Source: Erysipelothrix sp. HDW6A (lineage in GTDB: Bacteria > Bacillota_I > Bacilli_A > Erysipelotrichales > Erysipelotrichaceae). From it: 64,000 bases of DNA. Shown piece after piece: positions 1 to 64,000 of this stretch. The notes beneath the pieces are model-generated. The model made no database searches and was not told the origin of the DNA. It saw nothing but the letters and a program-made list of their open reading frames with translations. A program made the position numbers and the translations under genes. Numbering within the stretch: position 1 is the stretch's first letter; each line of letters begins with the position of its first letter. Location of the stretch: contig NZ_CP049859.1 in assembly GCF_011400295.1 (NCBI RefSeq), forward strand, positions 1,240,001 through 1,304,000, read 5' to 3'.

Positions 1-464
1 CAAAACAAGCACAAGATATTCTTACAGAAAAAGACATTCGTGTTATCGAAACAAAAACAATTCCTCAAGGTTTATCAGCATGTGTCATGTTTAATCCTGA
101 TATTGATGTTGATGATAACTTAGAAGAAATGCTTGCAGCTGTATCCAATACACGAACAGGTCAAGTAACTTATGCAATTAAAGACACAACATTTGAATCT
201 ATTGAAATTCATGAAAATGACTTCATTGGAATTCTTGAGAAAGATATCGTAGCTACAAACTCTGATCGCGTTCTTCTTACTAAAGAATTATTAAAACAAT
301 TAATTCTTGATGAAAGCGAACTTGTTACATTAATCGTTGGTGAAGGTGTAGATAGTGAAGAATCACAAGGTCTTGTAGATTATATTGAATCTAATTATGA
401 TGTTGAAGTTGAAATTATTGAGGGTATGCAACCTGTTTACTCTTACATTATTGGTGTTGAATAA
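1..464 (+). CDS. fakA: Fatty acid kinase catalytic subunit FakA (DAK/YloV family), C-terminal part
   Basis: The frame is open from base 3 to the stop at 462-464, so the gene enters from outside the window. The visible 153 residues match the C-terminal domain of the DAK-phosphatase-like family (YloV/FakA): the phrase TKTIPQGLSACVMFNPD and the following DDNLEEM are typical of this family. In relatives FakA is the ATP-binding subunit that phosphorylates exogenous fatty acids held by FakB for membrane lipid synthesis. Lying just upstream of recG fits the Firmicute order yloV-(sda)-recG. A terminator follows directly, so it probably ends its own transcript. The kinase domain lies outside the window and cannot be checked. 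Confidence 0.85.
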   Translation, partial: KQAQDILTEKDIRVIETKTIPQGLSACVMFNPDIDVDDNLEEMLAAVSNTRTGQVTYAIKDTTFESIEIHENDFIGILEKDIVATNSDRVLLTKELLKQLILDESELVTLIVGEGVDSEESQGLVDYIESNYDVEVEIIEGMQPVYSYIIGVE

Positions 465-465
465 T

Positions 466-487
466 AGGGCGTTCTCGCCCTTTTTTT
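466..487 (+). terminator. Rho-independent terminator after fakA
   Basis: GGGCG (467-471) pairs with CGCCC (476-480) around a TTCT loop and is followed by seven T residues. It sits two bases after the fakA stop. recG begins only 11 bases further on, so recG is either read through or has a promoter within fakA. Confidence 0.85.
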
Positions 488-497
488 CTAAATCTCA

Positions 498-2459
498 ATG
501 ACTAAATTAACACCGAAACAAGAAAACATTATAGATTCACTAGGCTATGATAGTCCCACTAGTTTTCTTAACCACACACCCTACCGATATGATATCTTAG
601 AAAATAAACCTGTTGAACAATGGCAAGAAGGAGATAATCTTGTCTTTTTTGGTGAGCTAATGTCAGGATTCCAACATATTCGTCTACGTGGTAAGCAAGT
701 TATGACGCATTTCCAGGTTTTCGTCGAAGGGGAAGTAATTAAAGTAACCATCTTCAATAGACCTTTCTTAAAGGCTGGAAATTACAACAATGGCATAACT
801 GTAATTGGAACAGTTTCAAAAAATGGATCGATCGTTGCGAAAAGTGTTACAAATACGAGTCTTGAAGAAAATCTTGGCATTAAACCTATGTATCCTCTTA
901 AAGCTGGTATTAAAAACTATGAAATCGTTCGACTCATTAAGAAGCTTCTTCAAGGACTAGAAATTCTTAATATTATCCCGGATAGGTTTATTAAGGATTA
1001 CAGGCTCGAAAATCGACGAAGTGCAATGATAGGTGTCCATACACCAAATAGCATGAATGACGTTCACAGAGCGCTTAGAACTCTAAAATACGAAGAATTT
1101 TTAAGATATCATCTTCATGTCGCTTTAAATTCAAATACCCATGAATTTGGTATTGCAAAGAATGTCTCAATTCAAATGATTCAGAATGAACTCAATAACT
1201 TACCATATACACTCACGAGTGACCAAGAAGAGTCACTGCATGATATTCTTGATGATATTCATTCGCAGAAACAGATGAACCGTCTATTACAAGGTGATGT
1301 AGGGTCTGGTAAGACCGTTGTTGCTTTCTTAGCAGCAGTTGCTGTAATCAAAGCAGGTTATCAAGTGGCGTTTCTTGTTCCTACAGATATTTTACTGTAC
1401 CAACATGTACGCTCATTTCAAAAGATGTTTCCAGATATGGAATGTCACGTTCTTGCTCAGTCAGTAGCAAACCGTGAAGAAAGAATCGCTGAGATTAAAG
1501 AAAGTGGACCTTCTTTGATCATAGGTACTCATACTCTTTTCTCTGAAGACGTTGTCTATAACAAGCTAGGATTAGTAATTATTGATGAACAACATCGTTT
1601 TGGTGTGAAGCAAAGACAAGCAATGATTCAAAAAGGTGAGAAGACTGATACATTAATGTTATCGGCAACACCAATACCTCGAACATTAGCAACAAGTCTA
1701 TTCTTTGACCTTGATGTAAGTACAATTGCTAGTTATCCAAGTCATCGACAAAAAATAGAAACACATTTAATACCGGAAAACTCAATTCGAACAATTTTAT
1801 CCGAGCTTACAAACGTTGTGAAGAACAAGGGTCAAATTTATGTTGTGTGTCCAGCTATATCAGAAGGTGAACGACCTAATGTAAAGTATGTTGAAGGTAT
1901 CTACGATCAACTATCAAACGTATTTTCTGGCTATACTGTTGAAATGATTCATGGAAAAATCAATGATGACCAACGAAAAGATATCATGAATCGTTTTGTA
2001 GAAGGTAAGATTGATATTCTAGTAAGTACAACAGTTATAGAAGTTGGTGTGGATGTTCATAATGCGAATACGATGATAATTTATAATGCTGAGCAATTTG
2101 GCCTAGCGACGCTTCATCAATTAAGAGGACGTGTAGGTCGTGGAACGACTAAGGGTGTTTGCTATTTATTGAGCAGTAGTGATCAAGAGGAAAGTAAACA
2201 ACGATTAGAATCTTTATCAACTCATGATGATGGTTTTGAATTATCGATGATTGATTTAAGAATGCGTGGTATGGGTGATGCTTTAGGAACACGACAATCA
2301 GGCTTACCTAGTTTTATTTTCGGTGATATTGAGAATGATGAAAAAATATTAAGACAAGCAAAACTAGACGCACAAACCATTATAAGTGATCTATCAAACC
2401 CAGATTATAAAAGAATAATAGAATTGACAAGAAAGCAAGACTACATTAAAACTATTTAA
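498..2459 (+). CDS. recG: ATP-dependent DNA helicase RecG
   Basis: 653 residues, slightly short of the usual ~680. RecG remodels stalled replication forks and Holliday junctions. The N-terminal wedge/OB region (about 1-200) is followed by a superfamily 2 helicase core. Walker A GDVGSGKT lies near residue 265, the DEQH box (IIDEQHRFG) near 360, SATPIPRT near 390, and motif VI QLRGRVGRG near 545. The short N-terminus starts close to the conserved HTPYRYD wedge segment. No convincing ribosome site precedes the ATG at 498, which directly follows the fakA terminator, so the start is the least certain part. rnc follows after 28 bases. Confidence 0.95.
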   Translation: MTKLTPKQENIIDSLGYDSPTSFLNHTPYRYDILENKPVEQWQEGDNLVFFGELMSGFQHIRLRGKQVMTHFQVFVEGEVIKVTIFNRPFLKAGNYNNGITVIGTVSKNGSIVAKSVTNTSLEENLGIKPMYPLKAGIKNYEIVRLIKKLLQGLEILNIIPDRFIKDYRLENRRSAMIGVHTPNSMNDVHRALRTLKYEEFLRYHLHVALNSNTHEFGIAKNVSIQMIQNELNNLPYTLTSDQEESLHDILDDIHSQKQMNRLLQGDVGSGKTVVAFLAAVAVIKAGYQVAFLVPTDILLYQHVRSFQKMFPDMECHVLAQSVANREERIAEIKESGPSLIIGTHTLFSEDVVYNKLGLVIIDEQHRFGVKQRQAMIQKGEKTDTLMLSATPIPRTLATSLFFDLDVSTIASYPSHRQKIETHLIPENSIRTILSELTNVVKNKGQIYVVCPAISEGERPNVKYVEGIYDQLSNVFSGYTVEMIHGKINDDQRKDIMNRFVEGKIDILVSTTVIEVGVDVHNANTMIIYNAEQFGLATLHQLRGRVGRGTTKGVCYLLSSSDQEESKQRLESLSTHDDGFELSMIDLRMRGMGDALGTRQSGLPSFIFGDIENDEKILRQAKLDAQTIISDLSNPDYKRIIELTRKQDYIKTI

Positions 2460-2487
2460 TCATGTATAATGTGAGGTAGGTGATAAT

Positions 2488-3168
2488 ATGACAATCGATG
2501 ATCTTTTTGAATCATTAAATATTAAGTATAATAATCGAGAATTAATTGAGAATGCTTTTATTCATTCCTCATATGTGAATGAAAATCAAACACATTTGTC
2601 TGATAATGAACGTCTAGAATTTATGGGCGATGCAGTCTTGCAAATCTGTGTTTCAGAGCGTCTTTTTAATAATGAGGTTGAACTTAATGAAGGCCAAATG
2701 ACTTTGTATCGTTCTCAGTTAGTGTATGAAGATGCGCTAGCTCAGTATAGTTTGGATTTAAAGCTGAATGAGCTTTTAAAACTAGGTACAGGGGAAGAAC
2801 GTAATGGTGGACGTACACGACCATCAATTATTGCTGATTTATTTGAAAGTTTTATTGGTGCAGTTTATCTTGATACAGGAATCAAAAGTGTCAATATAAT
2901 TTTAGATAAAGTTTTAGAAGGACCAATGAAGGATTTAGATAAATTAGCAATTACTGATTATAAGACAAAACTTCAGGAATTCATTCAAGCGGATTCACGT
3001 AAATCAGTGACTTATGAAGTAGTAAATACTACAGGACCATCCAATGCTCCTGTCTTTGAAGTGGTTGTAAAACTTGATAATTTAATCTTTGGTAATGGTA
3101 AAGGCCTTAGCAAGAAAAAGGCAGAACAAGAAGCAGCGCGAGATGCTTTTGAAAAATTGGTAAAGTAG
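2488..3168 (+). CDS. rnc: Ribonuclease III
   Basis: 226 residues, normal length. It cleaves double-stranded RNA in rRNA processing and mRNA turnover. The signature NERLEFMGDAVL (residues about 40-51) holds the catalytic acidic residues. The second catalytic patch is in ADLFESFIGAVYLD near 116-130, and a double-stranded RNA-binding domain fills about 155-226, ending in KKKAEQEAARDAFEKL. The start is supported by GAGGTAGGTGATAAT upstream of the ATG. polC follows after nine bases, so the two are probably cotranscribed. Confidence 0.97.
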   Translation: MTIDDLFESLNIKYNNRELIENAFIHSSYVNENQTHLSDNERLEFMGDAVLQICVSERLFNNEVELNEGQMTLYRSQLVYEDALAQYSLDLKLNELLKLGTGEERNGGRTRPSIIADLFESFIGAVYLDTGIKSVNIILDKVLEGPMKDLDKLAITDYKTKLQEFIQADSRKSVTYEVVNTTGPSNAPVFEVVVKLDNLIFGNGKGLSKKKAEQEAARDAFEKLVK

Positions 3169-3177
3169 AGGTGCCTT

Positions 3178-6100
3178 GTGAACGATTTTTTGAATAAATT
3201 AAGAATTAATAAGAAATACTTGAATTATTTTGAACACGCAAATTTAGAAAATGTCAGTTATTCTCAATCTAAGAAAAAACTTGATGTAATGCTTTCAGTA
3301 GATGAAGCATTACCTTTTTCTGTTTATCAAGAGCTTGTAAAAAGAATTCAATTAACAACACATACAAAAGCAACAGTAAATATTAAAGCAAAAGCATCAT
3401 CGTTATCATATTTAGATATGAATCAATATGTAAGTTATGTTGCAAGAAAACATAATTTAAGAGCAATTGCTGATGCTCATTTTACGTTCTCAAAAACACA
3501 TGTGAGTGTACTATGTCAGGATGAAATGCATTGCTTAGATGCAAGGCGTCATGAAGAGACACTAAAAGAAGGACTAAAGCAATTTGGTCTTGATTGTGAA
3601 GTTATTACAGAAGTAAGGGTTAATAATCCTGAAGATGAGATTGTTGTAATGCAACAAATGCAAAAGCCTGAAGTGGTTGAAAAGAAAGTGGTGTCACGTC
3701 AACCTCGTCGAGGTGGTAAAAAAGAATACACTCCTGTTGCTATGGAGATTTTAAGTGATGAAGCTCACAACATTTCGATTAGAGGTTTGATTTTTGAAAT
3801 TGAAACAAGAGAAACACGTACAGGGAGTTTTATTGTTAAGTATTTTATTTCTGATGGTAAGTCCGCTCTTGTAATTAGTGATTTCGTGAAAGAAGAATCA
3901 GAAATTATTAAGAAGGGTACATGCATATGTGCTTATGGTAATTATGTTTTTGAAGCACGCTTTGAAAAAGACTATATCTTTAAAATGGATCGTTATGAAG
4001 AAATCCCTAATATCTTTGTGCGTTATGATAATGCACCTGCTAAACGTGTTGAGTTCCACTTGCATACGAAATTTTCTGAGATGGATGGAATTAGTGATGC
4101 TAGTGAATATTTAGCACAGGCTTTTGAATGGGGACATCCTGGTATGATCATTACTGATCATACAGCAGTGCAATCTTTTCCAAAGGCATACGGAAGCTTG
4201 AAAAATCTACGGAAGAAGTATCCAAATCAAGAATTTAAACTTGGTTATGGTGTAGAAATGAATATGGTTGATGCAAACTTGCAAATCGTTACTCAAAGTC
4301 ATGATGAGAAGCTACATCAAGGAAACTATATTTGTTTTGATATTGAAACAACAGGTTTATCCAACTACTATGATCACATCATTGAATTCGGTGCTGTTCG
4401 TATCCAGGATGGTAAAGTTGTCGACAAAATGCAAACTTTTATTAAGCCACCTGTATCAATTAATGCTCATATTGAGTCTATTACCAACATATCAGATAAT
4501 GATGTTAGAAACGCACCACGTATCGAAGAGTGTATTGATGATATCTTGGAGTTCATTGGTGACTATCCATTAGTAGCTCACAATGCACAATTTGATATTG
4601 ATTTCATGCAAGAGATACTTAGAAAACTTAACCGTCCTTCGCTTCCAAACGCTACGATTGATACTCTAGATTTATCACGAGCATTGTTTGATAATCGTCG
4701 TTCATATCGTCTTGGAGCAATTTCCCGATTGCTACGTATTCCGTATGATGAAGACGGAGCTCACCGTGCTGACTACGACGCTGAAGTTTTAAGTCTTGTC
4801 TTTTTAGAAATCTTACGAGATGACCGTCTTGCAGAGATGACTACAATCACAGATTTACAGTCATTAAGTGATGAACGTGGTTTTACGAAAGTTAGAAAGA
4901 GCCATGTTAATGTTATTGCTAAGAATAAAGCTGGATTAAAACAACTTTATGAACTAATTTCATACTCTCATACAAAAAACTTAGCATTCTTTGGGAATAC
5001 ATCAAAAGGGGATGCTGCAATGGCAGAGCCACGTATTATTCGTGAGGAACTCGTTAAACGTCGTGATAACCTGCTCATTGGTGCAGGTTGTACAAGTTCA
5101 GAACTTTTTGAAATTGCCATGAATAAAAATCAAGAAGCTTTAGAAAAGGCTATGAGTTTTTATGACTATGTAGAGATTATGCCTTTAGATTATTATCATG
5201 TTCTTGTTTATGGAAATACAATTGAAAGTGATGAGCGAGTCAAAGAAATCGTTCGAAGAATCATAAGTGTTGCAAAGAAACTTAATATTCCAGTATTAGC
5301 AGTAGGTAATGTGCATTACAATCACCCTCGTGAGAAGGTTATCCGTGATGTTTACATTCAATCTCAAGGAATTGGTGGTGTACGTCATCCATTGTACTTC
5401 TTTAACGAAGAAAAACGTTTAAACTTTGTAGCGCCAAATGCACATTTCCGTTCGACTGAAGAAATGCTTGTTGAATTTTCTTGGTTAGGTGAACGAGAAG
5501 CGTATGAGTATGTCGTTGAGAACACTGTAGCTATGCTTGATCAAATCGAAGATATGTCTCCGAAACAATCAGATCTATTTACACCAAAATTAGAAAATTC
5601 TGATACATTACTTGAAGAAATTGTGTATCATAACGCACATAAAATTTATGGAGAAGAATTACCTGAAATTGTAAGTGCACGTATTGAAAGAGAATTAAAA
5701 TCTATTATCGGAAACGGTTATGGAGTTATTTATTATATTTCTCATTTGATGGTTAAACGTTCTCTTGATGATGGATACCTTGTAGGTTCGCGTGGATCGG
5801 TAGGGTCATCACTCGTAGCCACCTTGGCTGAGATTACAGAAGTTAACCCACTTGCACCTCACTATGTTTGCTTAAAGTGTCACCACAGCGAATTCTTTAA
5901 CGATGGCCGTGTTTCAAGTGGATTTGACTTACCACCAAAGGATTGCCCTCATTGTGGTCATGCGATGTTAGGTGATGGACAAGATATTCCTTTTGAAACC
6001 TTCTTAGGGTTTGAAGGGGATAAAGTTCCTGATATTGATTTGAACTTCTCTGGTGACTATCAAGAACATGCACATAATTTTACTAAAGAAATATTTGGAG

Positions 6101-7478
6101 AACAGTATGTTTATCGTGCTGGTACAATTTCTACTGTTGCACAAAAAACAGCGTATGGTTATGTAAAAGGGTATCAAGAGAGTCTTAATTTACCTGAAGG
6201 TTCAAATGCTTGGAATACGTATCTATCATATGGTGCAGAAGGCGTTAAACGAACAACTGGACAGCATCCAGGGGAATCATTGTTGTTCCTGATTATATGG
6301 ATGTCCATGATTTTACACCGATACAATATCCTGCCAACAATCCAGCATCCAGCTGGTATACAACGCATTTTGAATTCCATGACATTGATGATAACGTCTT
6401 AAAACTTGATATTTTAGGGCATGTTGATCCAACAGCTATGAAATTTTTAGAGCGTTTAACAGGCATTGACGTTAAAACAGTTCCGATGAATGATCCCGAG
6501 ACACTTTCACTTTTTAGTCGTACGGATGCACTAAAAGTAGATGAACGAAACTATCATGAAGTTACTGGTGGTTTAGGATTACCAGAGTTTGGTACACCAT
6601 TTGTACGTGGTATGTTGGAAGCTACGATGCCTGATAAGTTCTCAGATCTTGTTCGTATTTCTGGTTTATCCCATGGTACAGATGTTTGGAGAACAAATGC
6701 TGAAGATTTAATTAAGAATAACGGTTTATCACTTGATGAAGTAATTGGTTGTCGTGATGATATCATGGTTTATCTCATGCATGCTGGATTACCTGCAAAA
6801 CTTTCCTTTGATATTATGGAAAGTGTTCGTAAGGGAAAAGGGTTACGTGAAGAGTGGATTGAAGCAATGAAAGCTAACAATGTACCACAATGGTATATTG
6901 AGTCATGCTTAAAAATTAAGTACATGTTCCCGAAAGCTCACGCTGTTGCATATGTTATGATGGCGATTCGTGTCGCTTGGTTTAAAGTTCACCAACCCTT
7001 AGCTTATTACTGTTCTTATTTCTCACTTCGAGTTAACGCTCATGAAATTGAAACACAAACTGCATCGATGGAAACTGTACAAGCACGTTTGAATTCAATT
7101 AATATGAGGTTAAAAGACTTTAATACTAAGAGAGATGTCACAATTAAAGAAAAAAACTTAATTGATACTTTAGAAGTTACTTTAGAATTACAAAGTCGTG
7201 GTTTTACAATTAGCCAAATTGACTTAGATTTATCAGAAGCTGATGAATATCGTTTAGACCCACGTGATAACAAAGCCATCATTCCACCATTTACTGTTGT
7301 TGATGGACTTGGTGTGAACGTAGCTAAACAAATTGTAAGTGCTCGTGAAGAAAAACCGTTTATTTCTAAGAAAGACTTAATGAGTCGTGGCGGAATATCT
7401 TCAACGACAGTTAAGAAATTCGATGAACTTGGGGTTACAACTCACCTCCAAGAAACTAACCAAATGAGTCTATTTTAG
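3178..7478 (+). CDS. polC: DNA polymerase III PolC-type, interrupted by a one-base deletion
   Basis: The GTG start follows AGAGGTG. Frame 1 runs to about 6273 with the PolC layout: N-terminal domain, OB-fold near 185-285, PHP domain starting at VEFHLHTKFSEMDG (about 290), an inserted DnaQ-type 3'-5' exonuclease with DIETTG (about 388), and the palm motif PDIDLNFSG (about 950). After KRTTGQHPG the frame turns to unrelated residues. The true sequence continues in the next frame from 6273 (IIVVPDYMDVHDFTP) to 7478, including TTHFEFHDIDDNVLKLDILGH. Restoring one G in the run at 6271-6274 gives 1433 residues, the normal PolC length. PolC is the essential leading-strand replicase in Firmicutes, so an error in the sequence is the likeliest explanation. 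Confidence 0.93.
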
Positions 7479-7487
7479 GAGCTTACT

Positions 7488-8597
7488 ATGAAGATATATT
7501 TAACACGTCATGGACAAACAGACTGGAATGTTGCAAAACGTATCCAAGGGAGTACAGATATTCCTTTGAATCAAGAAGGAATAAGCCAAGCTCAAAACCT
7601 TGGGAACACACTTCTTTCAGAAAATATTAATATATCGAAGATTTATAGTAGTAATAAAAAAAGAGCAATTCGTACCGCTCAAGAAGTATCTGAAATCACA
7701 GAAATACCATATGAAGTGGTTGATGACTTACAAGAAGTCCATCTCGGTGAATGGGAAGGTCTGTCTTGGGATGAGGTACGAGAGAAAGATACCATACGTT
7801 ATGAAAAATGGTTTCAAGCTGATCGACGTACAGTAAAGTCACCTCAAGGTGAATCATATCAACAAGTCATGGAACGTGTCTTGCCAAAACTACTCAATCT
7901 TTCAAAAGATCACGATGAGGATATTTTGGTGGTTACTCATGGTGCCGTTATTATGAGTTTACTAAGTCTTCTTAACGATGCTCCTTTTGAAGAAATGACA
8001 CAATTCCGTGTTCCTAACACTAAAGTCGTAGAATTAACGAGAAGCCAAGTACAGGCTTGTTATAAGAAGTTTGTAGTTGAATCAATAAAACTTGAAAAAC
8101 CAAGTCTTCGATACTTAGACTCAATTCTTCGTTATAAAAACACTGCAGTAAATAGTGGTGAGGTTCTTCACGGGAGTTCTGGATTAGAAAACTTTGATAA
8201 TATTGAAGAATGGTGTCAGCAAACTTTCATGGACGAGTATAAAGAGACTGTTAGAGAAGGCTATGTACCTGCAACAACCTTTCTTTGTGTTCGTAAATCT
8301 GATGAACAAGTTGTCGGTATGATTAATATACGACGTGAATTGAATGATTATCTGTCAAAGTTTGGTGGACATATCGGATATTCTATTCATCAAGATGAAC
8401 GAAGAAAATCGTATGCGAAATCAATGCTTCAAAAAGCTTTAGAGTATTGCAAAGAAATTGGACTTGAACACGTTTTGATCACAGCTGATTCAAACAATAT
8501 TGCTTCCCAAAAAACTATCGAATCATGTGGTGGTGTTTTTGAGAATGAAGTTAAAGACGGAGATGGTATGCTTCGTAGATATTGGATTACATTATGA
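7488..8597 (+). CDS. Histidine phosphatase - GNAT acetyltransferase fusion
   Basis: 369 residues in one frame with a good ribosome site (TAGGAG). Residues 1-185 are a histidine phosphatase (phosphoglycerate-mutase-like) domain: TRHGQTDWN holds the R7-H8-G9 phosphohistidine motif, SSNKKRAIRTA (54-64) and LGEWEGLSWDEV (86-97) are typical, and the second catalytic His is H151 in VVTHGA. Residues about 195-369 are a GNAT N-acetyltransferase, with GGHIGYSIHQDERRKSYA (293-310) as the acetyl-CoA-binding segment. Each half is recognisable, but I cannot name a substrate for either. It sits between polC and a phosphoesterase whose start overlaps its stop (ATGA). Confidence 0.85.
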   Translation: MKIYLTRHGQTDWNVAKRIQGSTDIPLNQEGISQAQNLGNTLLSENINISKIYSSNKKRAIRTAQEVSEITEIPYEVVDDLQEVHLGEWEGLSWDEVREKDTIRYEKWFQADRRTVKSPQGESYQQVMERVLPKLLNLSKDHDEDILVVTHGAVIMSLLSLLNDAPFEEMTQFRVPNTKVVELTRSQVQACYKKFVVESIKLEKPSLRYLDSILRYKNTAVNSGEVLHGSSGLENFDNIEEWCQQTFMDEYKETVREGYVPATTFLCVRKSDEQVVGMINIRRELNDYLSKFGGHIGYSIHQDERRKSYAKSMLQKALEYCKEIGLEHVLITADSNNIASQKTIESCGGVFENEVKDGDGMLRRYWITL

Positions 8598-9439
8598 AAA
8601 TTGCTATATTAAGTGATATTCACGGTAATTATACGGCCTTGAAACTTGCGCTAGCGGATCTATGTCAAAAAGACATTGATTCGCTAGTTTTACTAGGGGA
8701 CCTTATTACTGACGGTCATGAAGATAATGAGATTATTGATGAATTGAGTTCAATAGCACTTGTGTCAATCTTAGGGAATCGTGAACGATCCATTCTTAGA
8801 ATTCGATCAAAAGATGTTCCCATTAACTTAAAACCTATAATGACATCCTCAGAGCTTTTGACGGCAAAATCTGTCAAGTACATAAGTTTATTAAAGTCGT
8901 TTGAGATCCTGAAGAAAAATAATACATCAATACTTCTCATTCATGGGGATCAAAATATCCATGACTTTGATGATTTGACTAATTTTTACGATGAATTGAT
9001 TGCTTTATATGATTTTGATATCTGTTTATTTGGTCATACTCATAAGCATCAAAACGAAGTATACAAAGGGAAGAAGTTCATTAATCCGGGGTCATTAGGT
9101 ATTCCTACACGTGATTCAAATTATACTTATGGAATTTTGGATATAGAAACACAAGAATTTTCAGTGGAAAAACTTCCGATTGAACCAACGTTTGTTTTCT
9201 TGTTTGATAAATATGTTGAATCAGAGTATTTTAAAGAAAATCCTATTTGGTCAATGCTTATCCTTGATTCCATAAAGTTTTCTACTAATAGGGTTAATAG
9301 TTACTTTGAAATAATCGAAATGCTTATGGAAGAAAATACAACAATTGGTTTTGAAGAGGCATGGATAAGCGCATTAGAGGTATACTTAGTTACTTATTCG
9401 TCAACAGTTGAGATTACTCTTATTCAGCAATATACATAA
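8594..9439 (+). CDS. Metallophosphoesterase (YfcE/calcineurin-like family)
   Basis: 281 residues. The ATG at 8594 overlaps the previous stop as ATGA and gives the family start MKIAILSDIHGNYTA. The calcineurin-like metal ligands are visible as DIHGN (8-12), LLGDLITDG, GNRE, LLIHGDQ and FGHTHKHQ, with the conserved NPGS near 177. Residues about 185-281 form a C-terminal extension beyond the ~160-190 residue YfcE core that I do not recognise. Likely a cytosolic metal-dependent phosphodiesterase; the substrate is unknown. It is the last gene before a terminator, so it probably closes the recG/rnc/polC transcription unit. Confidence 0.85.
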   Translation: MKIAILSDIHGNYTALKLALADLCQKDIDSLVLLGDLITDGHEDNEIIDELSSIALVSILGNRERSILRIRSKDVPINLKPIMTSSELLTAKSVKYISLLKSFEILKKNNTSILLIHGDQNIHDFDDLTNFYDELIALYDFDICLFGHTHKHQNEVYKGKKFINPGSLGIPTRDSNYTYGILDIETQEFSVEKLPIEPTFVFLFDKYVESEYFKENPIWSMLILDSIKFSTNRVNSYFEIIEMLMEENTTIGFEEAWISALEVYLVTYSSTVEITLIQQYT

Positions 9440-9475
9440 TCATTGTTTAGTATTAGTAACTAGTTATGTTTATTG

Positions 9476-9508
9476 ACTCCTTTATGGTTTCCATACTGGA
9501 GTTTTTTT
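9476..9508 (+). terminator. Rho-independent terminator after the phosphoesterase gene
   Basis: ACTCC (9476-9480) pairs with GGAGT (9498-9502), with an inner TATGG/CCATA pairing around TTT, followed by a run of T residues. Confidence 0.8.
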
Positions 9509-9572
9509 GTGATATGTATTCATTTATTTGAAATGTCACACAAGATTAACACGAAATTGAACGTCTGCATTC

Positions 9573-9601
9573 TTTACATTGTTCAATATCATAGGTATAA
9601 T
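9573..9601 (+). promoter_or_regulatory. Sigma-A promoter of the nucleotidyltransferase-PLP / DUF1015 unit
   Basis: TTTACA (9573-9578), 17-base spacer, TATAAT (9596-9601). It lies 37 bases upstream of the chosen ATG at 9639 and just after a terminator, so the two downstream genes form an independent unit. The near-consensus form suggests strong constitutive transcription. Confidence 0.8.
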
Positions 9602-9638
9602 TCATAATATGAACAAATGAATGGTGGAGGTTTTAATT

Positions 9639-11480
9639 ATGCAAGCAATTATTCTCGCTGCAGGTATGGGGTCACGTTTAGGAAATTTAACTGAAGTACA
9701 TCCAAAATGTATGGTTGAGGTTAGTGGTATATCCATGATTGAGCGCATGCTCCGACAATTGGATGATAAGAACTTAGAAAAAATTGTTATTGTAAATGGT
9801 TATGAGCACCAAGTATTAGAAGACTTTATTGGAAAGATTGATATTAATACTAAGATTGAATACATCACAAATCACATTTATGATGAAACCAATAATATTT
9901 ATTCGTTATTTCTTGCTAAAGACGTATTGTTAAAAGACGATACAGTATTAATTGAATCAGATTTAATAATTCAAGAAGGAATGTTAGATCAACTTTTTAA
10001 CGATACATCAAAGGCATCAGCTTTAGTTGCAAAATATGAACCTTGGATGGATGGTACGGTAGTTACTCTAAATGAGAGTGATGAAATTACAGACTTTATT
10101 GGTAAAGCAGATTTTAATTATTCGAATATAGACACTTACTATAAGACCGTTAACATCTATAAGTTCTCAAAAGAATTTAGTAGAGATTTCTATGTGCCAT
10201 ACTTAGACTCATATATGAAATCTTCTGGAGTTAACGAATACTATGAAAATGTATTGAAATTTACTGCGTTAATTCCAAACTACACAATGAAAGCAATTAT
10301 CAACAAGAACTTCGATTGGTATGAAGTAGATGATGTCCAAGATTTAGATATTGCTAATGTTATGTTCGCAAGAACAACTGAAGAAAAACTTGCCTTAATG
10401 CAAAAGCGTTTCGGAGGATACTGGCGTTATCCAAGATTGATTGATTTCTGCTATCTTGTAAATCCATTCTATCCTAATGAAAGATTGCTAGATGAAGTTA
10501 AATCAAATTTCTCTCGTTTAGTTCGTGACTATCCATCCGGCATGTCAGTAAACACCTTACTAGCGGCTAAACATTTTAAAGTTAGAGATGAGCAAATTGT
10601 AATCGGTAATGGAGCTTCAGAGCTAATTAAGTCACTCATGGAGAAATTATCAGGAAATATCGGTATCATTACTCCGACATTTGAGGAGTACCCAAATCGT
10701 TCAAATCACTTAAATGTCATTAATTTAGATAGCTCTAAAATTGGTTACGAATATGATACTGATGATATTATTACTTTCTTTGATGACAAGAATTTAGATT
10801 CACTCTTACTCATTAACCCTGATAATCCATCAGGTAACTACATTACACACAATGACGTAATTAAACTAGTTGCATGGTGTAAGAAAAACAATATCAAATT
10901 AGTGCTTGACGAATCGTTTATTGATTTTGTAGACGATGGTGATATTACATCACTTCTAAAAACAGATATCCTAGATGAATATCCAAACCTATACCTAGTG
11001 AAGAGTATTTCTAAATCATACGGTGTACCTGGCTTTAGGCTTGGCATTCTCGCAACATCTGATTTAGAAGTGATTAAGTTCATTAAAAAAGATGTTTCAA
11101 TCTGGAACATAAACTCATTTGGTGAGTACTATATGCAAATTGTCGATAAGTACAAGAAAAACTTTGAACAAGCGATGATTCAATTTGTGAACGTTCGTAA
11201 TGATTACTATAACAACTTGGTTAAAATACCTAATATGAAGGTACATCCTTCACAAGCTAACTTCATCATGATTGAACTTCTTAATGGATATACATCGAAG
11301 TTTGTAACTGAGGAATTACTTGCGAAATACAACGTATTTATTAAAGATTTATCTCCGAAAACTGGTTTTGATGGTGAGTTCATTCGTATTGCTGTAAAGA
11401 CTCCTGAAGAGAATCAATCATTACTTGACGGCTTGGATACCATTATGAGAGGACCAATTCATGAAACTTCAAGCAATTAG
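9639..11480 (+). CDS. LicC-like nucleotidyltransferase fused to a CobD/HisC-like PLP enzyme
   Basis: 613 residues. The ATG at 9639 has GGTGGAGG at the right distance, and gives the canonical nucleotidyltransferase start MQAIILAAGMGSRLG; an ATG 18 bases upstream lacks such a site. Residues 1-245 resemble choline/ethanolamine-phosphate cytidylyltransferases (LicC type): LAAGMGSRLG (6-15), PKCMVEV, the phrase YDETNNIYSLFLAKD (81-95) and LIESD (104-108). Residues about 250-613 are a fold-type I PLP enzyme of the HisC/CobD class: NPDNPSG (393-399), DESFIDF (424-430), and SISKSYGVPGFRLG with PLP lysine K459. DESFIDF and GVPGFRLG are closest to CobD, the threonine-phosphate decarboxylase. Its stop overlaps the DUF1015 gene by 20 bases. 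I infer synthesis of a CDP-activated amino-alcohol phosphate; an aminotransferase role as in PntC-type fusions is the main alternative. Confidence 0.85.
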   Translation: MQAIILAAGMGSRLGNLTEVHPKCMVEVSGISMIERMLRQLDDKNLEKIVIVNGYEHQVLEDFIGKIDINTKIEYITNHIYDETNNIYSLFLAKDVLLKDDTVLIESDLIIQEGMLDQLFNDTSKASALVAKYEPWMDGTVVTLNESDEITDFIGKADFNYSNIDTYYKTVNIYKFSKEFSRDFYVPYLDSYMKSSGVNEYYENVLKFTALIPNYTMKAIINKNFDWYEVDDVQDLDIANVMFARTTEEKLALMQKRFGGYWRYPRLIDFCYLVNPFYPNERLLDEVKSNFSRLVRDYPSGMSVNTLLAAKHFKVRDEQIVIGNGASELIKSLMEKLSGNIGIITPTFEEYPNRSNHLNVINLDSSKIGYEYDTDDIITFFDDKNLDSLLLINPDNPSGNYITHNDVIKLVAWCKKNNIKLVLDESFIDFVDDGDITSLLKTDILDEYPNLYLVKSISKSYGVPGFRLGILATSDLEVIKFIKKDVSIWNINSFGEYYMQIVDKYKKNFEQAMIQFVNVRNDYYNNLVKIPNMKVHPSQANFIMIELLNGYTSKFVTEELLAKYNVFIKDLSPKTGFDGEFIRIAVKTPEENQSLLDGLDTIMRGPIHETSSN

Positions 11481-12501
11481 TGATAGTTATGTAAACTTAA
11501 GTGGGGAAGTATACGATCCCGACTTTATCAACCTGGCTAATATAGTTGATGGAAAGATTGCTTTTGACAAACGTACTCGATTTTTGAATGATGAACTAAA
11601 AAATAAGTTAAACAGTCAACAATTGGATCAGTTTGAGAATGCTGTTTATATTGTAGAGCACAAAGGTAAGTACTGTCTGATATGTGATATTGATTTGGAT
11701 GATTACAGAGAAGGGAAGTTGATTACTCACGAACTTGTGCTTCCAGACACCATTCAGGGGATGTTGAGTAATCTTCAAGTATACAATGCTGAAACAGCAC
11801 CAACGTTCTTGATAAGTGCAGACACTCTTGATTTGCATCAATTCGTTAGTAATCTTCCGCATCATGAAATCACTATTCAAGATATTAATATATTCGTATT
11901 TACGAATGAAGTGGCTTCAAAACTACTGGAATCTCTTGAATCAATCCGAACACTCATTGTTGGAGATGGACATCACCGCTTGTATACGAGCTCATTATTC
12001 AACCGTAAGCCAACGATCATGACCTGTATCATGAACATTGATGATGTGACCATTAACAGTATTGATCGTATTATCCATGATATTCAAATAGAGGACTTTC
12101 AAAAAGCTAAAGCATTTATTGATAAGCAGTTTAAAGTAACTGAAACTAAATTTCCTTTATCAAAAGGAAGCGTGTGTATCAGTTATAGGAAACAAAGTTT
12201 CGTGGTTAATTTAATTGATTTAGAATCTGATGCATTCTGGAATAATGATGTCTACCGCTTGAACACTCAGATTTTATCTCAAGCTTTTGGAATCTATGAC
12301 ACAAGTCAACTTGATTACTTTGTCAATGAAAAGCAGTGTTTGGATTGTATCAATAAAGATGAGAACTCAGTTCGAATACAGCTTGCACCAATTTCTAAGG
12401 ATGAGGTATTATTTGTATCCAAGAAAAAAGCAATCATGCCACCGAAGTCTACGGCTTTTGGGCCGAAGTTTCCATCGTTTTTAATCTTTAAGAAATATTA
12501 A
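11461..12501 (+). CDS. DUF1015 family protein (candidate free-serine kinase)
   Basis: 346 residues, slightly shorter than the ~400 usual for the family. The DUF1015 marks are the THE motif (89-91), GDGHHR (168-173) and the C-terminal MPPKSTAFGPKFPS. The GDGHHR motif recalls the DGHTR-type motif of ParB/SerK-fold proteins, among which SerK and SbnI phosphorylate free L-serine, and DUF1015 genes often neighbour serA/serC. Kinase function here is therefore inference. The start at 11461 lies inside the end of the upstream fusion gene and has a GAGAGGA site, so translation is coupled. If it supplies O-phosphoserine, the CobD-like domain upstream could decarboxylate it to phosphoethanolamine. Confidence 0.8.
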   Translation: MKLQAISDSYVNLSGEVYDPDFINLANIVDGKIAFDKRTRFLNDELKNKLNSQQLDQFENAVYIVEHKGKYCLICDIDLDDYREGKLITHELVLPDTIQGMLSNLQVYNAETAPTFLISADTLDLHQFVSNLPHHEITIQDINIFVFTNEVASKLLESLESIRTLIVGDGHHRLYTSSLFNRKPTIMTCIMNIDDVTINSIDRIIHDIQIEDFQKAKAFIDKQFKVTETKFPLSKGSVCISYRKQSFVVNLIDLESDAFWNNDVYRLNTQILSQAFGIYDTSQLDYFVNEKQCLDCINKDENSVRIQLAPISKDEVLFVSKKKAIMPPKSTAFGPKFPSFLIFKKY

Positions 12502-12721
12502 TCATTATTCCTACTAGAATCATTGATTACAAGAATACGATAACTAAATGTATCGATTAATTTGTGTCAACAATACTACAAGGTTGTAAAAGAGCTTTAT
12601 ATACAGAGTATAGTAGTGGTAAGCGACTTGCAATTGGTATAATAATGCTATATAATTTAATCATACTTTGAAACAAGGGAGTGGCTCGCCACTCCTTATA
12701 TTATTGTCTTAAGGAGAAAAA
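12502..12721 (+). promoter_or_regulatory. Promoter and leader of the rimP-nusA-infB operon
   Basis: TTGCAA (12628-12633), 17-base spacer, TATAAT (12651-12656). The leader contains a strong hairpin: GGAGTGG (12678-12684) pairs with CCACTCC (12689-12695) around CTCG. No T run follows it, so it is not an ordinary terminator. It ends about 20 bases before the AAGGAGA ribosome site of rimP. Apart from these I see no feature in this 220-base gap. Confidence 0.75.
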
Positions 12722-13153
12722 ATGGATAAGTATTTAGAAATTTTTACGCCGATTGCTGATACATTTGGTGTCAACATCGTCGATATAGATAAGGTCGGAA
12801 ATGACATTCTTGAACTTGGAATCGCAAGAAAAGATTTCGTTCCGGTTGACTTAGATCTATGTGCACAAGTCGCTGAAGCTTTTGGTGAAGCGATTAACTA
12901 TGAAATTGGTCTTGATGTTGGCTCAGCGGGTGCTGAACGTATTATTGAACCAGAAAATTATATTGACTTAGAAAATCAATACGTATTCATTCAATTTATG
13001 AATCCATTTCAAGGTGCTGATTACGTAGAAGGTACTGTAAAAACTGTTGATCAAGATAACGTTACGGTTACATACCGTCAAAAAACTGCTTTGAAAGAAG
13101 TTGCAATTGAACGTAAAAATATAAAAATGCTGCGTCTTGCAGTCAAAGTATAA
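12722..13153 (+). CDS. rimP: Ribosome maturation factor RimP
   Basis: 143 residues, normal for the family. RimP assists 30S subunit maturation. It has the typical LDVGSAGAERI (compare the family's SSPGLERPL) around residues 64-74 and a C-terminal SH3-like domain with the EGTVKTVDQDNVTVTY stretch. The ATG follows AAGGAGAAAA. First gene of the classical nusA-infB operon; nusA starts 15 bases after its stop. Confidence 0.93.
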   Translation: MDKYLEIFTPIADTFGVNIVDIDKVGNDILELGIARKDFVPVDLDLCAQVAEAFGEAINYEIGLDVGSAGAERIIEPENYIDLENQYVFIQFMNPFQGADYVEGTVKTVDQDNVTVTYRQKTALKEVAIERKNIKMLRLAVKV

Positions 13154-13167
13154 GGAGATAATTTGAA

Positions 13168-14811
13168 ATGAACGTAAAAAATGTAATTGCTGCAATGCAA
13201 GAAATCGAAGACAACCGTAATATCTCTAAAGAAATTATTATTGATGCTCTTCAAGATTCCTTGGTGAAAGCCTTTCGCCGCCAAATTGGAGTTCCAGATG
13301 CAATTGTAGAAGTATTAATCGATGAAACAACTCAAGAAATGAAACTATTCCATAAGTTTGAAGTTGTTGAAGAAGTAGAAGATGATGAACTTCAAGTAGG
13401 GATTCACGAATTAGAGGATAATAGTCAAGGACTAAAAGTAGGGGACTTCTACGTAATAGAACAACCTATTGAAGAACTCGGTCGTGCAGCTGCTACCTTA
13501 GCAAAAAACGTCATCAAACAAAAGATTCGTGAAGCAGAAAAACAAGGTGTTTACGATGAATACATTGATCAACTAGGTGAAATGATTATGGCTATGGTTG
13601 AGAGTGTTGAAGAAAAATTTGTAGTAGTAAACCTTGGTAAATCACTTGCAGTTATGCCAAGAGCTGCTCAAATCGAAGGTGAACAATACCGCGAAGGACA
13701 AATGCTAAAGGTTGTTATTACAGATGTTAATAAAGATACCAAAGGTGCTCAAATCTTAGTATCACGTGCTGATGCAATGTTAGTGCGTCGTTTGTTCGAA
13801 AATGAAGTTCCTGAAATCTTTGATGGACAAGTTGAAATTAAGGCAATTGCTCGTGAAGCTGGTGAACGTACCAAGATTGCTGTTTACTCACATGATCCAG
13901 ATATCGATGCTATTGGTGCATGTATTGGTCCCCGTGGACAACGTGTTCAAGCTATCATCGAAGAACTTAAAGGTGAAAAAATTGATATCTTTGAGTGGAG
14001 CGATAACATGATTGATTTAGTAGGTAATGCATTATCACCTGCTGAAGTTGTTGCAGTCTTCCCAAATAAAGACAACAAAGGTCTTGTTGTTATTGTAGAA
14101 GATTCACAACTTTCATTAGCTATTGGTAAACGTGGTAAAAACGCACGTTTAGCAGTTCGTCTTGCAAAACAACGTATCGATATTAAATCAATTTCAGATG
14201 CGCAAGCAGAAGGTATTGATTATGAAACACTAATGCAAGAATACCAAAATGAAATCAATGCTAAACTTGCAGATAAAGCAGATACTTCAGTTGTTGAAAA
14301 AATTGAATTACCAGTTGAAGAAAGTGTCGAAGATGTAGTTGAAGAAACAGTAGTTGAAGAAGTTGCTGTTGATGAAGCTCCAGTAGTTAAAGAAACAACT
14401 GTAGTGGCAGATGCTGTTGAAGAACCAATAGTTGAAGAAACTGTAGCACCTGTTGAAGAAACAGTTGAATCTAAAGAAGAAGCTGAAGCAATTGAAAAAG
14501 CTAAAGTGGATCGTAAGAAAGCCCTCAAACCACGTACAGACTACGTATCTAAGTTTGAAGAACTAGCCGATGTATCACGTCAACAAGATGAACAAGCAAC
14601 ATACCGTCGTCGTCGTAAAGAACGTGATAAAGAAGAAGAAAAACCAGTTAATACAGCAGAACTTCTGAAAGAGATGGAATATGAAATTGTTCCTGAATAC
14701 TCTCAAGAAGAACTTGAAGAAGTTAAACGTCAACAACAAGAAGAAGAAAATTCATGGTATGAAGACGATATTGACTTTGACGAGTACGATGATTATTACG
14801 ATAAAGATTAG
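13168..14811 (+). CDS. nusA: Transcription termination/antitermination factor NusA with long acidic tail
   Basis: 547 residues against ~370 in Bacillus. The core (1-350) has the RNA-polymerase-binding N-terminal domain, an S1 domain near 135-200 (VVVNLGKSLAVMPRAAQ), and two KH domains (IGACIGPRGQRVQ near 250 and LAIGKRGKNARLAVRLA near 313-330). Residues about 365-547 are low-complexity and very acidic, dominated by V/E repeats such as VEESVEDVVEETVVEE, then a basic patch (YRRRRKERDKEEEK) and a final D/E/Y-rich stretch. The tail resembles no folded domain. The start follows AAGGAGATAATTTGAA. Confidence 0.96.
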   Translation: MNVKNVIAAMQEIEDNRNISKEIIIDALQDSLVKAFRRQIGVPDAIVEVLIDETTQEMKLFHKFEVVEEVEDDELQVGIHELEDNSQGLKVGDFYVIEQPIEELGRAAATLAKNVIKQKIREAEKQGVYDEYIDQLGEMIMAMVESVEEKFVVVNLGKSLAVMPRAAQIEGEQYREGQMLKVVITDVNKDTKGAQILVSRADAMLVRRLFENEVPEIFDGQVEIKAIAREAGERTKIAVYSHDPDIDAIGACIGPRGQRVQAIIEELKGEKIDIFEWSDNMIDLVGNALSPAEVVAVFPNKDNKGLVVIVEDSQLSLAIGKRGKNARLAVRLAKQRIDIKSISDAQAEGIDYETLMQEYQNEINAKLADKADTSVVEKIELPVEESVEDVVEETVVEEVAVDEAPVVKETTVVADAVEEPIVEETVAPVEETVESKEEAEAIEKAKVDRKKALKPRTDYVSKFEELADVSRQQDEQATYRRRRKERDKEEEKPVNTAELLKEMEYEIVPEYSQEELEEVKRQQQEEENSWYEDDIDFDEYDDYYDKD

Positions 14812-14823
14812 GGGTGATTTCTA

Positions 14824-15078
14824 ATGCGTAAAGAACCAATGCGCAAATGTGTTGTGAGCCAAGAACAATTCCCTAAAAAGGATCTTTTAAGAATTGTGTT
14901 AACTCCAGAGAACACAGTAGAAATTGATGAGACTGGACGTAAGAATGGTCGAGGTGCTTATCTTGCTAAAAGACTCGATATTATTGAGACTGCAAAGAAA
15001 ACACGAGCACTTGATCGAGCATTGAAAACGAAAGTGGATGATTCATTTTATGACGAATTATTCGAATATTTTAAATAA
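14824..15078 (+). CDS. ylxR: YlxR family RNA-binding protein (RNase P modulator)
   Basis: 84 residues. It carries the family motifs MRKCVVSQEQFPKKDLLRIV and RKNGRGAYL. YlxR/RnpM binds RNA and is reported to modulate RNase P in Bacillus. It lies 12 bases after nusA with GGGGTGATTTCT before the ATG, and overlaps the next gene. Confidence 0.9.
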   Translation: MRKEPMRKCVVSQEQFPKKDLLRIVLTPENTVEIDETGRKNGRGAYLAKRLDIIETAKKTRALDRALKTKVDDSFYDELFEYFK

Positions 15079-15391
15079 GGATGGTTTACTTAGTTCATTA
15101 GGACTTTGTAAACGAGCAGGTAAATTAGTTTATGGTGATAAACTAATCCCTGCAATCCAAAATAAAAGTGTGAAATGTGTTGTTTTAGCTGACAATGCAT
15201 CAGAACGTACCAAAAAACAAATACGAGATAAGGCAAAACATGCTAAAATAGATATAGTAAGTGGACTTACTGTCGAAGAAATTTCGTGGGCAATTGGTAT
15301 GGTCCAACGCGTTGCTGTTGGAATAACAGATGAACAAGTTTTAAAAGTAGTAATGAAAAATATAGAAAGAGGTGACGGGTTAAGTGAGTAA
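15050..15391 (+). CDS. ylxQ: L7Ae-like K-turn RNA-binding protein YlxQ
   Basis: About 113 residues if the ATG at 15050 is used; an in-frame ATG at 15038 is also possible. Both lie inside ylxR, so translation is coupled. The sequence LLSSLGLCKRAGKLVYG followed by VVLADNASERTKKQIRDKA matches ribosomal protein L7Ae/L30e family YlxQ. In Bacillus this family binds kink-turn RNA. The stop overlaps the GTG start of infB by eight bases. Confidence 0.88.
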   Translation: MTNYSNILNKDGLLSSLGLCKRAGKLVYGDKLIPAIQNKSVKCVVLADNASERTKKQIRDKAKHAKIDIVSGLTVEEISWAIGMVQRVAVGITDEQVLKVVMKNIERGDGLSE

Positions 15392-17231
15392 AAGAAAACC
15401 AAATCGTGGTGGCAAACGAACTAACAGAAATAAAAAAGCGCCACAAAGCACATTTAAACCGAAGGATGTGGTTGTTAAGGAATTTGAATATACTGAAGGA
15501 GTAACTGTAAAAGATCTTTCAGAACTTATTAACAAAAGTCCTGCAGATATCATCAAACTACTCTTTATGATGGGAACAATGGTTACAATCAATACATCAT
15601 TAGATGATGAAACTGTTGAACTCATTGCTATGGAATATGATATTGAACCAACAAAGGTAGAACCAGTTGATACCTTAACATTGGAGGATACAATTGAAGA
15701 TGATCCAGCATTACTTCAAGAACGCGCTCCAATCGTTACAATCATGGGACACGTTGACCATGGTAAAACAACAACACTTGATACAATTCGTAATGCTGAT
15801 GTTGTAACAGGTGAATTTGGTGGAATTACACAACATATTGGTGCTTACCAAGTAACACATAAAGGAAAGCGAATTACATTCCTTGATACTCCTGGTCACG
15901 AGGCTTTTACAGCTATGCGTGCTCGTGGAGCAAGTGTTACTGATATCGTTATTGTTGTTGTTGCAGCTGATGATGGGGTTATGCCTCAAACACGTGAAGC
16001 TGTTGACCATGCAAAAGCAGCTAACGCACCATTAATTGTAGCAATTAATAAAATTGATAAACCAAATCCAAATTTTGAACGTATCTACTCAGAATTCACT
16101 GATTTAGGTGTTACACCTGAAGAGTGGGGTGGAGAAACAGTGTTTGTTAAGATTTCTGCAAAAACTGGCGAAGGTATTGAAAACTTATTAGATACTATTC
16201 AAGTAGCTGCAGAATTAGAAGAACTCAAAGCAAATCCAAAACGTTTAGCATTTGGTACAGTTATTGAAGCAAAACTTGATAAGAGTCGTGGTCCAGTAGC
16301 TACTCTCTTAGTTCAAAAAGGTACATTAAAACAAGGAGATCCTCTCGTTGTTGGTACGACTTATGGCCGTGTGCGTAAAATGACTGATAGTCGCGGACGT
16401 GAACTACAAGAAGCAATTCCATCAATGCCTGTGGAAATTATTGGATTGAACGAAGTTCCAATCGCTGGTGATTTATTCCGTGCATTTAAAGATGAAAAAG
16501 AATCTCGTGCTGTTGCTCAAAAACGTAATGTTGTTAAAGTTGAGATGGACCGAAATCAAACAAGTGCATTAAGTCTTGATGATTTAGCAAGTCAAATTGA
16601 AACAGGTGACATTCGTGATATTAACGTTATCTTGAAAGCTGACGTTCAAGGTTCAGCAGAAGCTGTTAAAGCAGCTCTAGAACGTATTGAAGTTGGTGAT
16701 GGTAAAGAAGTTGCTGTTAAAGTTATTCGTTCAACAGTTGGTGGAATCACTGAAAGTGATATCATGTTAGCATCAGCATCCAATGCAGTTATTATCGGAT
16801 TTAACATTCGTCCTACTGCAGCAATTCGTAAGAAAGCTGAAGAAGAAGGAATTGAAATCCGTCTCTACAACATTATCTATAAAGCTGTAGAAGCTATGGA
16901 AGCTGCTATGAAGGGTATGCTTGCACCAGTATTTGAAGAAGTAATTCATGGACAAGCTGAAGTTCGTGAAACTTACCATGTATCTAAAGTTGGTACAATT
17001 GCTGGATGTATGGTAACTGATGGTAAAGTAGTTAAAGATTCAAGTGTCCGCTTAATGCGTGATGGTGTAGTTGTTTATGAAGGTAAAATGGCAAGCCTTA
17101 AACGATTCCAAAATGATGCAAAAGAAGTTGCTCAAGGTTACGAATGTGGTATCACAATCGCTAACTTTAATGATATTAAAATTGGTGATGTCATTGAATC
17201 CTTTGGAGAAATTCAAGTAGAACAGGAGTAA
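15384..17231 (+). CDS. infB: Translation initiation factor IF-2
   Basis: 615 residues, a short IF-2 (Bacillus 716) because the variable N-terminal region is only a basic stretch of about 25 residues. An IF2_N domain follows ([20 protein letters not shown]). G-domain motifs: GHVDHGKT (G1, near 121-128), GGITQHIG (G2), DTPGHE (G3), NKID (G4) and SAKTGEG (G5). Domains II-IV continue to the C-terminus with [14 protein letters not shown]-2 is the GTPase that places initiator tRNA on the ribosome. GTG start preceded by AAGAGGTGACGG. Confidence 0.97.
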
Positions 17232-17235
17232 ACTT

Positions 17236-17580
17236 ATGTCAGTAAAAAAAGAACGTATAGAGTCAATTATTAAAAGAGAAGTAGCACCCGTCATCAACAA
17301 TCGCCTTAACGATCCTGCATTGAAACATGCAAACGTTACAGACGTTGTTGTGACAAATGATCTATCCTTTGCAACAATTTATGTGAGTTTCTTAGAAGAA
17401 TCACAGAAAGAAAAAGGTATGGAAGCTTTAGAACGTGCTAAAGGTTTACTTCGTACTGAAGTAAGTAAAGCATTATCAACACGTCGTACTCCAGAGTTAA
17501 TCTTTAAATTAGATGAATCTATTGAGTATGGTAATCATATTGAAGAGCTTCTTGCAAAAATCAAGAAAGAAGAGAAATAG
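17236..17580 (+). CDS. rbfA: Ribosome-binding factor A
   Basis: 114 residues, normal. RbfA is a KH-like 30S maturation factor that acts on the 5' end of 16S rRNA. Recognised by RIESIIKREVAPVINNRLNDP at the N-terminus (helix and start of the KH fold) and the ending TPELIFKLDESIEYGNHIEELL. ATG preceded by ACAGGAG, four bases after infB. Its stop codon lies in the left arm of a terminator hairpin. Confidence 0.95.
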   Translation: MSVKKERIESIIKREVAPVINNRLNDPALKHANVTDVVVTNDLSFATIYVSFLEESQKEKGMEALERAKGLLRTEVSKALSTRRTPELIFKLDESIEYGNHIEELLAKIKKEEK

Positions 17581-17602
17581 TATCACTTCGATACTATTTT
17601 TT
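17577..17602 (+). terminator. Terminator after rbfA
   Basis: ATAGTATC (17577-17584) pairs perfectly with GATACTAT (17590-17597) around ACTTC and leads into six T residues, overlapping the rbfA stop codon. It separates truB-ribF from the infB operon, at least in part. Confidence 0.8.
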
Positions 17603-17647
17603 CTTCATTAATTAAGTTAGAATATTGATAAAAAGAATGAGGGAATT

Positions 17648-18481
17648 ATGGACGGAATATTGTGTATAGATAAACCAGAAAATATGACATCTTTTGATGT
17701 TGTTAAAAAAGTACGTTGGCTAACTAAAGCTAAAGTTGGTCATAGCGGTACTTTAGATCCAATGGCAACAGGAGTTCTTGTTCTTGCTTTAAATAAGGCA
17801 ACGAAAGCTTTGCCATACTTAGGTGTAAGTGATAAGACTTATCATACAAAATTAAAACTCGGTTTGAAAACACATACTGGTGATATTTGGGGAGATATCC
17901 TTGAAACAAGTGATGTTCATGAACTACCACTAGATTTAATTAAAGAAACACTAAGTTCTATGCTTGGTGATATGACCCAACGCGTACCAAAAGTTTCCGC
18001 TAAGAAAATTGATGGCAAACGATCATATCAATATGTTTTAGATAATCAAGAGGTTAAAGAGCTTACTACCGCAATTACAATTCATTCTATTGAATTTATT
18101 TCGTATCAAGACGATGAAATAGAATTTGTAGCGAAGGTATCAAATGGAACCTATATCCGCACCTTATGTGAAGATATTGCAGATAAACTTGGCACAATAG
18201 GCACGATGTCCTACTTGCGTAGAACTGAAGTAGGTCCATTTAAACTTGAAAATTGTTTGAAATTAGAAGATATTGATATGAATGTTTCAGTCTTACCTAC
18301 TAAAAAGGGGATTGAACTACCTGTTATTTTTGATGAGAGCTATTCTGAAGATATTAAAAACGGTAGAAGGTTAAAGCTAGATACAGACCATGATAAGGTG
18401 TTACTGGATGCTGGTGAGTATTTTGCTGTTTATGAAAGAGAAAGAGATACTGTATTTAAATCAGTTCGAGGACTATGGTAA
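17648..18481 (+). CDS. truB: tRNA pseudouridine-55 synthase TruB
   Basis: 277 residues. The motif GHSGTLDPMATGVL contains the catalytic aspartate at residue 37; KTYHTKLKLGLKTHTGD and SNGTYIRTLCEDIA are further family signatures. TruB makes pseudouridine 55 in the T-loop of tRNAs. ATG preceded by GAGGGAATT. The stop overlaps the ribF start (TAATG). Confidence 0.96.
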   Translation: MDGILCIDKPENMTSFDVVKKVRWLTKAKVGHSGTLDPMATGVLVLALNKATKALPYLGVSDKTYHTKLKLGLKTHTGDIWGDILETSDVHELPLDLIKETLSSMLGDMTQRVPKVSAKKIDGKRSYQYVLDNQEVKELTTAITIHSIEFISYQDDEIEFVAKVSNGTYIRTLCEDIADKLGTIGTMSYLRRTEVGPFKLENCLKLEDIDMNVSVLPTKKGIELPVIFDESYSEDIKNGRRLKLDTDHDKVLLDAGEYFAVYERERDTVFKSVRGLW

Positions 18482-19425
18482 TGAAACAAATACTTATCCG
18501 TGATTTTCACGAATTAAAACATTTTGATTTTAAGTTAGCTGCCTGTATTGGGTATTTTGATGGTATTCATAAAGGACATCAACATTTAATTAATAAAACA
18601 ATTGATGAAGCAAAAAAAAGAGGTGTTTCATCAGCAATGATTACCTTCAACCCTGATCCATGGACTGTCATTACAGGGAAGAATTCGGTAAACCATATCA
18701 CGCCTATGAAAGAAAAAGTGATGATATTAGAACAACTTGGTTTGGATTACTTAATTGTGATTGAGTTCTCTAAAGACGTTGCAGCATTGTCACCACAAGA
18801 GTTTCTTGAGTACTACTTAATTCCATTAAATGTCGAAGCATTAATTGTTGGTGAAGACTTTAAATTTGGATACAATGGTTCTGGAAATATTGCGTATCTT
18901 AAAGAACATGCAAAACATCATTTTGATACTGTTGTATTGTCAATCGATAAAACTAATTCCAAGAAAATTGGAACAACTCTAATTGTTCAGTCTCTATTAA
19001 AAGGAGATATTAAAGAAGCAAACGAGCTTCTAGGACGTGATTATGAGATTAGTGGTTACGTAATTCATGGACGCAAACAAGGTCGTAAGATTGGCTTTAG
19101 AACAGCAAATATGGACATTGTAGATGAATATGTGATACCAGCTGAAGGTGTCTATGCAGGGTTTGTAGAAGTAAAAGGTAAGACTTACCAAGCGATGTTA
19201 AGTATTGGTTACAATCCTACCTTTAATCATACAGAACGATTGTCTGTTGAAACACATATCTTAGATTTTAATGAAGAAATCTACGGCGAACTCATTAAGC
19301 AATCCTTTGTGGCCAAGCTTCGTGGTCAAATTAAGTTTAACAGTGTTGATGAGCTTATTGTACAAATGAATCACGATAGAGATCAAACAAGAGAGATATT
19401 GAATGCAAGAGAAGCGCAGTTATAA
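18481..19425 (+). CDS. ribF: Bifunctional riboflavin kinase / FAD synthetase
   Basis: About 314 residues from the ATG at 18481, which is best spaced from CGAGGA; an ATG two codons upstream is possible. The N-terminal FMN adenylyltransferase domain has GYFDGIHKGHQHLI and the C-terminal riboflavin kinase domain has GRKIGFRTANM and EGVYAGFVEV, followed by YNPTF and ETHILDF. Converts riboflavin to FMN and FAD. Its end overlaps the next gene by 23 bases. The usual rpsO/pnp partners downstream are absent. Confidence 0.95.
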   Translation: MKQILIRDFHELKHFDFKLAACIGYFDGIHKGHQHLINKTIDEAKKRGVSSAMITFNPDPWTVITGKNSVNHITPMKEKVMILEQLGLDYLIVIEFSKDVAALSPQEFLEYYLIPLNVEALIVGEDFKFGYNGSGNIAYLKEHAKHHFDTVVLSIDKTNSKKIGTTLIVQSLLKGDIKEANELLGRDYEISGYVIHGRKQGRKIGFRTANMDIVDEYVIPAEGVYAGFVEVKGKTYQAMLSIGYNPTFNHTERLSVETHILDFNEEIYGELIKQSFVAKLRGQIKFNSVDELIVQMNHDRDQTREILNAREAQL

Positions 19426-20713
19426 AGACATGCTATTAAATCTTGCGGGTGCGGAATTAACTCATAAGATTTTAGAAGCTTATCAGTTTGAACCTATACG
19501 AGGAATACGATTTAACTCACAGAAATATGTAGAGAATCCTTTTCCTGGGGTTAAATCTCGCTTGAATGACGAGGTTTGGATTGCTGATGCGTACGCTGCA
19601 ACAGTAACGCATCCATTTCATCACGCAGGGTGTTATTATATTCAAGACCCCAGTGCTACGACACCGGTATTGGCGCTTGATTTAAACGAATCCGATATCG
19701 TTTTAGATATGTGTGCTGCCCCTGGAGGCAAATCAACGTATATCCTCGATAAAATCCCTCATGGTTTTCTAATTAGCAATGATATCGATAAGAAAAGAAA
19801 TCTGAAGCTATGTGAAAACCTTGATCGTTGGGGAGTTGAAAATGTTGTTGTGGTATGCAATGAATCCAAGGATCTTGTTGAGGAATTTGAATCCGTTTTT
19901 GACAAGGTATTACTTGATGCACCATGTAGTGGTGAAGGATTATTTAGAAAAGATAAGGACTTCATGGAACACTATGATTCAAGTACTGCATTTAAGATGG
20001 CAGCTATTCAGAAAGAACTACTAATCGATGCATATCATTGTGTAAAAGATAATGGAGTTATTGTTTACTCTACATGTACGCTAAACGATGTAGAAAATGA
20101 ACTAGTAATCCTTGATTTTCTATCGAAGTATCCTAGTTGTGAACTTGAAACATTAAACTTTGAGAACTCTTATCCAGGTTATCACGGTCTGGGTACTAAA
20201 GTAACTCGATATTTTCCTAATGAAGATGGAGAAGGGCACTTTGTTGCACGAATTCGTGTACATAAAGCATCATCTCACAATGAATTGCAATTTTCTAAGA
20301 TAAAATACAAAAAGTTTCAACTAGAGTCATTAAAGCTACACGGTAATTTTAGAACCATAGGATCGAAACAATACGGAACCAGAAATCGTGGCTTTCTAAA
20401 AACGTCGTTAAATGTCATGAAAGATGGTACACTTATATCGGATGATAAAGGCCGTTATTACGATGTAAACCATGCTTTATCTCAATCCATTGTATTTGCT
20501 GAAGATATTCCTTCGTATGAGTGTTCATTAGAGGAAGCCTATCGATATCTCAATGGTCAGCAACTTAACCTCAAGCTTAAGGGATTTTATTGTATAAAAT
20601 ATCTTGGTAATTCACTAGGTTTTATTAAAGGTGATGGAAAACGAGCGAATAATCGTTATCCAAAACATTTAAGAAATAGATTTGAAACTTATGAAACAGT
20701 AAGTTTGGTATGA
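19403..20713 (+). CDS. NOL1/NOP2/Sun-family rRNA (cytosine-5) methyltransferase, RsmF-like
   Basis: 436 residues. The SAM-binding core (about 60-290) has DMCAAPGGKSTYI, the catalytic-loop DAPCSGEGLFRKD and the second cysteine motif YSTCTLNDVENE, as in m5C RNA methyltransferases with two catalytic cysteines. The C-terminal part (about 300-436) fits the RsmF-type RNA-binding domain. Likely methylates a 16S rRNA cytosine; the exact position is not deducible. The start overlaps ribF. Confidence 0.88.
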   Translation: MQEKRSYKDMLLNLAGAELTHKILEAYQFEPIRGIRFNSQKYVENPFPGVKSRLNDEVWIADAYAATVTHPFHHAGCYYIQDPSATTPVLALDLNESDIVLDMCAAPGGKSTYILDKIPHGFLISNDIDKKRNLKLCENLDRWGVENVVVVCNESKDLVEEFESVFDKVLLDAPCSGEGLFRKDKDFMEHYDSSTAFKMAAIQKELLIDAYHCVKDNGVIVYSTCTLNDVENELVILDFLSKYPSCELETLNFENSYPGYHGLGTKVTRYFPNEDGEGHFVARIRVHKASSHNELQFSKIKYKKFQLESLKLHGNFRTIGSKQYGTRNRGFLKTSLNVMKDGTLISDDKGRYYDVNHALSQSIVFAEDIPSYECSLEEAYRYLNGQQLNLKLKGFYCIKYLGNSLGFIKGDGKRANNRYPKHLRNRFETYETVSLV

Positions 20714-20734
20714 TGTACACAAAGGAGTAACATT

Positions 20735-21175
20735 ATGGCTGTAAGTAGAAGGACTGTTGTCGATAATTATCGAAAAAATTTATACGATGAAACACTTGAA
20801 CAACTTCGAGCTTTTTGTGAAGATCATCAAGAACTTACTTTTTATGGGATAGCTTTTGAAGTTGATTCTCAAACCTGGGATGTTGTTGTTTCTTTGAATA
20901 CAGAGTTTGATTTTTATCGTCAAAGAATGTTTCATCAAGAAAACACAGATAAAGATCTCTCAGAAATTATTAAATATGATACACGAACATGGAATTATCA
21001 AGCGATTGTACGTTGCAAACCTGTTGAAGAACAATTAATGCAGAAATACTTTGCAAACGATCATCAGAAAGTGATTGACTATACTCGAGAAGTAAGTGAT
21101 CAAATCTTAAATACATGTATTAAGAAAAGAATGAACATTACTGATGATTTTGAGAATATTATTAAAGTTAATTAA
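20735..21175 (+). CDS. Hypothetical protein, DUF4303-like
   Basis: 146 residues, cytosolic, no membrane segment. The pattern LTFYGIAFEVDSQTWDVVVS, then LNTEFDF, then TRTWNYQAI recalls the DUF4303 family, but the match is from memory of the pattern and function is unknown. A good AAAGGAGTAAC site precedes the ATG; it lies 21 bases after the methyltransferase gene and is probably cotranscribed with it. An extended -10 promoter for yqhY follows. Confidence 0.7.
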   Translation: MAVSRRTVVDNYRKNLYDETLEQLRAFCEDHQELTFYGIAFEVDSQTWDVVVSLNTEFDFYRQRMFHQENTDKDLSEIIKYDTRTWNYQAIVRCKPVEEQLMQKYFANDHQKVIDYTREVSDQILNTCIKKRMNITDDFENIIKVN

Positions 21176-21238
21176 ACTACCGTAAGTTGTGTGTTTTGTA
21201 TTATTTTAGAGTGTTTTCTTTTGTTTATGCTTTGGTTT

Positions 21239-21247
21239 TGTTATAAT
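21239..21247 (+). promoter_or_regulatory. Extended -10 promoter of yqhY-nusB unit
   Basis: TG-T-TATAAT with no good -35 hexamer; upstream is a T-rich tract (21211-21239). It lies 20 bases before the yqhY ATG. Confidence 0.6.
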
Positions 21248-21267
21248 AAGTCTAGTAGGTGATAAAT

Positions 21268-21597
21268 ATGGCAAATGAATATGTATTAATACAAAATAAA
21301 GATGAAGGATTAGGACAAATTGCAGTATCAAACAATGTCTTTAATCATATCGTTGTTATTACAGTAAGTGAAAATAAGCATGTTTTCTTCGAAGACGGAA
21401 CAGGTAAAAAATCATTAACTGTTAATAATGCAAATGGTCATGTTACAATTGACCTTAAAGTTCGTGTTCAATACGGACAAGAAGTTGAACGTGCTATTAA
21501 AGCGCTTCAAGCTGAATTACAACGTTCAATTGAAATGATGGTAGATTTTGATGATGTTACCATTAACGTTCATGTTGTAGGTTTTAAATTTAACTAG
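21268..21597 (+). CDS. yqhY: Asp23/Gls24 family protein YqhY
   Basis: 109 residues from the ATG at 21268, which has TAGGTGATAAAT upstream. The Asp23 fold pattern is visible: GLGQIAVSNNVFNHIVVITV at the start and DVTINVHVVGFKF at the end. In Bacillus, yqhY lies directly upstream of nusB as here, and its product is linked to malonyl-CoA/acetyl-CoA carboxylase control. That role is family knowledge, not visible here. Confidence 0.88.
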   Translation: MANEYVLIQNKDEGLGQIAVSNNVFNHIVVITVSENKHVFFEDGTGKKSLTVNNANGHVTIDLKVRVQYGQEVERAIKALQAELQRSIEMMVDFDDVTINVHVVGFKFN

Positions 21598-21618
21598 AAG
21601 CAGATAACTGCTTCTTTT
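21597..21618 (+). terminator. Weak terminator or attenuator between yqhY and nusB
   Basis: GAAGCAG (21597-21603) pairs with CTGCTTC (21608-21614) around ATAA, followed by only four T residues. Read-through into nusB is likely. Confidence 0.55.
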
Positions 21619-21633
21619 AGTGTGGAGGATTTT

Positions 21634-22038
21634 ATGTCAAATTCGCGTTTAATACAACGCCAAAATGCGATGATTACAGTATACATTCATCTTATCAGAG
21701 ATATGGAAATAGCTGAAATTATTGCAGATAACCACTTTGTTACATCAGTCAGTGATTTCAGTCCAAAGATTGAATTGGATGAAGAATTACTAGATGTTGT
21801 AAATCGTGTTAGTGATCGTAAAGAAATTTATGAAAGAGCAATGAATCAATATCTTAATAAATGGCGCTTTGATCGTCTGGGATATATAGAACAAGCAATC
21901 TTATTGGTAGCTTGTGCAGAATTAGAATTAGGGCATCAAGAAAAGCCAATTATTATTAATGAAGCAGTACGCTTGGCTAAACTTTATGCTGAAGAAGATT
22001 CTTATAAACTAATCAATGGAGTGATTGATGCAATATGA
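21634..22038 (+). CDS. nusB: Transcription antitermination factor NusB
   Basis: 134 residues from the ATG at 21634, preceded by GTGGAGGATTTT. NusB joins NusE(S10) on the boxA of rRNA transcripts. The C-terminal half is the more conserved: WRFDRLGYIEQAILLVACAEL and IIINEAVRLAKLYAEEDSYKLINGV (read in two parts here). The N-terminus is divergent. Stop overlaps xseA. Confidence 0.93.
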   Translation: MSNSRLIQRQNAMITVYIHLIRDMEIAEIIADNHFVTSVSDFSPKIELDEELLDVVNRVSDRKEIYERAMNQYLNKWRFDRLGYIEQAILLVACAELELGHQEKPIIINEAVRLAKLYAEEDSYKLINGVIDAI

Positions 22039-23534
22039 GTCGAAAACAAAATGTCTTAACTGTTAGTGAATTTGTGGGTTCTTTGAAACTGTTGATAGAT
22101 AGCTATCCCAGTTTTAAGAATGTCGCAATTATTGGTGAACTTTCAAATTTTACCGCTCACCACAGTGGACATTTTTATTTTACATTGAAAGATGACAAAA
22201 GTAGGATTTCTTGTGTCATGTTTCGAAGTAAAGCAAGTTCTGTTCTATTTAAACCTAAAAACGGTGATAAGGTCATTGTGGTAGGTAGTGCTGAAGTTTT
22301 TGAGAGTGCTGGGACTGTGCAGATTTATGCATCACGAATGAACCTTGATGGATTAGGTGATCTCTATGTGCAATTTGAAGCCTTAAAGAAAGATTATCAA
22401 GACAAAGGCTACTTTAAACCAGAACATAAGAAAGCATTCCCTGCATATCCTACTTCAATCGGTGTAATTGTTGGTGATAATAGTGCTGCTTATCATGATA
22501 TTTCACGAACCTTAATGGAGCGATGGCCATTAGCAAAAAGAGTTGATCTTCTAGCTTACGTTCAAGGCGAAAGTGCTGTACCAAGTATTGTTGAGAGACT
22601 TCATGAAGCAAATTCAATGAACCTCGATTGTATTATTCTTGGTAGAGGGGGAGGGTCTATAGAAGATTTATGGGCTTTTAACTCACCAGAAGTAATCGAG
22701 GCTATATTTTCTTCTAAAATTCCAATCGCAACAGGGATAGGACACGAAAGTGACACCACACTAGCAGATTTCGTATCGGATTACAGAGCAGCTACACCAA
22801 CCGCTGCTGCAGTACATGTAACACCAAATCAATATGAAATCAGTGAAGTATTAAGAAATTATAAGAACAAGTATTATAGCTTACTTAGAAATAAGATCTT
22901 AAATCAGAAGAGTATGTATCAGTCTCTTGTTCAAAACTCAAACCTTAGAAACCCAGAAGAGTATATTGAAAAGAAGTCACAAAAGTTAGATTACTTACAG
23001 AATAGGATACTCAATCAATCAAAACAATTTGAGGTAATTCATAAAGAATTACTAAGATATGATTTGCGTTTCAATCAAGCACTTCAAATGAGATATCAAA
23101 GTTTAAATCATCGTCTATCTTTAAATCGTAATATACTCGTTAATCAGGTAGACCAGTTAATAAAAACTTCTAGAATACTAGCAAATAATAAACAACAAAA
23201 GCTACTTAACGCTGTAGACATGAATCTCCGTTTACAGGAGAATAAAAAGCATCAATTATTCATGTTAAACAGACAGTTTTCAACTGTTTCTCAAAGAGTT
23301 GTAAACTTGAAAAAGAAGGAGCTAATGGCTATAATTAAAGCAATAAGTGTGCAAAATCCCGCTCAAAAAATGTTGGAATTATTTGACAAAGGGTATGCAC
23401 GAATTACTAAAGATTTGGAACCAATTACGTCAATACACTCAATTGATATTGACTCACCAATAAAAATAGAATTAAAAGATGGTTCCGTAGAAGCCAAAGT
23501 AATCGGAAAGGATATATATGACAAAAACATTTAA
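22035..23534 (+). CDS. xseA: Exodeoxyribonuclease VII large subunit
   Basis: 499 residues, a little longer than the usual ~450. The N-terminal OB-fold (about 1-105) has GELSNFTAHHSGHFYFTLKD. The catalytic domain has GVIVGDNSAAYHDI, IILGRGGGSIEDLWAFNSPE and GIGHESDTTLADFVSDYRA followed by TPTAAA. The long helical region 265-440 is the expected coiled-coil arm. With XseB it degrades single-stranded DNA to oligonucleotides. Overlaps nusB by four bases and xseB by 17. Confidence 0.96.
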   Translation: MSRKQNVLTVSEFVGSLKLLIDSYPSFKNVAIIGELSNFTAHHSGHFYFTLKDDKSRISCVMFRSKASSVLFKPKNGDKVIVVGSAEVFESAGTVQIYASRMNLDGLGDLYVQFEALKKDYQDKGYFKPEHKKAFPAYPTSIGVIVGDNSAAYHDISRTLMERWPLAKRVDLLAYVQGESAVPSIVERLHEANSMNLDCIILGRGGGSIEDLWAFNSPEVIEAIFSSKIPIATGIGHESDTTLADFVSDYRAATPTAAAVHVTPNQYEISEVLRNYKNKYYSLLRNKILNQKSMYQSLVQNSNLRNPEEYIEKKSQKLDYLQNRILNQSKQFEVIHKELLRYDLRFNQALQMRYQSLNHRLSLNRNILVNQVDQLIKTSRILANNKQQKLLNAVDMNLRLQENKKHQLFMLNRQFSTVSQRVVNLKKKELMAIIKAISVQNPAQKMLELFDKGYARITKDLEPITSIHSIDIDSPIKIELKDGSVEAKVIGKDIYDKNI

Positions 23535-23736
23535 TTTTGAAGAATCAATGGCAAGATTAGCTGAAATTGCTGACTTACTAGAAAAAGATACACTTCCTCT
23601 TGATGATGCGATCAAGCTTTTTGAAGAGGGTTTGGAGTTATCGAAAAAATGTCAATTAAAGCTTGATGAATATGAAAATAAAGTAAAGGATTTGGTGGTA
23701 AAACATCAAAATGATAACAATGATTCTACAAATTGA
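23518..23736 (+). CDS. xseB: Exodeoxyribonuclease VII small subunit
   Basis: 72 residues. FNFEESMARLAEIADLLEK then LPLDDAIKLFEEGLELSK is the family signature. It wraps the coiled-coil arm of XseA. Starts within the end of xseA and ends within the start of ispA. Confidence 0.95.
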   Translation: MTKTFNFEESMARLAEIADLLEKDTLPLDDAIKLFEEGLELSKKCQLKLDEYENKVKDLVVKHQNDNNDSTN

Positions 23737-24556
23737 AGATCGTCTTCGTGACATTGCCGCAAGCAATGGTCAATCAACAGTTTCTGAAGCAATAGAGTAC
23801 TCATTACTAAGTGGTGGTAAAAGATTACGTCCTAATATGTTATTGGGGTTTCTTAGTGACCTTGGGGGTGATGTTTCTCTAGGGCTTGATGCAGCATGTG
23901 CACTTGAGATGATTCATACATATTCATTAGTTCATGATGATTTACCAGCGATGGATGATGATGACTTTCGAAGATTTAAGCCTACCAATCATAAAGTATA
24001 TGGTGAAGGGATGGCGATTTTAGCTGGTGATGGCTTACTCACCCAATCATTTTCAGTCATCAGTAATAGTAATTTAGATGATGCAAAGAAAATTGCATGT
24101 ATTCAGGTGTTATCACAATGCGCAGGAACTCATGGGATGATCTTAGGACAAGAAATCGATACAGCTGATAATATCCGATCAATTGATGATCTAATTCAGT
24201 GTTATGAGCTTAAAACAGGGAAGCTCTTCGCAGCTGCATTAGAGATGGCTGTAATCATTGCAGGCAAAGACCACCAACGTGATATTGCTCATAAGATTGG
24301 ACTTGATTTAGGAATTGCTTTCCAATATCAAGACGATTTATTAGAAGCAAAAGAAGACTTTGAAACGATAGGTAAAAGTAATAAGAGTGACTTGGATCGC
24401 AACAAACATACCGTAGTTTCCTTGCTTGGTCTAAAAGAAGCGGAAATAGAAACTGAACGTATTTATCAAAGTATACGTCAACAAGTTCAAAACTTTGAAC
24501 TCCAATCAAACAAATTATTAAATCTTATTGAAAGCATTACAGGTCGTCGTATTTAG
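23711..24556 (+). CDS. ispA: Polyprenyl (farnesyl/geranylgeranyl) diphosphate synthase
   Basis: 281 residues. The first aspartate-rich motif DDLPAMDDDDFRR (near 76-88), GEGMAILAGDGLL, the KTGKL segment, and the second motif FQYQDDLLE (near 210-218; usual DDxxD reads DDLLE) identify a trans-prenyl chain synthase of the IspA type. Supplies C15/C20 diphosphate for undecaprenyl and other isoprenoids from IPP and DMAPP. ATG at 23711 overlaps xseB; a second ATG three codons on is possible. Confidence 0.93.
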   Translation: MITMILQIEDRLRDIAASNGQSTVSEAIEYSLLSGGKRLRPNMLLGFLSDLGGDVSLGLDAACALEMIHTYSLVHDDLPAMDDDDFRRFKPTNHKVYGEGMAILAGDGLLTQSFSVISNSNLDDAKKIACIQVLSQCAGTHGMILGQEIDTADNIRSIDDLIQCYELKTGKLFAAALEMAVIIAGKDHQRDIAHKIGLDLGIAFQYQDDLLEAKEDFETIGKSNKSDLDRNKHTVVSLLGLKEAEIETERIYQSIRQQVQNFELQSNKLLNLIESITGRRI

Positions 24557-24570
24557 GAGGTCATTTATTT

Positions 24571-26331
24571 ATGGCTTTAAAAGAATATCATAATATCAAA
24601 GATTTACCGATCAATGAATTAAAAGAATACAGTGATGACATCGCTAATTTTCTTGCTCAAGAAACACGTTTTGATATTGATACAATCGTTAAGAATATCA
24701 ATGTTCTTGAGACAACATTAGCTTTGCACTATGTTTTTGACTTGTCTTATGATCGTGTTCTATTTGATGGTGGTAATCAAGTATTGGTTCATAAGATACT
24801 GACAGGTCGAATTGACGAGCTCTTACTACGTACAAATGCTCCTGTAAACTTATCAAATGATAATCCATATGATGCCTATACAGGTGGTGGAATAGGTGAG
24901 TCCTTAGGAGCAGCTCTTTCTTATACAGATAAAAGAAACGGCCGAACCATTGTGGTTATCGATGATCATGCATTAAACTACGGAGTAACGTATGAAGGTT
25001 TAGTTGATATCAGTAGACATAATCCTGATCTAACAATTATTCTAATTGATGAACAACAATCCTTACTTCGTCACCATACATCTTTAGACGTCTTGGTAAA
25101 GAGCATTCGAATTAGTAAAACCTATTCTACTCTTAAAAAAGATGTTCGTAATATATTGGATTCAAATCCAATTTCCCGACCTATTTATAAATCACTCGTT
25201 CGTATGCGTAATGCAGTTAAAGAATCCGTTCTTGAACCAACTATTTTTACGCAATTTGGCATTGATTACCAAGGACCCATTGATGGTCAAAGTTTACCAG
25301 ATTTAATTCGAGTTTTAGAACTTTCTAAGACCCTAAAAGGACCACATGTTATTCATGTACAAACACGACTACGTTCCAATGCACGTAGAAATTTAGACTT
25401 TCCTAAGTTTAAAACTGACGATGCAACACCAAAGAACTATACAAGTTATCATGAAGTATTTGATCGTGTATTAACTGGTATGCGAGATCCTAAACTTCTG
25501 GTGCTAGTTGATGCCATTAGTTTTGGAGACTATTTCAAAGAGTTTGAATCCAACTATCCCAACAATTACATCGTATCTACAGGAGCTACAGGATCGCTTA
25601 TTGCAGCAGCTTCTAGTTACATTAAACAAGGATATCGTGTTGTATTGGCACTTTCCTCAACTCGAATTCTGGATGCAATTAGTGCACTTGAACATCAGTT
25701 TGTACTTAATGACTTACCGTTAACATTATTAGTGAGACATGCAGGTTTATCGAGTCATTCCAATCGATTTGACCATGGTATTTTTGATATTAAAGCATTA
25801 AACGCTATCTCTAACATCTATAATCCTTCAAATCTTTCGGATGCTGAAAAGACGCTTCAAAGGGTATTATCTGAAGAAGGAATCAAAGTGGTTCGATATC
25901 AAAATAACTCGGAAATGTATAAACCAAGTACCTCGTATCGAGGAGAATCATGGTCAGTTATTCAAGAATTCTCAAATACTTCAAAAGCAATCATAATAAC
26001 AACAGGTGCTTCAACCGAGGTATTCTTATCACGTATTAAATCTAACGATCTCGATGTCGGACTGATTCATGCTCGATTAATGAATGATATCGATCATGAA
26101 GTCTTAAACAGTGTCATTGAGTCAGGCTGCCCAATATTCATTTATAACATTGAATCTGATACAGATACAATGACTCCAATGATTATTAAATATCTCTACA
26201 CCAAGCAAAAATATGTACCAATCCAATCATTTAATTTGGAAGGGATTTCTTACGAAGATGGATCACGTATCTTGAAACGTAAGAATGAACTACAAGTGGA
26301 TGATGTATTCAATAAAATATTAGAAGGGTGA
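24571..26331 (+). CDS. DXP-synthase-like protein lacking catalytic and ThDP-binding residues
   Basis: 586 residues, close to full-length DXS (~620), and placed where Bacillus has dxs (after ispA, before recN). The fold is recognisable from VHKILTGR (73-80), QGPIDGQSLPDLIRVLEL (234-251) and LVRHAGLSSHSNRFDHGIFD (387-406). Key positions are changed. GHQAY reads GNQVL (G68, N69). The GHSS loop reads GGIGES (106-111). The ThDP/Mg motif GDG is IDDHAL (130-135) and its distal Asn is in DEQQSL. The catalytic Glu of AEQHA aligns with Thr340 in TGATGSL. Such a protein is unlikely to make DXP. AGGAGG precedes the ATG. The reading frame is intact, so it is under selection for something. Confidence 0.85.
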   Translation: MALKEYHNIKDLPINELKEYSDDIANFLAQETRFDIDTIVKNINVLETTLALHYVFDLSYDRVLFDGGNQVLVHKILTGRIDELLLRTNAPVNLSNDNPYDAYTGGGIGESLGAALSYTDKRNGRTIVVIDDHALNYGVTYEGLVDISRHNPDLTIILIDEQQSLLRHHTSLDVLVKSIRISKTYSTLKKDVRNILDSNPISRPIYKSLVRMRNAVKESVLEPTIFTQFGIDYQGPIDGQSLPDLIRVLELSKTLKGPHVIHVQTRLRSNARRNLDFPKFKTDDATPKNYTSYHEVFDRVLTGMRDPKLLVLVDAISFGDYFKEFESNYPNNYIVSTGATGSLIAAASSYIKQGYRVVLALSSTRILDAISALEHQFVLNDLPLTLLVRHAGLSSHSNRFDHGIFDIKALNAISNIYNPSNLSDAEKTLQRVLSEEGIKVVRYQNNSEMYKPSTSYRGESWSVIQEFSNTSKAIIITTGASTEVFLSRIKSNDLDVGLIHARLMNDIDHEVLNSVIESGCPIFIYNIESDTDTMTPMIIKYLYTKQKYVPIQSFNLEGISYEDGSRILKRKNELQVDDVFNKILEG

Positions 26332-26335
26332 ACGT

Positions 26336-27979
26336 ATGTTTCAACATCTTGCAATAAAAAACTACATTTTAATCCAAGATATCCAGGTTGATTTAACCGA
26401 AGGTTTTAACGTGTTTACGGGTGAAACAGGATCTGGTAAGTCTATGCTTGTCGATGCCATGAATTTCATCACAGGACAGCGTAGTAGCGCTTCTGTAGTA
26501 GGGAACAATGGTACCAGTGCTCGTGTTGAAGCTGTTCTTAGTTTACCCGCAAATCATCCAATCTATACTAAACTGAATGACCTTGGATTGAATGAAGAAG
26601 ACGAATCTACAATTATCCTTACGCGAGAAATGACACAAGATGGTAGAAACACCTTTAGAATTAATAACCGACTTGTAAGTCTCTCAATAGCAAGGGAATG
26701 TTTGGAAGATGTAATTGATATCCATTCACAGCATGAAACTCAATACTTACTTAATGCAAAAAATCATCTCAATTTATTAGATGAATTTGCGAACACTTCT
26801 GAATTAGTCTCAAATTTAAATGAAAAATTTGAAATCTATACAAAGGCAAAAGAAAGATATAGTCAATTTAAAGTTAGTGACATTAGTCCTAATGAGATTA
26901 AACTGATTCAAAAAGAATTGGATGAGTTAGAAGCGTTTAAGCCTTCTGTTGAAGATTATGAAATTCTTGTAGAACAGCTAAATTCGATGGAAAACTTCGA
27001 AAAGTATCAAGAAATCTACTCAACGCTCTTAGATCTTTTTAACGATGATCAATCAGGCCTTGGCACATGGTACGCAGGCATTGATGTGTTTGAACAACTT
27101 GATGATGACGTGCTATTAGCGCAATACAAAGATGCATATTATTCTCTTGAAGATATCCAGGAAACTTTAGTTAAAAAGAAAGCGGAACTGAATTTTGATC
27201 CTTTTGAATTTGATCGACTCCAAGAACGACTCTTTCAATATCAACAGTACATTAGACGTTATTCATCAGTAGATGGAATTAACGATCATATGATTCAAAT
27301 AGAAACTACGATTAAACAAGCTCAATCCTATGATGATACACTCATTGACTTTGAAAATGAAATGAATGCAGCTTATCAACTTGCATTTGAACTTGCACAA
27401 AGCTTAAGCACACATAGAAAAGAAGCAGCCTCACGTCTTGAAGAAGCAATTACATTGCATCTTGATGACTTGTTGCTTGAAAATGCAAGGTTTAAAGTAG
27501 TATTTAAAGAACAAGACCTACATAAATCTGGAATTGATGCAGTAGTATTTTATGTAGCAATGAATAAAGGTTCAGATTTCTCACCACTTGATAAGGTGGC
27601 TAGTGGGGGAGAATTGTCCCGTTTAATGTTGGGACTTAAAGTTATTTTCAATCAATTACAAGGTATTAGTACTGTTGTATTTGATGAAATTGACACAGGT
27701 GTTAGTGGTCGTGTTGGGATTCAAATAGGTGCAAAAATGAAGCAGCTAGCTGAAACGACCCAAGTCCTTACAATTACACATTTAAGCTCCGTTGCGGCTT
27801 GTGCGACGAGTCATTTCTCTATTACCAAAGCCGATGATGCAGAACAAACGGTTACATCAATTGAACAGGTTACAAATGATCGTCGTGTTGAAGAGTTAGC
27901 CTTAATAATGAGTGGTTCTACAAGTGACCATAGTTTAGCTGCTGCGAAAGAACTTCTAAAGGAAGGGCAGGCGATTTAA
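26336..27979 (+). CDS. recN: DNA repair protein RecN
   Basis: 547 residues. SMC-like ATPase for double-strand break repair: Walker A GETGSGKSM near 30-38, N-terminal phrase LAIKNYILIQDIQVDL, the coiled-coil middle (about 150-380), the signature VASGGELSRLMLGLK and Walker B STVVFDEIDTGVSG. Four bases after the dxs-like gene, same order as in Bacillus minus tlyA and argR. Stop overlaps dinB (TAATG). Confidence 0.95.
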   Translation: MFQHLAIKNYILIQDIQVDLTEGFNVFTGETGSGKSMLVDAMNFITGQRSSASVVGNNGTSARVEAVLSLPANHPIYTKLNDLGLNEEDESTIILTREMTQDGRNTFRINNRLVSLSIARECLEDVIDIHSQHETQYLLNAKNHLNLLDEFANTSELVSNLNEKFEIYTKAKERYSQFKVSDISPNEIKLIQKELDELEAFKPSVEDYEILVEQLNSMENFEKYQEIYSTLLDLFNDDQSGLGTWYAGIDVFEQLDDDVLLAQYKDAYYSLEDIQETLVKKKAELNFDPFEFDRLQERLFQYQQYIRRYSSVDGINDHMIQIETTIKQAQSYDDTLIDFENEMNAAYQLAFELAQSLSTHRKEAASRLEEAITLHLDDLLLENARFKVVFKEQDLHKSGIDAVVFYVAMNKGSDFSPLDKVASGGELSRLMLGLKVIFNQLQGISTVVFDEIDTGVSGRVGIQIGAKMKQLAETTQVLTITHLSSVAACATSHFSITKADDAEQTVTSIEQVTNDRRVEELALIMSGSTSDHSLAAAKELLKEGQAI

Positions 27980-29148
27980 TGGCAGTTGTTTTTCATATTG
28001 ATATAAATGCTTTTTTTGCGAGTGCCCATGTTATTACTAATCCAAATCTTGAAGGTAAACCACTCGTAGTATGTTCAAATCATCGTGGTTCAGTTGTTAC
28101 AACAGCATCGTACGAAGCTCGTAAATTCGGGATTCATTCAGCGATGCCTTTAGCACATGCTAAAAGACTCTGTAATGACTTAGAAGTAGTCGATATTGAT
28201 TTTGAATTGTATCACGATTTATCCGATAGATTTATTAAAATAATTCAATCCTATTCATCTCATTTAGAACAAGCAAGTATTGATGAATGTTATGTTGATG
28301 TCACAAATGTAATTAAGCAATACGATAAGCCCTTAGATCTTGCGGTTGCTATTCAGAAGCAAGTATTCGAAGAGTTACGATTACCAATTTCAATAGGTGT
28401 AGCTCCAAATAAATTCTTAGCTAAGATGGCAAGTGACATGAAAAAACCTAATGGAATCACTGTATTACGAATTCGTGAAGTTGATAAGTTCTTATGGCCC
28501 TTACCGATTGAAGATATGTTTGGAATCGGTAAGAAAACCGTTCCTCGACTCAAAGAAATAGGTATTCATACAATCCATGATTTAGCAAATGCAAATGAAG
28601 ATAATGTCAGACCAATCCTTGGAATAAACACACGTAATTACATTGATAGAGCTAATGGACTTGATATGAGTCAAATTGTACCTTTTTCGAAAGCAAAATC
28701 GGTCGGTCAATCAAAGACTTTTACCAATGCAATGACAGACTTAGATGAGATTAGACACTCTATTTTAGTTGAAATTGAAGAGATGGTACGACGTCTTCAT
28801 AAAAGTGACTTAGTAGGGAAGACAATTACTTTCAGCTTGAGAATGGAAGATTTTAAAACAGCTGCAAGGTCTACAACTCTTGAACACTATACCGATGACT
28901 TAAATCTAATTTACGAGAAAGTGATAGGTCTCTATGATGAGTTTGAAGGCTATGATGCTATCAATTTCATATCTGTATCCATATCAAACTTAATCTCTAA
29001 ATCTGATCATCTACAACAGCTCGATTTGTTTAGTGATTTAGAAAATCCTACCATTCAAGATATCGTTGGTAGACTCAATAAAGAGCTAAAGAGTGATTTA
29101 TTTATTACTACAGATACATTATTGGAGAAAATATCTGATGGAAAATAA
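27979..29148 (+). CDS. dinB: DNA polymerase IV (Y family)
   Basis: 389 residues. Translesion polymerase: [13 protein letters not shown] (first catalytic Asp), [19 protein letters not shown], the catalytic [31 protein letters not shown] and the thumb/little-finger domain to the end. It ends QLDLF(SDLE) near 355, a possible beta-clamp-binding motif. Cotranscribed with recN, suggesting a damage-response group; no LexA-type operator was recognised. Confidence 0.94.
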
Positions 29149-30073
29149 ACAGTCAATGAAACAGTATCTTAGTTCCTTTGAACACTTTATCAGTTATATT
29201 GATCCACGATCTAATTTAACGATAAAGTCATACTCCAATGATTTGAAACACTATCTAGAGTATTTGGATACACATGATATTAAATCATTAGAAGATATTA
29301 GTTACCATACAATCAATGAATACATTGCTACACTCAACAAAACCTATGAGTTTGCATCAATACAACATAAGATTGTAAGCATTCGCCAGTTTCATAAATT
29401 TTTAGTGAATACTGGAAGATCAAATTATGATCCGACACAGTATCTTAGTCTAAAAAGAAAGGGGAGTCGTCTTCCTCTTATCGCAAGTGATGCTTCGATT
29501 ATTAAGTTACTATCATTTTCTAGAGAAACATCCAAAGACATTTTTGATTATGCAATCTTAATGGTTCTAGTTCGATGTGGATTACGAGTTAGTGAATGTA
29601 CTAATTTAGTATTTAATCAAATTTATGCTGATGAAAAATGGCTAAGAATTGTGGGTAAGGGAAATAAGGAACGGATGGTTCCGATTAGCGATGATGCTTT
29701 AGATGCATTAAATGAATATCTGACTTTAGTAAGACCTACATGGCTTGTAAAAGACAGTGATTTTGTCTTTATTAATGCTAAAGGCAAACAAGTTACACGA
29801 CAATACATCAATAATATGATAAAATTACGGAGTAAAGAACTCGATATTCGTGAAAACTTAACACCACATAGTTTAAGACACTACTTTGCGTCAGGTATTC
29901 TTGATGCAGGAGTTGATTTAAGGGTTATACAAGAGCTTCTTGGTCATCAAGACATCTCTACAACTCAAATCTATACACATGTGCAAAATAAGGCTTTAAA
30001 ACGTGATTATGATAAGTTTTTAAAGGCTGATTTTATGAATAACGATGATAAAGGAGAACACAGGGATGAGTAA
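29138..30073 (+). CDS. xerD: Tyrosine recombinase XerD-like
   Basis: 311 residues from the ATG at 29138, preceded by TTGGAGAAAATATC and lying within the end of dinB. N-terminal SAM-like core-binding domain, then the catalytic domain with R in [10 protein letters not shown] in [20 protein letters not shown] and [13 protein letters not shown], giving the full R-K-H-R-H-Y set. Followed directly by deoB, as Bacillus xerD(ripX) is followed by drm. Resolves chromosome dimers at dif; no dif site was seen here. Confidence 0.92.
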
Positions 30074-31253
30074 GTATAATAGAATTATTACAATAGTTAT
30101 GGATTCAGTAGGCGCTGGTGCAGCTCATGATGCTGAAAAATTTGGAGATTTAGGTTCTGATACATTAGGACATATTGCAGAACGCATGAATGGTCTAAAT
30201 ATGCCAAATATGAAGTCATTAGGGCTTGGAAACCTACATAAAATATTAGGTGTTGATCCAGTTGAAGCACCTAAAGCATACTATACAAAAATGATTGAAG
30301 CTTCAAATGGTAAAGATACAATGACAGGTCACTGGGAAATGATGGGATTAAACATTCAAAAACCATTTATTACATTTACAGAGACAGGATTTCCTAAAGA
30401 ATTGTTAGATGAACTTTCAGAACGTACAGGATACGGTATTATTGGGAATAAATCAGCAAGTGGTACTGAGATTTTAGATGAGCTTGGTGAAGAACACATG
30501 GCAACTAAAGATATGATTGTGTATACTTCAGCTGATTCTGTATTACAAATTGCTGCTCACGAAGAGGTATTTGGCCTCGATGAACTTTACAGAGTTTGTG
30601 AGATAGCTCGTGAATTAACAATGAAAGATGAATGGAAAGTAGGTCGTGTTATTGCAAGACCATTTATCGGTACAGGTAAAGGAAAATTCCAACGTACTGC
30701 TAACCGTCATGACTATGCATTGAAACCATTTGGAAAAACAGCATTAGACTCATTAAAAGAGGGCGGTTATGACGTTATTAGTGTTGGTAAGATTGTCGAT
30801 ATCTTTGATAACGAAGGAATTACAGATGCTTATAGAACAAAGAGCAATCACCATGGTATGGAAGAAACAATTAGAATTGTTCGTGACATGGATTTTAATG
30901 GATTACTATTTGTTAACTTAGTTGATTTTGATGCATTATATGGCCATAGAAGAAATCCAATTGGCTATGGTGAAGCATTAGAAGAGTTTGATGGTCAATT
31001 AGGTGAACTCTTACCACTTATTAAAGAAGATGATTTACTAATTATTACAGCGGATCATGGTAATGACCCAGTGCATGCTGGTACTGATCATACACGTGAA
31101 GAAGTTCCTGTATTGTATTACTCACCAAGCCTTAAAGGTATGAAGGAATTAGAAAAAAATAAAACCTTCGCAGATATTGGAGCTACAATTACTGATAACT
31201 TTGAAGTTGAACCTACATCAAACGGTAAGTCAGTTCTTAAGGATTTAATCTAA
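30066..31253 (+). CDS. deoB: Phosphopentomutase
   Basis: 395 residues from the ATG at 30066, preceded by AAAGGAGAACACA. Alkaline-phosphatase-superfamily enzyme interconverting (deoxy)ribose 1- and 5-phosphates. Metal/phosphate residues are in [19 protein letters not shown], the threonine region [23 protein letters not shown] and [19 protein letters not shown]. Overlaps xerD by eight bases. A long hairpin follows. Confidence 0.96.
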
Positions 31254-31260
31254 ATTGTTA

Positions 31261-31294
31261 AATACAGACATATTCAAAAGGGTATGTCTGTATT
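31261..31294 (+). terminator. Hairpin terminator after deoB
   Basis: AATACAGACATA (31261-31272) pairs fully with TATGTCTGTATT (31283-31294). The T run after it is weak, so efficiency is uncertain. The remainder of the gap up to 31446 is AT-rich without a gene. Confidence 0.65.
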
Positions 31295-31372
31295 AATTTA
31301 AAGTTAGATACATATTTATAGCCATCTATAATTTACATAATATACATTATGCGAAGTAAAGGATAAATCGTA

Positions 31373-31402
31373 TTGTATTAGGTATTAATGCATGGATATA
31401 GT
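31373..31402 (+). promoter_or_regulatory. Possible promoter of the lipid kinase / LTA-synthase-like pair
   Basis: TTGTAT (31373-31378), 18-base spacer, TATAGT (31397-31402). Modest match, but a promoter is expected after the deoB hairpin. Confidence 0.4.
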
Positions 31403-31446
31403 ATATCTAAGTAATATTGAATGAATGATAAGAATTGGGTGTTTTA

Positions 31447-32364
31447 ATGCAAATAAATGTAATCATAATTAGCAATCCTCTAGCTGGTAAAGAAAAACAA
31501 GAAATTTCTTACAGCTCATACTCTAATATTAATGTTGTCAAAGAGATTGATATTACTACTGACAACGGTGACATTATGTCAATACTTGAAGAATCTGTTT
31601 ATGACCTAATCTTCATATGTGGTGGCGATGGTACTGTTAGCAGTGTTTTATCTATGCTTTCTCAATATGATATTCAAAAACCTGTTGCGATCATACCACT
31701 TGGTACTGCAAATGATATTGCAAAAAGTATTTATACTACTATTGATATTGATTCAATCATTAATTCAATATCACTTGATTCACTCTTTGAATTTGATTTA
31801 GGAAAAATCAATAATCACATATTTTCATATGCCTTCTCATTTGGTTACTTAACAGATGTACAGTACGAAACTAATCAAAGGATTAAGAATAGACTTGGTT
31901 TCTTTGCGTATTTATTGAATGCTTTGCCTAAACTTCCTAAAATTAAGTCCTACAAATTGAAAATTAAAACTGATAATACTGTTATTCGTGGTTCTTATAG
32001 TTTTTGTTCAATATTAAATACCAAATCATTGGCTAACATGATCAATTTTGAAGACGAATATGTATCATTAGATGATGGCAAATTTGAGTTATTATTGGTA
32101 AAAACACCGATGTCCCCTTCCAAATATTTCTCTTCTCTATATAAGCTTAGAAATAATATCTTTGATACCAGTAATGTAATACTTATTTCTACAAAAAGCT
32201 TAACAATTGAGTCTAGTCAGCAAATTGACTATGGTATTGATGGCGAATATGGCGGAAAAAGCAATAATTTTGAGTTTAATGTCATGAATTCAGCAATTAG
32301 AGTTGCTGGTCCACTATCAATACTGATGAAAGGAGTTGAATTTTATGGAAAAAAGTGTAAATAA
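31447..32364 (+). CDS. Diacylglycerol kinase family lipid kinase
   Basis: 305 residues from the ATG at 31447; the upstream in-frame TTG is less likely. The catalytic-domain motif FICGGDGTVSSVL, then IPLGTANDIAKS, marks the DagK/YegS/DgkB family. The C-terminal half holds the second beta domain with IDYGIDGEYGG near the end. The stop overlaps the start of an LTA-synthase-like gene. LTA synthesis from phosphatidylglycerol releases diacylglycerol, and DgkB returns it to phosphatidate, so the pairing supports a soluble diacylglycerol kinase. Confidence 0.88.
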   Translation: MQINVIIISNPLAGKEKQEISYSSYSNINVVKEIDITTDNGDIMSILEESVYDLIFICGGDGTVSSVLSMLSQYDIQKPVAIIPLGTANDIAKSIYTTIDIDSIINSISLDSLFEFDLGKINNHIFSYAFSFGYLTDVQYETNQRIKNRLGFFAYLLNALPKLPKIKSYKLKIKTDNTVIRGSYSFCSILNTKSLANMINFEDEYVSLDDGKFELLLVKTPMSPSKYFSSLYKLRNNIFDTSNVILISTKSLTIESSQQIDYGIDGEYGGKSNNFEFNVMNSAIRVAGPLSILMKGVEFYGKKCK

Positions 32365-34258
32365 TAAAAAACAAACGATAAAATACATCATCGGTCACTT
32401 TTTTCGTTATACTTCAGTCGTTTTAATTGGTTTATTGATTAGTGGTTTTAGTCTTTTCTTACTAAATATGAGCACGGCAGAGTTTAATTTTCCTTTAGTA
32501 GAGCAAATGTATGAAAGATCTACGCCTGCTCACTTATTTTCTGTGATATTAATCTTTATCTCATATGTGCTTATTACAATCATAACCAATAACATCCTCT
32601 ATACAAGTGTTGGTTATCTCATTGTAACAGTTGTTCTTGCTGTTGCTAACACCATTAAAATTTCGATACTTAATGAACCCATTTACCCTTCAGATGCTGT
32701 TTTTATTAAAAACATAAACCTCCTTTTTAAAATGGTGAGCGGTAATAATTTGAAGGCTATTATCATAGGCATCTCTGTTATTTCAGTAACAATAATAATA
32801 ACATGGTTTATTAATCGGAAGTTCCCTGTGTTCTATGTTTTCAGAAGAAAGAGACTACGAACTGTTAGTCTTGTTGTATCTACGATTCTTATTGGTTTTT
32901 GGGGATATTTTGTTTCCTCATATAACAGACCCGATTCTATGCTTAACAAACTCACGATTGCATACGACCTTTATCCTGATTTAGAGACAGTTCATCAAAT
33001 ACGAAACTATTTCGGATATGGGTTCTATAATGGGCTTATTGTTAACGCTCCAGGTCAAAATATTACAAAACCTATCGGTTACTCTTCAGATGCTGTTCAC
33101 GTAATACTTGATAAGTATCAAGATAAAGCAGATACTATAAATTTAGAGAGAATTAGAGATGATTTCGAAGACATTAATGTATTTACAATATTGAGCGAGT
33201 CGTTAAGCGATCCTTCATTATTAAATGGATTAGATATTGACTCCCCTTTCACATATATAACTGATAAAACCGATAAAGTAGCGAGTGGCTATGTACTTAC
33301 CCCTGTTTATGGTGGTGGAACACCAAATACTGAGTACGAACTACTAACAAGTATGAGTATCGGTTCGCTAAATTCAAGTGTTGCAACAGCTTTTCAATCG
33401 TTTGTAGCTGGTAAACATCATTTGCCTTCATTATTTAGAATTGGTGAGAATGAGCGTGAAGCGCTTGCCTTACATTCTTATGGATCCCACTTATATAAGC
33501 GTAAACAAGTCTATTCAGCATTGGGAGTGGATACCCAGATTTTCTCTAATGATATGAATCATACAGAACCGATTACACCACAAGGTGAGCTCATTTCTGA
33601 CGAATCTACATATCAAGAAGTACTGGATATATACTCAGAAACTGACGAAGCAATGACACTACATATAGTTACCATGCAAAATCATCAAAGTTATTATGAT
33701 ATTTATCCAGAATACCACTTTATTCCTAACAGTACATCAATCACAAATCAAGAAACACTTGATAGCATTAAGATTTATACAGAAGGTTTATACTACACAG
33801 ATTTAGCTACACAAGACTTTGTAGATAGCTTAAATCAAATTGATAAGCCGTATATCCTATTCCTTTATGGTGATCATCTAAGCGGCCTGTATAACGAAAT
33901 ACTAAGTGAAAACGATCATATTATGAAGTATACAACAAATTACTTCATCGTATCGAATATACCTGGAGTTGAAACAAGTCTTATTAATGATGAATACATT
34001 TCGCTCTCCAATGTCCAAAACATACTAATGGACCTAGCGAGTGTGAAAATATCAGCATACCAAGCATTGGTTATGGAAGTTAATAATGTATTTGCAAGTG
34101 TTCACCGAACTGGATACTACTTACACGGTGATCCTATTCCGTATACATTTGAGGAGTTATCTCCAGATCATCAAGCGTTGATACATGAATACGATTTAAT
34201 TCAATATGATCTCATTGATGGTAACAACTATTCCGTACCGTATCTATATTATGAATAA
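32345..34258 (+). CDS. LTA-synthase-like phosphoglycerol transferase (MdoB/LtaS family)
   Basis: 637 residues from the ATG at 32345, preceded by AAAGGAGTTGAATTTT. About five membrane segments (residues about 20-45, 62-84, 88-108, 140-160, 178-195) are followed by an extracellular alkaline-phosphatase-like domain. The catalytic threonine is T326 in VYGGGTPNTEYELLTS. Metal-binding and substrate residues lie in SESLSDPS, MQNHQSYY and LFLYGDHLSG. It should transfer glycerol phosphate, or a related group, from phosphatidylglycerol outside the membrane. The GGGTPNTE variant differs from GQGKTSDSE-type LtaS, so the product may be a wall or capsule decoration rather than classical LTA. Confidence 0.85.
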   Translation: MEKSVNNKKQTIKYIIGHFFRYTSVVLIGLLISGFSLFLLNMSTAEFNFPLVEQMYERSTPAHLFSVILIFISYVLITIITNNILYTSVGYLIVTVVLAVANTIKISILNEPIYPSDAVFIKNINLLFKMVSGNNLKAIIIGISVISVTIIITWFINRKFPVFYVFRRKRLRTVSLVVSTILIGFWGYFVSSYNRPDSMLNKLTIAYDLYPDLETVHQIRNYFGYGFYNGLIVNAPGQNITKPIGYSSDAVHVILDKYQDKADTINLERIRDDFEDINVFTILSESLSDPSLLNGLDIDSPFTYITDKTDKVASGYVLTPVYGGGTPNTEYELLTSMSIGSLNSSVATAFQSFVAGKHHLPSLFRIGENEREALALHSYGSHLYKRKQVYSALGVDTQIFSNDMNHTEPITPQGELISDESTYQEVLDIYSETDEAMTLHIVTMQNHQSYYDIYPEYHFIPNSTSITNQETLDSIKIYTEGLYYTDLATQDFVDSLNQIDKPYILFLYGDHLSGLYNEILSENDHIMKYTTNYFIVSNIPGVETSLINDEYISLSNVQNILMDLASVKISAYQALVMEVNNVFASVHRTGYYLHGDPIPYTFEELSPDHQALIHEYDLIQYDLIDGNNYSVPYLYYE

Positions 34259-34284
34259 AGGGACTTCATTAAGAAGTCCCTTTA
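34256..34284. terminator. Bidirectional terminator between the LTA-synthase-like gene and the polysaccharide locus
   Basis: TAAAGGGACTTC (34256-34267) pairs perfectly with GAAGTCCCTTTA (34273-34284) around ATTAA. It serves the converging transcripts on both strands. Confidence 0.85.
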
Positions 34285-34296
34285 TGAATTTATAAA

Positions 34297-35805
34297 TTAA
34301 CCTCTACTTCTCTTGAAGTTAGCGATTAATTCAGTAACAACATTTACTTTAAGAATGTAAATTGATACGAAGTATACTACAACTGCTGCCATAATTGCCC
34401 CTAGAAGGCTCACTGTAGCTGAAACAACGGTTGATGCACCCGTGTATATTGCAAGAACTGCAACCCCCATGATGAGTGCAGAAATGACGATTTTAGATAT
34501 CTCTTTGCTTAGAGCACGAACATCTAAGTTATTGAACAATTTAATTGATGCAATGAATATTGCAATGACTCCAACTGTAGCTGAGATGGCCATAGAAAGC
34601 GTAATACCTTGTAGACCGATAAGTCTACTTAGTACTTGTCCTAGAATAATTTGTAGTGTAATGTTACCAACTGAAATAATCATTGGTGTACGTGTGTTTT
34701 GGAATGAATAGAATACTTTAGCAATTAAACCATAAAGAGAATAGCTAACAAGTCCGAGGCTGTATGTACGGAATACATTCGTAAGAACAGCAGCTTCATC
34801 AGCTCCAAACTCCCCTCTCATGTAAACAAACTCTACAATTGGTTGAGCCAAGAGTGTCATACCAACCATACATGGAACAATAAAGAGTAGAAGCGATGAC
34901 ATAGCATTTTGGTACTCATGGCTTGCCTTTTCATGATCATTATTTGCCACAGCACTTGCGAGTGTTGGATACATAACGGATACGATAGCCAAACCGAATA
35001 CTCCTTCAATGAGACCACCAATCTTTGTAGCATAACCAATATGTGAGATACCACCCTCAATACCAGAAGCAAGAGCCTGGTTAACAAGACCACCAATACT
35101 AGAAGTTGCAGATCCAATAATTAGTGGAACTGCTAGAAGAAGCATTGTTTGAAGATGTTTATCTTTAAAATTAATATAGAATTTAAGTTTGAATCCTTTT
35201 CTATAAGCAAACCATAAAATAAGAATAGCTTGCGTTGCATATGCAAGTAGAATTCCATAAGGAAGAATATTTGCACCAACAGATTTTGAAATCACAATAA
35301 AGGATATCAAAATTAAATTCATTGGAAAAGCAAGTAATAAAGGAACAATAAATGCTTGACGAATTTGTAAGAAACCAGTCATGATTTGAATAATACATGT
35401 AAATATTAGTGTGAAAATCGCCACTTTTACAAATGGTAATAAGTATACTAGCGCTGCTTCTGAAGCATGAGGTACAAGCATTGCCAAGAATTGCTCAGTA
35501 AAGATGAATACTAAAACACTGACAACGATTGCAATTAATAACATTACGTTTTGAACGTTATTCGCAAACTTTATGGACTCTTCTTTACCGTCTTCTTTTT
35601 CTATACGTGTAAACATTGGAATAAATCCAGTTACGAATGCAGCAACAATTACTGAAAACAGTGTTCCTGGTAAGTTATAAGCATAAATAAATCCGTCAGT
35701 AATTACCCCAGCACCATAAGTATTTGATAGTACTATCTCTCTAACAAATCCAAACAGTTTAGAAAAAACTGATAAAAGCATCATAATAATTGTAATACGT
35801 TTCAT
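34297..35805 (-). CDS. murJ: MurJ/MviN family lipid-linked oligosaccharide flippase
   Basis: 502 residues with about 14 hydrophobic segments. The N-terminal KLFGFVREIVLSNTYGAG and TDGFIYAYNLPG segments are typical of MviN/MurJ. It is the last gene of the polysaccharide operon, where a Wzx-type flippase is expected and none other is present. It could flip lipid II (MurJ), the polysaccharide repeat unit, or both; sequence alone does not decide. TTGGAGGATCT precedes the start. Confidence 0.85.
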   Translation of the reverse strand: MKRITIIMMLLSVFSKLFGFVREIVLSNTYGAGVITDGFIYAYNLPGTLFSVIVAAFVTGFIPMFTRIEKEDGKEESIKFANNVQNVMLLIAIVVSVLVFIFTEQFLAMLVPHASEAALVYLLPFVKVAIFTLIFTCIIQIMTGFLQIRQAFIVPLLLAFPMNLILISFIVISKSVGANILPYGILLAYATQAILILWFAYRKGFKLKFYINFKDKHLQTMLLLAVPLIIGSATSSIGGLVNQALASGIEGGISHIGYATKIGGLIEGVFGLAIVSVMYPTLASAVANNDHEKASHEYQNAMSSLLLFIVPCMVGMTLLAQPIVEFVYMRGEFGADEAAVLTNVFRTYSLGLVSYSLYGLIAKVFYSFQNTRTPMIISVGNITLQIILGQVLSRLIGLQGITLSMAISATVGVIAIFIASIKLFNNLDVRALSKEISKIVISALIMGVAVLAIYTGASTVVSATVSLLGAIMAAVVVYFVSIYILKVNVVTELIANFKRSRG

Positions 35806-35824
35806 AGATCCTCCAATCGAAGAG

Positions 35825-36958
35825 TTATGCTAGTAAATCTTTCCATAACTCCGAAACCTTATCTTGACTGTATATATCTGCCTTATTTAAGGCGTTTAAA
35901 CTCATTGATTTAAGTAATTCAGGATTCTCCAGTAACTCATCAAGTTTATGAGCAAATTGAGTAATATCATTGTCAGCTACTAAGTAACCATCGATTCCAT
36001 CACTAATGATTGCCTCCGGTCCTACTCTTACATCAAATGCAATTGTAGGGGTGCCTTGACTCATTGATTCTAAAAGAACCATTGGAAATCCTTCGGATAT
36101 GGATGTCATAACATAAACAAGAGATTGTGACATTTCATCCAATGTATTATTATGAGCTAAAAATCCTGTAAAGACAACACTATTTTGAATATTTAGTTCT
36201 TTTACTAATACTTCAAAATCTTTTCTTGACTCCCCTTCACCTATTATCTTAAGTGTATAGTTGGGATTCAACTTAATAAACTCTGACCAAACATTAAGTA
36301 ATCGGTCATATCCTTTATCAGGATGGAGTCTTCCAACTGTTACAATCTGATTAATTTTCGGAAGATTTCTCGCATAAGTATCTTTATCTAAAAAGTTAGG
36401 TACACAGTGACATTTCGTATGGTGATTAGTACTTCTCATATATCCTTCAACTTCATCTTTTAGTCGAGGCGTTAATAAGAGAAAGTCATCAATATTTGTG
36501 TATCCATGTTGGAAATCATGAATCAGTTTTTCATCAAACCGGTGATCATGATGGAGTTGAGCAATTTTATTAACATGTGTATTACCATATTTTGAAAGTA
36601 AAACAGAATGTTCATTTCTCGTGGAAATAATGACTCCATCTTGAATTGTTTTGAATTCTTTAATGAGTGACTGCTTCTTTTGGTAAAGAACTTTAATTGC
36701 ATAAAAGCCATTTTTTACTATTTTAATAGGATTCTTGCTTCTAATAGCTGCCTTAAACTCTTCACGATTCGGTTTCAAATCAGTAAGATATTTAATCCTT
36801 ACTTTATTATCTATCGGATAAACTGGCTCACCTAATTGATACGTACATAATATAGTGACATCATGTCCCATTTCAATAAACATATTAGCGAGTGAAGATA
36901 TAACCTTTTCCACACCTCCATGATGTAGGTGCAAGGCAGTAATATATATATGTTTCAT
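35825..36958 (-). CDS. Glycosyltransferase family 4
   Basis: 377 residues, GT-B fold. N-terminal HLHHGGVEKVISSLANMF is the acceptor-side glycine loop; the donor-side signature is VGRLHPDKGYDRLLNVW and SEGFPMVLLESMSQGTP, an EX7E motif. Cytosolic. Donor sugar not deducible. AAAGGAGATTGT precedes the ATG. Part of the downstream half of the polysaccharide operon. Confidence 0.9.
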   Translation of the reverse strand: MKHIYITALHLHHGGVEKVISSLANMFIEMGHDVTILCTYQLGEPVYPIDNKVRIKYLTDLKPNREEFKAAIRSKNPIKIVKNGFYAIKVLYQKKQSLIKEFKTIQDGVIISTRNEHSVLLSKYGNTHVNKIAQLHHDHRFDEKLIHDFQHGYTNIDDFLLLTPRLKDEVEGYMRSTNHHTKCHCVPNFLDKDTYARNLPKINQIVTVGRLHPDKGYDRLLNVWSEFIKLNPNYTLKIIGEGESRKDFEVLVKELNIQNSVVFTGFLAHNNTLDEMSQSLVYVMTSISEGFPMVLLESMSQGTPTIAFDVRVGPEAIISDGIDGYLVADNDITQFAHKLDELLENPELLKSMSLNALNKADIYSQDKVSELWKDLLA

Positions 36959-36969
36959 ACAATCTCCTT

Positions 36970-38016
36970 TTAAAAGGCTAGTTTAGTATCTGATTCTCTT
37001 TCATAAGGGAATTCATAAAGATATTCCTCAAGTTCAGCACTGATAATTGCGATTTCTTCTTTATATTCTGGTCGATTCAAAAAAACTTGTGTATTATTAA
37101 TGGAAATCTCAGGATTAAACGACGTATTCGGACGTTTATGATCTTCGGGTTGAAGTTCTAAAAGTTCCATAATATCAGATAATGTATCATCATATTTATA
37201 GATTAAATCCTCAAAATGAATTCTAAGTATTTGATCGTTATCAAATTTAATCTCACTTTGACGCATTTTCTTATAGAAAACACAGAAGTCTTTTGGATTA
37301 GTTGGATAAGGAACCGTTTCATTCGATTTGCTATGAACATACTTATTTAACAAGTAAACGTCTCTTGGGTCTCTTTCAACTACTATCACTTTAGCGTTTG
37401 TATCAAAATAGTTCTCCAAGCGATGTAAATTAAATGGCAATAAGAGTTGGTCAAGAATTAGATTTCTTTGATCATTGCCAATCATTAAGAATAAAGAGTT
37501 TAAATACTTCTTGGCTGCAGAATAGAACTCATCTTCATTAGGAAAAGATAACCACATCTCAGGATAGAGTAATGGTTTCTTACCATTATACTTATTTAAT
37601 GTAACTTTTTTTAGAATCTTATTAAATGCAAGACGAATTCCCATTTTTAAGCTTGTGTTCTCTTGATAATACCAATATTGCTGTGTCTTCGTAAGAATAA
37701 TATCGTCCATAAAAGCCTCTGTATGCTTCAAAAAGTCTGGACCAAAAGTCTCTTTATAATGTCCTACCCACCAGTATTTCTTATCATACAACTGGGACAT
37801 TGTATGGTAATAAGTATGAAGTGCTTCATCGCTTCGTATTGCATTATTACCAATAAGAAGTTTATCTTCTAAGTCAAAAAGACCATTAGGACAGTGTAAA
37901 AAGACATATTCATGAGAACCATAATCAGCAAAATATCCATCAAATTCCGATATTAAGTCAGTTACAGCAGATGAACCTGATGACATATAACCTGTAGGTA
38001 TAAGAATGTTTTTCAT
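36970..38016 (-). CDS. Sulfotransferase-like protein
   Basis: 348 residues, cytosolic. The N-terminal motif PTGYMSSGSSAVTDLI matches the 5'-phosphosulfate-binding loop of PAPS-dependent sulfotransferases, and VIVVERDPRDVYLLNKY matches the 3'-phosphate-binding helix. The middle is not conserved with anything I recognise. It lies among glycosyltransferases, so it may modify a sugar of the surface polymer. No PAPS-synthesis gene is in the window, so another donor or a non-sulfate P-loop function is possible. Confidence 0.65.
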   Translation of the reverse strand: MKNILIPTGYMSSGSSAVTDLISEFDGYFADYGSHEYVFLHCPNGLFDLEDKLLIGNNAIRSDEALHTYYHTMSQLYDKKYWWVGHYKETFGPDFLKHTEAFMDDIILTKTQQYWYYQENTSLKMGIRLAFNKILKKVTLNKYNGKKPLLYPEMWLSFPNEDEFYSAAKKYLNSLFLMIGNDQRNLILDQLLLPFNLHRLENYFDTNAKVIVVERDPRDVYLLNKYVHSKSNETVPYPTNPKDFCVFYKKMRQSEIKFDNDQILRIHFEDLIYKYDDTLSDIMELLELQPEDHKRPNTSFNPEISINNTQVFLNRPEYKEEIAIISAELEEYLYEFPYERESDTKLAF

Positions 38017-38031
38017 ATGTACTCCTAATTT

Positions 38032-38985
38032 CTATTTGATTTTCTTTGCAATATCTAAAATAAGTTTCGATAAACTATTAAATCCTAAATAATTGAGTTT
38101 AGCTACCAATATTCTCTTTGAAGGTATATTGAAATCTGATTTTGCCTTATTTATGTTTACTTGATTTGACTTGGCATAATCTCTGAATTTACGAATAACG
38201 TTATTTTTTTCTTTGTTATTATGGAGTGTAATTCTATTGATTGTTGTAATAAGCACATGATCAACAATAAAATAGTTATGAACATAGGCTAAATCATTCC
38301 ATAAATTTTTAGAAATTAAGAAATCCTTCAAATCATCAAGAACAGTAATCATGTCTAAATTCTTTTCTGAGTTTTCATTATTCATTATTGAGACTTCACG
38401 ATTATGACAGTGATACATCCCACGATGAATTGTACCTATTTTTTCGGTTTGGAAAAGCAATTTTGTAGTAAAAGAAAAATCTTCATACCAGAGTCCTAAT
38501 GGGAATCGGCTATCACCTACAAATTCTGCACGGAACATTTTATTACAAGCTGACGGAGTAACTGTGTACTTGCTTTCAAATGTTGATGATTGATGATATA
38601 TTTCATGATCAACAAAATGGTCAACCATATCACAAATCACAATGTCTTGATTGTTTTCTTCTGCTTCATTGTACATTACTTCATACATATCTAAATCGAC
38701 CCAGTCATCACTATCGACAAATGCGTAGTACTTACCTTGTGCAAGTTTTAGCGCATTGTTTCGAGCTGCTGATAGTCCTTGATTTTCTTGGTTGATAACC
38801 TTTATTAAATCAGGATAATTTTGAGCATACTTATTGATAATATCAGGTGAATGATCTGTAGAACCGTCATTAGTTATTATTACTTCATAATTATCAAGAG
38901 TTTGATTTACAATTGAATCAAGACATTTAATTAAATAATCACCAGTGTTATATACTGGGACAACTATACTAACTTTTACCATCAT
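38032..38985 (-). CDS. Glycosyltransferase family 2
   Basis: 317 residues from the ATG at 38985 (a second ATG follows immediately at 38982); the site AAAGTAGGTAAC lies just upstream. GT-A motifs: VSIVVPVYNTGDYL, ITNDGSTDHSPDI, GLSAARNNALKLAQG and the DXD-type FVDSDDW, then WYEDFSFT as the acceptor-side element. Donor unknown. Closely similar in plan to the GT2 at 40507-41478, suggesting duplication. Confidence 0.9.
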   Translation of the reverse strand: MMVKVSIVVPVYNTGDYLIKCLDSIVNQTLDNYEVIITNDGSTDHSPDIINKYAQNYPDLIKVINQENQGLSAARNNALKLAQGKYYAFVDSDDWVDLDMYEVMYNEAEENNQDIVICDMVDHFVDHEIYHQSSTFESKYTVTPSACNKMFRAEFVGDSRFPLGLWYEDFSFTTKLLFQTEKIGTIHRGMYHCHNREVSIMNNENSEKNLDMITVLDDLKDFLISKNLWNDLAYVHNYFIVDHVLITTINRITLHNNKEKNNVIRKFRDYAKSNQVNINKAKSDFNIPSKRILVAKLNYLGFNSLSKLILDIAKKIK

Positions 38986-38986
38986 G

Positions 38987-40498
38987 TTACCTACTTTCTG
39001 GAATTCTTCTTTTTGCATTCTTTTGTTTCATTTCTTTAAATGAGAATGTACTTATTGTGATTAAACTTAATATATAGGAAATATAGAAAAGCACGTTGGG
39101 ACGTTTTAATACATTACCTGAAAATTGAGCCGCCCCCAGAATTAATACTAAGGCTACTAAGTAAATCCCAAGATTTTCGTTGAAACGATTTTCTTTAACA
39201 AAGAAGTAGTTCCCTATTCCACGAATTAATATATAAATAAACAATGAAATATAAATCGCAAAACCAATGTAACCGTAAGAATAGAATATACCATGTAGAT
39301 CATTTTCTAAATCATAGTTAGTACCACCAATTGTATAAGCTGCTTGTTCAAAACCAAAGAGATGTTGTGCTGTACTCGACTGATCATAAACTAAAGAAAC
39401 GGCAACTAACTTTGAATTACGGTTATTAATAAGTGAATCTGCATTGAGACTGTAGTTGTATTTTTCTGCAACCTTTTCAATTCCGAATTGTTCTACTAAA
39501 TCCTTGGTATATAGACTATAAACTTTTGTATATAAGTCAACATTCTCTAAGAAGTAATCCTTACCGGTTAGATTTGATTCAGGTTTTCCAGGGTCTGGTT
39601 TTGCAACCTCAGTTTCAATATCATTAATCTCATTTTGCCACTCATCAAATGCAATATTTGTATAGTATGTATTAATATGCATTGGTGAGTAATCTTTACA
39701 TACGTAAACAATCCCTAAACTAAGGACAACTAAACCGAGTTTTAACCAGTGTTTATTTTTGGATAACAGAGTAATGACTATTAATGCAGCTCCAATAAGG
39801 AATATTGAATAGAATGTAAGTTTTGTTCCAAAGAAGAATAAACTCGCAATGCTTAAAGCAATAAGCACTATTGAAATAATGATGTTTTTTGCTTTAATGG
39901 AAACTAATAAGGTAATACTTGCGATAACACAAATAATTACACTTTGAGAATTACCTGTAAGGAACCATCCTTTAACTCCAAATGCACCTACTGTAGCATT
40001 GTAATATGTAAATTCAGGAATACCAAGCAGGTAGCTTAGGACAATTGAAAGCGAAATAATGATTAGGTTTACAACAATTAATACATTAGCGATTTTAGTG
40101 ACTTCTTCTGAATCATAGTCTGCTTTTATTTGTCGGAAGATATCATTAAATGCTAAATAGAATAAAGGAAGTTGAACAACGCGTAAATACATCGCAATAT
40201 CAGACATAATCGATTGATATCCCGAAACATAGTTTGCAATAAAATGAGCAGTAAAAAAGACACTCAGTAATCCTATTAGGATATAATAGTGCTTTTTCTT
40301 GTCGGATATTATAAAACCATACAAGGTTACAACTGCTAGTAGAGCAAATCTTGCAATAGTTGAAATAGCGCTGACATTGGCATTCGAAGCAAAAAATGAT
40401 GCTATGTCCAACACAGGTTGTATCACCACAATTATTGATAAGAATATCAATGTTTGTCGTGAACTAAAACGTTCATTTGAATTTATATAACTTTTCAT
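38987..40498 (-). CDS. O-antigen ligase / Wzy-type polymerase family membrane protein
   Basis: 503 residues with about 11 membrane segments and one large extracellular loop (about residues 260-375) between them. The loop is followed by the HLFGFEQAAYTIGG and ENDLHGIFYSYGYIGF segment, which resembles the conserved H-containing region of WaaL/Wzy proteins. Likely polymerises or transfers repeat units outside the membrane. The locus also has an EpsG-type polymerase, so the division of labour is unclear. Confidence 0.75.
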   Translation of the reverse strand: MKSYINSNERFSSRQTLIFLSIIVVIQPVLDIASFFASNANVSAISTIARFALLAVVTLYGFIISDKKKHYYILIGLLSVFFTAHFIANYVSGYQSIMSDIAMYLRVVQLPLFYLAFNDIFRQIKADYDSEEVTKIANVLIVVNLIIISLSIVLSYLLGIPEFTYYNATVGAFGVKGWFLTGNSQSVIICVIASITLLVSIKAKNIIISIVLIALSIASLFFFGTKLTFYSIFLIGAALIVITLLSKNKHWLKLGLVVLSLGIVYVCKDYSPMHINTYYTNIAFDEWQNEINDIETEVAKPDPGKPESNLTGKDYFLENVDLYTKVYSLYTKDLVEQFGIEKVAEKYNYSLNADSLINNRNSKLVAVSLVYDQSSTAQHLFGFEQAAYTIGGTNYDLENDLHGIFYSYGYIGFAIYISLFIYILIRGIGNYFFVKENRFNENLGIYLVALVLILGAAQFSGNVLKRPNVLFYISYILSLITISTFSFKEMKQKNAKRRIPESR

Positions 40499-40506
40499 GT
40501 ATTCAC

Positions 40507-41478
40507 CTATCTAAATTTAAACATTAAAGCAATTGGACCGTACAACCTTATGTTGAGCAAATTAAAAATAAGTCGATGCTTAATGTTTAATTCTTTGACA
40601 GCATGATTTGATTTGTAATTCGGAAACATGTTTCTAAATTCTTTGTCAATCTCTTTTGCGAGTTGGCGGTTGTTTGCACGAATTAAGCGAACCATGGTTG
40701 GTATATAAAATTGATTAATTGCTAATTTTTCTATATCGTCTCTATATTCATTATAGAGATTATTTTTTTCATAAAACTTAATAAGTTCTTTAAAGACAGT
40801 AACAATATCCTTGTTCTTCTCAGAACCAAGAGACGCCATAATAGAGCCTTCTCTTTGAACATAGTATAGAGCCTGGTGATTAATTACCATTGCTCGTTGA
40901 GAATAAATATAGTATTGATGACTGTATAGTAAGTCTTCATACCATATTCCTTCTTTGAAATTTAAGTTGTTGTTAATTAAATTATCACGTAGATATAGAC
41001 GATTCCATACAGCATTGTGAATATGGAACAAATTTCGGTTTTCTTGAGGATTAATAACTTCATTAACAGGCACAGAATCTATTTTGTAGAGTTCAAGATA
41101 GTTCCCCTGCTCATCTACTTGCTCAAATCCATCAACAATATAATCCAGATTGTGTTTCTCAGCAAGATTAATCATTATCTCAAGCGTATCGTTCTTAATG
41201 TAGTCATCACTATCGATAAAATAGATGTATTTTCCTGTAGCTCTTTCAACACCACGGTTTCTACTTGCACTTAAACCACTATTTTTTTGATCGATTACTT
41301 TAAAAAGATCAGGATATTCTGACGCGAAGCGATGTACAATTTCGGCACTTCCATCTGTTGGTCCATCATTAATAACAATAATTTCAAAATCATTGATTGT
41401 CTGATTTACCAATGAAGTAAGACAACGCTCAAGGAGCGTCTCTACGTTATAAACCGGTACAATTACACTAACTTTCAT
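40507..41478 (-). CDS. Glycosyltransferase family 2
   Basis: 323 residues. VSVIVPVYNVETLLERCL, VINDGPTDGSAEIV, GLSASRNRGVERATG and FIDSDDY are GT-A donor-site motifs; IWYEDLLYS is the acceptor-side motif. The ATG follows AGAAAGGCAAGATAT and an internal promoter lies about 35 bases upstream, so this gene may head a second transcript covering the flippase-proximal half of the locus. Confidence 0.9.
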   Translation of the reverse strand: MKVSVIVPVYNVETLLERCLTSLVNQTINDFEIIVINDGPTDGSAEIVHRFASEYPDLFKVIDQKNSGLSASRNRGVERATGKYIYFIDSDDYIKNDTLEIMINLAEKHNLDYIVDGFEQVDEQGNYLELYKIDSVPVNEVINPQENRNLFHIHNAVWNRLYLRDNLINNNLNFKEGIWYEDLLYSHQYYIYSQRAMVINHQALYYVQREGSIMASLGSEKNKDIVTVFKELIKFYEKNNLYNEYRDDIEKLAINQFYIPTMVRLIRANNRQLAKEIDKEFRNMFPNYKSNHAVKELNIKHRLIFNLLNIRLYGPIALMFKFR

Positions 41479-41508
41479 AATATATCTTGCCTTTCTAAAA
41501 TCATTAAG

Positions 41509-41537
41509 ATTATATCACTTACATCTGTACATCACAA
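41509..41537 (-). promoter_or_regulatory. Internal promoter in the polysaccharide locus
   Basis: On the minus strand: TTGTGA (41537-41532), 17-base spacer ending in TGA, TATAAT (41514-41509), an extended -10. It lies in the only sizeable intergenic gap (80 bases) inside the locus, between licD and the GT2 gene. Confidence 0.6.
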
Positions 41538-41558
41538 GGTTTCAAACGATGTGAAAAA

Positions 41559-42383
41559 TCACTCAAATGTATGATTTGAGACTCTTTCATCTAAAGGTGG
41601 TAAACTTCTCCAATCACCATAAAATGAGCTTAGAATTCTATCGTATGCACGAGGAACAGGAAACTTTTCTCCTTCGAAATCCACATAAATTACATCATGA
41701 AGCTCATCTTTACTGATCTTAAGTAAATCATAGTCTTCCTCTTTGACATTGTCACATAAACAAGTAAGATACTGAAGCGATTGATCAGAATTGTAGCGAG
41801 TCATGAGTGCTTCTCTCTCCTGATACCATTTCTTAAGGAATGGATTCCAACGGTGTGTAAGAATATTAAAGAATCTAAGTGAACCACGAATTAAGCGATT
41901 CGGTAAATTTTGTTTCGGTGAAGCGTAAGTATACACAAACATTACAAACTTATTATGCAAGTTCTTAATTCTGTGAATGAATTCCGCTTTCTCTACTGGG
42001 TCATTTGGAAGTGCATCAAATGGGAAAATATCAATCCAGACTCCTTGATTAATTCCCGTATATGTTGTCGATTTTTCTTTCATTTCAATATTTTTACTTC
42101 GTATTTTCCCGAAACCATACCAGTATTGATCTTCAACGTCTCCATCAGTAAAAAACATATCGTCGGGTAGTTCGTCTTCAATGATAGTTTTTAAATAGTC
42201 ATAAGACTCTCTTGTCATAACTGTATCGACATCATCGTCCCATGGAATAAAACCTTGATGACGCATTGCACCAATTAAGGTTCCGTATGCCAAAGTATAG
42301 GTGATGTTATGTTTCTTACAAATGGTGTCAAAAGTCTTTAAAATTCGTAGTTCTTCTCTTTGAATATCTTTAATATCACTCAT
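41559..42383 (-). CDS. licD: LicD family phosphotransferase
   Basis: 274 residues. LAYGTLIGAMRHQGFIPWDDDVD is the LicD signature (read as AYGTLIGAMRH then GFIPWDDDVD), with GVWIDIFPFDALP further on. LicD enzymes move phosphocholine or a related phospho-group from a CDP donor onto surface polysaccharide; Erysipelothrix capsules are known to carry phosphorylcholine. The start overlaps the upstream GT4 stop as ATGA. The CDP donor could come from the nucleotidyltransferase-PLP gene at 9.6 kb, which is inference. No licA/licB transport-kinase genes are in the window. Confidence 0.9.
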   Translation of the reverse strand: MSDIKDIQREELRILKTFDTICKKHNITYTLAYGTLIGAMRHQGFIPWDDDVDTVMTRESYDYLKTIIEDELPDDMFFTDGDVEDQYWYGFGKIRSKNIEMKEKSTTYTGINQGVWIDIFPFDALPNDPVEKAEFIHRIKNLHNKFVMFVYTYASPKQNLPNRLIRGSLRFFNILTHRWNPFLKKWYQEREALMTRYNSDQSLQYLTCLCDNVKEEDYDLLKISKDELHDVIYVDFEGEKFPVPRAYDRILSSFYGDWRSLPPLDERVSNHTFE

Positions 42384-43558
42384 AATTTCTCTATTTCCTT
42401 AAGATAATTTTCTATCATTTTCTCTTTTGAAAACTTAAAAGAGTATTCTCGACAAGCTTCAGATGAATAACGAACAAAATCAAAATTCTGTATACTTGTT
42501 GCTAGTAAATCTATATCATTAGCTTTAACAACTAATCCAACCTCGTCCCCTACTATTTCGGGTACTGCTGTCTGATCATACACGATAACAGGAGTTCCAC
42601 ATGCTAAAGCTTCAACAGTAGTAAGACCCATCGTTTCTTCTTGACTGAGGTTTAGATAAATATCTGCATTTGAATAGTATTCCACTAATTCTGATACATT
42701 TTCCGTTCTCGTGATGCCTTTGATTGAGGATGGTAGTCCCTCACACTGTTGTTTTGATAATCCAATAAGTGTGATCTTGTAGTCCTCTGGTAGTCGCTTG
42801 CTTAATTCAATAAAATCATCCAGTCCTTTACGTTTCTCCCAAATGTTTGCAACACCTAGTAGGTTAATTTCTGTAGAGTTTGATTCATTTTTAAGTGGTC
42901 TAAAAACCTGGAGGTCAATTCCGTTATAAATTCTCTTTATTTTATAAGAATTTAAGAAAGTTTGTTCGGTTAATTGTTTTAACCAGTCTGAAGGTGTAAG
43001 AATTGTTAAGTTATTTATATTAGAAAAAGCTTCTTTTTTCCAATTGAAGTTGTATTTTTGATTTGAAAACCCCAAAGACTCTGGATACTCTCGAGTAGTA
43101 TTACACTCAACACATCCTTTATCCCAAACTTTACAACCTGAATACGAGAAGTAAGCGCTGCTTCCACTGAAAGACCAGCAATCATGTAGAGTCCATAGAA
43201 TCTTGGTCTGTGGTCGTGTCTTTAAATAGTTAAATAGCATTCTCACATTGAGGTAGTATCCATGAAGATTGTGTAAATGTATTACCTCAGGATTATACTC
43301 ATCGATTACTTTTATTAATTTCTTTGTCTCTAAACTAGAATGCAAACCGTGTCTCCCAAGAAGACGAGTCATAAGTACATGCCAGTATGTAGAAATTTTA
43401 CTTCCAAAATAGAACGTATCTTCTGAATTCTCTTGAGGATATCGGCCATACGCAACTAAAACATCGTGACCTGCTTGCTTGGATGCATTTGCAATGTCTC
43501 GAACTAACTTCCCGGTGCTTCCGTAATCTACAACTGAATTAATAAAAAGAATTTTCAT
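42380..43558 (-). CDS. Glycosyltransferase family 4
   Basis: 392 residues, GT-B fold. N-terminal DYGSTGKLVRDIANASKQAGHD; donor site with GVANIWEKRKGLDDFI and EETMGLTTVEALACGTPV (EX7E). A CX10CxxC-like cysteine cluster lies around SGCKVWDKGCVECNTT (about residues 140-155), a feature of WcaC/WbuB-type capsule transferases. ATGA overlap with the epimerase upstream and with licD downstream. Confidence 0.88.
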   Translation of the reverse strand: MKILFINSVVDYGSTGKLVRDIANASKQAGHDVLVAYGRYPQENSEDTFYFGSKISTYWHVLMTRLLGRHGLHSSLETKKLIKVIDEYNPEVIHLHNLHGYYLNVRMLFNYLKTRPQTKILWTLHDCWSFSGSSAYFSYSGCKVWDKGCVECNTTREYPESLGFSNQKYNFNWKKEAFSNINNLTILTPSDWLKQLTEQTFLNSYKIKRIYNGIDLQVFRPLKNESNSTEINLLGVANIWEKRKGLDDFIELSKRLPEDYKITLIGLSKQQCEGLPSSIKGITRTENVSELVEYYSNADIYLNLSQEETMGLTTVEALACGTPVIVYDQTAVPEIVGDEVGLVVKANDIDLLATSIQNFDFVRYSSEACREYSFKFSKEKMIENYLKEIEKL

Positions 43559-44682
43559 CGTTTTTGCCAGACTACTCTATTTATATAGTCGGTGTATGAA
43601 AGGATGATACGAAGCACTTTTTCCGAAACATTTGGCATGCTATAGTCTGAGACATGACGTAATGTAGATATTTCTTGAGTTTCAAGCACTTCTAGTCCTT
43701 GTAGCACGCGATCTTTGTGTAAGCCAACCATCATAACACTTGCCTCTTCCATTGCTTCTGGACGCTCGTGTGCCTCTCTCAGGTTTAACGCTTTAAAACC
43801 AAGTATCGATGATTCTTCAGATATAGTACCACTATCACTTAATGTAGCCTTAGAATGAAGTTGTAAGGTTACATAGTCATTGAATCCAAGTGGTTTAAGA
43901 ATTTGCACATTAGGATGGAACTCTATATTAAGTTTCTCAATCATGTTCTTTGTGCGTGGATGTGTACTTACTATTACAGGATAGTTATATTTCTCGGCAA
44001 CTGTATTAAGTGTTTCTACTAAGTTCATAAAATTTGTTCGTGAATTTATGTTCTCATCCCGGTGAGCAGAAACCACAAAATAGTGTCCCTCTTTTAAATT
44101 TAGGCGTTCCAAGATTGTATTTGCTTCAATATCTTCTTTTCGGGATTGAAGAACTTCATACATTGGACTTCCTGTTTTTATGATTCTATCTGCAGATAAG
44201 CCTTCACGTAAAAGGTATTCACGAGCAATATCACTGTATGTTAGGTTAATATCTGAAATATGGTCTACTATTTTACGATTAGTTTCTTCAGGGACACGTT
44301 GATCAAAACAACGATTCCCTGCTTCCATATGGAAAATAGGAATTTGAAGACGCTTGGCTGCAATAGCACATAGACAGCTGTTTGTATCTCCTAGTACTAG
44401 GAATGCATCAGGTTTTACAGACTCTAGTATTGGTTCAATTTTAACAAGAATATTACCAATTGTTCCAATAGGCTGTCCTGTAGCAGTATCAAGGAAGTAA
44501 TCAGGTTTCTTAATTTTGAAATCATTAAAGAAAACCTCGTTAAGCTCATAGTCATAATTTTGACCTGTATGAACAAGAACATGTTCAATAGCGCTTGATG
44601 ACTCTAAACGGTTGATAACAGCTGAAAGTCGAATAATTTCTGGTCGTGTACCGACCACGGTCATAACTTTTAATTTTTTCAT
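43555..44682 (-). CDS. capG: UDP-N-acetyl-L-talosamine/GlcNAc 2-epimerase, CapG/FnlC type
   Basis: 375 residues from the ATG at 44682, preceded by ATGGAGGTTTAAA. Non-hydrolysing epimerase fold: VMTVVGTRPEIIRLSAV, HTGQNYDYELNEVFF, VLGDTNSCLCAI, HMEAGNRCFDQRVPEETNR and SDSGTISEESS. The FDQRVPEE form and position after capE-capF indicate the last step to UDP-N-acetyl-L-fucosamine, distinct from the WecB-type epimerase at 49850. Confidence 0.88.
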   Translation of the reverse strand: MKKLKVMTVVGTRPEIIRLSAVINRLESSSAIEHVLVHTGQNYDYELNEVFFNDFKIKKPDYFLDTATGQPIGTIGNILVKIEPILESVKPDAFLVLGDTNSCLCAIAAKRLQIPIFHMEAGNRCFDQRVPEETNRKIVDHISDINLTYSDIAREYLLREGLSADRIIKTGSPMYEVLQSRKEDIEANTILERLNLKEGHYFVVSAHRDENINSRTNFMNLVETLNTVAEKYNYPVIVSTHPRTKNMIEKLNIEFHPNVQILKPLGFNDYVTLQLHSKATLSDSGTISEESSILGFKALNLREAHERPEAMEEASVMMVGLHKDRVLQGLEVLETQEISTLRHVSDYSMPNVSEKVLRIILSYTDYINRVVWQKR

Positions 44683-44683
44683 T

Positions 44684-45793
44684 TTAAACCTCCATGGTGT
44701 ATGTATCTGGATTATTTTGATCAAATATCTCATTGACCCAAATAATTGTTATTAAGTCTTCGTTACTCTCATTGACAATAGAATGAGTATAACCTGCAGG
44801 AATATCAATAACATTAAGTTCATCTCCTGATACTTTATAGGAATATACAGTATCAGAGTCAATTTCTCTTAATTTAATGACTCCCTCTCCCCTTACTACA
44901 AGAAACTTCTCATGTTTAGTATGATGCCAATGGTTTCCTTTAGTAATACCAGGCTTTGATACATTAATACTTACTTGACCTCTGTCACTTGATTTAAGAA
45001 ACTCAGTAAAACTGCCACGCTCATCGATGTGACTTACTAAACTGTATGAAAAATCTTTAGGATCCAAATAACTCAAATATGTACTGTAAAGTTTCTTAAT
45101 GAGTTCGTCTCCCAGGTTTGGAATCACTAATGAGCTTCGACCTTCCTTAAATGATTGAAGAGTTTGCGCAATAGAGCCAAGTTTAGTCTCATAGTTCTTT
45201 GAAACAGAACAGTAGTACGTATCGATTCGATTTGGACTACCCTTTAAAGTACTAATCATCTCTGTTACGACATCATCAATATATTCAAGTGTAATTTCAG
45301 TATCTGGATTATTAATACTTATTGGAATATTTCTACTGATGTTATAGCACCAAGTGGCAATCACTGAATTGTAGTTTGGAGTAGACCATTTTCCAAAAAG
45401 ATTATGGAAACGATAAATAAACACTTCAGCTCCAGAACTGATTGAATAGTCGATAATTGTTTGTTCAGCGAGCAATTTACTCTTACCATATGGGTTGTCT
45501 AAAGATGCCTGAATACTGCTTGATAGCAATATTGGCGTCTTACGATTGAATGTTAGTAATTGTTTGCATAAGTAATCTGTAAAATCAGAATTGCCTCTAT
45601 AGTAGTCTTCAACATTTTCTGGACGATTCACTCCTGCAAGATGAATAATGAAATCAGATTCCTTGAGATAGTTATCAAGTTCTTCTAATGAATCATCTTT
45701 ATTGTAAGCAAAAACTTCATAACCGTGATTATGAAGTGAGCTTGTTACGTTCTTACCAACAAAACCAGCAGCACCTGTAACTAATATTTTCAT
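44684..45793 (-). CDS. capF: CapF/FnlB bifunctional reductase with C-terminal cupin
   Basis: 369 residues. SDR domain (1-245) with TGAAGFVGKNV and NPYGKSKLLAEQ (YxxxK); cupin domain (about 255-369) with the metal ligands in HWHHTKHEKFLVVRGEG. CapF epimerises at C3 and reduces the 4-keto sugar from CapE to UDP-2-acetamido-2,6-dideoxy-L-talose. Starts by ATGA overlap after capE. Confidence 0.92.
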   Translation of the reverse strand: MKILVTGAAGFVGKNVTSSLHNHGYEVFAYNKDDSLEELDNYLKESDFIIHLAGVNRPENVEDYYRGNSDFTDYLCKQLLTFNRKTPILLSSSIQASLDNPYGKSKLLAEQTIIDYSISSGAEVFIYRFHNLFGKWSTPNYNSVIATWCYNISRNIPISINNPDTEITLEYIDDVVTEMISTLKGSPNRIDTYYCSVSKNYETKLGSIAQTLQSFKEGRSSLVIPNLGDELIKKLYSTYLSYLDPKDFSYSLVSHIDERGSFTEFLKSSDRGQVSINVSKPGITKGNHWHHTKHEKFLVVRGEGVIKLREIDSDTVYSYKVSGDELNVIDIPAGYTHSIVNESNEDLITIIWVNEIFDQNNPDTYTMEV

Positions 45794-46812
45794 TGTATAA
45801 AATCCTTTATTTCATCCTGAATTTCATAGAGTGTCTGCAATTTTTCGATTATTTCTGCTTTATTAAGACGGTGTGTATTATGGGAGTTATATTCTTCTTC
45901 GGTTACGAGTTCTTCTCCATCAATGAAATACTTATCATAATTTAAGTCGCGTTGGTCCATAGGAATACGATAGTAATTTCCTAAATCAACTGATTTTACG
46001 TATTCTTCTTTTGTTAAGAGCGTTTCATAGATTTTTTCACCATGACGTGTACCGATAATTCGAGTACCTACATTAGATTGAGTTAATTCAAGAATTGCTT
46101 CCGCTAAATCTGAAATTGTACTTGCAGGTGACTTTTGAACAAATAAATCTCCTGGTTTTCCATTGTTAAATGCAAATAGTACTAAATCAACTGCTTCATC
46201 AAGGGACATTAAAAAACGTGTCATATTGGGATTAGTTAAGGTTAGTTGTTTACCTGAACGTATTTGGTCTAAAAACAATGGGATTACTGAGCCGCGAGAA
46301 GCCATAACGTTACCATAACGAGTACCACATATTACTGTGCCTGTTTCTTGTGCTAAACGGGCTTTAGCAATAAATGTCTTTTCCATCATTGCTTTTGATA
46401 TTCCCATTGCATTGATAGGATAAGCAGCTTTGTCAGTTGATAGACAGACTACTTTCTTTACATGATTTTCTATAGCTACTTCGAGTACATTGTCAGTTCC
46501 AAGGACATTGGTTTTAACTGCTTCAATTGGGAAAAATTCGCATGAAGGAACCTGTTTTAAAGCTGCTGCATGGAATAAAAAGTCTACACCTCTCATAGCA
46601 TGGATAAGTGATGATTTATCACGTACGTCACCAATATAGAACTTTAAGCGATCATCATGAAATTCTTTACGCATATCATCCTGTTTTTTCTCATCTCTTG
46701 AAAGAATTCTAAGTTCTTTTATCTGATTGTCTTTAAGTAGTCGACGTGCAACTGCATGACCAAATGAACCAGTTCCTCCTGTAATTAAAACGATGCTATT
46801 TTTTATTTCCAT
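45790..46812 (-). CDS. capE: CapE/FnlA UDP-GlcNAc 4,6-dehydratase/5-epimerase
   Basis: 340 residues from the ATG at 46812, preceded by TGGAGGCAATCAAAT. Extended SDR: LITGGTGSFGHAVARRLL, CLSTDKAAYPINAMGISKAM with the MxxxK catalytic element of the soluble dehydratases, and TRYGNVMASRGSVIPLF. First committed step to UDP-L-FucNAc. Overlaps the WbuB-like gene by 17 bases. Confidence 0.93.
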   Translation of the reverse strand: MEIKNSIVLITGGTGSFGHAVARRLLKDNQIKELRILSRDEKKQDDMRKEFHDDRLKFYIGDVRDKSSLIHAMRGVDFLFHAAALKQVPSCEFFPIEAVKTNVLGTDNVLEVAIENHVKKVVCLSTDKAAYPINAMGISKAMMEKTFIAKARLAQETGTVICGTRYGNVMASRGSVIPLFLDQIRSGKQLTLTNPNMTRFLMSLDEAVDLVLFAFNNGKPGDLFVQKSPASTISDLAEAILELTQSNVGTRIIGTRHGEKIYETLLTKEEYVKSVDLGNYYRIPMDQRDLNYDKYFIDGEELVTEEEYNSHNTHRLNKAEIIEKLQTLYEIQDEIKDFIQ

Positions 46813-48013
46813 ATTTGATTGCCTCCATTTGTGAAATGATAGTGTCATAAGCTTGAGTACTTGTATAATTATCTACAAGATAATTATAACCATTTTCTCC
46901 AAGCTCTTTAATATGAACTTCATCACTTAAAATTGTATTGATGGTCTTTAGCCACAGGTTAGAATCATTGCTTGGAACATAATATCCAAACTTGTTCTCT
47001 TCCGCAATACGGCCCATATCACTACTTCTATCAGTTGCACATACTACTGGAAGTTTTTGAGCCATATAACTAAGAAGTCTTTGAGGGAAGTTCGGGATAG
47101 TAAAGCGATAATCCAAGAAAATCAAACCTATGTCACAGACATTCATTACATTCATATACTCATTAAATGGTTTGTGTTTTGAATAAAACAAATTAGTTGG
47201 TTTCTTACTACTAATATAGTCAGTTATCAAATAATCCATAGCTCCACTACCAACAATAACTAAGCCGACATCATTCCTGTTTTCTATTTTTTCAAAGCAT
47301 TCTAAGATAAAAGGTACTGACTGCGGTAAACCTAAGTTCCCTCCATAGAATAATAACTTCATGGAATCAGGAAACCCTAAATCTTCTTTTGTTAAACTAC
47401 TATAATTATTGTCTTCCAAAGTTATTGTATTAGGCAAAATTCCTGTTTTGGCATTTAATTGTGGATTGTTGTTAAGAATATATTGAAGATTAGCTGGTGA
47501 CATTGTCCCAATAAAATCTGACAACTCATAGAGCTTACGCTCTTGTCTTTTGAAATAGTGATAAACTGGGCCATTTTTTCTCATGATATTCAAATCAATA
47601 GCATTTTGTGGAAATATATCCTTTAACATTAAATAGAAGAATGCATCTGGATTTCTACTTTTTAGATATTTCAAAGTTTTTACAATTGTAACAGGCGGTG
47701 TTGAATACAACACTAAGTCAAATGATTCATTATGAAGTTCTTCACGTATCGTTCTACAAAATATACTGTCAAACATTACTGTTGCAAGACCTTTTTGGAT
47801 CATATTACGATTTTTTGTCATTTTAGCTGATTTACTTGCGATATAACGTGTCTTATCGTTGATATATTCAGGTGATATCGCATGTTCAGGTTTATCAGTG
47901 CTATAAGCTATTGTAACGTGATGACCCTGCAACACAAAATGATGCATTAAATCTGCATAAATACCTTTTGATATAACACCTTCGTGTGTAGAGTTTAGAA
48001 ATAGCACTTTCAT
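46796..48013 (-). CDS. Glycosyltransferase family 4, WbuB-like (predicted L-FucNAc transferase)
   Basis: 405 residues. FLNSTHEGVISKGIYADLM and the central YSTPPVTIVKTLKYLK, LMLKDIFPQNAIDL and QERKLYELSDFIGTMSPAN segments match WbuB-type transferases, which typically sit beside fnlABC/capEFG and are assigned L-FucNAc transfer. Donor-site half: LFYGGNLGLPQSVPFILECF and FPQRLLSYMAQKLPVV. Specificity is inferred from context. Confidence 0.82.
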   Translation of the reverse strand: MKVLFLNSTHEGVISKGIYADLMHHFVLQGHHVTIAYSTDKPEHAISPEYINDKTRYIASKSAKMTKNRNMIQKGLATVMFDSIFCRTIREELHNESFDLVLYSTPPVTIVKTLKYLKSRNPDAFFYLMLKDIFPQNAIDLNIMRKNGPVYHYFKRQERKLYELSDFIGTMSPANLQYILNNNPQLNAKTGILPNTITLEDNNYSSLTKEDLGFPDSMKLLFYGGNLGLPQSVPFILECFEKIENRNDVGLVIVGSGAMDYLITDYISSKKPTNLFYSKHKPFNEYMNVMNVCDIGLIFLDYRFTIPNFPQRLLSYMAQKLPVVCATDRSSDMGRIAEENKFGYYVPSNDSNLWLKTINTILSDEVHIKELGENGYNYLVDNYTSTQAYDTIISQMEAIKYGNKK

Positions 48014-48028
48014 AAGTTCACCAGCCTT

Positions 48029-49834
48029 TTAGTTTTCAGTTGATAACGAGGGTTCAATCCAGATGAGTTCGTTATTTAAGTTATAAATTTGTCGAGTATG
48101 CATGCCTTCGACAATAATAAAGTCTTTATTTTTAATTCTATTTCGTGAAGCAAAGAATTGATTTACAAATGGTTTATTATTTAAATCAGTATAGACATCA
48201 AATCTTGCACCATAATAGGTCACTTCGTATATGTAGTACATTGAGTCAACAAACCATTTTTGTTCAATCAATGAAATCTGATCCCGTTCTTCAAATAAAT
48301 TCAATACTTGTTCATCAAGCTCATCAATTGAAATTTGTTGATGAACAGGAAACTCTACATCTTGATAGAAGGATTGAATTAGTGAGTCTGTAACGTATAC
48401 TTTATCAATACGCTCCCCTGTGATAATGTTTTCAAACTGATACACAGGATAGCCTTCATAAAGGTTATATTTTTGAACAATTTCACCATAAATTGGCACA
48501 GGAACTGATGATAGAAAATCAGTCACGCGTTCTCCTTTTTGATTAATGATTATATATCCTTGGTGTGATTCTGACCAAACAGAATAATAGTTATCATCTT
48601 TAGTTGCAGATACAATGTTATTGGATTTATTAGGTTCTAGTTTGATCTCATTAGATAATAGCTCGTTCTCATCATCAATTAACCCTACAAGAAATGCATA
48701 GATGCTTTTAAATTCAGGAGTTTCTTTATTAAAAACATTTGTGTAATTTGTTAGTTTATCAGTCTTTATATATTCTGATTGGTATACCATCGAACTTAAT
48801 TCTTTCATAAAAGATAAACCTAAGAATGAAATTAAAACTAGATAAATTATTGGCGATACCAAGTAACTTAGCCGTGAGTATTCTCCATAAGTTCCTTGTG
48901 TAATCATTGGGAACACCAATACAGCTAAGAAGTAAAAATATATTGCGAAACGTCCTGCTGCTACTGGCGCAAATGATAGTAGGAAATAAACTGAGAATCC
49001 AATAAGAAATATATCAACTAGCTTTTTATCATCAAGATCTTTTGTTATAACATCGTAGAACAATACCGTTCCTACAAAAATAACAATTCTAGCCAAGGAT
49101 GCAAAAGTAACGAGGTTTCGAATGCCCCCTCCACTAGCGTATTCCATAAAACGTGACACTATTCCAATTGATGAGAATGGACTAAGAAGCTGAGTTAATG
49201 GTAAAACACTAAAGAGTATACTTCCTACAAAGATGATTAATATTGAACGCTTACTAAAGTCAAGACGTTGGATAATCAGTATTAAGTATAGAATTAGTGC
49301 ACTTGAGTGTATAAGTGAAAAAAGACCAATACCTATCACTGAAAGAATAATCGAATGCTTTTGATTTTTATCAAACAACAACAATAATGAAAGTGAAATC
49401 ACCAAGCCTTGGCGTAATGCACTGAAGTTCCACACAAATAAGAACATTGCGTAGTAAATGATAATAGATAGACCTTCGTCTTTCGAATTACGAACAATCC
49501 AAACTCCAACAGCACTAATTTGAATCGCTGATAGAAGAGCAACGAAGTATTGATAACTAAGCCCTGTATTCGTAAACAATTTCATGAAATACAGGAAACC
49601 TAAATCTGTGTTTGGAAATTCATTTCGAACAATATTGACGGAATTATATATTAATTTTTCATATATATAATTGTACGAAAAATAATCAGCTCCAACTCCA
49701 TACCTGAATACCGCAAGGAGTAAAATTGGAAGCAATCCTAAAACAGTCTTGACGATTTTAGAATTGAAATTTCGCGAAGACTTAATAGGAATAAATTTTA
49801 GTAACAATAGATATAGAAAAATAAAATAATACAT
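48029..49834 (-). CDS. EpsG-family polysaccharide polymerase with C-terminal extracytoplasmic domain
   Basis: 601 residues. The first 355 have about 10 membrane segments with the EpsG-type motif FRYGVGADYFSYNYIYE near 43-59 and NFSALRQGLVISLSL. Residues about 365-601 contain no membrane segment and many Tyr, Val and Glu residues; the stretch SESHQGYIIINQKGERVTDF resembles a WG-type beta repeat. EpsG proteins are usually ~360 residues, so the second half is an extra domain, predicted outside the membrane. Likely polymerises repeat units. Confidence 0.8.
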   Translation of the reverse strand: MYYFIFLYLLLLKFIPIKSSRNFNSKIVKTVLGLLPILLLAVFRYGVGADYFSYNYIYEKLIYNSVNIVRNEFPNTDLGFLYFMKLFTNTGLSYQYFVALLSAIQISAVGVWIVRNSKDEGLSIIIYYAMFLFVWNFSALRQGLVISLSLLLLFDKNQKHSIILSVIGIGLFSLIHSSALILYLILIIQRLDFSKRSILIIFVGSILFSVLPLTQLLSPFSSIGIVSRFMEYASGGGIRNLVTFASLARIVIFVGTVLFYDVITKDLDDKKLVDIFLIGFSVYFLLSFAPVAAGRFAIYFYFLAVLVFPMITQGTYGEYSRLSYLVSPIIYLVLISFLGLSFMKELSSMVYQSEYIKTDKLTNYTNVFNKETPEFKSIYAFLVGLIDDENELLSNEIKLEPNKSNNIVSATKDDNYYSVWSESHQGYIIINQKGERVTDFLSSVPVPIYGEIVQKYNLYEGYPVYQFENIITGERIDKVYVTDSLIQSFYQDVEFPVHQQISIDELDEQVLNLFEERDQISLIEQKWFVDSMYYIYEVTYYGARFDVYTDLNNKPFVNQFFASRNRIKNKDFIIVEGMHTRQIYNLNNELIWIEPSLSTEN

Positions 49835-49849
49835 AATATCCCCTTTTTA

Positions 49850-50956
49850 CTATTTTTTTCTTAGAAGATTAATTATTGAGTCAACAATTTGAATGCTTGC
49901 AGTGCCATCCCCATATGGATTCTGTGCTTGTGCCATAGAGTTATACAAATCAACATCATTAAGTAAGTTATAGAATGAAGAATAGATTACATCTTCATTA
50001 ACACCAACCAACTTAAGAGTACCTGCAGCAACACCTTCAGGTCTTTCAGTTGTATCACGCATTACAAGTACAGGTTTTCCTAAACTTGGAGCTTCTTCTT
50101 GTATTCCACCTGAATCAGTAATAATTAGATATGATTTATTCATTAAATTGTGAAAGTCCACAACATCTAATGGTTCAATTATTCGAATTCTGTCATCATT
50201 CCCAAGTATTTCATCAGCAATTTCTCTGACTAATGGATTCATGTGAATTGGATAAACTGCCTTTGTATCAGGATGTTGATCAATAATTCTACGAATTGCT
50301 TTAAACATCTGACGCATTGGTTCACCGATATTTTCTCGACGATGTGCAGTTATAAGAATTAAGCGACTATCTGCAGCCCATTCTGTAATATCACTTTGAT
50401 AATCTTCTTTAACTGTAGTTTTTAATGCATCAATCGCTGTATTACCTGTAATAACGATATGTTCAGGGTTTCTTCCTTCTGCAATAAGATTATCGTAAGC
50501 TTGTTGAGTTGGTGCAAAATTTAGAGATGAAATGATACTTACTGCTTGTCTGTTAAATTCTTCTGGGAACGGCGAATAGATATTGTAAGTACGTAAACCA
50601 GCCTCTACGTGACCTACTGGGATCTGTAAATAGAAGCAAGCAAGAGCAGAAACAAAAGTAGTTGATGTATCTCCATGAACTAAAACAATATCTGGTTGTT
50701 CTTTTTCTAGAACTTCTTTAATTGAGTTTAGTATTTCTGTAGTGACATCAAAAAGTGTTTGTTTTGGCTTCATGATACTTAAATCATAATCAGGTTTTAC
50801 ATCAAAAATTTCTAAGACAGAGTCTAGCATTTCACGATGTTGTCCTGTGACACATACAACAGACTTAATTTCATTTCTGCTTTCGAGTTCTTTCACCAAC
50901 GGACACATTTTAATTGCTTCCGGTCTTGTTCCGAAAATCGACATAACTTTAATCAT
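49850..50956 (-). CDS. wecB: UDP-N-acetylglucosamine 2-epimerase (non-hydrolysing), MnaA/WecB type
   Basis: 368 residues. IFGTRPEAIKMCPLVKEL, VTGQHREMLDSVLEIF, VHGDTSTTFVSALACFY, GHVEAGLRTYNIYSPFPEEF and ITDSGGIQEEAPSLGKPVLV are all consensus for UDP-GlcNAc to UDP-ManNAc epimerases. Overlaps the TagA-type gene by eight bases, which uses its product. Confidence 0.94.
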   Translation of the reverse strand: MIKVMSIFGTRPEAIKMCPLVKELESRNEIKSVVCVTGQHREMLDSVLEIFDVKPDYDLSIMKPKQTLFDVTTEILNSIKEVLEKEQPDIVLVHGDTSTTFVSALACFYLQIPVGHVEAGLRTYNIYSPFPEEFNRQAVSIISSLNFAPTQQAYDNLIAEGRNPEHIVITGNTAIDALKTTVKEDYQSDITEWAADSRLILITAHRRENIGEPMRQMFKAIRRIIDQHPDTKAVYPIHMNPLVREIADEILGNDDRIRIIEPLDVVDFHNLMNKSYLIITDSGGIQEEAPSLGKPVLVMRDTTERPEGVAAGTLKLVGVNEDVIYSSFYNLLNDVDLYNSMAQAQNPYGDGTASIQIVDSIINLLRKK

Positions 50957-51671
50957 TTTTCTTTGCTCCTAACTTGTAAACACGTAAGAAGAAGATAACC
51001 TGGTTATCCCAAAATCTCTTCATTCGTTTTGGTTTGAATGCAATACGGTATAGCCATTCAAGATTTAGTTTCATTACTAATTTTGGTGCGCGCTTCGTCA
51101 TGCCACTCAAGACATCAATGCTGCCGCCACAACCGATAAATACACCTTTATTAATGTCAGCACACTGAATCATGAACAACTCTTGTCTTGGAACTCCTAG
51201 TGCGATTAATACTAAATCCGCTTGTGCATCTTGAGCGTAATCATGAGCTTGTTCTAAGGTGTGGTCATAGCCATTAAACAAGCCTTTTATTATGATATTT
51301 GGATATTCAGTTTCAAGTTTTGTTTTAAATTTATCAAGAACTTCTTGTTTTGCGCCATATACAAAAAGCGAACGTTTTTCAGTGTTAATGAGCGACAACA
51401 TATCCTTTACTGTATCAACACCAGCTAAGCGTTCAATATCAGCATTAAAAAGACGATTATACGCCTTTACAACACCAATACCATCAGGTGTTATCAGAGT
51501 GTCATCGCCCAACAAAAAATCATAAATTTCTTGAGTACGAGTACCATGCATGATGATTTCAGGATTTGCGGTAACGACATTTACTTTTTTTTGTTCCTTC
51601 ATACTTCTATCCAAGAAACTATTAACCTCTTCTCTTGGTAAATCAGAAACTTTCTTAATAAGTTTTAGCAT
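50949..51671 (-). CDS. tagA: WecG/TagA/CpsF family (GT26) N-acetylmannosaminyltransferase
   Basis: 240 residues from the ATG at 51671, preceded by AAAGGAAATTGTTCA. GT26 motifs: VVTANPEIIMHG, LITPDGIGVVKAYN with the catalytic Asp, FVYGAKQEVLDKF, LVLIALGVPRQELFM and FIGCGGSIDVLSGMTKRAP. Adds ManNAc to GlcNAc-PP-undecaprenol. First gene of the locus, so the polymer, or its linkage unit, probably begins with ManNAc-GlcNAc as in wall teichoic acid. The initiating TagO is not in the window. Confidence 0.92.
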   Translation of the reverse strand: MLKLIKKVSDLPREEVNSFLDRSMKEQKKVNVVTANPEIIMHGTRTQEIYDFLLGDDTLITPDGIGVVKAYNRLFNADIERLAGVDTVKDMLSLINTEKRSLFVYGAKQEVLDKFKTKLETEYPNIIIKGLFNGYDHTLEQAHDYAQDAQADLVLIALGVPRQELFMIQCADINKGVFIGCGGSIDVLSGMTKRAPKLVMKLNLEWLYRIAFKPKRMKRFWDNQVIFFLRVYKLGAKKND

Positions 51672-52083
51672 TGAACAATTTCCTTTCAATCAGAATATTT
51701 ACTCATAATCATAATGTTTTTCTACTACACAATAATAGCACAATTTGGTACTTAAGTTAACTAGATAATGAGCATTCACAAATTATTCTATTATTCATTT
51801 TCATTATTAATCTACATTTATTATCCGTTCTTTCAGTTAATAATCATTCTAATAGATTTTAACATTGTTTGTTTCATATTTACAGCAATAATAAGACATT
51901 TCATCCCATTGAATCTAATTCACCGTCTGGTTACAGATAATCATCGATATTAAATATTATTCATTTATGACTAGAAATATTTCAGAAATGCACCTTTCAT
52001 ACTAATCGGTCCCTTATGTAAAATTGACAGCTCAGAGATTTAACTCACTTTACCAATTTACTATTAATAGTTTGTCAACAAAT
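51672..52083 (-). promoter_or_regulatory. AT-rich intergenic region with promoter of the polysaccharide locus
   Basis: About 410 bases without a credible gene. On the minus strand TTAACT (51760-51755), a 17-base spacer ending in TGC, and TATTAT (51737-51732) form an extended -10 promoter about 60 bases before tagA. The 61-codon open frame on the plus strand at 51768-51953 has no ribosome site and is hydrophobic by AT bias. I see no riboswitch or JUMPstart-like element. Confidence 0.6.
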
Positions 52084-52114
52084 AAAAAAAGTAGTAAAGA
52101 TACACTTTACTACT
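52084..52114 (-). terminator. Terminator after anmK
   Basis: On the minus strand AGTAGTAAAG (52114-52105) pairs with CTTTACTACT (52099-52090) around TGTAT, followed by at least six T residues. It overlaps the last codons of anmK. Confidence 0.9.
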
Positions 52115-53270
52115 CTAATACCCAAGGATTTGGTGAAATTTGACCAAGAATCAAATGATGCTTAGCACCTGTAGCACTTGGTACATTACTACTTTGTCGA
52201 TTTAATGTTTCATTACCTAAAATTGCGAATGCAATCGCTTCTTTTGCATCACTAGAGTGTCCTAATGATTCTTGAGTTAACACCGGTATTTCTGGAAGAT
52301 ATTCTTGTATTAAACTGACAAGAACCGGATTATAAGCTCCTCCACCACCCAGTACAACACGATCTACAGGCAAGTTTGGAATAATGAACTGCTTGTATGA
52401 ATTTGATATTGTTAGCGCAGTAAAGTGAGTCAGTGTGGCGATTACATCATTTGCTGAGGCAGGATATATATCACAGATTTGCTTTACATATTCTTCTCCA
52501 AACATTTCTCTTCCAGTTGACTTTGGAGGTTGAATTTGAAGATAGTCATGTTTCAATAAGTTATTTAGTAGCTCTGGTATTAGCTTACCTTGCTTTGCGT
52601 AGTTTCCATCTTTATCATACGCTTCGTTGTAGTAATATGCAGTCGCAGCATTAATCATCATATTACCAGGTCCAGTATCAAAAGCTCTTACATCGTCGAG
52701 TGTTGAACCTTTAGGTATGACTGTAACGTTACCAATACCTCCAATGTTCTGTAATAAAGTGGTTTCTTCATTACTATGATATAGAAGGTATTCTGAATAT
52801 GGCACTAAAGGAGCGCCATCCCCACCGTCAACCATGTCCATCATTCTAAAGTTAAAAACAACATCAGTTTTGAAACGATAGGCAAGTGTTGAAGGATCTC
52901 CAATTTGCAATGTTGATCGAACGAAAGAATTAAGTGGTTTAGGTTGGTGGTAGATTGTTTGTCCATGAGATGCAATAAAATCAACAGGTCGATCCCAGGA
53001 TGAGTGATCCAATAGATGCTGTACTGCATCACACCACAACTCCCCGAGTTCAACATTCAAAGAAGTTATTGCATCAACTGATGAAGTCTCAGGAACACAA
53101 TTCTCTAGAATGCGTTGCTTTAAATCATCACTTATTGAATAAGAGATGAAATCAAGAACTTCAACTTTAGTCTCTACTCCATAATTTTCAATCTCAACTA
53201 GAACTGCATCCACACCATCAAGAGAGGTACCGGACATTAATCCGATACCTATTTTTTTATTGGTTTTCAT
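52110..53270 (-). CDS. anmK: Anhydro-N-acetylmuramic acid kinase
   Basis: 386 residues from the ATG at 53270; another ATG lies five codons upstream. Both are inside murQ and neither has a clear ribosome site, so translation is coupled. IGIGLMSGTSLDGVDAVLVE is the ATP-binding start; ASHGQTIYHQP, GGIGNVTVIP, FDTGPGNMMI and VLGGGGAYNPVLV follow. Converts 1,6-anhydro-MurNAc, made by lytic transglycosylases, to MurNAc-6-phosphate, the substrate of MurQ next door. Confidence 0.95.
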   Translation of the reverse strand: MKTNKKIGIGLMSGTSLDGVDAVLVEIENYGVETKVEVLDFISYSISDDLKQRILENCVPETSSVDAITSLNVELGELWCDAVQHLLDHSSWDRPVDFIASHGQTIYHQPKPLNSFVRSTLQIGDPSTLAYRFKTDVVFNFRMMDMVDGGDGAPLVPYSEYLLYHSNEETTLLQNIGGIGNVTVIPKGSTLDDVRAFDTGPGNMMINAATAYYYNEAYDKDGNYAKQGKLIPELLNNLLKHDYLQIQPPKSTGREMFGEEYVKQICDIYPASANDVIATLTHFTALTISNSYKQFIIPNLPVDRVVLGGGGAYNPVLVSLIQEYLPEIPVLTQESLGHSSDAKEAIAFAILGNETLNRQSSNVPSATGAKHHLILGQISPNPWVLE

Positions 53271-54168
53271 AAGCGTCAACTGCATCTGCTATACGGTCAT
53301 CATTATTTGCAAGCAGTGTTTTAGCTTCTTCATAGTTTGAGTCTGTTTTAATCATAACAATCGCTGTTTTTACATGATTGTTACTCTTTTCTAATACATC
53401 TTCTGCAACATCATAAGCTACACCAGTTGCTCTAATTATGATTGTTTTAGCACGTTCAATTAATTTTTCGTTGCTTGTGCGTACGTCTACCATTAGGTTG
53501 CCATAAACTTTACCCATTTTAATCATTGTAGTTGTTGATAAAATGTTTAAAATCATTTTTGTAGCAGAACCTGATTTCATACGTGTTGATCCTGTAACAA
53601 CTTCTTGACCAACAACTGCTTCAATTGGGTAATCCACTAATTTCCCTACTTCACTATCAGCAACACAAGCAATTGAAACTGTTTGTGCTCCCAGTGATTT
53701 TGCATAGTGGATACCACCAATACAGTAGGGTGTTCTACCTGATGATGCAATAGCACAGAGAATATCTTTTTCATTAAAGTTGATATTTTTTAGATCGTCA
53801 ACAATCATTGTTGTACTATCTTCTGCATTTTCTACAGGATGACGCAATGCACGGTCACCACCTGCAATTAATCCTATAACCGCTTCCTCCCCTACACCAT
53901 ATGTAGGCAACACTTCTGAAGCATCTAAAACGCCGAGTCGGCCTGATGTTCCTGCACCAATATAAACTAAACGGCCTCCGTTATGGATAGTTTCATAAAT
54001 TGCATCAACAGCATTTGCAATTTGCTCACTTGCTTCGGATACTGCATCAATAACAGCTTGATCTTCACGATTAATCAATTGAACCATTGATAATGTATCA
54101 AGACGATCAATGTTCATGGTGTTCACGTTTTGCTGTTCAGTACCAATTTTACTTATATCAACTTTCAT
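53257..54168 (-). CDS. murQ: N-acetylmuramic acid 6-phosphate etherase
   Basis: 303 residues, SIS-domain lyase. YIGAGTSGRLGVLDASEVLPT holds the sugar-phosphate site and catalytic Glu; SSGRTPYCIGGI and GSTRMKSGSATKMILN are the other signatures. Splits MurNAc-6P to GlcNAc-6P and lactate. GGGAGGATTTTTTAT precedes the ATG, with a strong promoter 25-55 bases upstream. Confidence 0.96.
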   Translation of the reverse strand: MKVDISKIGTEQQNVNTMNIDRLDTLSMVQLINREDQAVIDAVSEASEQIANAVDAIYETIHNGGRLVYIGAGTSGRLGVLDASEVLPTYGVGEEAVIGLIAGGDRALRHPVENAEDSTTMIVDDLKNINFNEKDILCAIASSGRTPYCIGGIHYAKSLGAQTVSIACVADSEVGKLVDYPIEAVVGQEVVTGSTRMKSGSATKMILNILSTTTMIKMGKVYGNLMVDVRTSNEKLIERAKTIIIRATGVAYDVAEDVLEKSNNHVKTAIVMIKTDSNYEEAKTLLANNDDRIADAVDAYENQ

Positions 54169-54192
54169 ATAAAAAATCCTCCCATTACAATC

Positions 54193-54221
54193 ATTATAGA
54201 TTGAATGAAATGAAATTTCAA
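54193..54221 (-). promoter_or_regulatory. Promoter of murQ-anmK with overlapping palindrome
   Basis: On the minus strand TTGAAA (54221-54216), 17-base spacer, TATAAT (54198-54193). The perfect palindrome TGAAATTTCA (54211-54220) overlaps the -35 box and is a candidate operator for the RpiR-family protein encoded just upstream. Confidence 0.75.
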
Positions 54222-54244
54222 TTTAATAATGATTTATTTGAAAT

Positions 54245-55096
54245 TTATTTCTTATTTATACTTGTAACGTTAGCGCGGGACTTAATAATATGACTTCTTG
54301 TGCTCTCAATGTTATGTCTTACAACACCCAAATAGATAATATCGGATACAACAAACATAGAAAAACGGGAAGATATTGAACCAAGTCGAAGTTGTTGTTC
54401 TTCTTTCGGGATATGAATAACGAAATCTGATACTTTCGCTAAGTTATTCTTCCCTACTTGGGTAATAGCAATTGTAGTTGCTTTTAAGTCACGAGCTATT
54501 TCTTGAGCTAAAACAATCTCTTTGGTCAAGCCCGAATACGAGAAGGAAATAACGACATCTTCTTCAGTAATGTTACTGAGTGACGATATAGCTAAGTGAT
54601 AATCTGTAAAGTAATAGACTTCACGATCAACACGAACAAACTTTTGATATAAGTCTTCTGCAATTATTCCAGAGCCACCAATACCAAATATATAGATACG
54701 TCGAGCTTTATAAACTGTGTTGATTACTTGTTCCATAACTTCTGCGTCTAAAAGCTTATAAGTATTCTTAAAGGTAATATGATTGGTCATTTGGTTTTTA
54801 GCAATAATATCTTTTGCTGTATCAGTACTTTCAATAAGTTTATCAATAAAATCTTCACTTGTTGACTCATCACTACGGTCACGTGCAAGTTCTACTTTAA
54901 AATGAGTAAAGCCATCATACCCTAATTTCTTGGAAAATCTGATGACTGCAGCTGCAGAAGCATTAACAGCATCACCGAGTTCTAATGCGGAAAAAGTCAG
55001 AACTTTGTTCTTATTTGACATAATGTAGTCTGCAATCCTACGCTCAGTACCTGTCAAATGTTCCATATTTTCTTTAATTCTAAAAATACTACTCAT
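54245..55096 (-). CDS. RpiR/MurR family transcriptional regulator
   Basis: 283 residues. N-terminal HTH_6 domain (1-77) with TGTERRIADYIMSNK and SAAAVIRFSKKLGYDGFTHFK; C-terminal SIS domain (about 120-260) with FGIGGSGIIAEDLYQKF and ISFSYSGLTKEIVLAQ. Such regulators sense sugar phosphates; next to murQ the likely ligand is MurNAc-6P. AAGGAGAACGACT precedes the ATG. Confidence 0.92.
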   Translation of the reverse strand: MSSIFRIKENMEHLTGTERRIADYIMSNKNKVLTFSALELGDAVNASAAAVIRFSKKLGYDGFTHFKVELARDRSDESTSEDFIDKLIESTDTAKDIIAKNQMTNHITFKNTYKLLDAEVMEQVINTVYKARRIYIFGIGGSGIIAEDLYQKFVRVDREVYYFTDYHLAISSLSNITEEDVVISFSYSGLTKEIVLAQEIARDLKATTIAITQVGKNNLAKVSDFVIHIPKEEQQLRLGSISSRFSMFVVSDIIYLGVVRHNIESTRSHIIKSRANVTSINKK

Positions 55097-55110
55097 AGTC
55101 GTTCTCCTTA

Positions 55111-56252
55111 TTATTGTTCATTTAATGCACGATCAAATCTTATTAAAAATGGAGCATAGATAGCAAATGATAGAATAATCGTACCTACACTTAATAGTAT
55201 ACTATTTATTGCTAAGTTCGTTGATAGAAACGGAATAAAAATAAATGAAAAGATTTCCGGAATTACAAAAATTGGGATGGAGCTATAGTTAAAACTTATC
55301 GCAAAAAATGCAATACATGTAGATAATACTGTAACAATCGATACAGGTATCATGAAATACGTCTTATAAGGTATCAATACTTCATTAAGGATTAATGAGT
55401 TTTGATTAAAAATGGATTCCTTTAAAACATTTCTACGCATATTTTTTAATGTTGGATCTTTTGTAAATAAGCAAAGTGCTAGTGATAAACCTAGTGTATT
55501 TCCAAATCCACCAATACATAAATAAGACAATACTAACATCTCACTACCTACATAAACACTATTAGTACCTGTCAATAAAAGCATGACGTTCATAAAGAAC
55601 ATGTAAATCCAAACAGGCTTAATTATTGCAGTAATTTCAGAGAAAACTTCATTAAACTTAGCCCATATTAATATTAAGACAATAATTAATAGTGCCCAAA
55701 ATGAAGCTAGGTATGAAATTATATATCGAATCTTAGATGTTAAGTCAATAATCACATTAGGAACACTAGCAAATATTAGGAATAATGCTGACGAAACAAT
55801 GACAAACGCTACAAAATTACGGATATCATTCGAAATTTCCTTAGGTAAGTTACGTGTTCCATAGGTAAAGGAACGAAATCCTTGTAATAAATAGCAATTC
55901 CCTAAGGTTAATAGTGGAGCAATGAGTATCATTTCCATATAGTAGTTTTCTGTTAAAAGAAAAACAGATACTCCTATGATGATGATAGTAGAAAGTAAAG
56001 CAACACTTGTCTCCCTTTTAAAAGATTCAAGGCAAATATGTATGAAAACAAGATAGAAAATAAAGTAATGTATAGTTGAAAGAAATCGGTTAATACTTCT
56101 ATAAGCGTAGCATCACTTAGAAAGTGATTGGTAACAAGTAAGCACATTAAAATTAGAATACTAACAATTCCATTGACTAGTCGAATTTCTTTAAAAGTAT
56201 CCTTAAGTGCTTGAATTGCTTTATTAGTTTTTACCCAGGTAAGTATTGCCAT
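55111..56252 (-). CDS. PTS EIIC permease (cellobiose/lactose type), broken by a -1 frameshift
   Basis: The N-terminal frame from the ATG at 56252 (NKAIQALKDTFKEIRLVNGI, typical EIIC start) stops at 55974. The membrane-protein sequence continues in the next frame to 55111, with the EIIC phrase IGGFGNTLGLSLALCLFTKD. The switch point is FALNLLK/RETSVALLSTIII at 56016-56023, where the mRNA reads U UUA AAA G. One extra base, or a ribosomal -1 slip, gives a protein of 380 residues with about nine membrane segments, slightly shorter than usual. No EIIA or EIIB is nearby. Context suggests import of a MurNAc or muropeptide-derived sugar. Confidence 0.75.
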
Positions 56253-56260
56253 GGTCAAAC

Positions 56261-57853
56261 CTACCCCTTGTTACGTGTTTCCATGAACTCATCCATGGTT
56301 CCAAGATAATCTGTTATTGTTCCATCATTATTAAATACAATGACACGGTTGACAGTTGATGCAACGATTTGATAGTCATGTGATGTAATTAATAATGTTG
56401 ATGGGAAACGAATAAGTGCATTGTTTAATGCAGTAATTGATTCCATATCCAAGTGGTTAGTAGGTTCATCTAATATTAGTACATTAGGTCCTTCTAACAT
56501 AAGTTTTGATAGCATAACACGAACCTTTTCACCACCTGATAACACATTTAGATTCTTAAGTGCATCATCACCAGCAAATAGCATTCTTCCTAAGAAACTA
56601 CGTACATAGGTTACATCTTTTTCATCAGAAAACTCCATTAACCAATCGGTAATGCTTGTTTTCAAATCCAGTTCATCAGCGAAGTTACTTGAAAAGACAC
56701 CGTGTTCTACACTTGAACCCCAATGTACATCCCCTTCATAGTCATTGTTTTTCTCTGCTACAATATCAAAGAATGTCGAGACTACAAGTTCATTTTCGCA
56801 CATAAACGCAACCTTCTCATCGTTTGCGATTGTTAGGTTAATTCCATTGTAAGTATATTCTTCATCGATTCCAAATGACAAATCAGAAATAGTTAATACC
56901 GATTGTCCTAAAGAACGCTTTGGTTTGAACTCTATAAATGGGTAACGACGTTTCGAAGGAACCATTTCTTCAATATTAATTTTTGCAAGTGCTTGTTTAC
57001 GTGATGTAGCTTGCTTTGACTTTGAAGCATTAGCACTAAAACGATCAATAAATGCTTGTAATTCTTTAATTTTCTCTTCTTTTTTCTTATTTGCATCCTT
57101 CATTTGACGGATTAATAGTTGACTTGATTCATACCAGAAATCATAGTTCCCAGCAAATAATTGAATCTTTCCATAATCTATATCGGCAACTTGAGTACAT
57201 GTCTTATTCAAAAAGTGACGGTCGTGAGAGACTAAAATTACTGTACTGTCTAAGTTAATAATAAACTCTTCTAACCATTGAATTGCTTCTAAATCCAAGT
57301 GGTTAGTAGGCTCATCTAATAATAGAATATCAGGTTCACCAAAAACAGCCTGTGCTAATAAGACTTTGACTTTATCACCTGTTGGAATATCAGACATCAT
57401 CATGTCATGGTACATTTTATCGACACCAAGACCGTTAAGCAGCATCGCTACTTCAGTTTCCGCATTCCAGCCATCCATATCAGCAAACTGTTCTTCCAGT
57501 TCACCAGCACGAATCCCATCAGCATCACTAAAGTCTTCCTTTTGATAGATAGCATCCTTTTCAATCATAATATCGTATAATTTGCTATTGCCCATAATGA
57601 CAGTATTCATCACTGAATACTCGTCATATGCAAAGTGATCTTGCTTTAAAAAAGAAAGTCTCTTGTTTTTCTCAACAACGATACTTCCACTAGTAGGTTC
57701 AAGTTCTTGGGATAATAGTTTTAAAAATGTAGACTTACCTGCCCCATTGGCGCCGATGACACCATAGCAGTTTCCTTCTGAAAATGTGATGGAGACATCT
57801 TCAAACAATGCCTTACCATCAAACATTAATGTTAAATTTTGAGTACGAATCAC
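56261..57853 (-). CDS. ABC-F family ATPase (YkpA/YbiT-like)
   Basis: 530 residues from a GTG at 57853 preceded by AAGGAGAAATACT. Two ABC domains without membrane segments. First: Walker A GANGAGKST, LLLDEPTNHLD. The linker (about 235-310) is basic and charged. Second: signature LSGGEKVRVMLSKLMLEGP and VLILDEPTNHLDMES are intact, but the Walker A position reads CENELVVSTF and lacks GxxxxGKS/T. ABC-F proteins act on the ribosome; the two unlike sites may be a family trait. PTS EIIC starts nine bases after its stop. Confidence 0.9.
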   Translation of the reverse strand: MIRTQNLTLMFDGKALFEDVSITFSEGNCYGVIGANGAGKSTFLKLLSQELEPTSGSIVVEKNKRLSFLKQDHFAYDEYSVMNTVIMGNSKLYDIMIEKDAIYQKEDFSDADGIRAGELEEQFADMDGWNAETEVAMLLNGLGVDKMYHDMMMSDIPTGDKVKVLLAQAVFGEPDILLLDEPTNHLDLEAIQWLEEFIINLDSTVILVSHDRHFLNKTCTQVADIDYGKIQLFAGNYDFWYESSQLLIRQMKDANKKKEEKIKELQAFIDRFSANASKSKQATSRKQALAKINIEEMVPSKRRYPFIEFKPKRSLGQSVLTISDLSFGIDEEYTYNGINLTIANDEKVAFMCENELVVSTFFDIVAEKNNDYEGDVHWGSSVEHGVFSSNFADELDLKTSITDWLMEFSDEKDVTYVRSFLGRMLFAGDDALKNLNVLSGGEKVRVMLSKLMLEGPNVLILDEPTNHLDMESITALNNALIRFPSTLLITSHDYQIVASTVNRVIVFNNDGTITDYLGTMDEFMETRNKG

Positions 57854-57882
57854 AGTATTTCTCCTTAATATCAATTAGGGCA

Positions 57883-57910
57883 ATTATAACACATTGTTTC
57901 AATCATACAA
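57883..57910 (-). promoter_or_regulatory. Promoter of the ABC-F gene
   Basis: On the minus strand TTGTAT (57910-57905), 16-base spacer ending TGT, TATAAT (57888-57883), an extended -10. It is divergent from cinA. Confidence 0.65.
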
Positions 57911-57925
57911 TGCTTGAGTTACAAT
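57897..57925 (+). promoter_or_regulatory. Possible promoter of cinA
   Basis: TTTCAA (57897-57902), 17-base spacer, TACAAT (57920-57925), 21 bases before the cinA ATG. It overlaps the divergent promoter of the ABC-F gene. Confidence 0.35.
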
Positions 57926-57945
57926 AGTTCTATAGAGGTGATCAT

Positions 57946-59055
57946 ATGAATACTGAAATTATTAATGTAGGAACAGAATTATTACTTGGTGATATTCTAA
58001 ATACAAACGTCCAAACACTTTCTAAAGTCCTTAAAGAGCTTGGAATCAATTGTTATTACCAAACTGTAGTTGGTGATAATGCAAAACGAATAGAAGCTGT
58101 CACAAGGCTTGCATTGTCGCGTAGTGACTGTATTATCTTTAATGGTGGTCTAGGACCAACATATGATGATATTACACGTGATATCATTGCTAAAGCTCTA
58201 GATGTCGAACTTGAATTCAATCAGGAGTCATTGCAACGTATCCAAAACTATTTTATGAATAGAAACCGACAAATGTCCGATAACAATCTCAGACAAGCAA
58301 TGTATCCTAAAGGTTCCATCATTTTCGAGAACAGCGTTGGTACTGCCGATGGTTTTGCTGTAAGTCACAATGATAAGCTTGTAATAGCACTTCCCGGTCC
58401 ACCACACGAAATGAATGCAATGGTGAATGAACACCTTATTCCCTATCTTAGTCAATTTTCTAAAGAAACACTTGTATCAGATACTATTTATCTTTGGGGA
58501 ATTGGAGAATCTGATGCAGAGGCACAGGTGCATGATTTAATGTTATCTCAAGTGAATCCAACAATAGCACCGTATGCTGGGATTGATGGCGTATCAATAC
58601 GAGTTACAAGTCTGGCTTCAGACAAAGAGACAGGACACAAACTCAATGAACCTTTCATCGATACACTCTCTGAACTTTTCTCAGACACTATGTATTCACT
58701 AAACATTCCTTCATTAGAAGAAACCCTAGTTATGCTTTTAAACAAACACTATAGTAATCTTCATGTTCATGATGAATTACTTCATGGGGAAATAAATTAC
58801 CGTATGTCTCAAGTACTGGATAATGAAGTCCAAATCAGTGGCTCCATCAATACATATGAAAATGACATAAAAAATGATTGTGAGATCAAAATAACTGAAG
58901 AAGACAATCAAGTATGTATCTCTGTTTTCTACCATGGTCAAGTAAGAAAAAAAACACTTCCCAAGGAAGTGCTTAAAGTTACTCGTTCTAGAAGACAACG
59001 TCAACTTGCTAATGAAGCAATGATGATGCTTGTACAATTGATTAATCTTCAATGA
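57946..59055 (+). CDS. cinA: CinA family protein with decayed C-terminal amidase domain
   Basis: 369 residues against ~410-420. The N-terminal MoaB-like/COG1058 domain is intact: INVGTELLLGDILNTN, NGGLGPTYDDITRD, LPGPPHEMNAM. The C-terminal domain begins with SLEETLVMLL as in PncC, but where AESCTGG should follow it reads HVHDELLHGEINYR, and it is about 45 residues short. This gene may keep ADP-ribose pyrophosphatase-like activity without NMN deamidase activity. Preceded by AGAGGTGATCAT. Its end overlaps the converging nucleoid-protein gene by 14 bases. Confidence 0.88.
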   Translation: MNTEIINVGTELLLGDILNTNVQTLSKVLKELGINCYYQTVVGDNAKRIEAVTRLALSRSDCIIFNGGLGPTYDDITRDIIAKALDVELEFNQESLQRIQNYFMNRNRQMSDNNLRQAMYPKGSIIFENSVGTADGFAVSHNDKLVIALPGPPHEMNAMVNEHLIPYLSQFSKETLVSDTIYLWGIGESDAEAQVHDLMLSQVNPTIAPYAGIDGVSIRVTSLASDKETGHKLNEPFIDTLSELFSDTMYSLNIPSLEETLVMLLNKHYSNLHVHDELLHGEINYRMSQVLDNEVQISGSINTYENDIKNDCEIKITEEDNQVCISVFYHGQVRKKTLPKEVLKVTRSRRQRQLANEAMMMLVQLINLQ

Positions 59056-60013
59056 TCTTACCAATGTTTTTGAGTTGAATTGAGACTCTACCAGTTTCAT
59101 CAGTACGAATGTCAATCATATCATCAACATTAACACTATCAAGAGGCAAGACTATTTCTATTCCAGACTCTGTCTTAATTCTTTGGCGTTTAACCATTGC
59201 CATTTTTGACATATCCTTAAGATTTAAGAATTCGGGAATACGATGATGCTCAAAGGAAGTATTAATCATTGATTGTTCATTATCATCCAGTTCTTCAAAT
59301 ACTTCTTTAATGATTTGTATTGATTCAATCTCATCATATATTTCTGCGTGATCTGTAACTAGATTGCGCATTTTTATTGTGTTGTTTAAAGGCTCTTCAT
59401 CTCGAAGCGTAGAAATATGATGAACCATAGCATCTACTATCTTCAAAGCTTCTTTCGTAGTAGGACGAAGTTCACAGTCAAGATACTCTTCAATAAAATC
59501 TTGATGTTTTAAGTCACACTTCACCATTAATTCGCCACTGCTTAATGATAATGAATAAGCGTTACGTACACTTGAAAAAGTTGATGGCAGGATTGCTTGA
59601 TTAAAGACAATTGTATTTTCAGTGTGAGTTTGGTTGTGAGTAATCTTCAGATACCCTTCTTTGTTTGGGACTTCAATCATCAACAAGTATGATGATTCTT
59701 CAGTGTCCATCTGTAAGATAACTAAGTTTAATGACTGATAATCACTACTATGAAGTATCATATCAAACCAGGTGCTTGCTATCTCCTTAGAAGTTTCTAG
59801 AAAATTAAATTGACTGTTTATTATGGAATATAATTTACTTTTTGCACCTAGTTCAGTCTTAGACGTGCCGGAGCTATTTAGTAGCCCCTTTGCAAGCTTT
59901 TCTAGATAGATTTCTACTGCCGGAGATTGGTTCAAATTAAGGGGTTGTTGTGATAGAATCATTGTTTTTAGATCACTATCAAGAGTATGGATTATTGCTT
60001 TCGTAAGATTCAT
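59042..60013 (-). CDS. Nucleoid-associated protein, NdpA/YejK-like (37 kDa family)
   Basis: 323 residues from the ATG at 60013, preceded by TTGGAGGATTTT. Soluble, mixed alpha/beta. Recognised by the general plan of the NA37 family: N-terminal AIIHTLD, central strand-rich region, and the C-terminal GIEIVLPLDSVNVDDMIDIR with a final nucleic-acid-binding-like element. Function in Firmicutes is poorly known. Family call is moderate. Confidence 0.65.
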   Translation of the reverse strand: MNLTKAIIHTLDSDLKTMILSQQPLNLNQSPAVEIYLEKLAKGLLNSSGTSKTELGAKSKLYSIINSQFNFLETSKEIASTWFDMILHSSDYQSLNLVILQMDTEESSYLLMIEVPNKEGYLKITHNQTHTENTIVFNQAILPSTFSSVRNAYSLSLSSGELMVKCDLKHQDFIEEYLDCELRPTTKEALKIVDAMVHHISTLRDEEPLNNTIKMRNLVTDHAEIYDEIESIQIIKEVFEELDDNEQSMINTSFEHHRIPEFLNLKDMSKMAMVKRQRIKTESGIEIVLPLDSVNVDDMIDIRTDETGRVSIQLKNIGKIIED

Positions 60014-60072
60014 AAAATCCTCCAATAAGTTTAACGAAAAACATTATATCATATAAAAGACCTGGTACATTA

Positions 60073-60096
60073 TAAAAACGTACCGAAGTACGTTTA
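60073..60096 (-). terminator. Terminator after the quinone reductase gene
   Basis: On the minus strand AAACGTAC (60095-60088), TTCG tetraloop, GTACGTTT (60083-60076), then TT. The stem starts at the stop codon. Confidence 0.75.
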
Positions 60097-60705
60097 GTTT
60101 GCTTTACCTATTTTATCTATCTTTTGTTCCACATCAATTAGTATTGATTTCAACTCATCTTCATCAAGATATGGTACACGACCATAAACCATGTGATCAA
60201 GCACTTCGACACCGTTGCTGTTGAACATCCACTCTGATGTAACACTCTTAATACGTTCAGTTAGTTGTTTAGCCTCTGGAGTATCCTGTGGTTGTCCAGT
60301 AGTATGAACAAAGAGTGCCTTCTTACCTGAGAAGTTCTTTTGTGGTTCATCACTTTCAAAACTATATGCAAAACCATGTTGGAATACACGTTCGACATAT
60401 CCTTTTAACATCGCTGGGAATCCATTCCACCAGATTGGATAAATATACATTAATAAATCGGCATCTAATATGTGTTGCATTTCAATTTGTACATCTTCAG
60501 GAAACGATTCATTCACTCTTACAAACTTATGGTTTTCGATATGAATAGCATCGTCACCTTCTAAAATAGGATTAAATTTCATTGAATAAAGATCACGAAC
60601 TTCAACTGAATGTCCGTTCTTTTCAAATGTTTTGGTACTTGTATCGAGGATTGCACGATTCAAGCTTTCTTTTCTTGGATGACAATAGACAATTAATACT
60701 TTCAT
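60094..60705 (-). CDS. NAD(P)H dehydrogenase (quinone), flavodoxin-like fold
   Basis: 203 residues. IVYCHPRKESLNRAI is the FMN phosphate loop, MYIYPIWWNGFPAMLKGYVERVF the classic NQO1/MdaB/KefF motif, and LFVHTTGQPQDT the isoalloxazine loop. Cytosolic two-electron quinone or dye reductase, likely for detoxification. The Shine-Dalgarno GGAG is inside a perfect inverted repeat (60706-60730). Confidence 0.93.
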   Translation of the reverse strand: MKVLIVYCHPRKESLNRAILDTSTKTFEKNGHSVEVRDLYSMKFNPILEGDDAIHIENHKFVRVNESFPEDVQIEMQHILDADLLMYIYPIWWNGFPAMLKGYVERVFQHGFAYSFESDEPQKNFSGKKALFVHTTGQPQDTPEAKQLTERIKSVTSEWMFNSNGVEVLDHMVYGRVPYLDEDELKSILIDVEQKIDKIGKAN

Positions 60706-60730
60706 AATATCTCCTTTTTCTGGAGATATT
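60706..60730 (-). promoter_or_regulatory. Inverted repeat covering the ribosome site of the quinone reductase gene
   Basis: AATATCTCC (60706-60714) and GGAGATATT (60722-60730) are perfect 9-base arms with a 7-base spacer. In the mRNA the 3' arm contains the Shine-Dalgarno sequence. It can act as an operator for a dimeric repressor, with a TACAAT-like -10 at its upstream edge, or as an RNA hairpin that hides the ribosome site. Confidence 0.6.
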
Positions 60731-60754
60731 GTATCATAATTATTATCTTAGAAA

Positions 60755-61174
60755 CTAGTTTTCTTCTGGAATGCTTCTCTTAATTACAAGCATAAGCATT
60801 ACAAATCCAACACCTAATATAATATGTCCAACTCCTGACATACCAGAAATTGCAGCGTTCAAACCTTTACTTAGTTCTGTGCCAAGAACTTGTAAAGTAC
60901 CACGTGTAATTAACATTAGGATTGTTAGGTGTAAACCACCTTCATAAATCGCAAGTGAGCGTTTAAATTTTGAATCCTTATTTATCTCAAAGACCTTAAC
61001 AAACAACAATACAATAAGCATCATTAAGAGTCCTAATACTAAGATATGTGTATGTAATACCCCAAGCTGTGTGAAGCCTTCAAAATTGTTGAATTTTGTA
61101 AACTCACGATAATATACCCCTGCACTCAAACCTAATATTAAATAGATGAATGCTTTATTAAAAATTTTCTTCAT
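60755..61174 (-). CDS. DUF2871 family membrane protein
   Basis: 139 residues with four membrane segments (about 8-24, 42-62, 77-96, 108-131). The sequence LGVLHTHILVLGLL followed by YEGGLHLTILMLITRGTLQV resembles the DUF2871 family, in which histidines lie in membrane segments as in haem-copper-type proteins. Function unknown. TAGGAGGATTTT precedes the start and a clear promoter lies upstream. Confidence 0.75.
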   Translation of the reverse strand: MKKIFNKAFIYLILGLSAGVYYREFTKFNNFEGFTQLGVLHTHILVLGLLMMLIVLLFVKVFEINKDSKFKRSLAIYEGGLHLTILMLITRGTLQVLGTELSKGLNAAISGMSGVGHIILGVGFVMLMLVIKRSIPEEN

Positions 61175-61194
61175 AAAATCCTCCTATACAAACG

Positions 61195-61222
61195 ATTATA
61201 ATATAAAATGAACATAGTTCAA
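61195..61222 (-). promoter_or_regulatory. Promoter of the DUF2871 gene with inverted repeat
   Basis: On the minus strand TTGAAC (61222-61217), 16-base spacer, TATAAT (61200-61195). The -35 lies in the inverted repeat TGAACATAGTTCA (61209-61221), a plausible operator. Confidence 0.65.
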
Positions 61223-61266
61223 TAGATATGCAATAAACATACAGGAACACTATCAATTCTGATATA

Positions 61267-61275
61267 TGTTATAAT
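61267..61275 (+). promoter_or_regulatory. Extended -10 promoter of the SSB-like gene
   Basis: TG-T-TATAAT without a clear -35, 24 bases before the ATG at 61299. Confidence 0.55.
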
Positions 61276-61298
61276 TTGAATATAAGGAGGTATTAAGT

Positions 61299-61853
61299 AT
61301 GGGAATCCAAATATATAGTGCTACAGGGAAAATATCATCATTAAAATATGAGAGAACAAACAGCTATTCTCGTTTGTTCTTTGTATTAAATATTACAGAA
61401 CATGTTAAGGATAAATCAGGAAAAAACATTGTTACTTCTGTACCTTGTGTCATGTGGGATAATACTGCTGATAACTTCAATAAGTTTTTAACCAACGGTG
61501 ACGATGTAGATATTGTTGGAAAGATTCGTACTCTCTTTGACAAGAATACAAATGCTGCGAAGTGGCATGTTGAAGTGGCAGAGTTTAATGTCCACGATAC
61601 ACTTGGCGAACGTTTACTGAAAAATCTAGATTATAAAGATATCGGAAACTGGCGTAGTGTTTGGAATATGTACTTTAAAGACACACCACTATCAGATGAG
61701 CAACTAGAAACCATGACACCATATCTTAATAACCCTCAACTCGATCAAGAAGATATTCAAGCAATAATGGCAGAAATGCTACACTTAAACAAAAACACTC
61801 CTACTGACTTTGTGGAGATAGCACAATCATTTACAGAAAAAAGCATTGGGTAA
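61299..61853 (+). CDS. Single-stranded DNA-binding-like protein (OB fold)
   Basis: 184 residues, TAAGGAGGTATTAAGT before the ATG. Residues 1-105 follow the SSB plan: a first strand (IYSATGKISSLKYE), a strand pair ending in SVPCVMWDNTADNFNKFLTNGDDVDIVGKI split by a loop, and a last strand (KWHVEVAEFNVHD). The C-terminal 80 residues are acidic and helical and lack the DDDIPF-type tip of replicative SSB. A specialised or diverged SSB; the housekeeping ssb should be elsewhere. Confidence 0.6.
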   Translation: MGIQIYSATGKISSLKYERTNSYSRLFFVLNITEHVKDKSGKNIVTSVPCVMWDNTADNFNKFLTNGDDVDIVGKIRTLFDKNTNAAKWHVEVAEFNVHDTLGERLLKNLDYKDIGNWRSVWNMYFKDTPLSDEQLETMTPYLNNPQLDQEDIQAIMAEMLHLNKNTPTDFVEIAQSFTEKSIG

Positions 61854-61923
61854 AAAAAATGACACAATGTTAAGAATCGTAGCCTAATATATGATAGCAA
61901 AGGCATACTCCAGATAGATCCAA

Positions 61924-61932
61924 TGCTATAAT
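61924..61932 (+). promoter_or_regulatory. Extended -10 promoter of the XRE regulator gene
   Basis: TG-C-TATAAT, 24 bases before the ATG at 61956; no clear -35. Confidence 0.5.
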
Positions 61933-61955
61933 TATTTTAGAAGGAGGAGTCTATT

Positions 61956-62452
61956 ATGCTATCAGATCAAATTAGTAAGTTTCGAAAAATGAGTGGTTTG
62001 TCACAAGAAGAATTAGGTTCTGTTCTCTCCGTCTCAAGACAGACTATTTCAAAATGGGAATCAGGTCAGTCAAGTCCTGATGTAGAATCCTAAAGAAAAT
62101 GACAGATATATTTGAGGTTAATTACGATGAATTGTTGGATGGGTCAAGACCTTCCCCTTCGATACATATTGAGAATCTTCGAAAAAAAAAATATACGTTC
62201 ATTTTTGCTACCGCTATGATGATACAAGCTACGGTATTACTATTAACTTATTTATTATTACGCACATCCAATTGGTATGTTGCATATTCTTTCCAACAAA
62301 ATATGTTGACACAAGCTCCCGCTAACTCAACATGGTTTATATCAAAATTAAACTTGTTATCATTTATTGATTACGGTTTGCCGTTTATTATCGCCATATT
62401 CTATTCAATAAGTCTATTAGCATATATTAAACACTTCTTGAATAAGCGTTAA
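61956..62452 (+). pseudogene. XRE-family regulator with two membrane segments, broken by a one-base deletion
   Basis: ATG at 61956 after AAGGAGGAGTCTATT. The HTH reads FRKMSGLSQEELGSVLSVSR then QTISKWESGQSSPDVES, followed by a stop at 62091-62093. The next frame continues with the expected LKKMTDIFEVNYDELLDG and runs to 62452 with two membrane segments (about residues 72-97 and 133-157). Restoring one base near 62090 gives 165 residues of the common HTH-plus-membrane regulator type. Either a real loss or a sequence error. Confidence 0.75.
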
Positions 62453-62454
62453 TA

Positions 62455-62588
62455 TTGACAATGTAAGCGTTTACTGATATTATTTAATTACAGATAGAAG
62501 AAGGTCATTAGATTTCATTCAATAATCTTCTATCTTACTCGAGGGAGATCCATCTAAGCGGTTTAAGCTCTGTATGGGTCTCTTTTTT
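62455..62588 (+). ncRNA. Candidate leader or small RNA with own promoter and terminator
   Basis: TTGACA (62455-62460), 17-base spacer ending TGA, TATTAT (62478-62483) is the best promoter in this part of the window. The predicted RNA starts near 62490 and folds into two hairpins. The first pairs AGATAGAAGA (62492-62501) with TCTTCTATCT (62526-62535). The second pairs GAGATCCAT (62545-62553) with ATGGGTCTC (62574-62582) and is followed by six T residues, a terminator. The small membrane-protein gene begins 50 bases later. It matches no riboswitch class I recognise. Confidence 0.5.
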
Positions 62589-62638
62589 ATAGCAATTTCT
62601 TCTAGTCTATATTATTATTAAATTAGGAGATGATAAGT

Positions 62639-62818
62639 GTGAGACAAATGCAGAAAACCATATCCTTTTTATTACTAGTCGATATTTTGATAATTTTTAT
62701 AAATATTGTAGGTGTTTATAACCCGTTTTTCGCAATCCTACAGTTATTATTATCGGTAACTATATTTATTCTTTTCATATATCTAACTCGACTTGAAGAA
62801 AAAGGTACAATTAAATAA
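62639..62818 (+). CDS. Small membrane protein
   Basis: 59 residues from a GTG at 62639, nine bases after AGGAG; an ATG at 62630 abuts that site. Two membrane segments (about residues 8-27 and 30-50). No family recognised. It lies behind the candidate leader RNA and ends in a strong shared terminator. Confidence 0.55.
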   Translation: MRQMQKTISFLLLVDILIIFINIVGVYNPFFAILQLLLSVTIFILFIYLTRLEEKGTIK

Positions 62819-62850
62819 AGGGTTCGCATCATAGATGTGAACCCTTTATT
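62814..62850. terminator. Bidirectional terminator between two small membrane-protein genes
   Basis: AATAAAGGGTTCGCATC (62814-62830) pairs with GATGTGAACCCTTTATT (62834-62850), with one G-T pair, around ATA. Serves both converging genes. Confidence 0.88.
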
Positions 62851-62852
62851 CA

Positions 62853-63035
62853 TTAGGCCTCATCATCGTAGAGACCGAGATTTAATACAATAGCGATTAC
62901 TTTAAGTACTACGACAATCCATCCTAAAGTAACTGTAACTGGATCAGAGCTTGTCAAGAAGAGCTGCTGTACAATGATAAAAATTATGACAAGCTCAATA
63001 AATTTTGAAGCATGTTTTCTATATTTTCTAATCAT
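62853..63035 (-). CDS. Small membrane protein
   Basis: 60 residues; AAAGGAGAGGTTATTTT before the ATG is a convincing ribosome site. Basic N-terminus (RKYRKHASK), two membrane segments (about 12-27 and 33-53) and an acidic end (YDDEA). No family recognised. Confidence 0.65.
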   Translation of the reverse strand: MIRKYRKHASKFIELVIIFIIVQQLFLTSSDPVTVTLGWIVVVLKVIAIVLNLGLYDDEA

Positions 63036-63107
63036 AAAATAACCTCTCCTTTATATTAATATTTTAACATAAACAGAAATATAATACATGAAAAAGATAT
63101 CTATCTA

Positions 63108-64000
63108 CTAGTCTTTGTTGACTCTCCAGTTTCTATTACCATAAACAAAATAATCATTATAAAACTTACTATTTCTAAATAGGCTATCTCTTACTGGCTC
63201 TACACCTAACTTTTCATAAAGTGTTTGTCTGCCAGAGAATAGATCAGTTCCTAACCCAAGTCTATCCCCTTCAATTTTGACTCCAATTGATGAAAGAATC
63301 GTTGGATACATATCCATTGCATAGAAATCACGAGAAAATAGATTGCCACTGTTCTTTACCTCATCAACAGGGTTTATTATCATATTAAAGACTGTACGTT
63401 CATAATCATCAATCCCTTGAAAATATTCAGTATCCATACTCAAATGATCACCGACAACAACAATCGTTGTATTATCATAAAACTCTTGGTTTTCTATCCA
63501 AGAAAGTAAATCTTCTAACATAGAGTCAGCACATGATATGGCGTTTGCGTAAGGCGAACTATAGTTAGCAGGACATGATGGATCTGTATACCCGTTTGGG
63601 AAGTGAGTATCTTGAGTTTCGATTACAAGATTAAACGGAGATTCATTAGATGCTAGATCTAACAATACATCCTTACTATACTCATAAAGTTTCTTGTCCT
63701 CTATTCCCATAAATACAAGATAGTCCTCTGGAATTAATCCTTTTCTTAAGAAATATCCATAGTCATTGATTTGGTGATTACCATGATGTCGGTAGTATGC
63801 TCCAATGCCAAATAAATGAGAGTGAGATCCTACATTAAATGCATTTTGATAACCTTCAGTCTCAAGCATCTCACCAACACTAATGATACCTGGAAGATAT
63901 GTTAAATCTCCTTCGTGTTCAGAAACATCAATGGTTGTTTTATGTGGAACTCCTGACAACTGAGCTGTCATTCCAGCTATTGACCACATAGCTCCAGGAA
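63108..64000 (-). CDS. Sulfatase/phosphoglycerol transferase family protein, N-terminus outside window
   Basis: Open to the window edge; 297 residues of the extracellular catalytic domain are seen. PGAMWSIAGMTAQLSGVP corresponds to the nucleophile region of MdoB/OpgB-type phosphoglycerol transferases (family form TxWTIAGM). LVIETQDTHFPNGY and TTIVVVGDHLSMDTEYF carry metal and substrate residues. SMLEDLLSWIE and the LFSGRQTL ending fit OpgB more than LtaS. The second enzyme of this superfamily in the window, it probably decorates a surface glycan with glycerol phosphate or a similar group. Confidence 0.82.
   Translation of the reverse strand, partial: PGAMWSIAGMTAQLSGVPHKTTIDVSEHEGDLTYLPGIISVGEMLETEGYQNAFNVGSHSHLFGIGAYYRHHGNHQINDYGYFLRKGLIPEDYLVFMGIEDKKLYEYSKDVLLDLASNESPFNLVIETQDTHFPNGYTDPSCPANYSSPYANAISCADSMLEDLLSWIENQEFYDNTTIVVVGDHLSMDTEYFQGIDDYERTVFNMIINPVDEVKNSGNLFSRDFYAMDMYPTILSSIGVKIEGDRLGLGTDLFSGRQTLYEKLGVEPVRDSLFRNSKFYNDYFVYGNRNWRVNKD

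Follow-up and report, generated by a model that had tools for sequence, protein, structure and literature searches.

A two-gene unit of Erysipelothrix probably encodes everything needed to turn free serine into CDP-ethanolamine, which a LicD-family enzyme would then use. The four activities, the order in which they act and the acceptor are inferred; the reading of the fusion protein taken alone is more certain than that of the whole route. The domains and their fusion, the gene overlap, the kinship in fold and motifs, the co-occurrence and the operon structure are established directly, and searches found no clear SerC, PEP mutase or second PF01066 enzyme. In the proposed route, a DUF1015 protein would convert free L-serine into O-phosphoserine, with an unspecified phosphate donor, and the PLP domain of the fusion protein would decarboxylate phosphoserine to phosphoethanolamine. 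The fused LicC-type domain would combine phosphoethanolamine with CTP into CDP-ethanolamine, and the LicD-family enzyme would move phosphoethanolamine to a glycolipid or a surface polysaccharide. The first three steps (serine to phosphoserine, phosphoethanolamine and CDP-ethanolamine) had been put forward in the original prediction, which our analysis mostly supports while the enzyme activities remain inferred.

Most bacteria make the ethanolamine head group through a membrane lipid. The proposed route would reach the same end point, CDP-ethanolamine, as the eukaryotic Kennedy pathway, and an ethanolamine head group as does the bacterial PssA/Psd route, but would begin at free serine, with neither ethanolamine uptake nor phosphatidylserine. 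A relative is known for each step; the assembly of a soluble route from two genes, with DUF1015 placed within it, did not turn up in our literature search. If the route is real, many gut anaerobes and some very small genomes reading TGA as Trp are able to display ethanolamine without importing it and without phosphatidylserine; zwitterionic groups of this kind on the surface interact with the immune system of mammals (PMC11982090). DUF1015, so far a Pfam family without an assigned function, would gain one, as would hundreds of fusion proteins that are only distant matches to the name-giving models.

Layout and surroundings of the two-gene unit

The window (the whole stretch of 64,000 nucleotides analysed) comes from an Erysipelothrix genome of 2.04 Mb. 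The following features are used below:

9573..9601, + strand: promoter-like site TTTACA-17-TATAAT, 11/12 match (consensus match only)
9639..11480, + strand: fusion gene, cytidylyltransferase plus PLP decarboxylase-like domain, 613 aa (ATG suitably spaced to GGAGG)
9639..10410, + strand: LicC/PntC-type cytidylyltransferase domain, aa 1-257, ESDLI motif (Pfam, PDB match, alignment)
10413..11477, + strand: PLP domain, aa 259-613, of the SMUL_1544-like serine-phosphate decarboxylase lineage, PLP lysine K459 in KSISK (PDB match, tree)
11461..12501, + strand: DUF1015 protein of 346 aa, short and divergent, predicted to be a free serine kinase (Pfam, motifs, fold model)
12676..12697, + strand: terminator-like hairpin 3' of DUF1015, ending the two-gene unit (strong hairpin)
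41559..42383, - strand: LicD-family phosphotransferase in a surface-polysaccharide cluster, candidate user of CDP-ethanolamine (Pfam; link to the unit inferred)

Both open reading frames are present in the window, the fusion gene at 9639-11480 being followed by DUF1015 at 11461-12501. The overlap of 20 bases reported earlier is exact, since the DUF1015 ATG stands at 11461 and the fusion stop at 11480. The most likely start of the fusion is 9639 (MQAIILAAG, with GGAGG 5' of the ATG) rather than 9621, and position 9573, initially given as the start of the unit, is the first base of the promoter match. Given the promoter-like site on the 5' side and the terminator-like hairpin on the 3' side, the pair has the look of a two-gene operon; shuffled sequences yield promoter matches at least as often as this region does.

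The unit is flanked by housekeeping-type genes (PolC-like upstream, rimP- and nusA-like downstream) and its GC content is slightly below that of neighbouring genes. Just upstream, at 7488-8597, a histidine-phosphatase domain is fused to a GNAT acetyltransferase. The fusion and DUF1015 pair is kept in five Erysipelothrix genomes with differing surroundings, E. anatis being among the congeners that carry it, and also in Inconstantimicrobium porci; this conservation argues that the pairing is not due to chance.

The fusion protein

The fusion of a LicC-like to a PLP domain is borne out by Pfam, with NTP_transferase/NTP_transf_3 above cut-off in the N-terminal domain and Aminotran_1_2 above cut-off in the same protein. 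The motifs singled out in the original prediction were correctly placed: DESFIDF and GVPGFRLG lie in the PLP domain and GDGHHR in DUF1015. The only close solved relatives of the N-terminal domain are Tde-PntC, its best PDB match, and Spn-LicC. The acidic ESD/DAD metal motif is present. Glu106, invariant in 28 proteins, aligns with Glu104 of PntC, where LicC has Asp; in PntC, two glutamates lie close to the primary amine group of its substrate, and Glu104 is one of them (PMC6697681). The second amine-contacting residue of PntC, Glu196, aligns with Tyr202, which stands beside the invariant Glu203. Spn-LicC prefers phosphocholine 2700-fold over phosphoethanolamine (PMC6697681), so that the family name does not give the substrate specificity.

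Searching the PDB with the PLP domain gave 6oux as best match (E 2e-53), ahead of Salmonella CobD (1lc5, 7e-27) and HisC (about 5e-19). The 6oux entry is entitled "Structure of SMUL_1544, a decarboxylase from Sulfurospirillum multivorans"; we take this protein to be a proven L-serine-O-phosphate decarboxylase of the norcobamide pathway. One study describes it only as putatively supplying ethanolamine phosphate (PMC4585668). In a 40-sequence tree, for which the tree tool flagged long branches, the PLP domains of the fusions and 6oux were sisters forming one group (support 100/99), with CobD, CobD-like and HisC proteins outside. N396, D424, K459 and the C-terminal R583 are invariant across 28 fusion proteins; their roles (PLP-binding residues and C-terminal R583) were assigned from family knowledge. 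The AF2 model of the fusion protein has a pLDDT of 90.8, and in the fold comparison SMUL_1544 and CobD tie at Z 39.0 each, HisC coming next. The serine-phosphate assignment therefore rests on sequence kinship and context.

The domain had been described as closest to CobD. This holds for the NCBIfam models, among which TIGR01140 (CobD) is the best match, but its 153 bits fall short of the equivalog cut-off of 290.55, and the nearest lineage is that of the serine-phosphate decarboxylase SMUL_1544, not that of threonine-phosphate decarboxylase. A HisC identity was rejected likewise (TIGR01141, 146 bits for an equivalog cut-off of 276.55). By its clear grouping, the PLP domain can be placed in the L-serine-O-phosphate decarboxylase lineage and not with HisC, decarboxylation itself being inferred. 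The reaction predicted for the domain, phosphoserine to ethanolamine phosphate, is that of SMUL_1544 and of Cj1436 of Campylobacter jejuni. They are stand-alone proteins serving cobamide synthesis or capsule amidation, whereas the Erysipelothrix domain is fused to a cytidylyltransferase.

Two other products of the fusion have to be weighed. The PLP domain shares its fold-type I family with HisC and CobD, and C. jejuni possesses a serinol-phosphate-forming enzyme, Cj1437, besides the serine-phosphate decarboxylase Cj1436 (PMC12409886). The domain might thus be an aminotransferase turning dihydroxyacetone phosphate into serinol phosphate, for CDP-serinol, or might act on phosphothreonine, for CDP-1-amino-2-propanol. 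We give this little chance of being correct: the domain clearly groups with SMUL_1544, and the fusion is associated with DUF1015/SerK and, at one locus, SerC, which are phosphoserine enzymes unneeded for serinol phosphate. As for a phosphonate route to CMP-aminoethylphosphonate, it is suggested by Tde-PntC-AEPT, in which a cytidylyltransferase that is the best PDB match of our N-terminal domain is fused to an aminotransferase of similar size. Both systems share the domain family and the fusion to a PLP enzyme, and in both a small amino-alcohol phosphate or phosphonate is activated with CTP, by inference in Erysipelothrix. However, the partner in Tde-PntC-AEPT is an AEP transaminase, whereas that of Erysipelothrix is decarboxylase-like; it belongs to another subfamily and did not group with phosphonate aminotransferases, and its genome lacks PEP mutase. 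The search for PEP mutase, which did recover two relatives having a phosphonate cluster, came up empty in the window genome, the remaining fusion-bearing Erysipelothrix genomes and the five genomes reading TGA as Trp. This absence, which like those of SerC and of a second PF01066 enzyme rests on family searches, contradicts the phosphonate route in these genomes, and we regard that route as very improbable. Production of CDP-ethanolamine from phosphoserine remains the preferred reading of the fusion.

The DUF1015 protein and the source of phosphoserine

Pfam PF06245 (DUF1015) matches the second gene with 64.2 bits, the gathering score being 25.8. The predicted model has a pLDDT of 90. Searched against the PDB with Foldseek, its top nine matches were all SerK/SbnI entries at about 1e-8 (the SerK-like Pyrococcus entry 1vk1 included), and the matches that followed were noise. 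VIA-align gave Z values of 12.2-14.0 over 206-217 residues for SerK/SbnI, far above sulfiredoxin and ParB, which have the same superfamily fold and came next (Z ≤5.8). At the sequence level, a single-sequence phmmer search against the PDB returned nothing meaningful, and SerK was reached only with the structure model, a profile search and hhalign. The profile, built from 36 DUF1015 proteins, matched only SerK-family chains in the PDB, and hhalign aligned DUF1015 with SerK at a probability of 93.6 (E 2e-7).

Seven residues (E91, D169, G170, H172, R203, P327 and K329) are invariant in the 36 DUF1015 homologues. In hhalign and HMM alignments, the D169-G170-x-H172 and P327-K329 regions are colinear with D69-G70-H71-H72-R and P220-K221-T of SerK. 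E91 lies in an H/T-E motif where SerK has H29-E30, and E30 mutants of SerK were crystallised with phosphoserine and AMP. That E91 corresponds to SerK Glu30 is an inference; hhalign, which begins at the DGHHR region, leaves the pairing unresolved, and there is no residue-level structural alignment of E91. The remark that GDGHHR recalls SerK is thus supported by both fold and motifs. SerK (the ADP-dependent free serine kinase of Thermococcus) and SbnI have the fold of DUF1015 across some 215 residues, as well as its DGHHR and P-K-S/T motifs; sequence identity is only about 15%, DUF1015 has extra N-terminal sequence, and it adjoins a decarboxylase gene whereas SerK and SbnI adjoin cysteine or siderophore genes. 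From the model and the motifs, DUF1015 is predicted to be a free serine kinase. Our literature search found nothing linking DUF1015 to a serine kinase, the DUF1015 papers recovered being unrelated. A pyrophosphate-dependent free serine kinase related to the SerK/SbnI/DUF1015 group may already have been described; such a report, if real, would lower the novelty of this part.

Phosphoserine is usually supplied by SerC (phosphoserine aminotransferase). SerC was not found in the window genome nor in two other genomes (G009, G012), and searches of the five genomes reading TGA as Trp gave only weak, partial matches. As the route needs phosphoserine and the window genome has no clear SerC, DUF1015 would be its natural source. 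In SerC-bearing genomes, canonical DUF1015 often adjoins SerC, with the fusion located elsewhere. SerC coexists with a fusion-adjacent DUF1015 in two Erysipelothrix genomes (G004, G008), so that DUF1015 is not simply a SerC substitute. A full-length DUF1015 beside serC (and serA) was also seen in many anaerobes (L061, L063, L064, G062, G065, G067, G220, G341), pointing to a possible general function in interconverting serine and phosphoserine.

These observations leave a small, though not negligible, chance that the fusion makes CDP-ethanolamine while DUF1015 acts otherwise on phosphoserine or on the product, for example by converting phosphoserine to serine, by sensing or by tailoring. Canonical DUF1015 is often part of a serC-serA-DUF1015 operon, which already provides for phosphoserine; its fold relative SbnI is annotated as a bifunctional regulator/O-phosphoserine synthase; and G004 and G008 own SerC besides the fusion-adjacent DUF1015. 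Yet in the window genome, G012 and the five TGA=Trp genomes, without a convincing SerC, the decarboxylase would have no evident source of substrate if DUF1015 were not a kinase. We retain the kinase reading.

Distribution, gene neighbours and possible users of the product

The fusion gene is widespread among gut anaerobes, with at least 500 loci in several phyla. A relative of the query is encoded by 531 candidate stretches; the best 80 are nearly all full-length fusions and come from Clostridia, Bacteroidota, Akkermansia, Coriobacteria, spirochaetes and an archaeal MAG. In a sample of the phylum, DUF1015 was present in 9/10 fusion genomes vs 35/382 others (Fisher p 1.2e-8, not corrected for kinship); among relatives, in 6/6 fusion genomes vs 13/54 without fusion; and in the named-locus sample, in all 18 of 18 fusion genomes. 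This survey also supports the predicted route. In one fusion genome (G276), neither DUF1015 nor SerC was found.

DUF1015 adjoins the fusion in at least four arrangements, drawn from three DUF1015 subfamilies, and these separate arrangements partly answer the objection of kinship. The fusion precedes a short DUF1015 in Erysipelothrix and Inconstantimicrobium; a short DUF1015 precedes the fusion in the five TGA=Trp genomes of 0.8-0.9 Mb (L182, L183, L184, L185, L189); the fusion is followed by a DUF1015 of the DGNHS subfamily at L078; and the order full-length DUF1015-LicD-fusion-opine dehydrogenase is found at L141. Locus L122 reads LicD-fusion-opine dehydrogenase-SerC, with SerC cut by the contig end. 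In G001 (L058:1-1135), only the C-terminal half of a DUF1015 is readable, downstream of a LicC-choline-kinase fusion; it is probably a decayed copy.

The LicD gene at 41.6 kb had been proposed as user of the product. The gene itself was confirmed at 41559-42383. Its support as consumer is weaker, because it lies 30 kb away in a genome that holds three LicD genes; the TGA=Trp operons give stronger support for use by LicD. LicD is the third gene after DUF1015 and the fusion in three of these five genomes, each of which has one LicD and one PF01066 enzyme, and in 25 of the best 80 loci a LicD gene is no more than four genes away from the fusion. Mf1, a LicD-family enzyme of Mycoplasma fermentans, uses CDP-ethanolamine in vitro as the donor for transferring phosphoethanolamine to a glucosyl lipid (PMC11982090). 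The surface-polysaccharide cluster of the window (34297-51689, - strand) also contains a MurJ-type flippase, an O-antigen-ligase-like protein and a sulfotransferase-family protein.

Synthesis of phosphatidylethanolamine by a CDP-alcohol phosphotransferase is disfavoured in the window organism: the PF01066 search of its genome found only one enzyme, presumably the usual PgsA, and no second.

In a broader reading, which could as well fail as hold, the fusion is the core of a widespread, modular bacterial system for soluble CDP-ethanolamine derived from serine, with exchangeable phosphoserine suppliers and tailoring enzymes, DUF1015 proteins being serine/phosphoserine interconverters throughout the family. 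The suppliers would be the SerC pathway or three kinds of DUF1015 kinase; the tailoring slot would be held by an opine dehydrogenase, an ornithine-cyclodeaminase-type reductase, a methyltransferase or a CDP-alcohol phosphotransferase; and the outcome would be mostly undescribed zwitterionic head groups for LicD-type transferases.

An octopine-dehydrogenase-family gene adjoins the fusion in 23 of the best 80 loci (L093, L069, L141 and about 20 others), and in 13 that place is taken by an ornithine-cyclodeaminase/mu-crystallin gene. The occupation of one slot by two unrelated reductase families suggests N-carboxyalkyl derivatives of phosphoethanolamine; a literature search on carboxyethylamino-ethyl phosphate polysaccharides yielded nothing useful. 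At three distant fusion loci (L131, L094, L099), the gene immediately after the fusion encodes a PssA-like CDP-alcohol phosphotransferase, and a direct step from CDP-ethanolamine to lipid is possible there.
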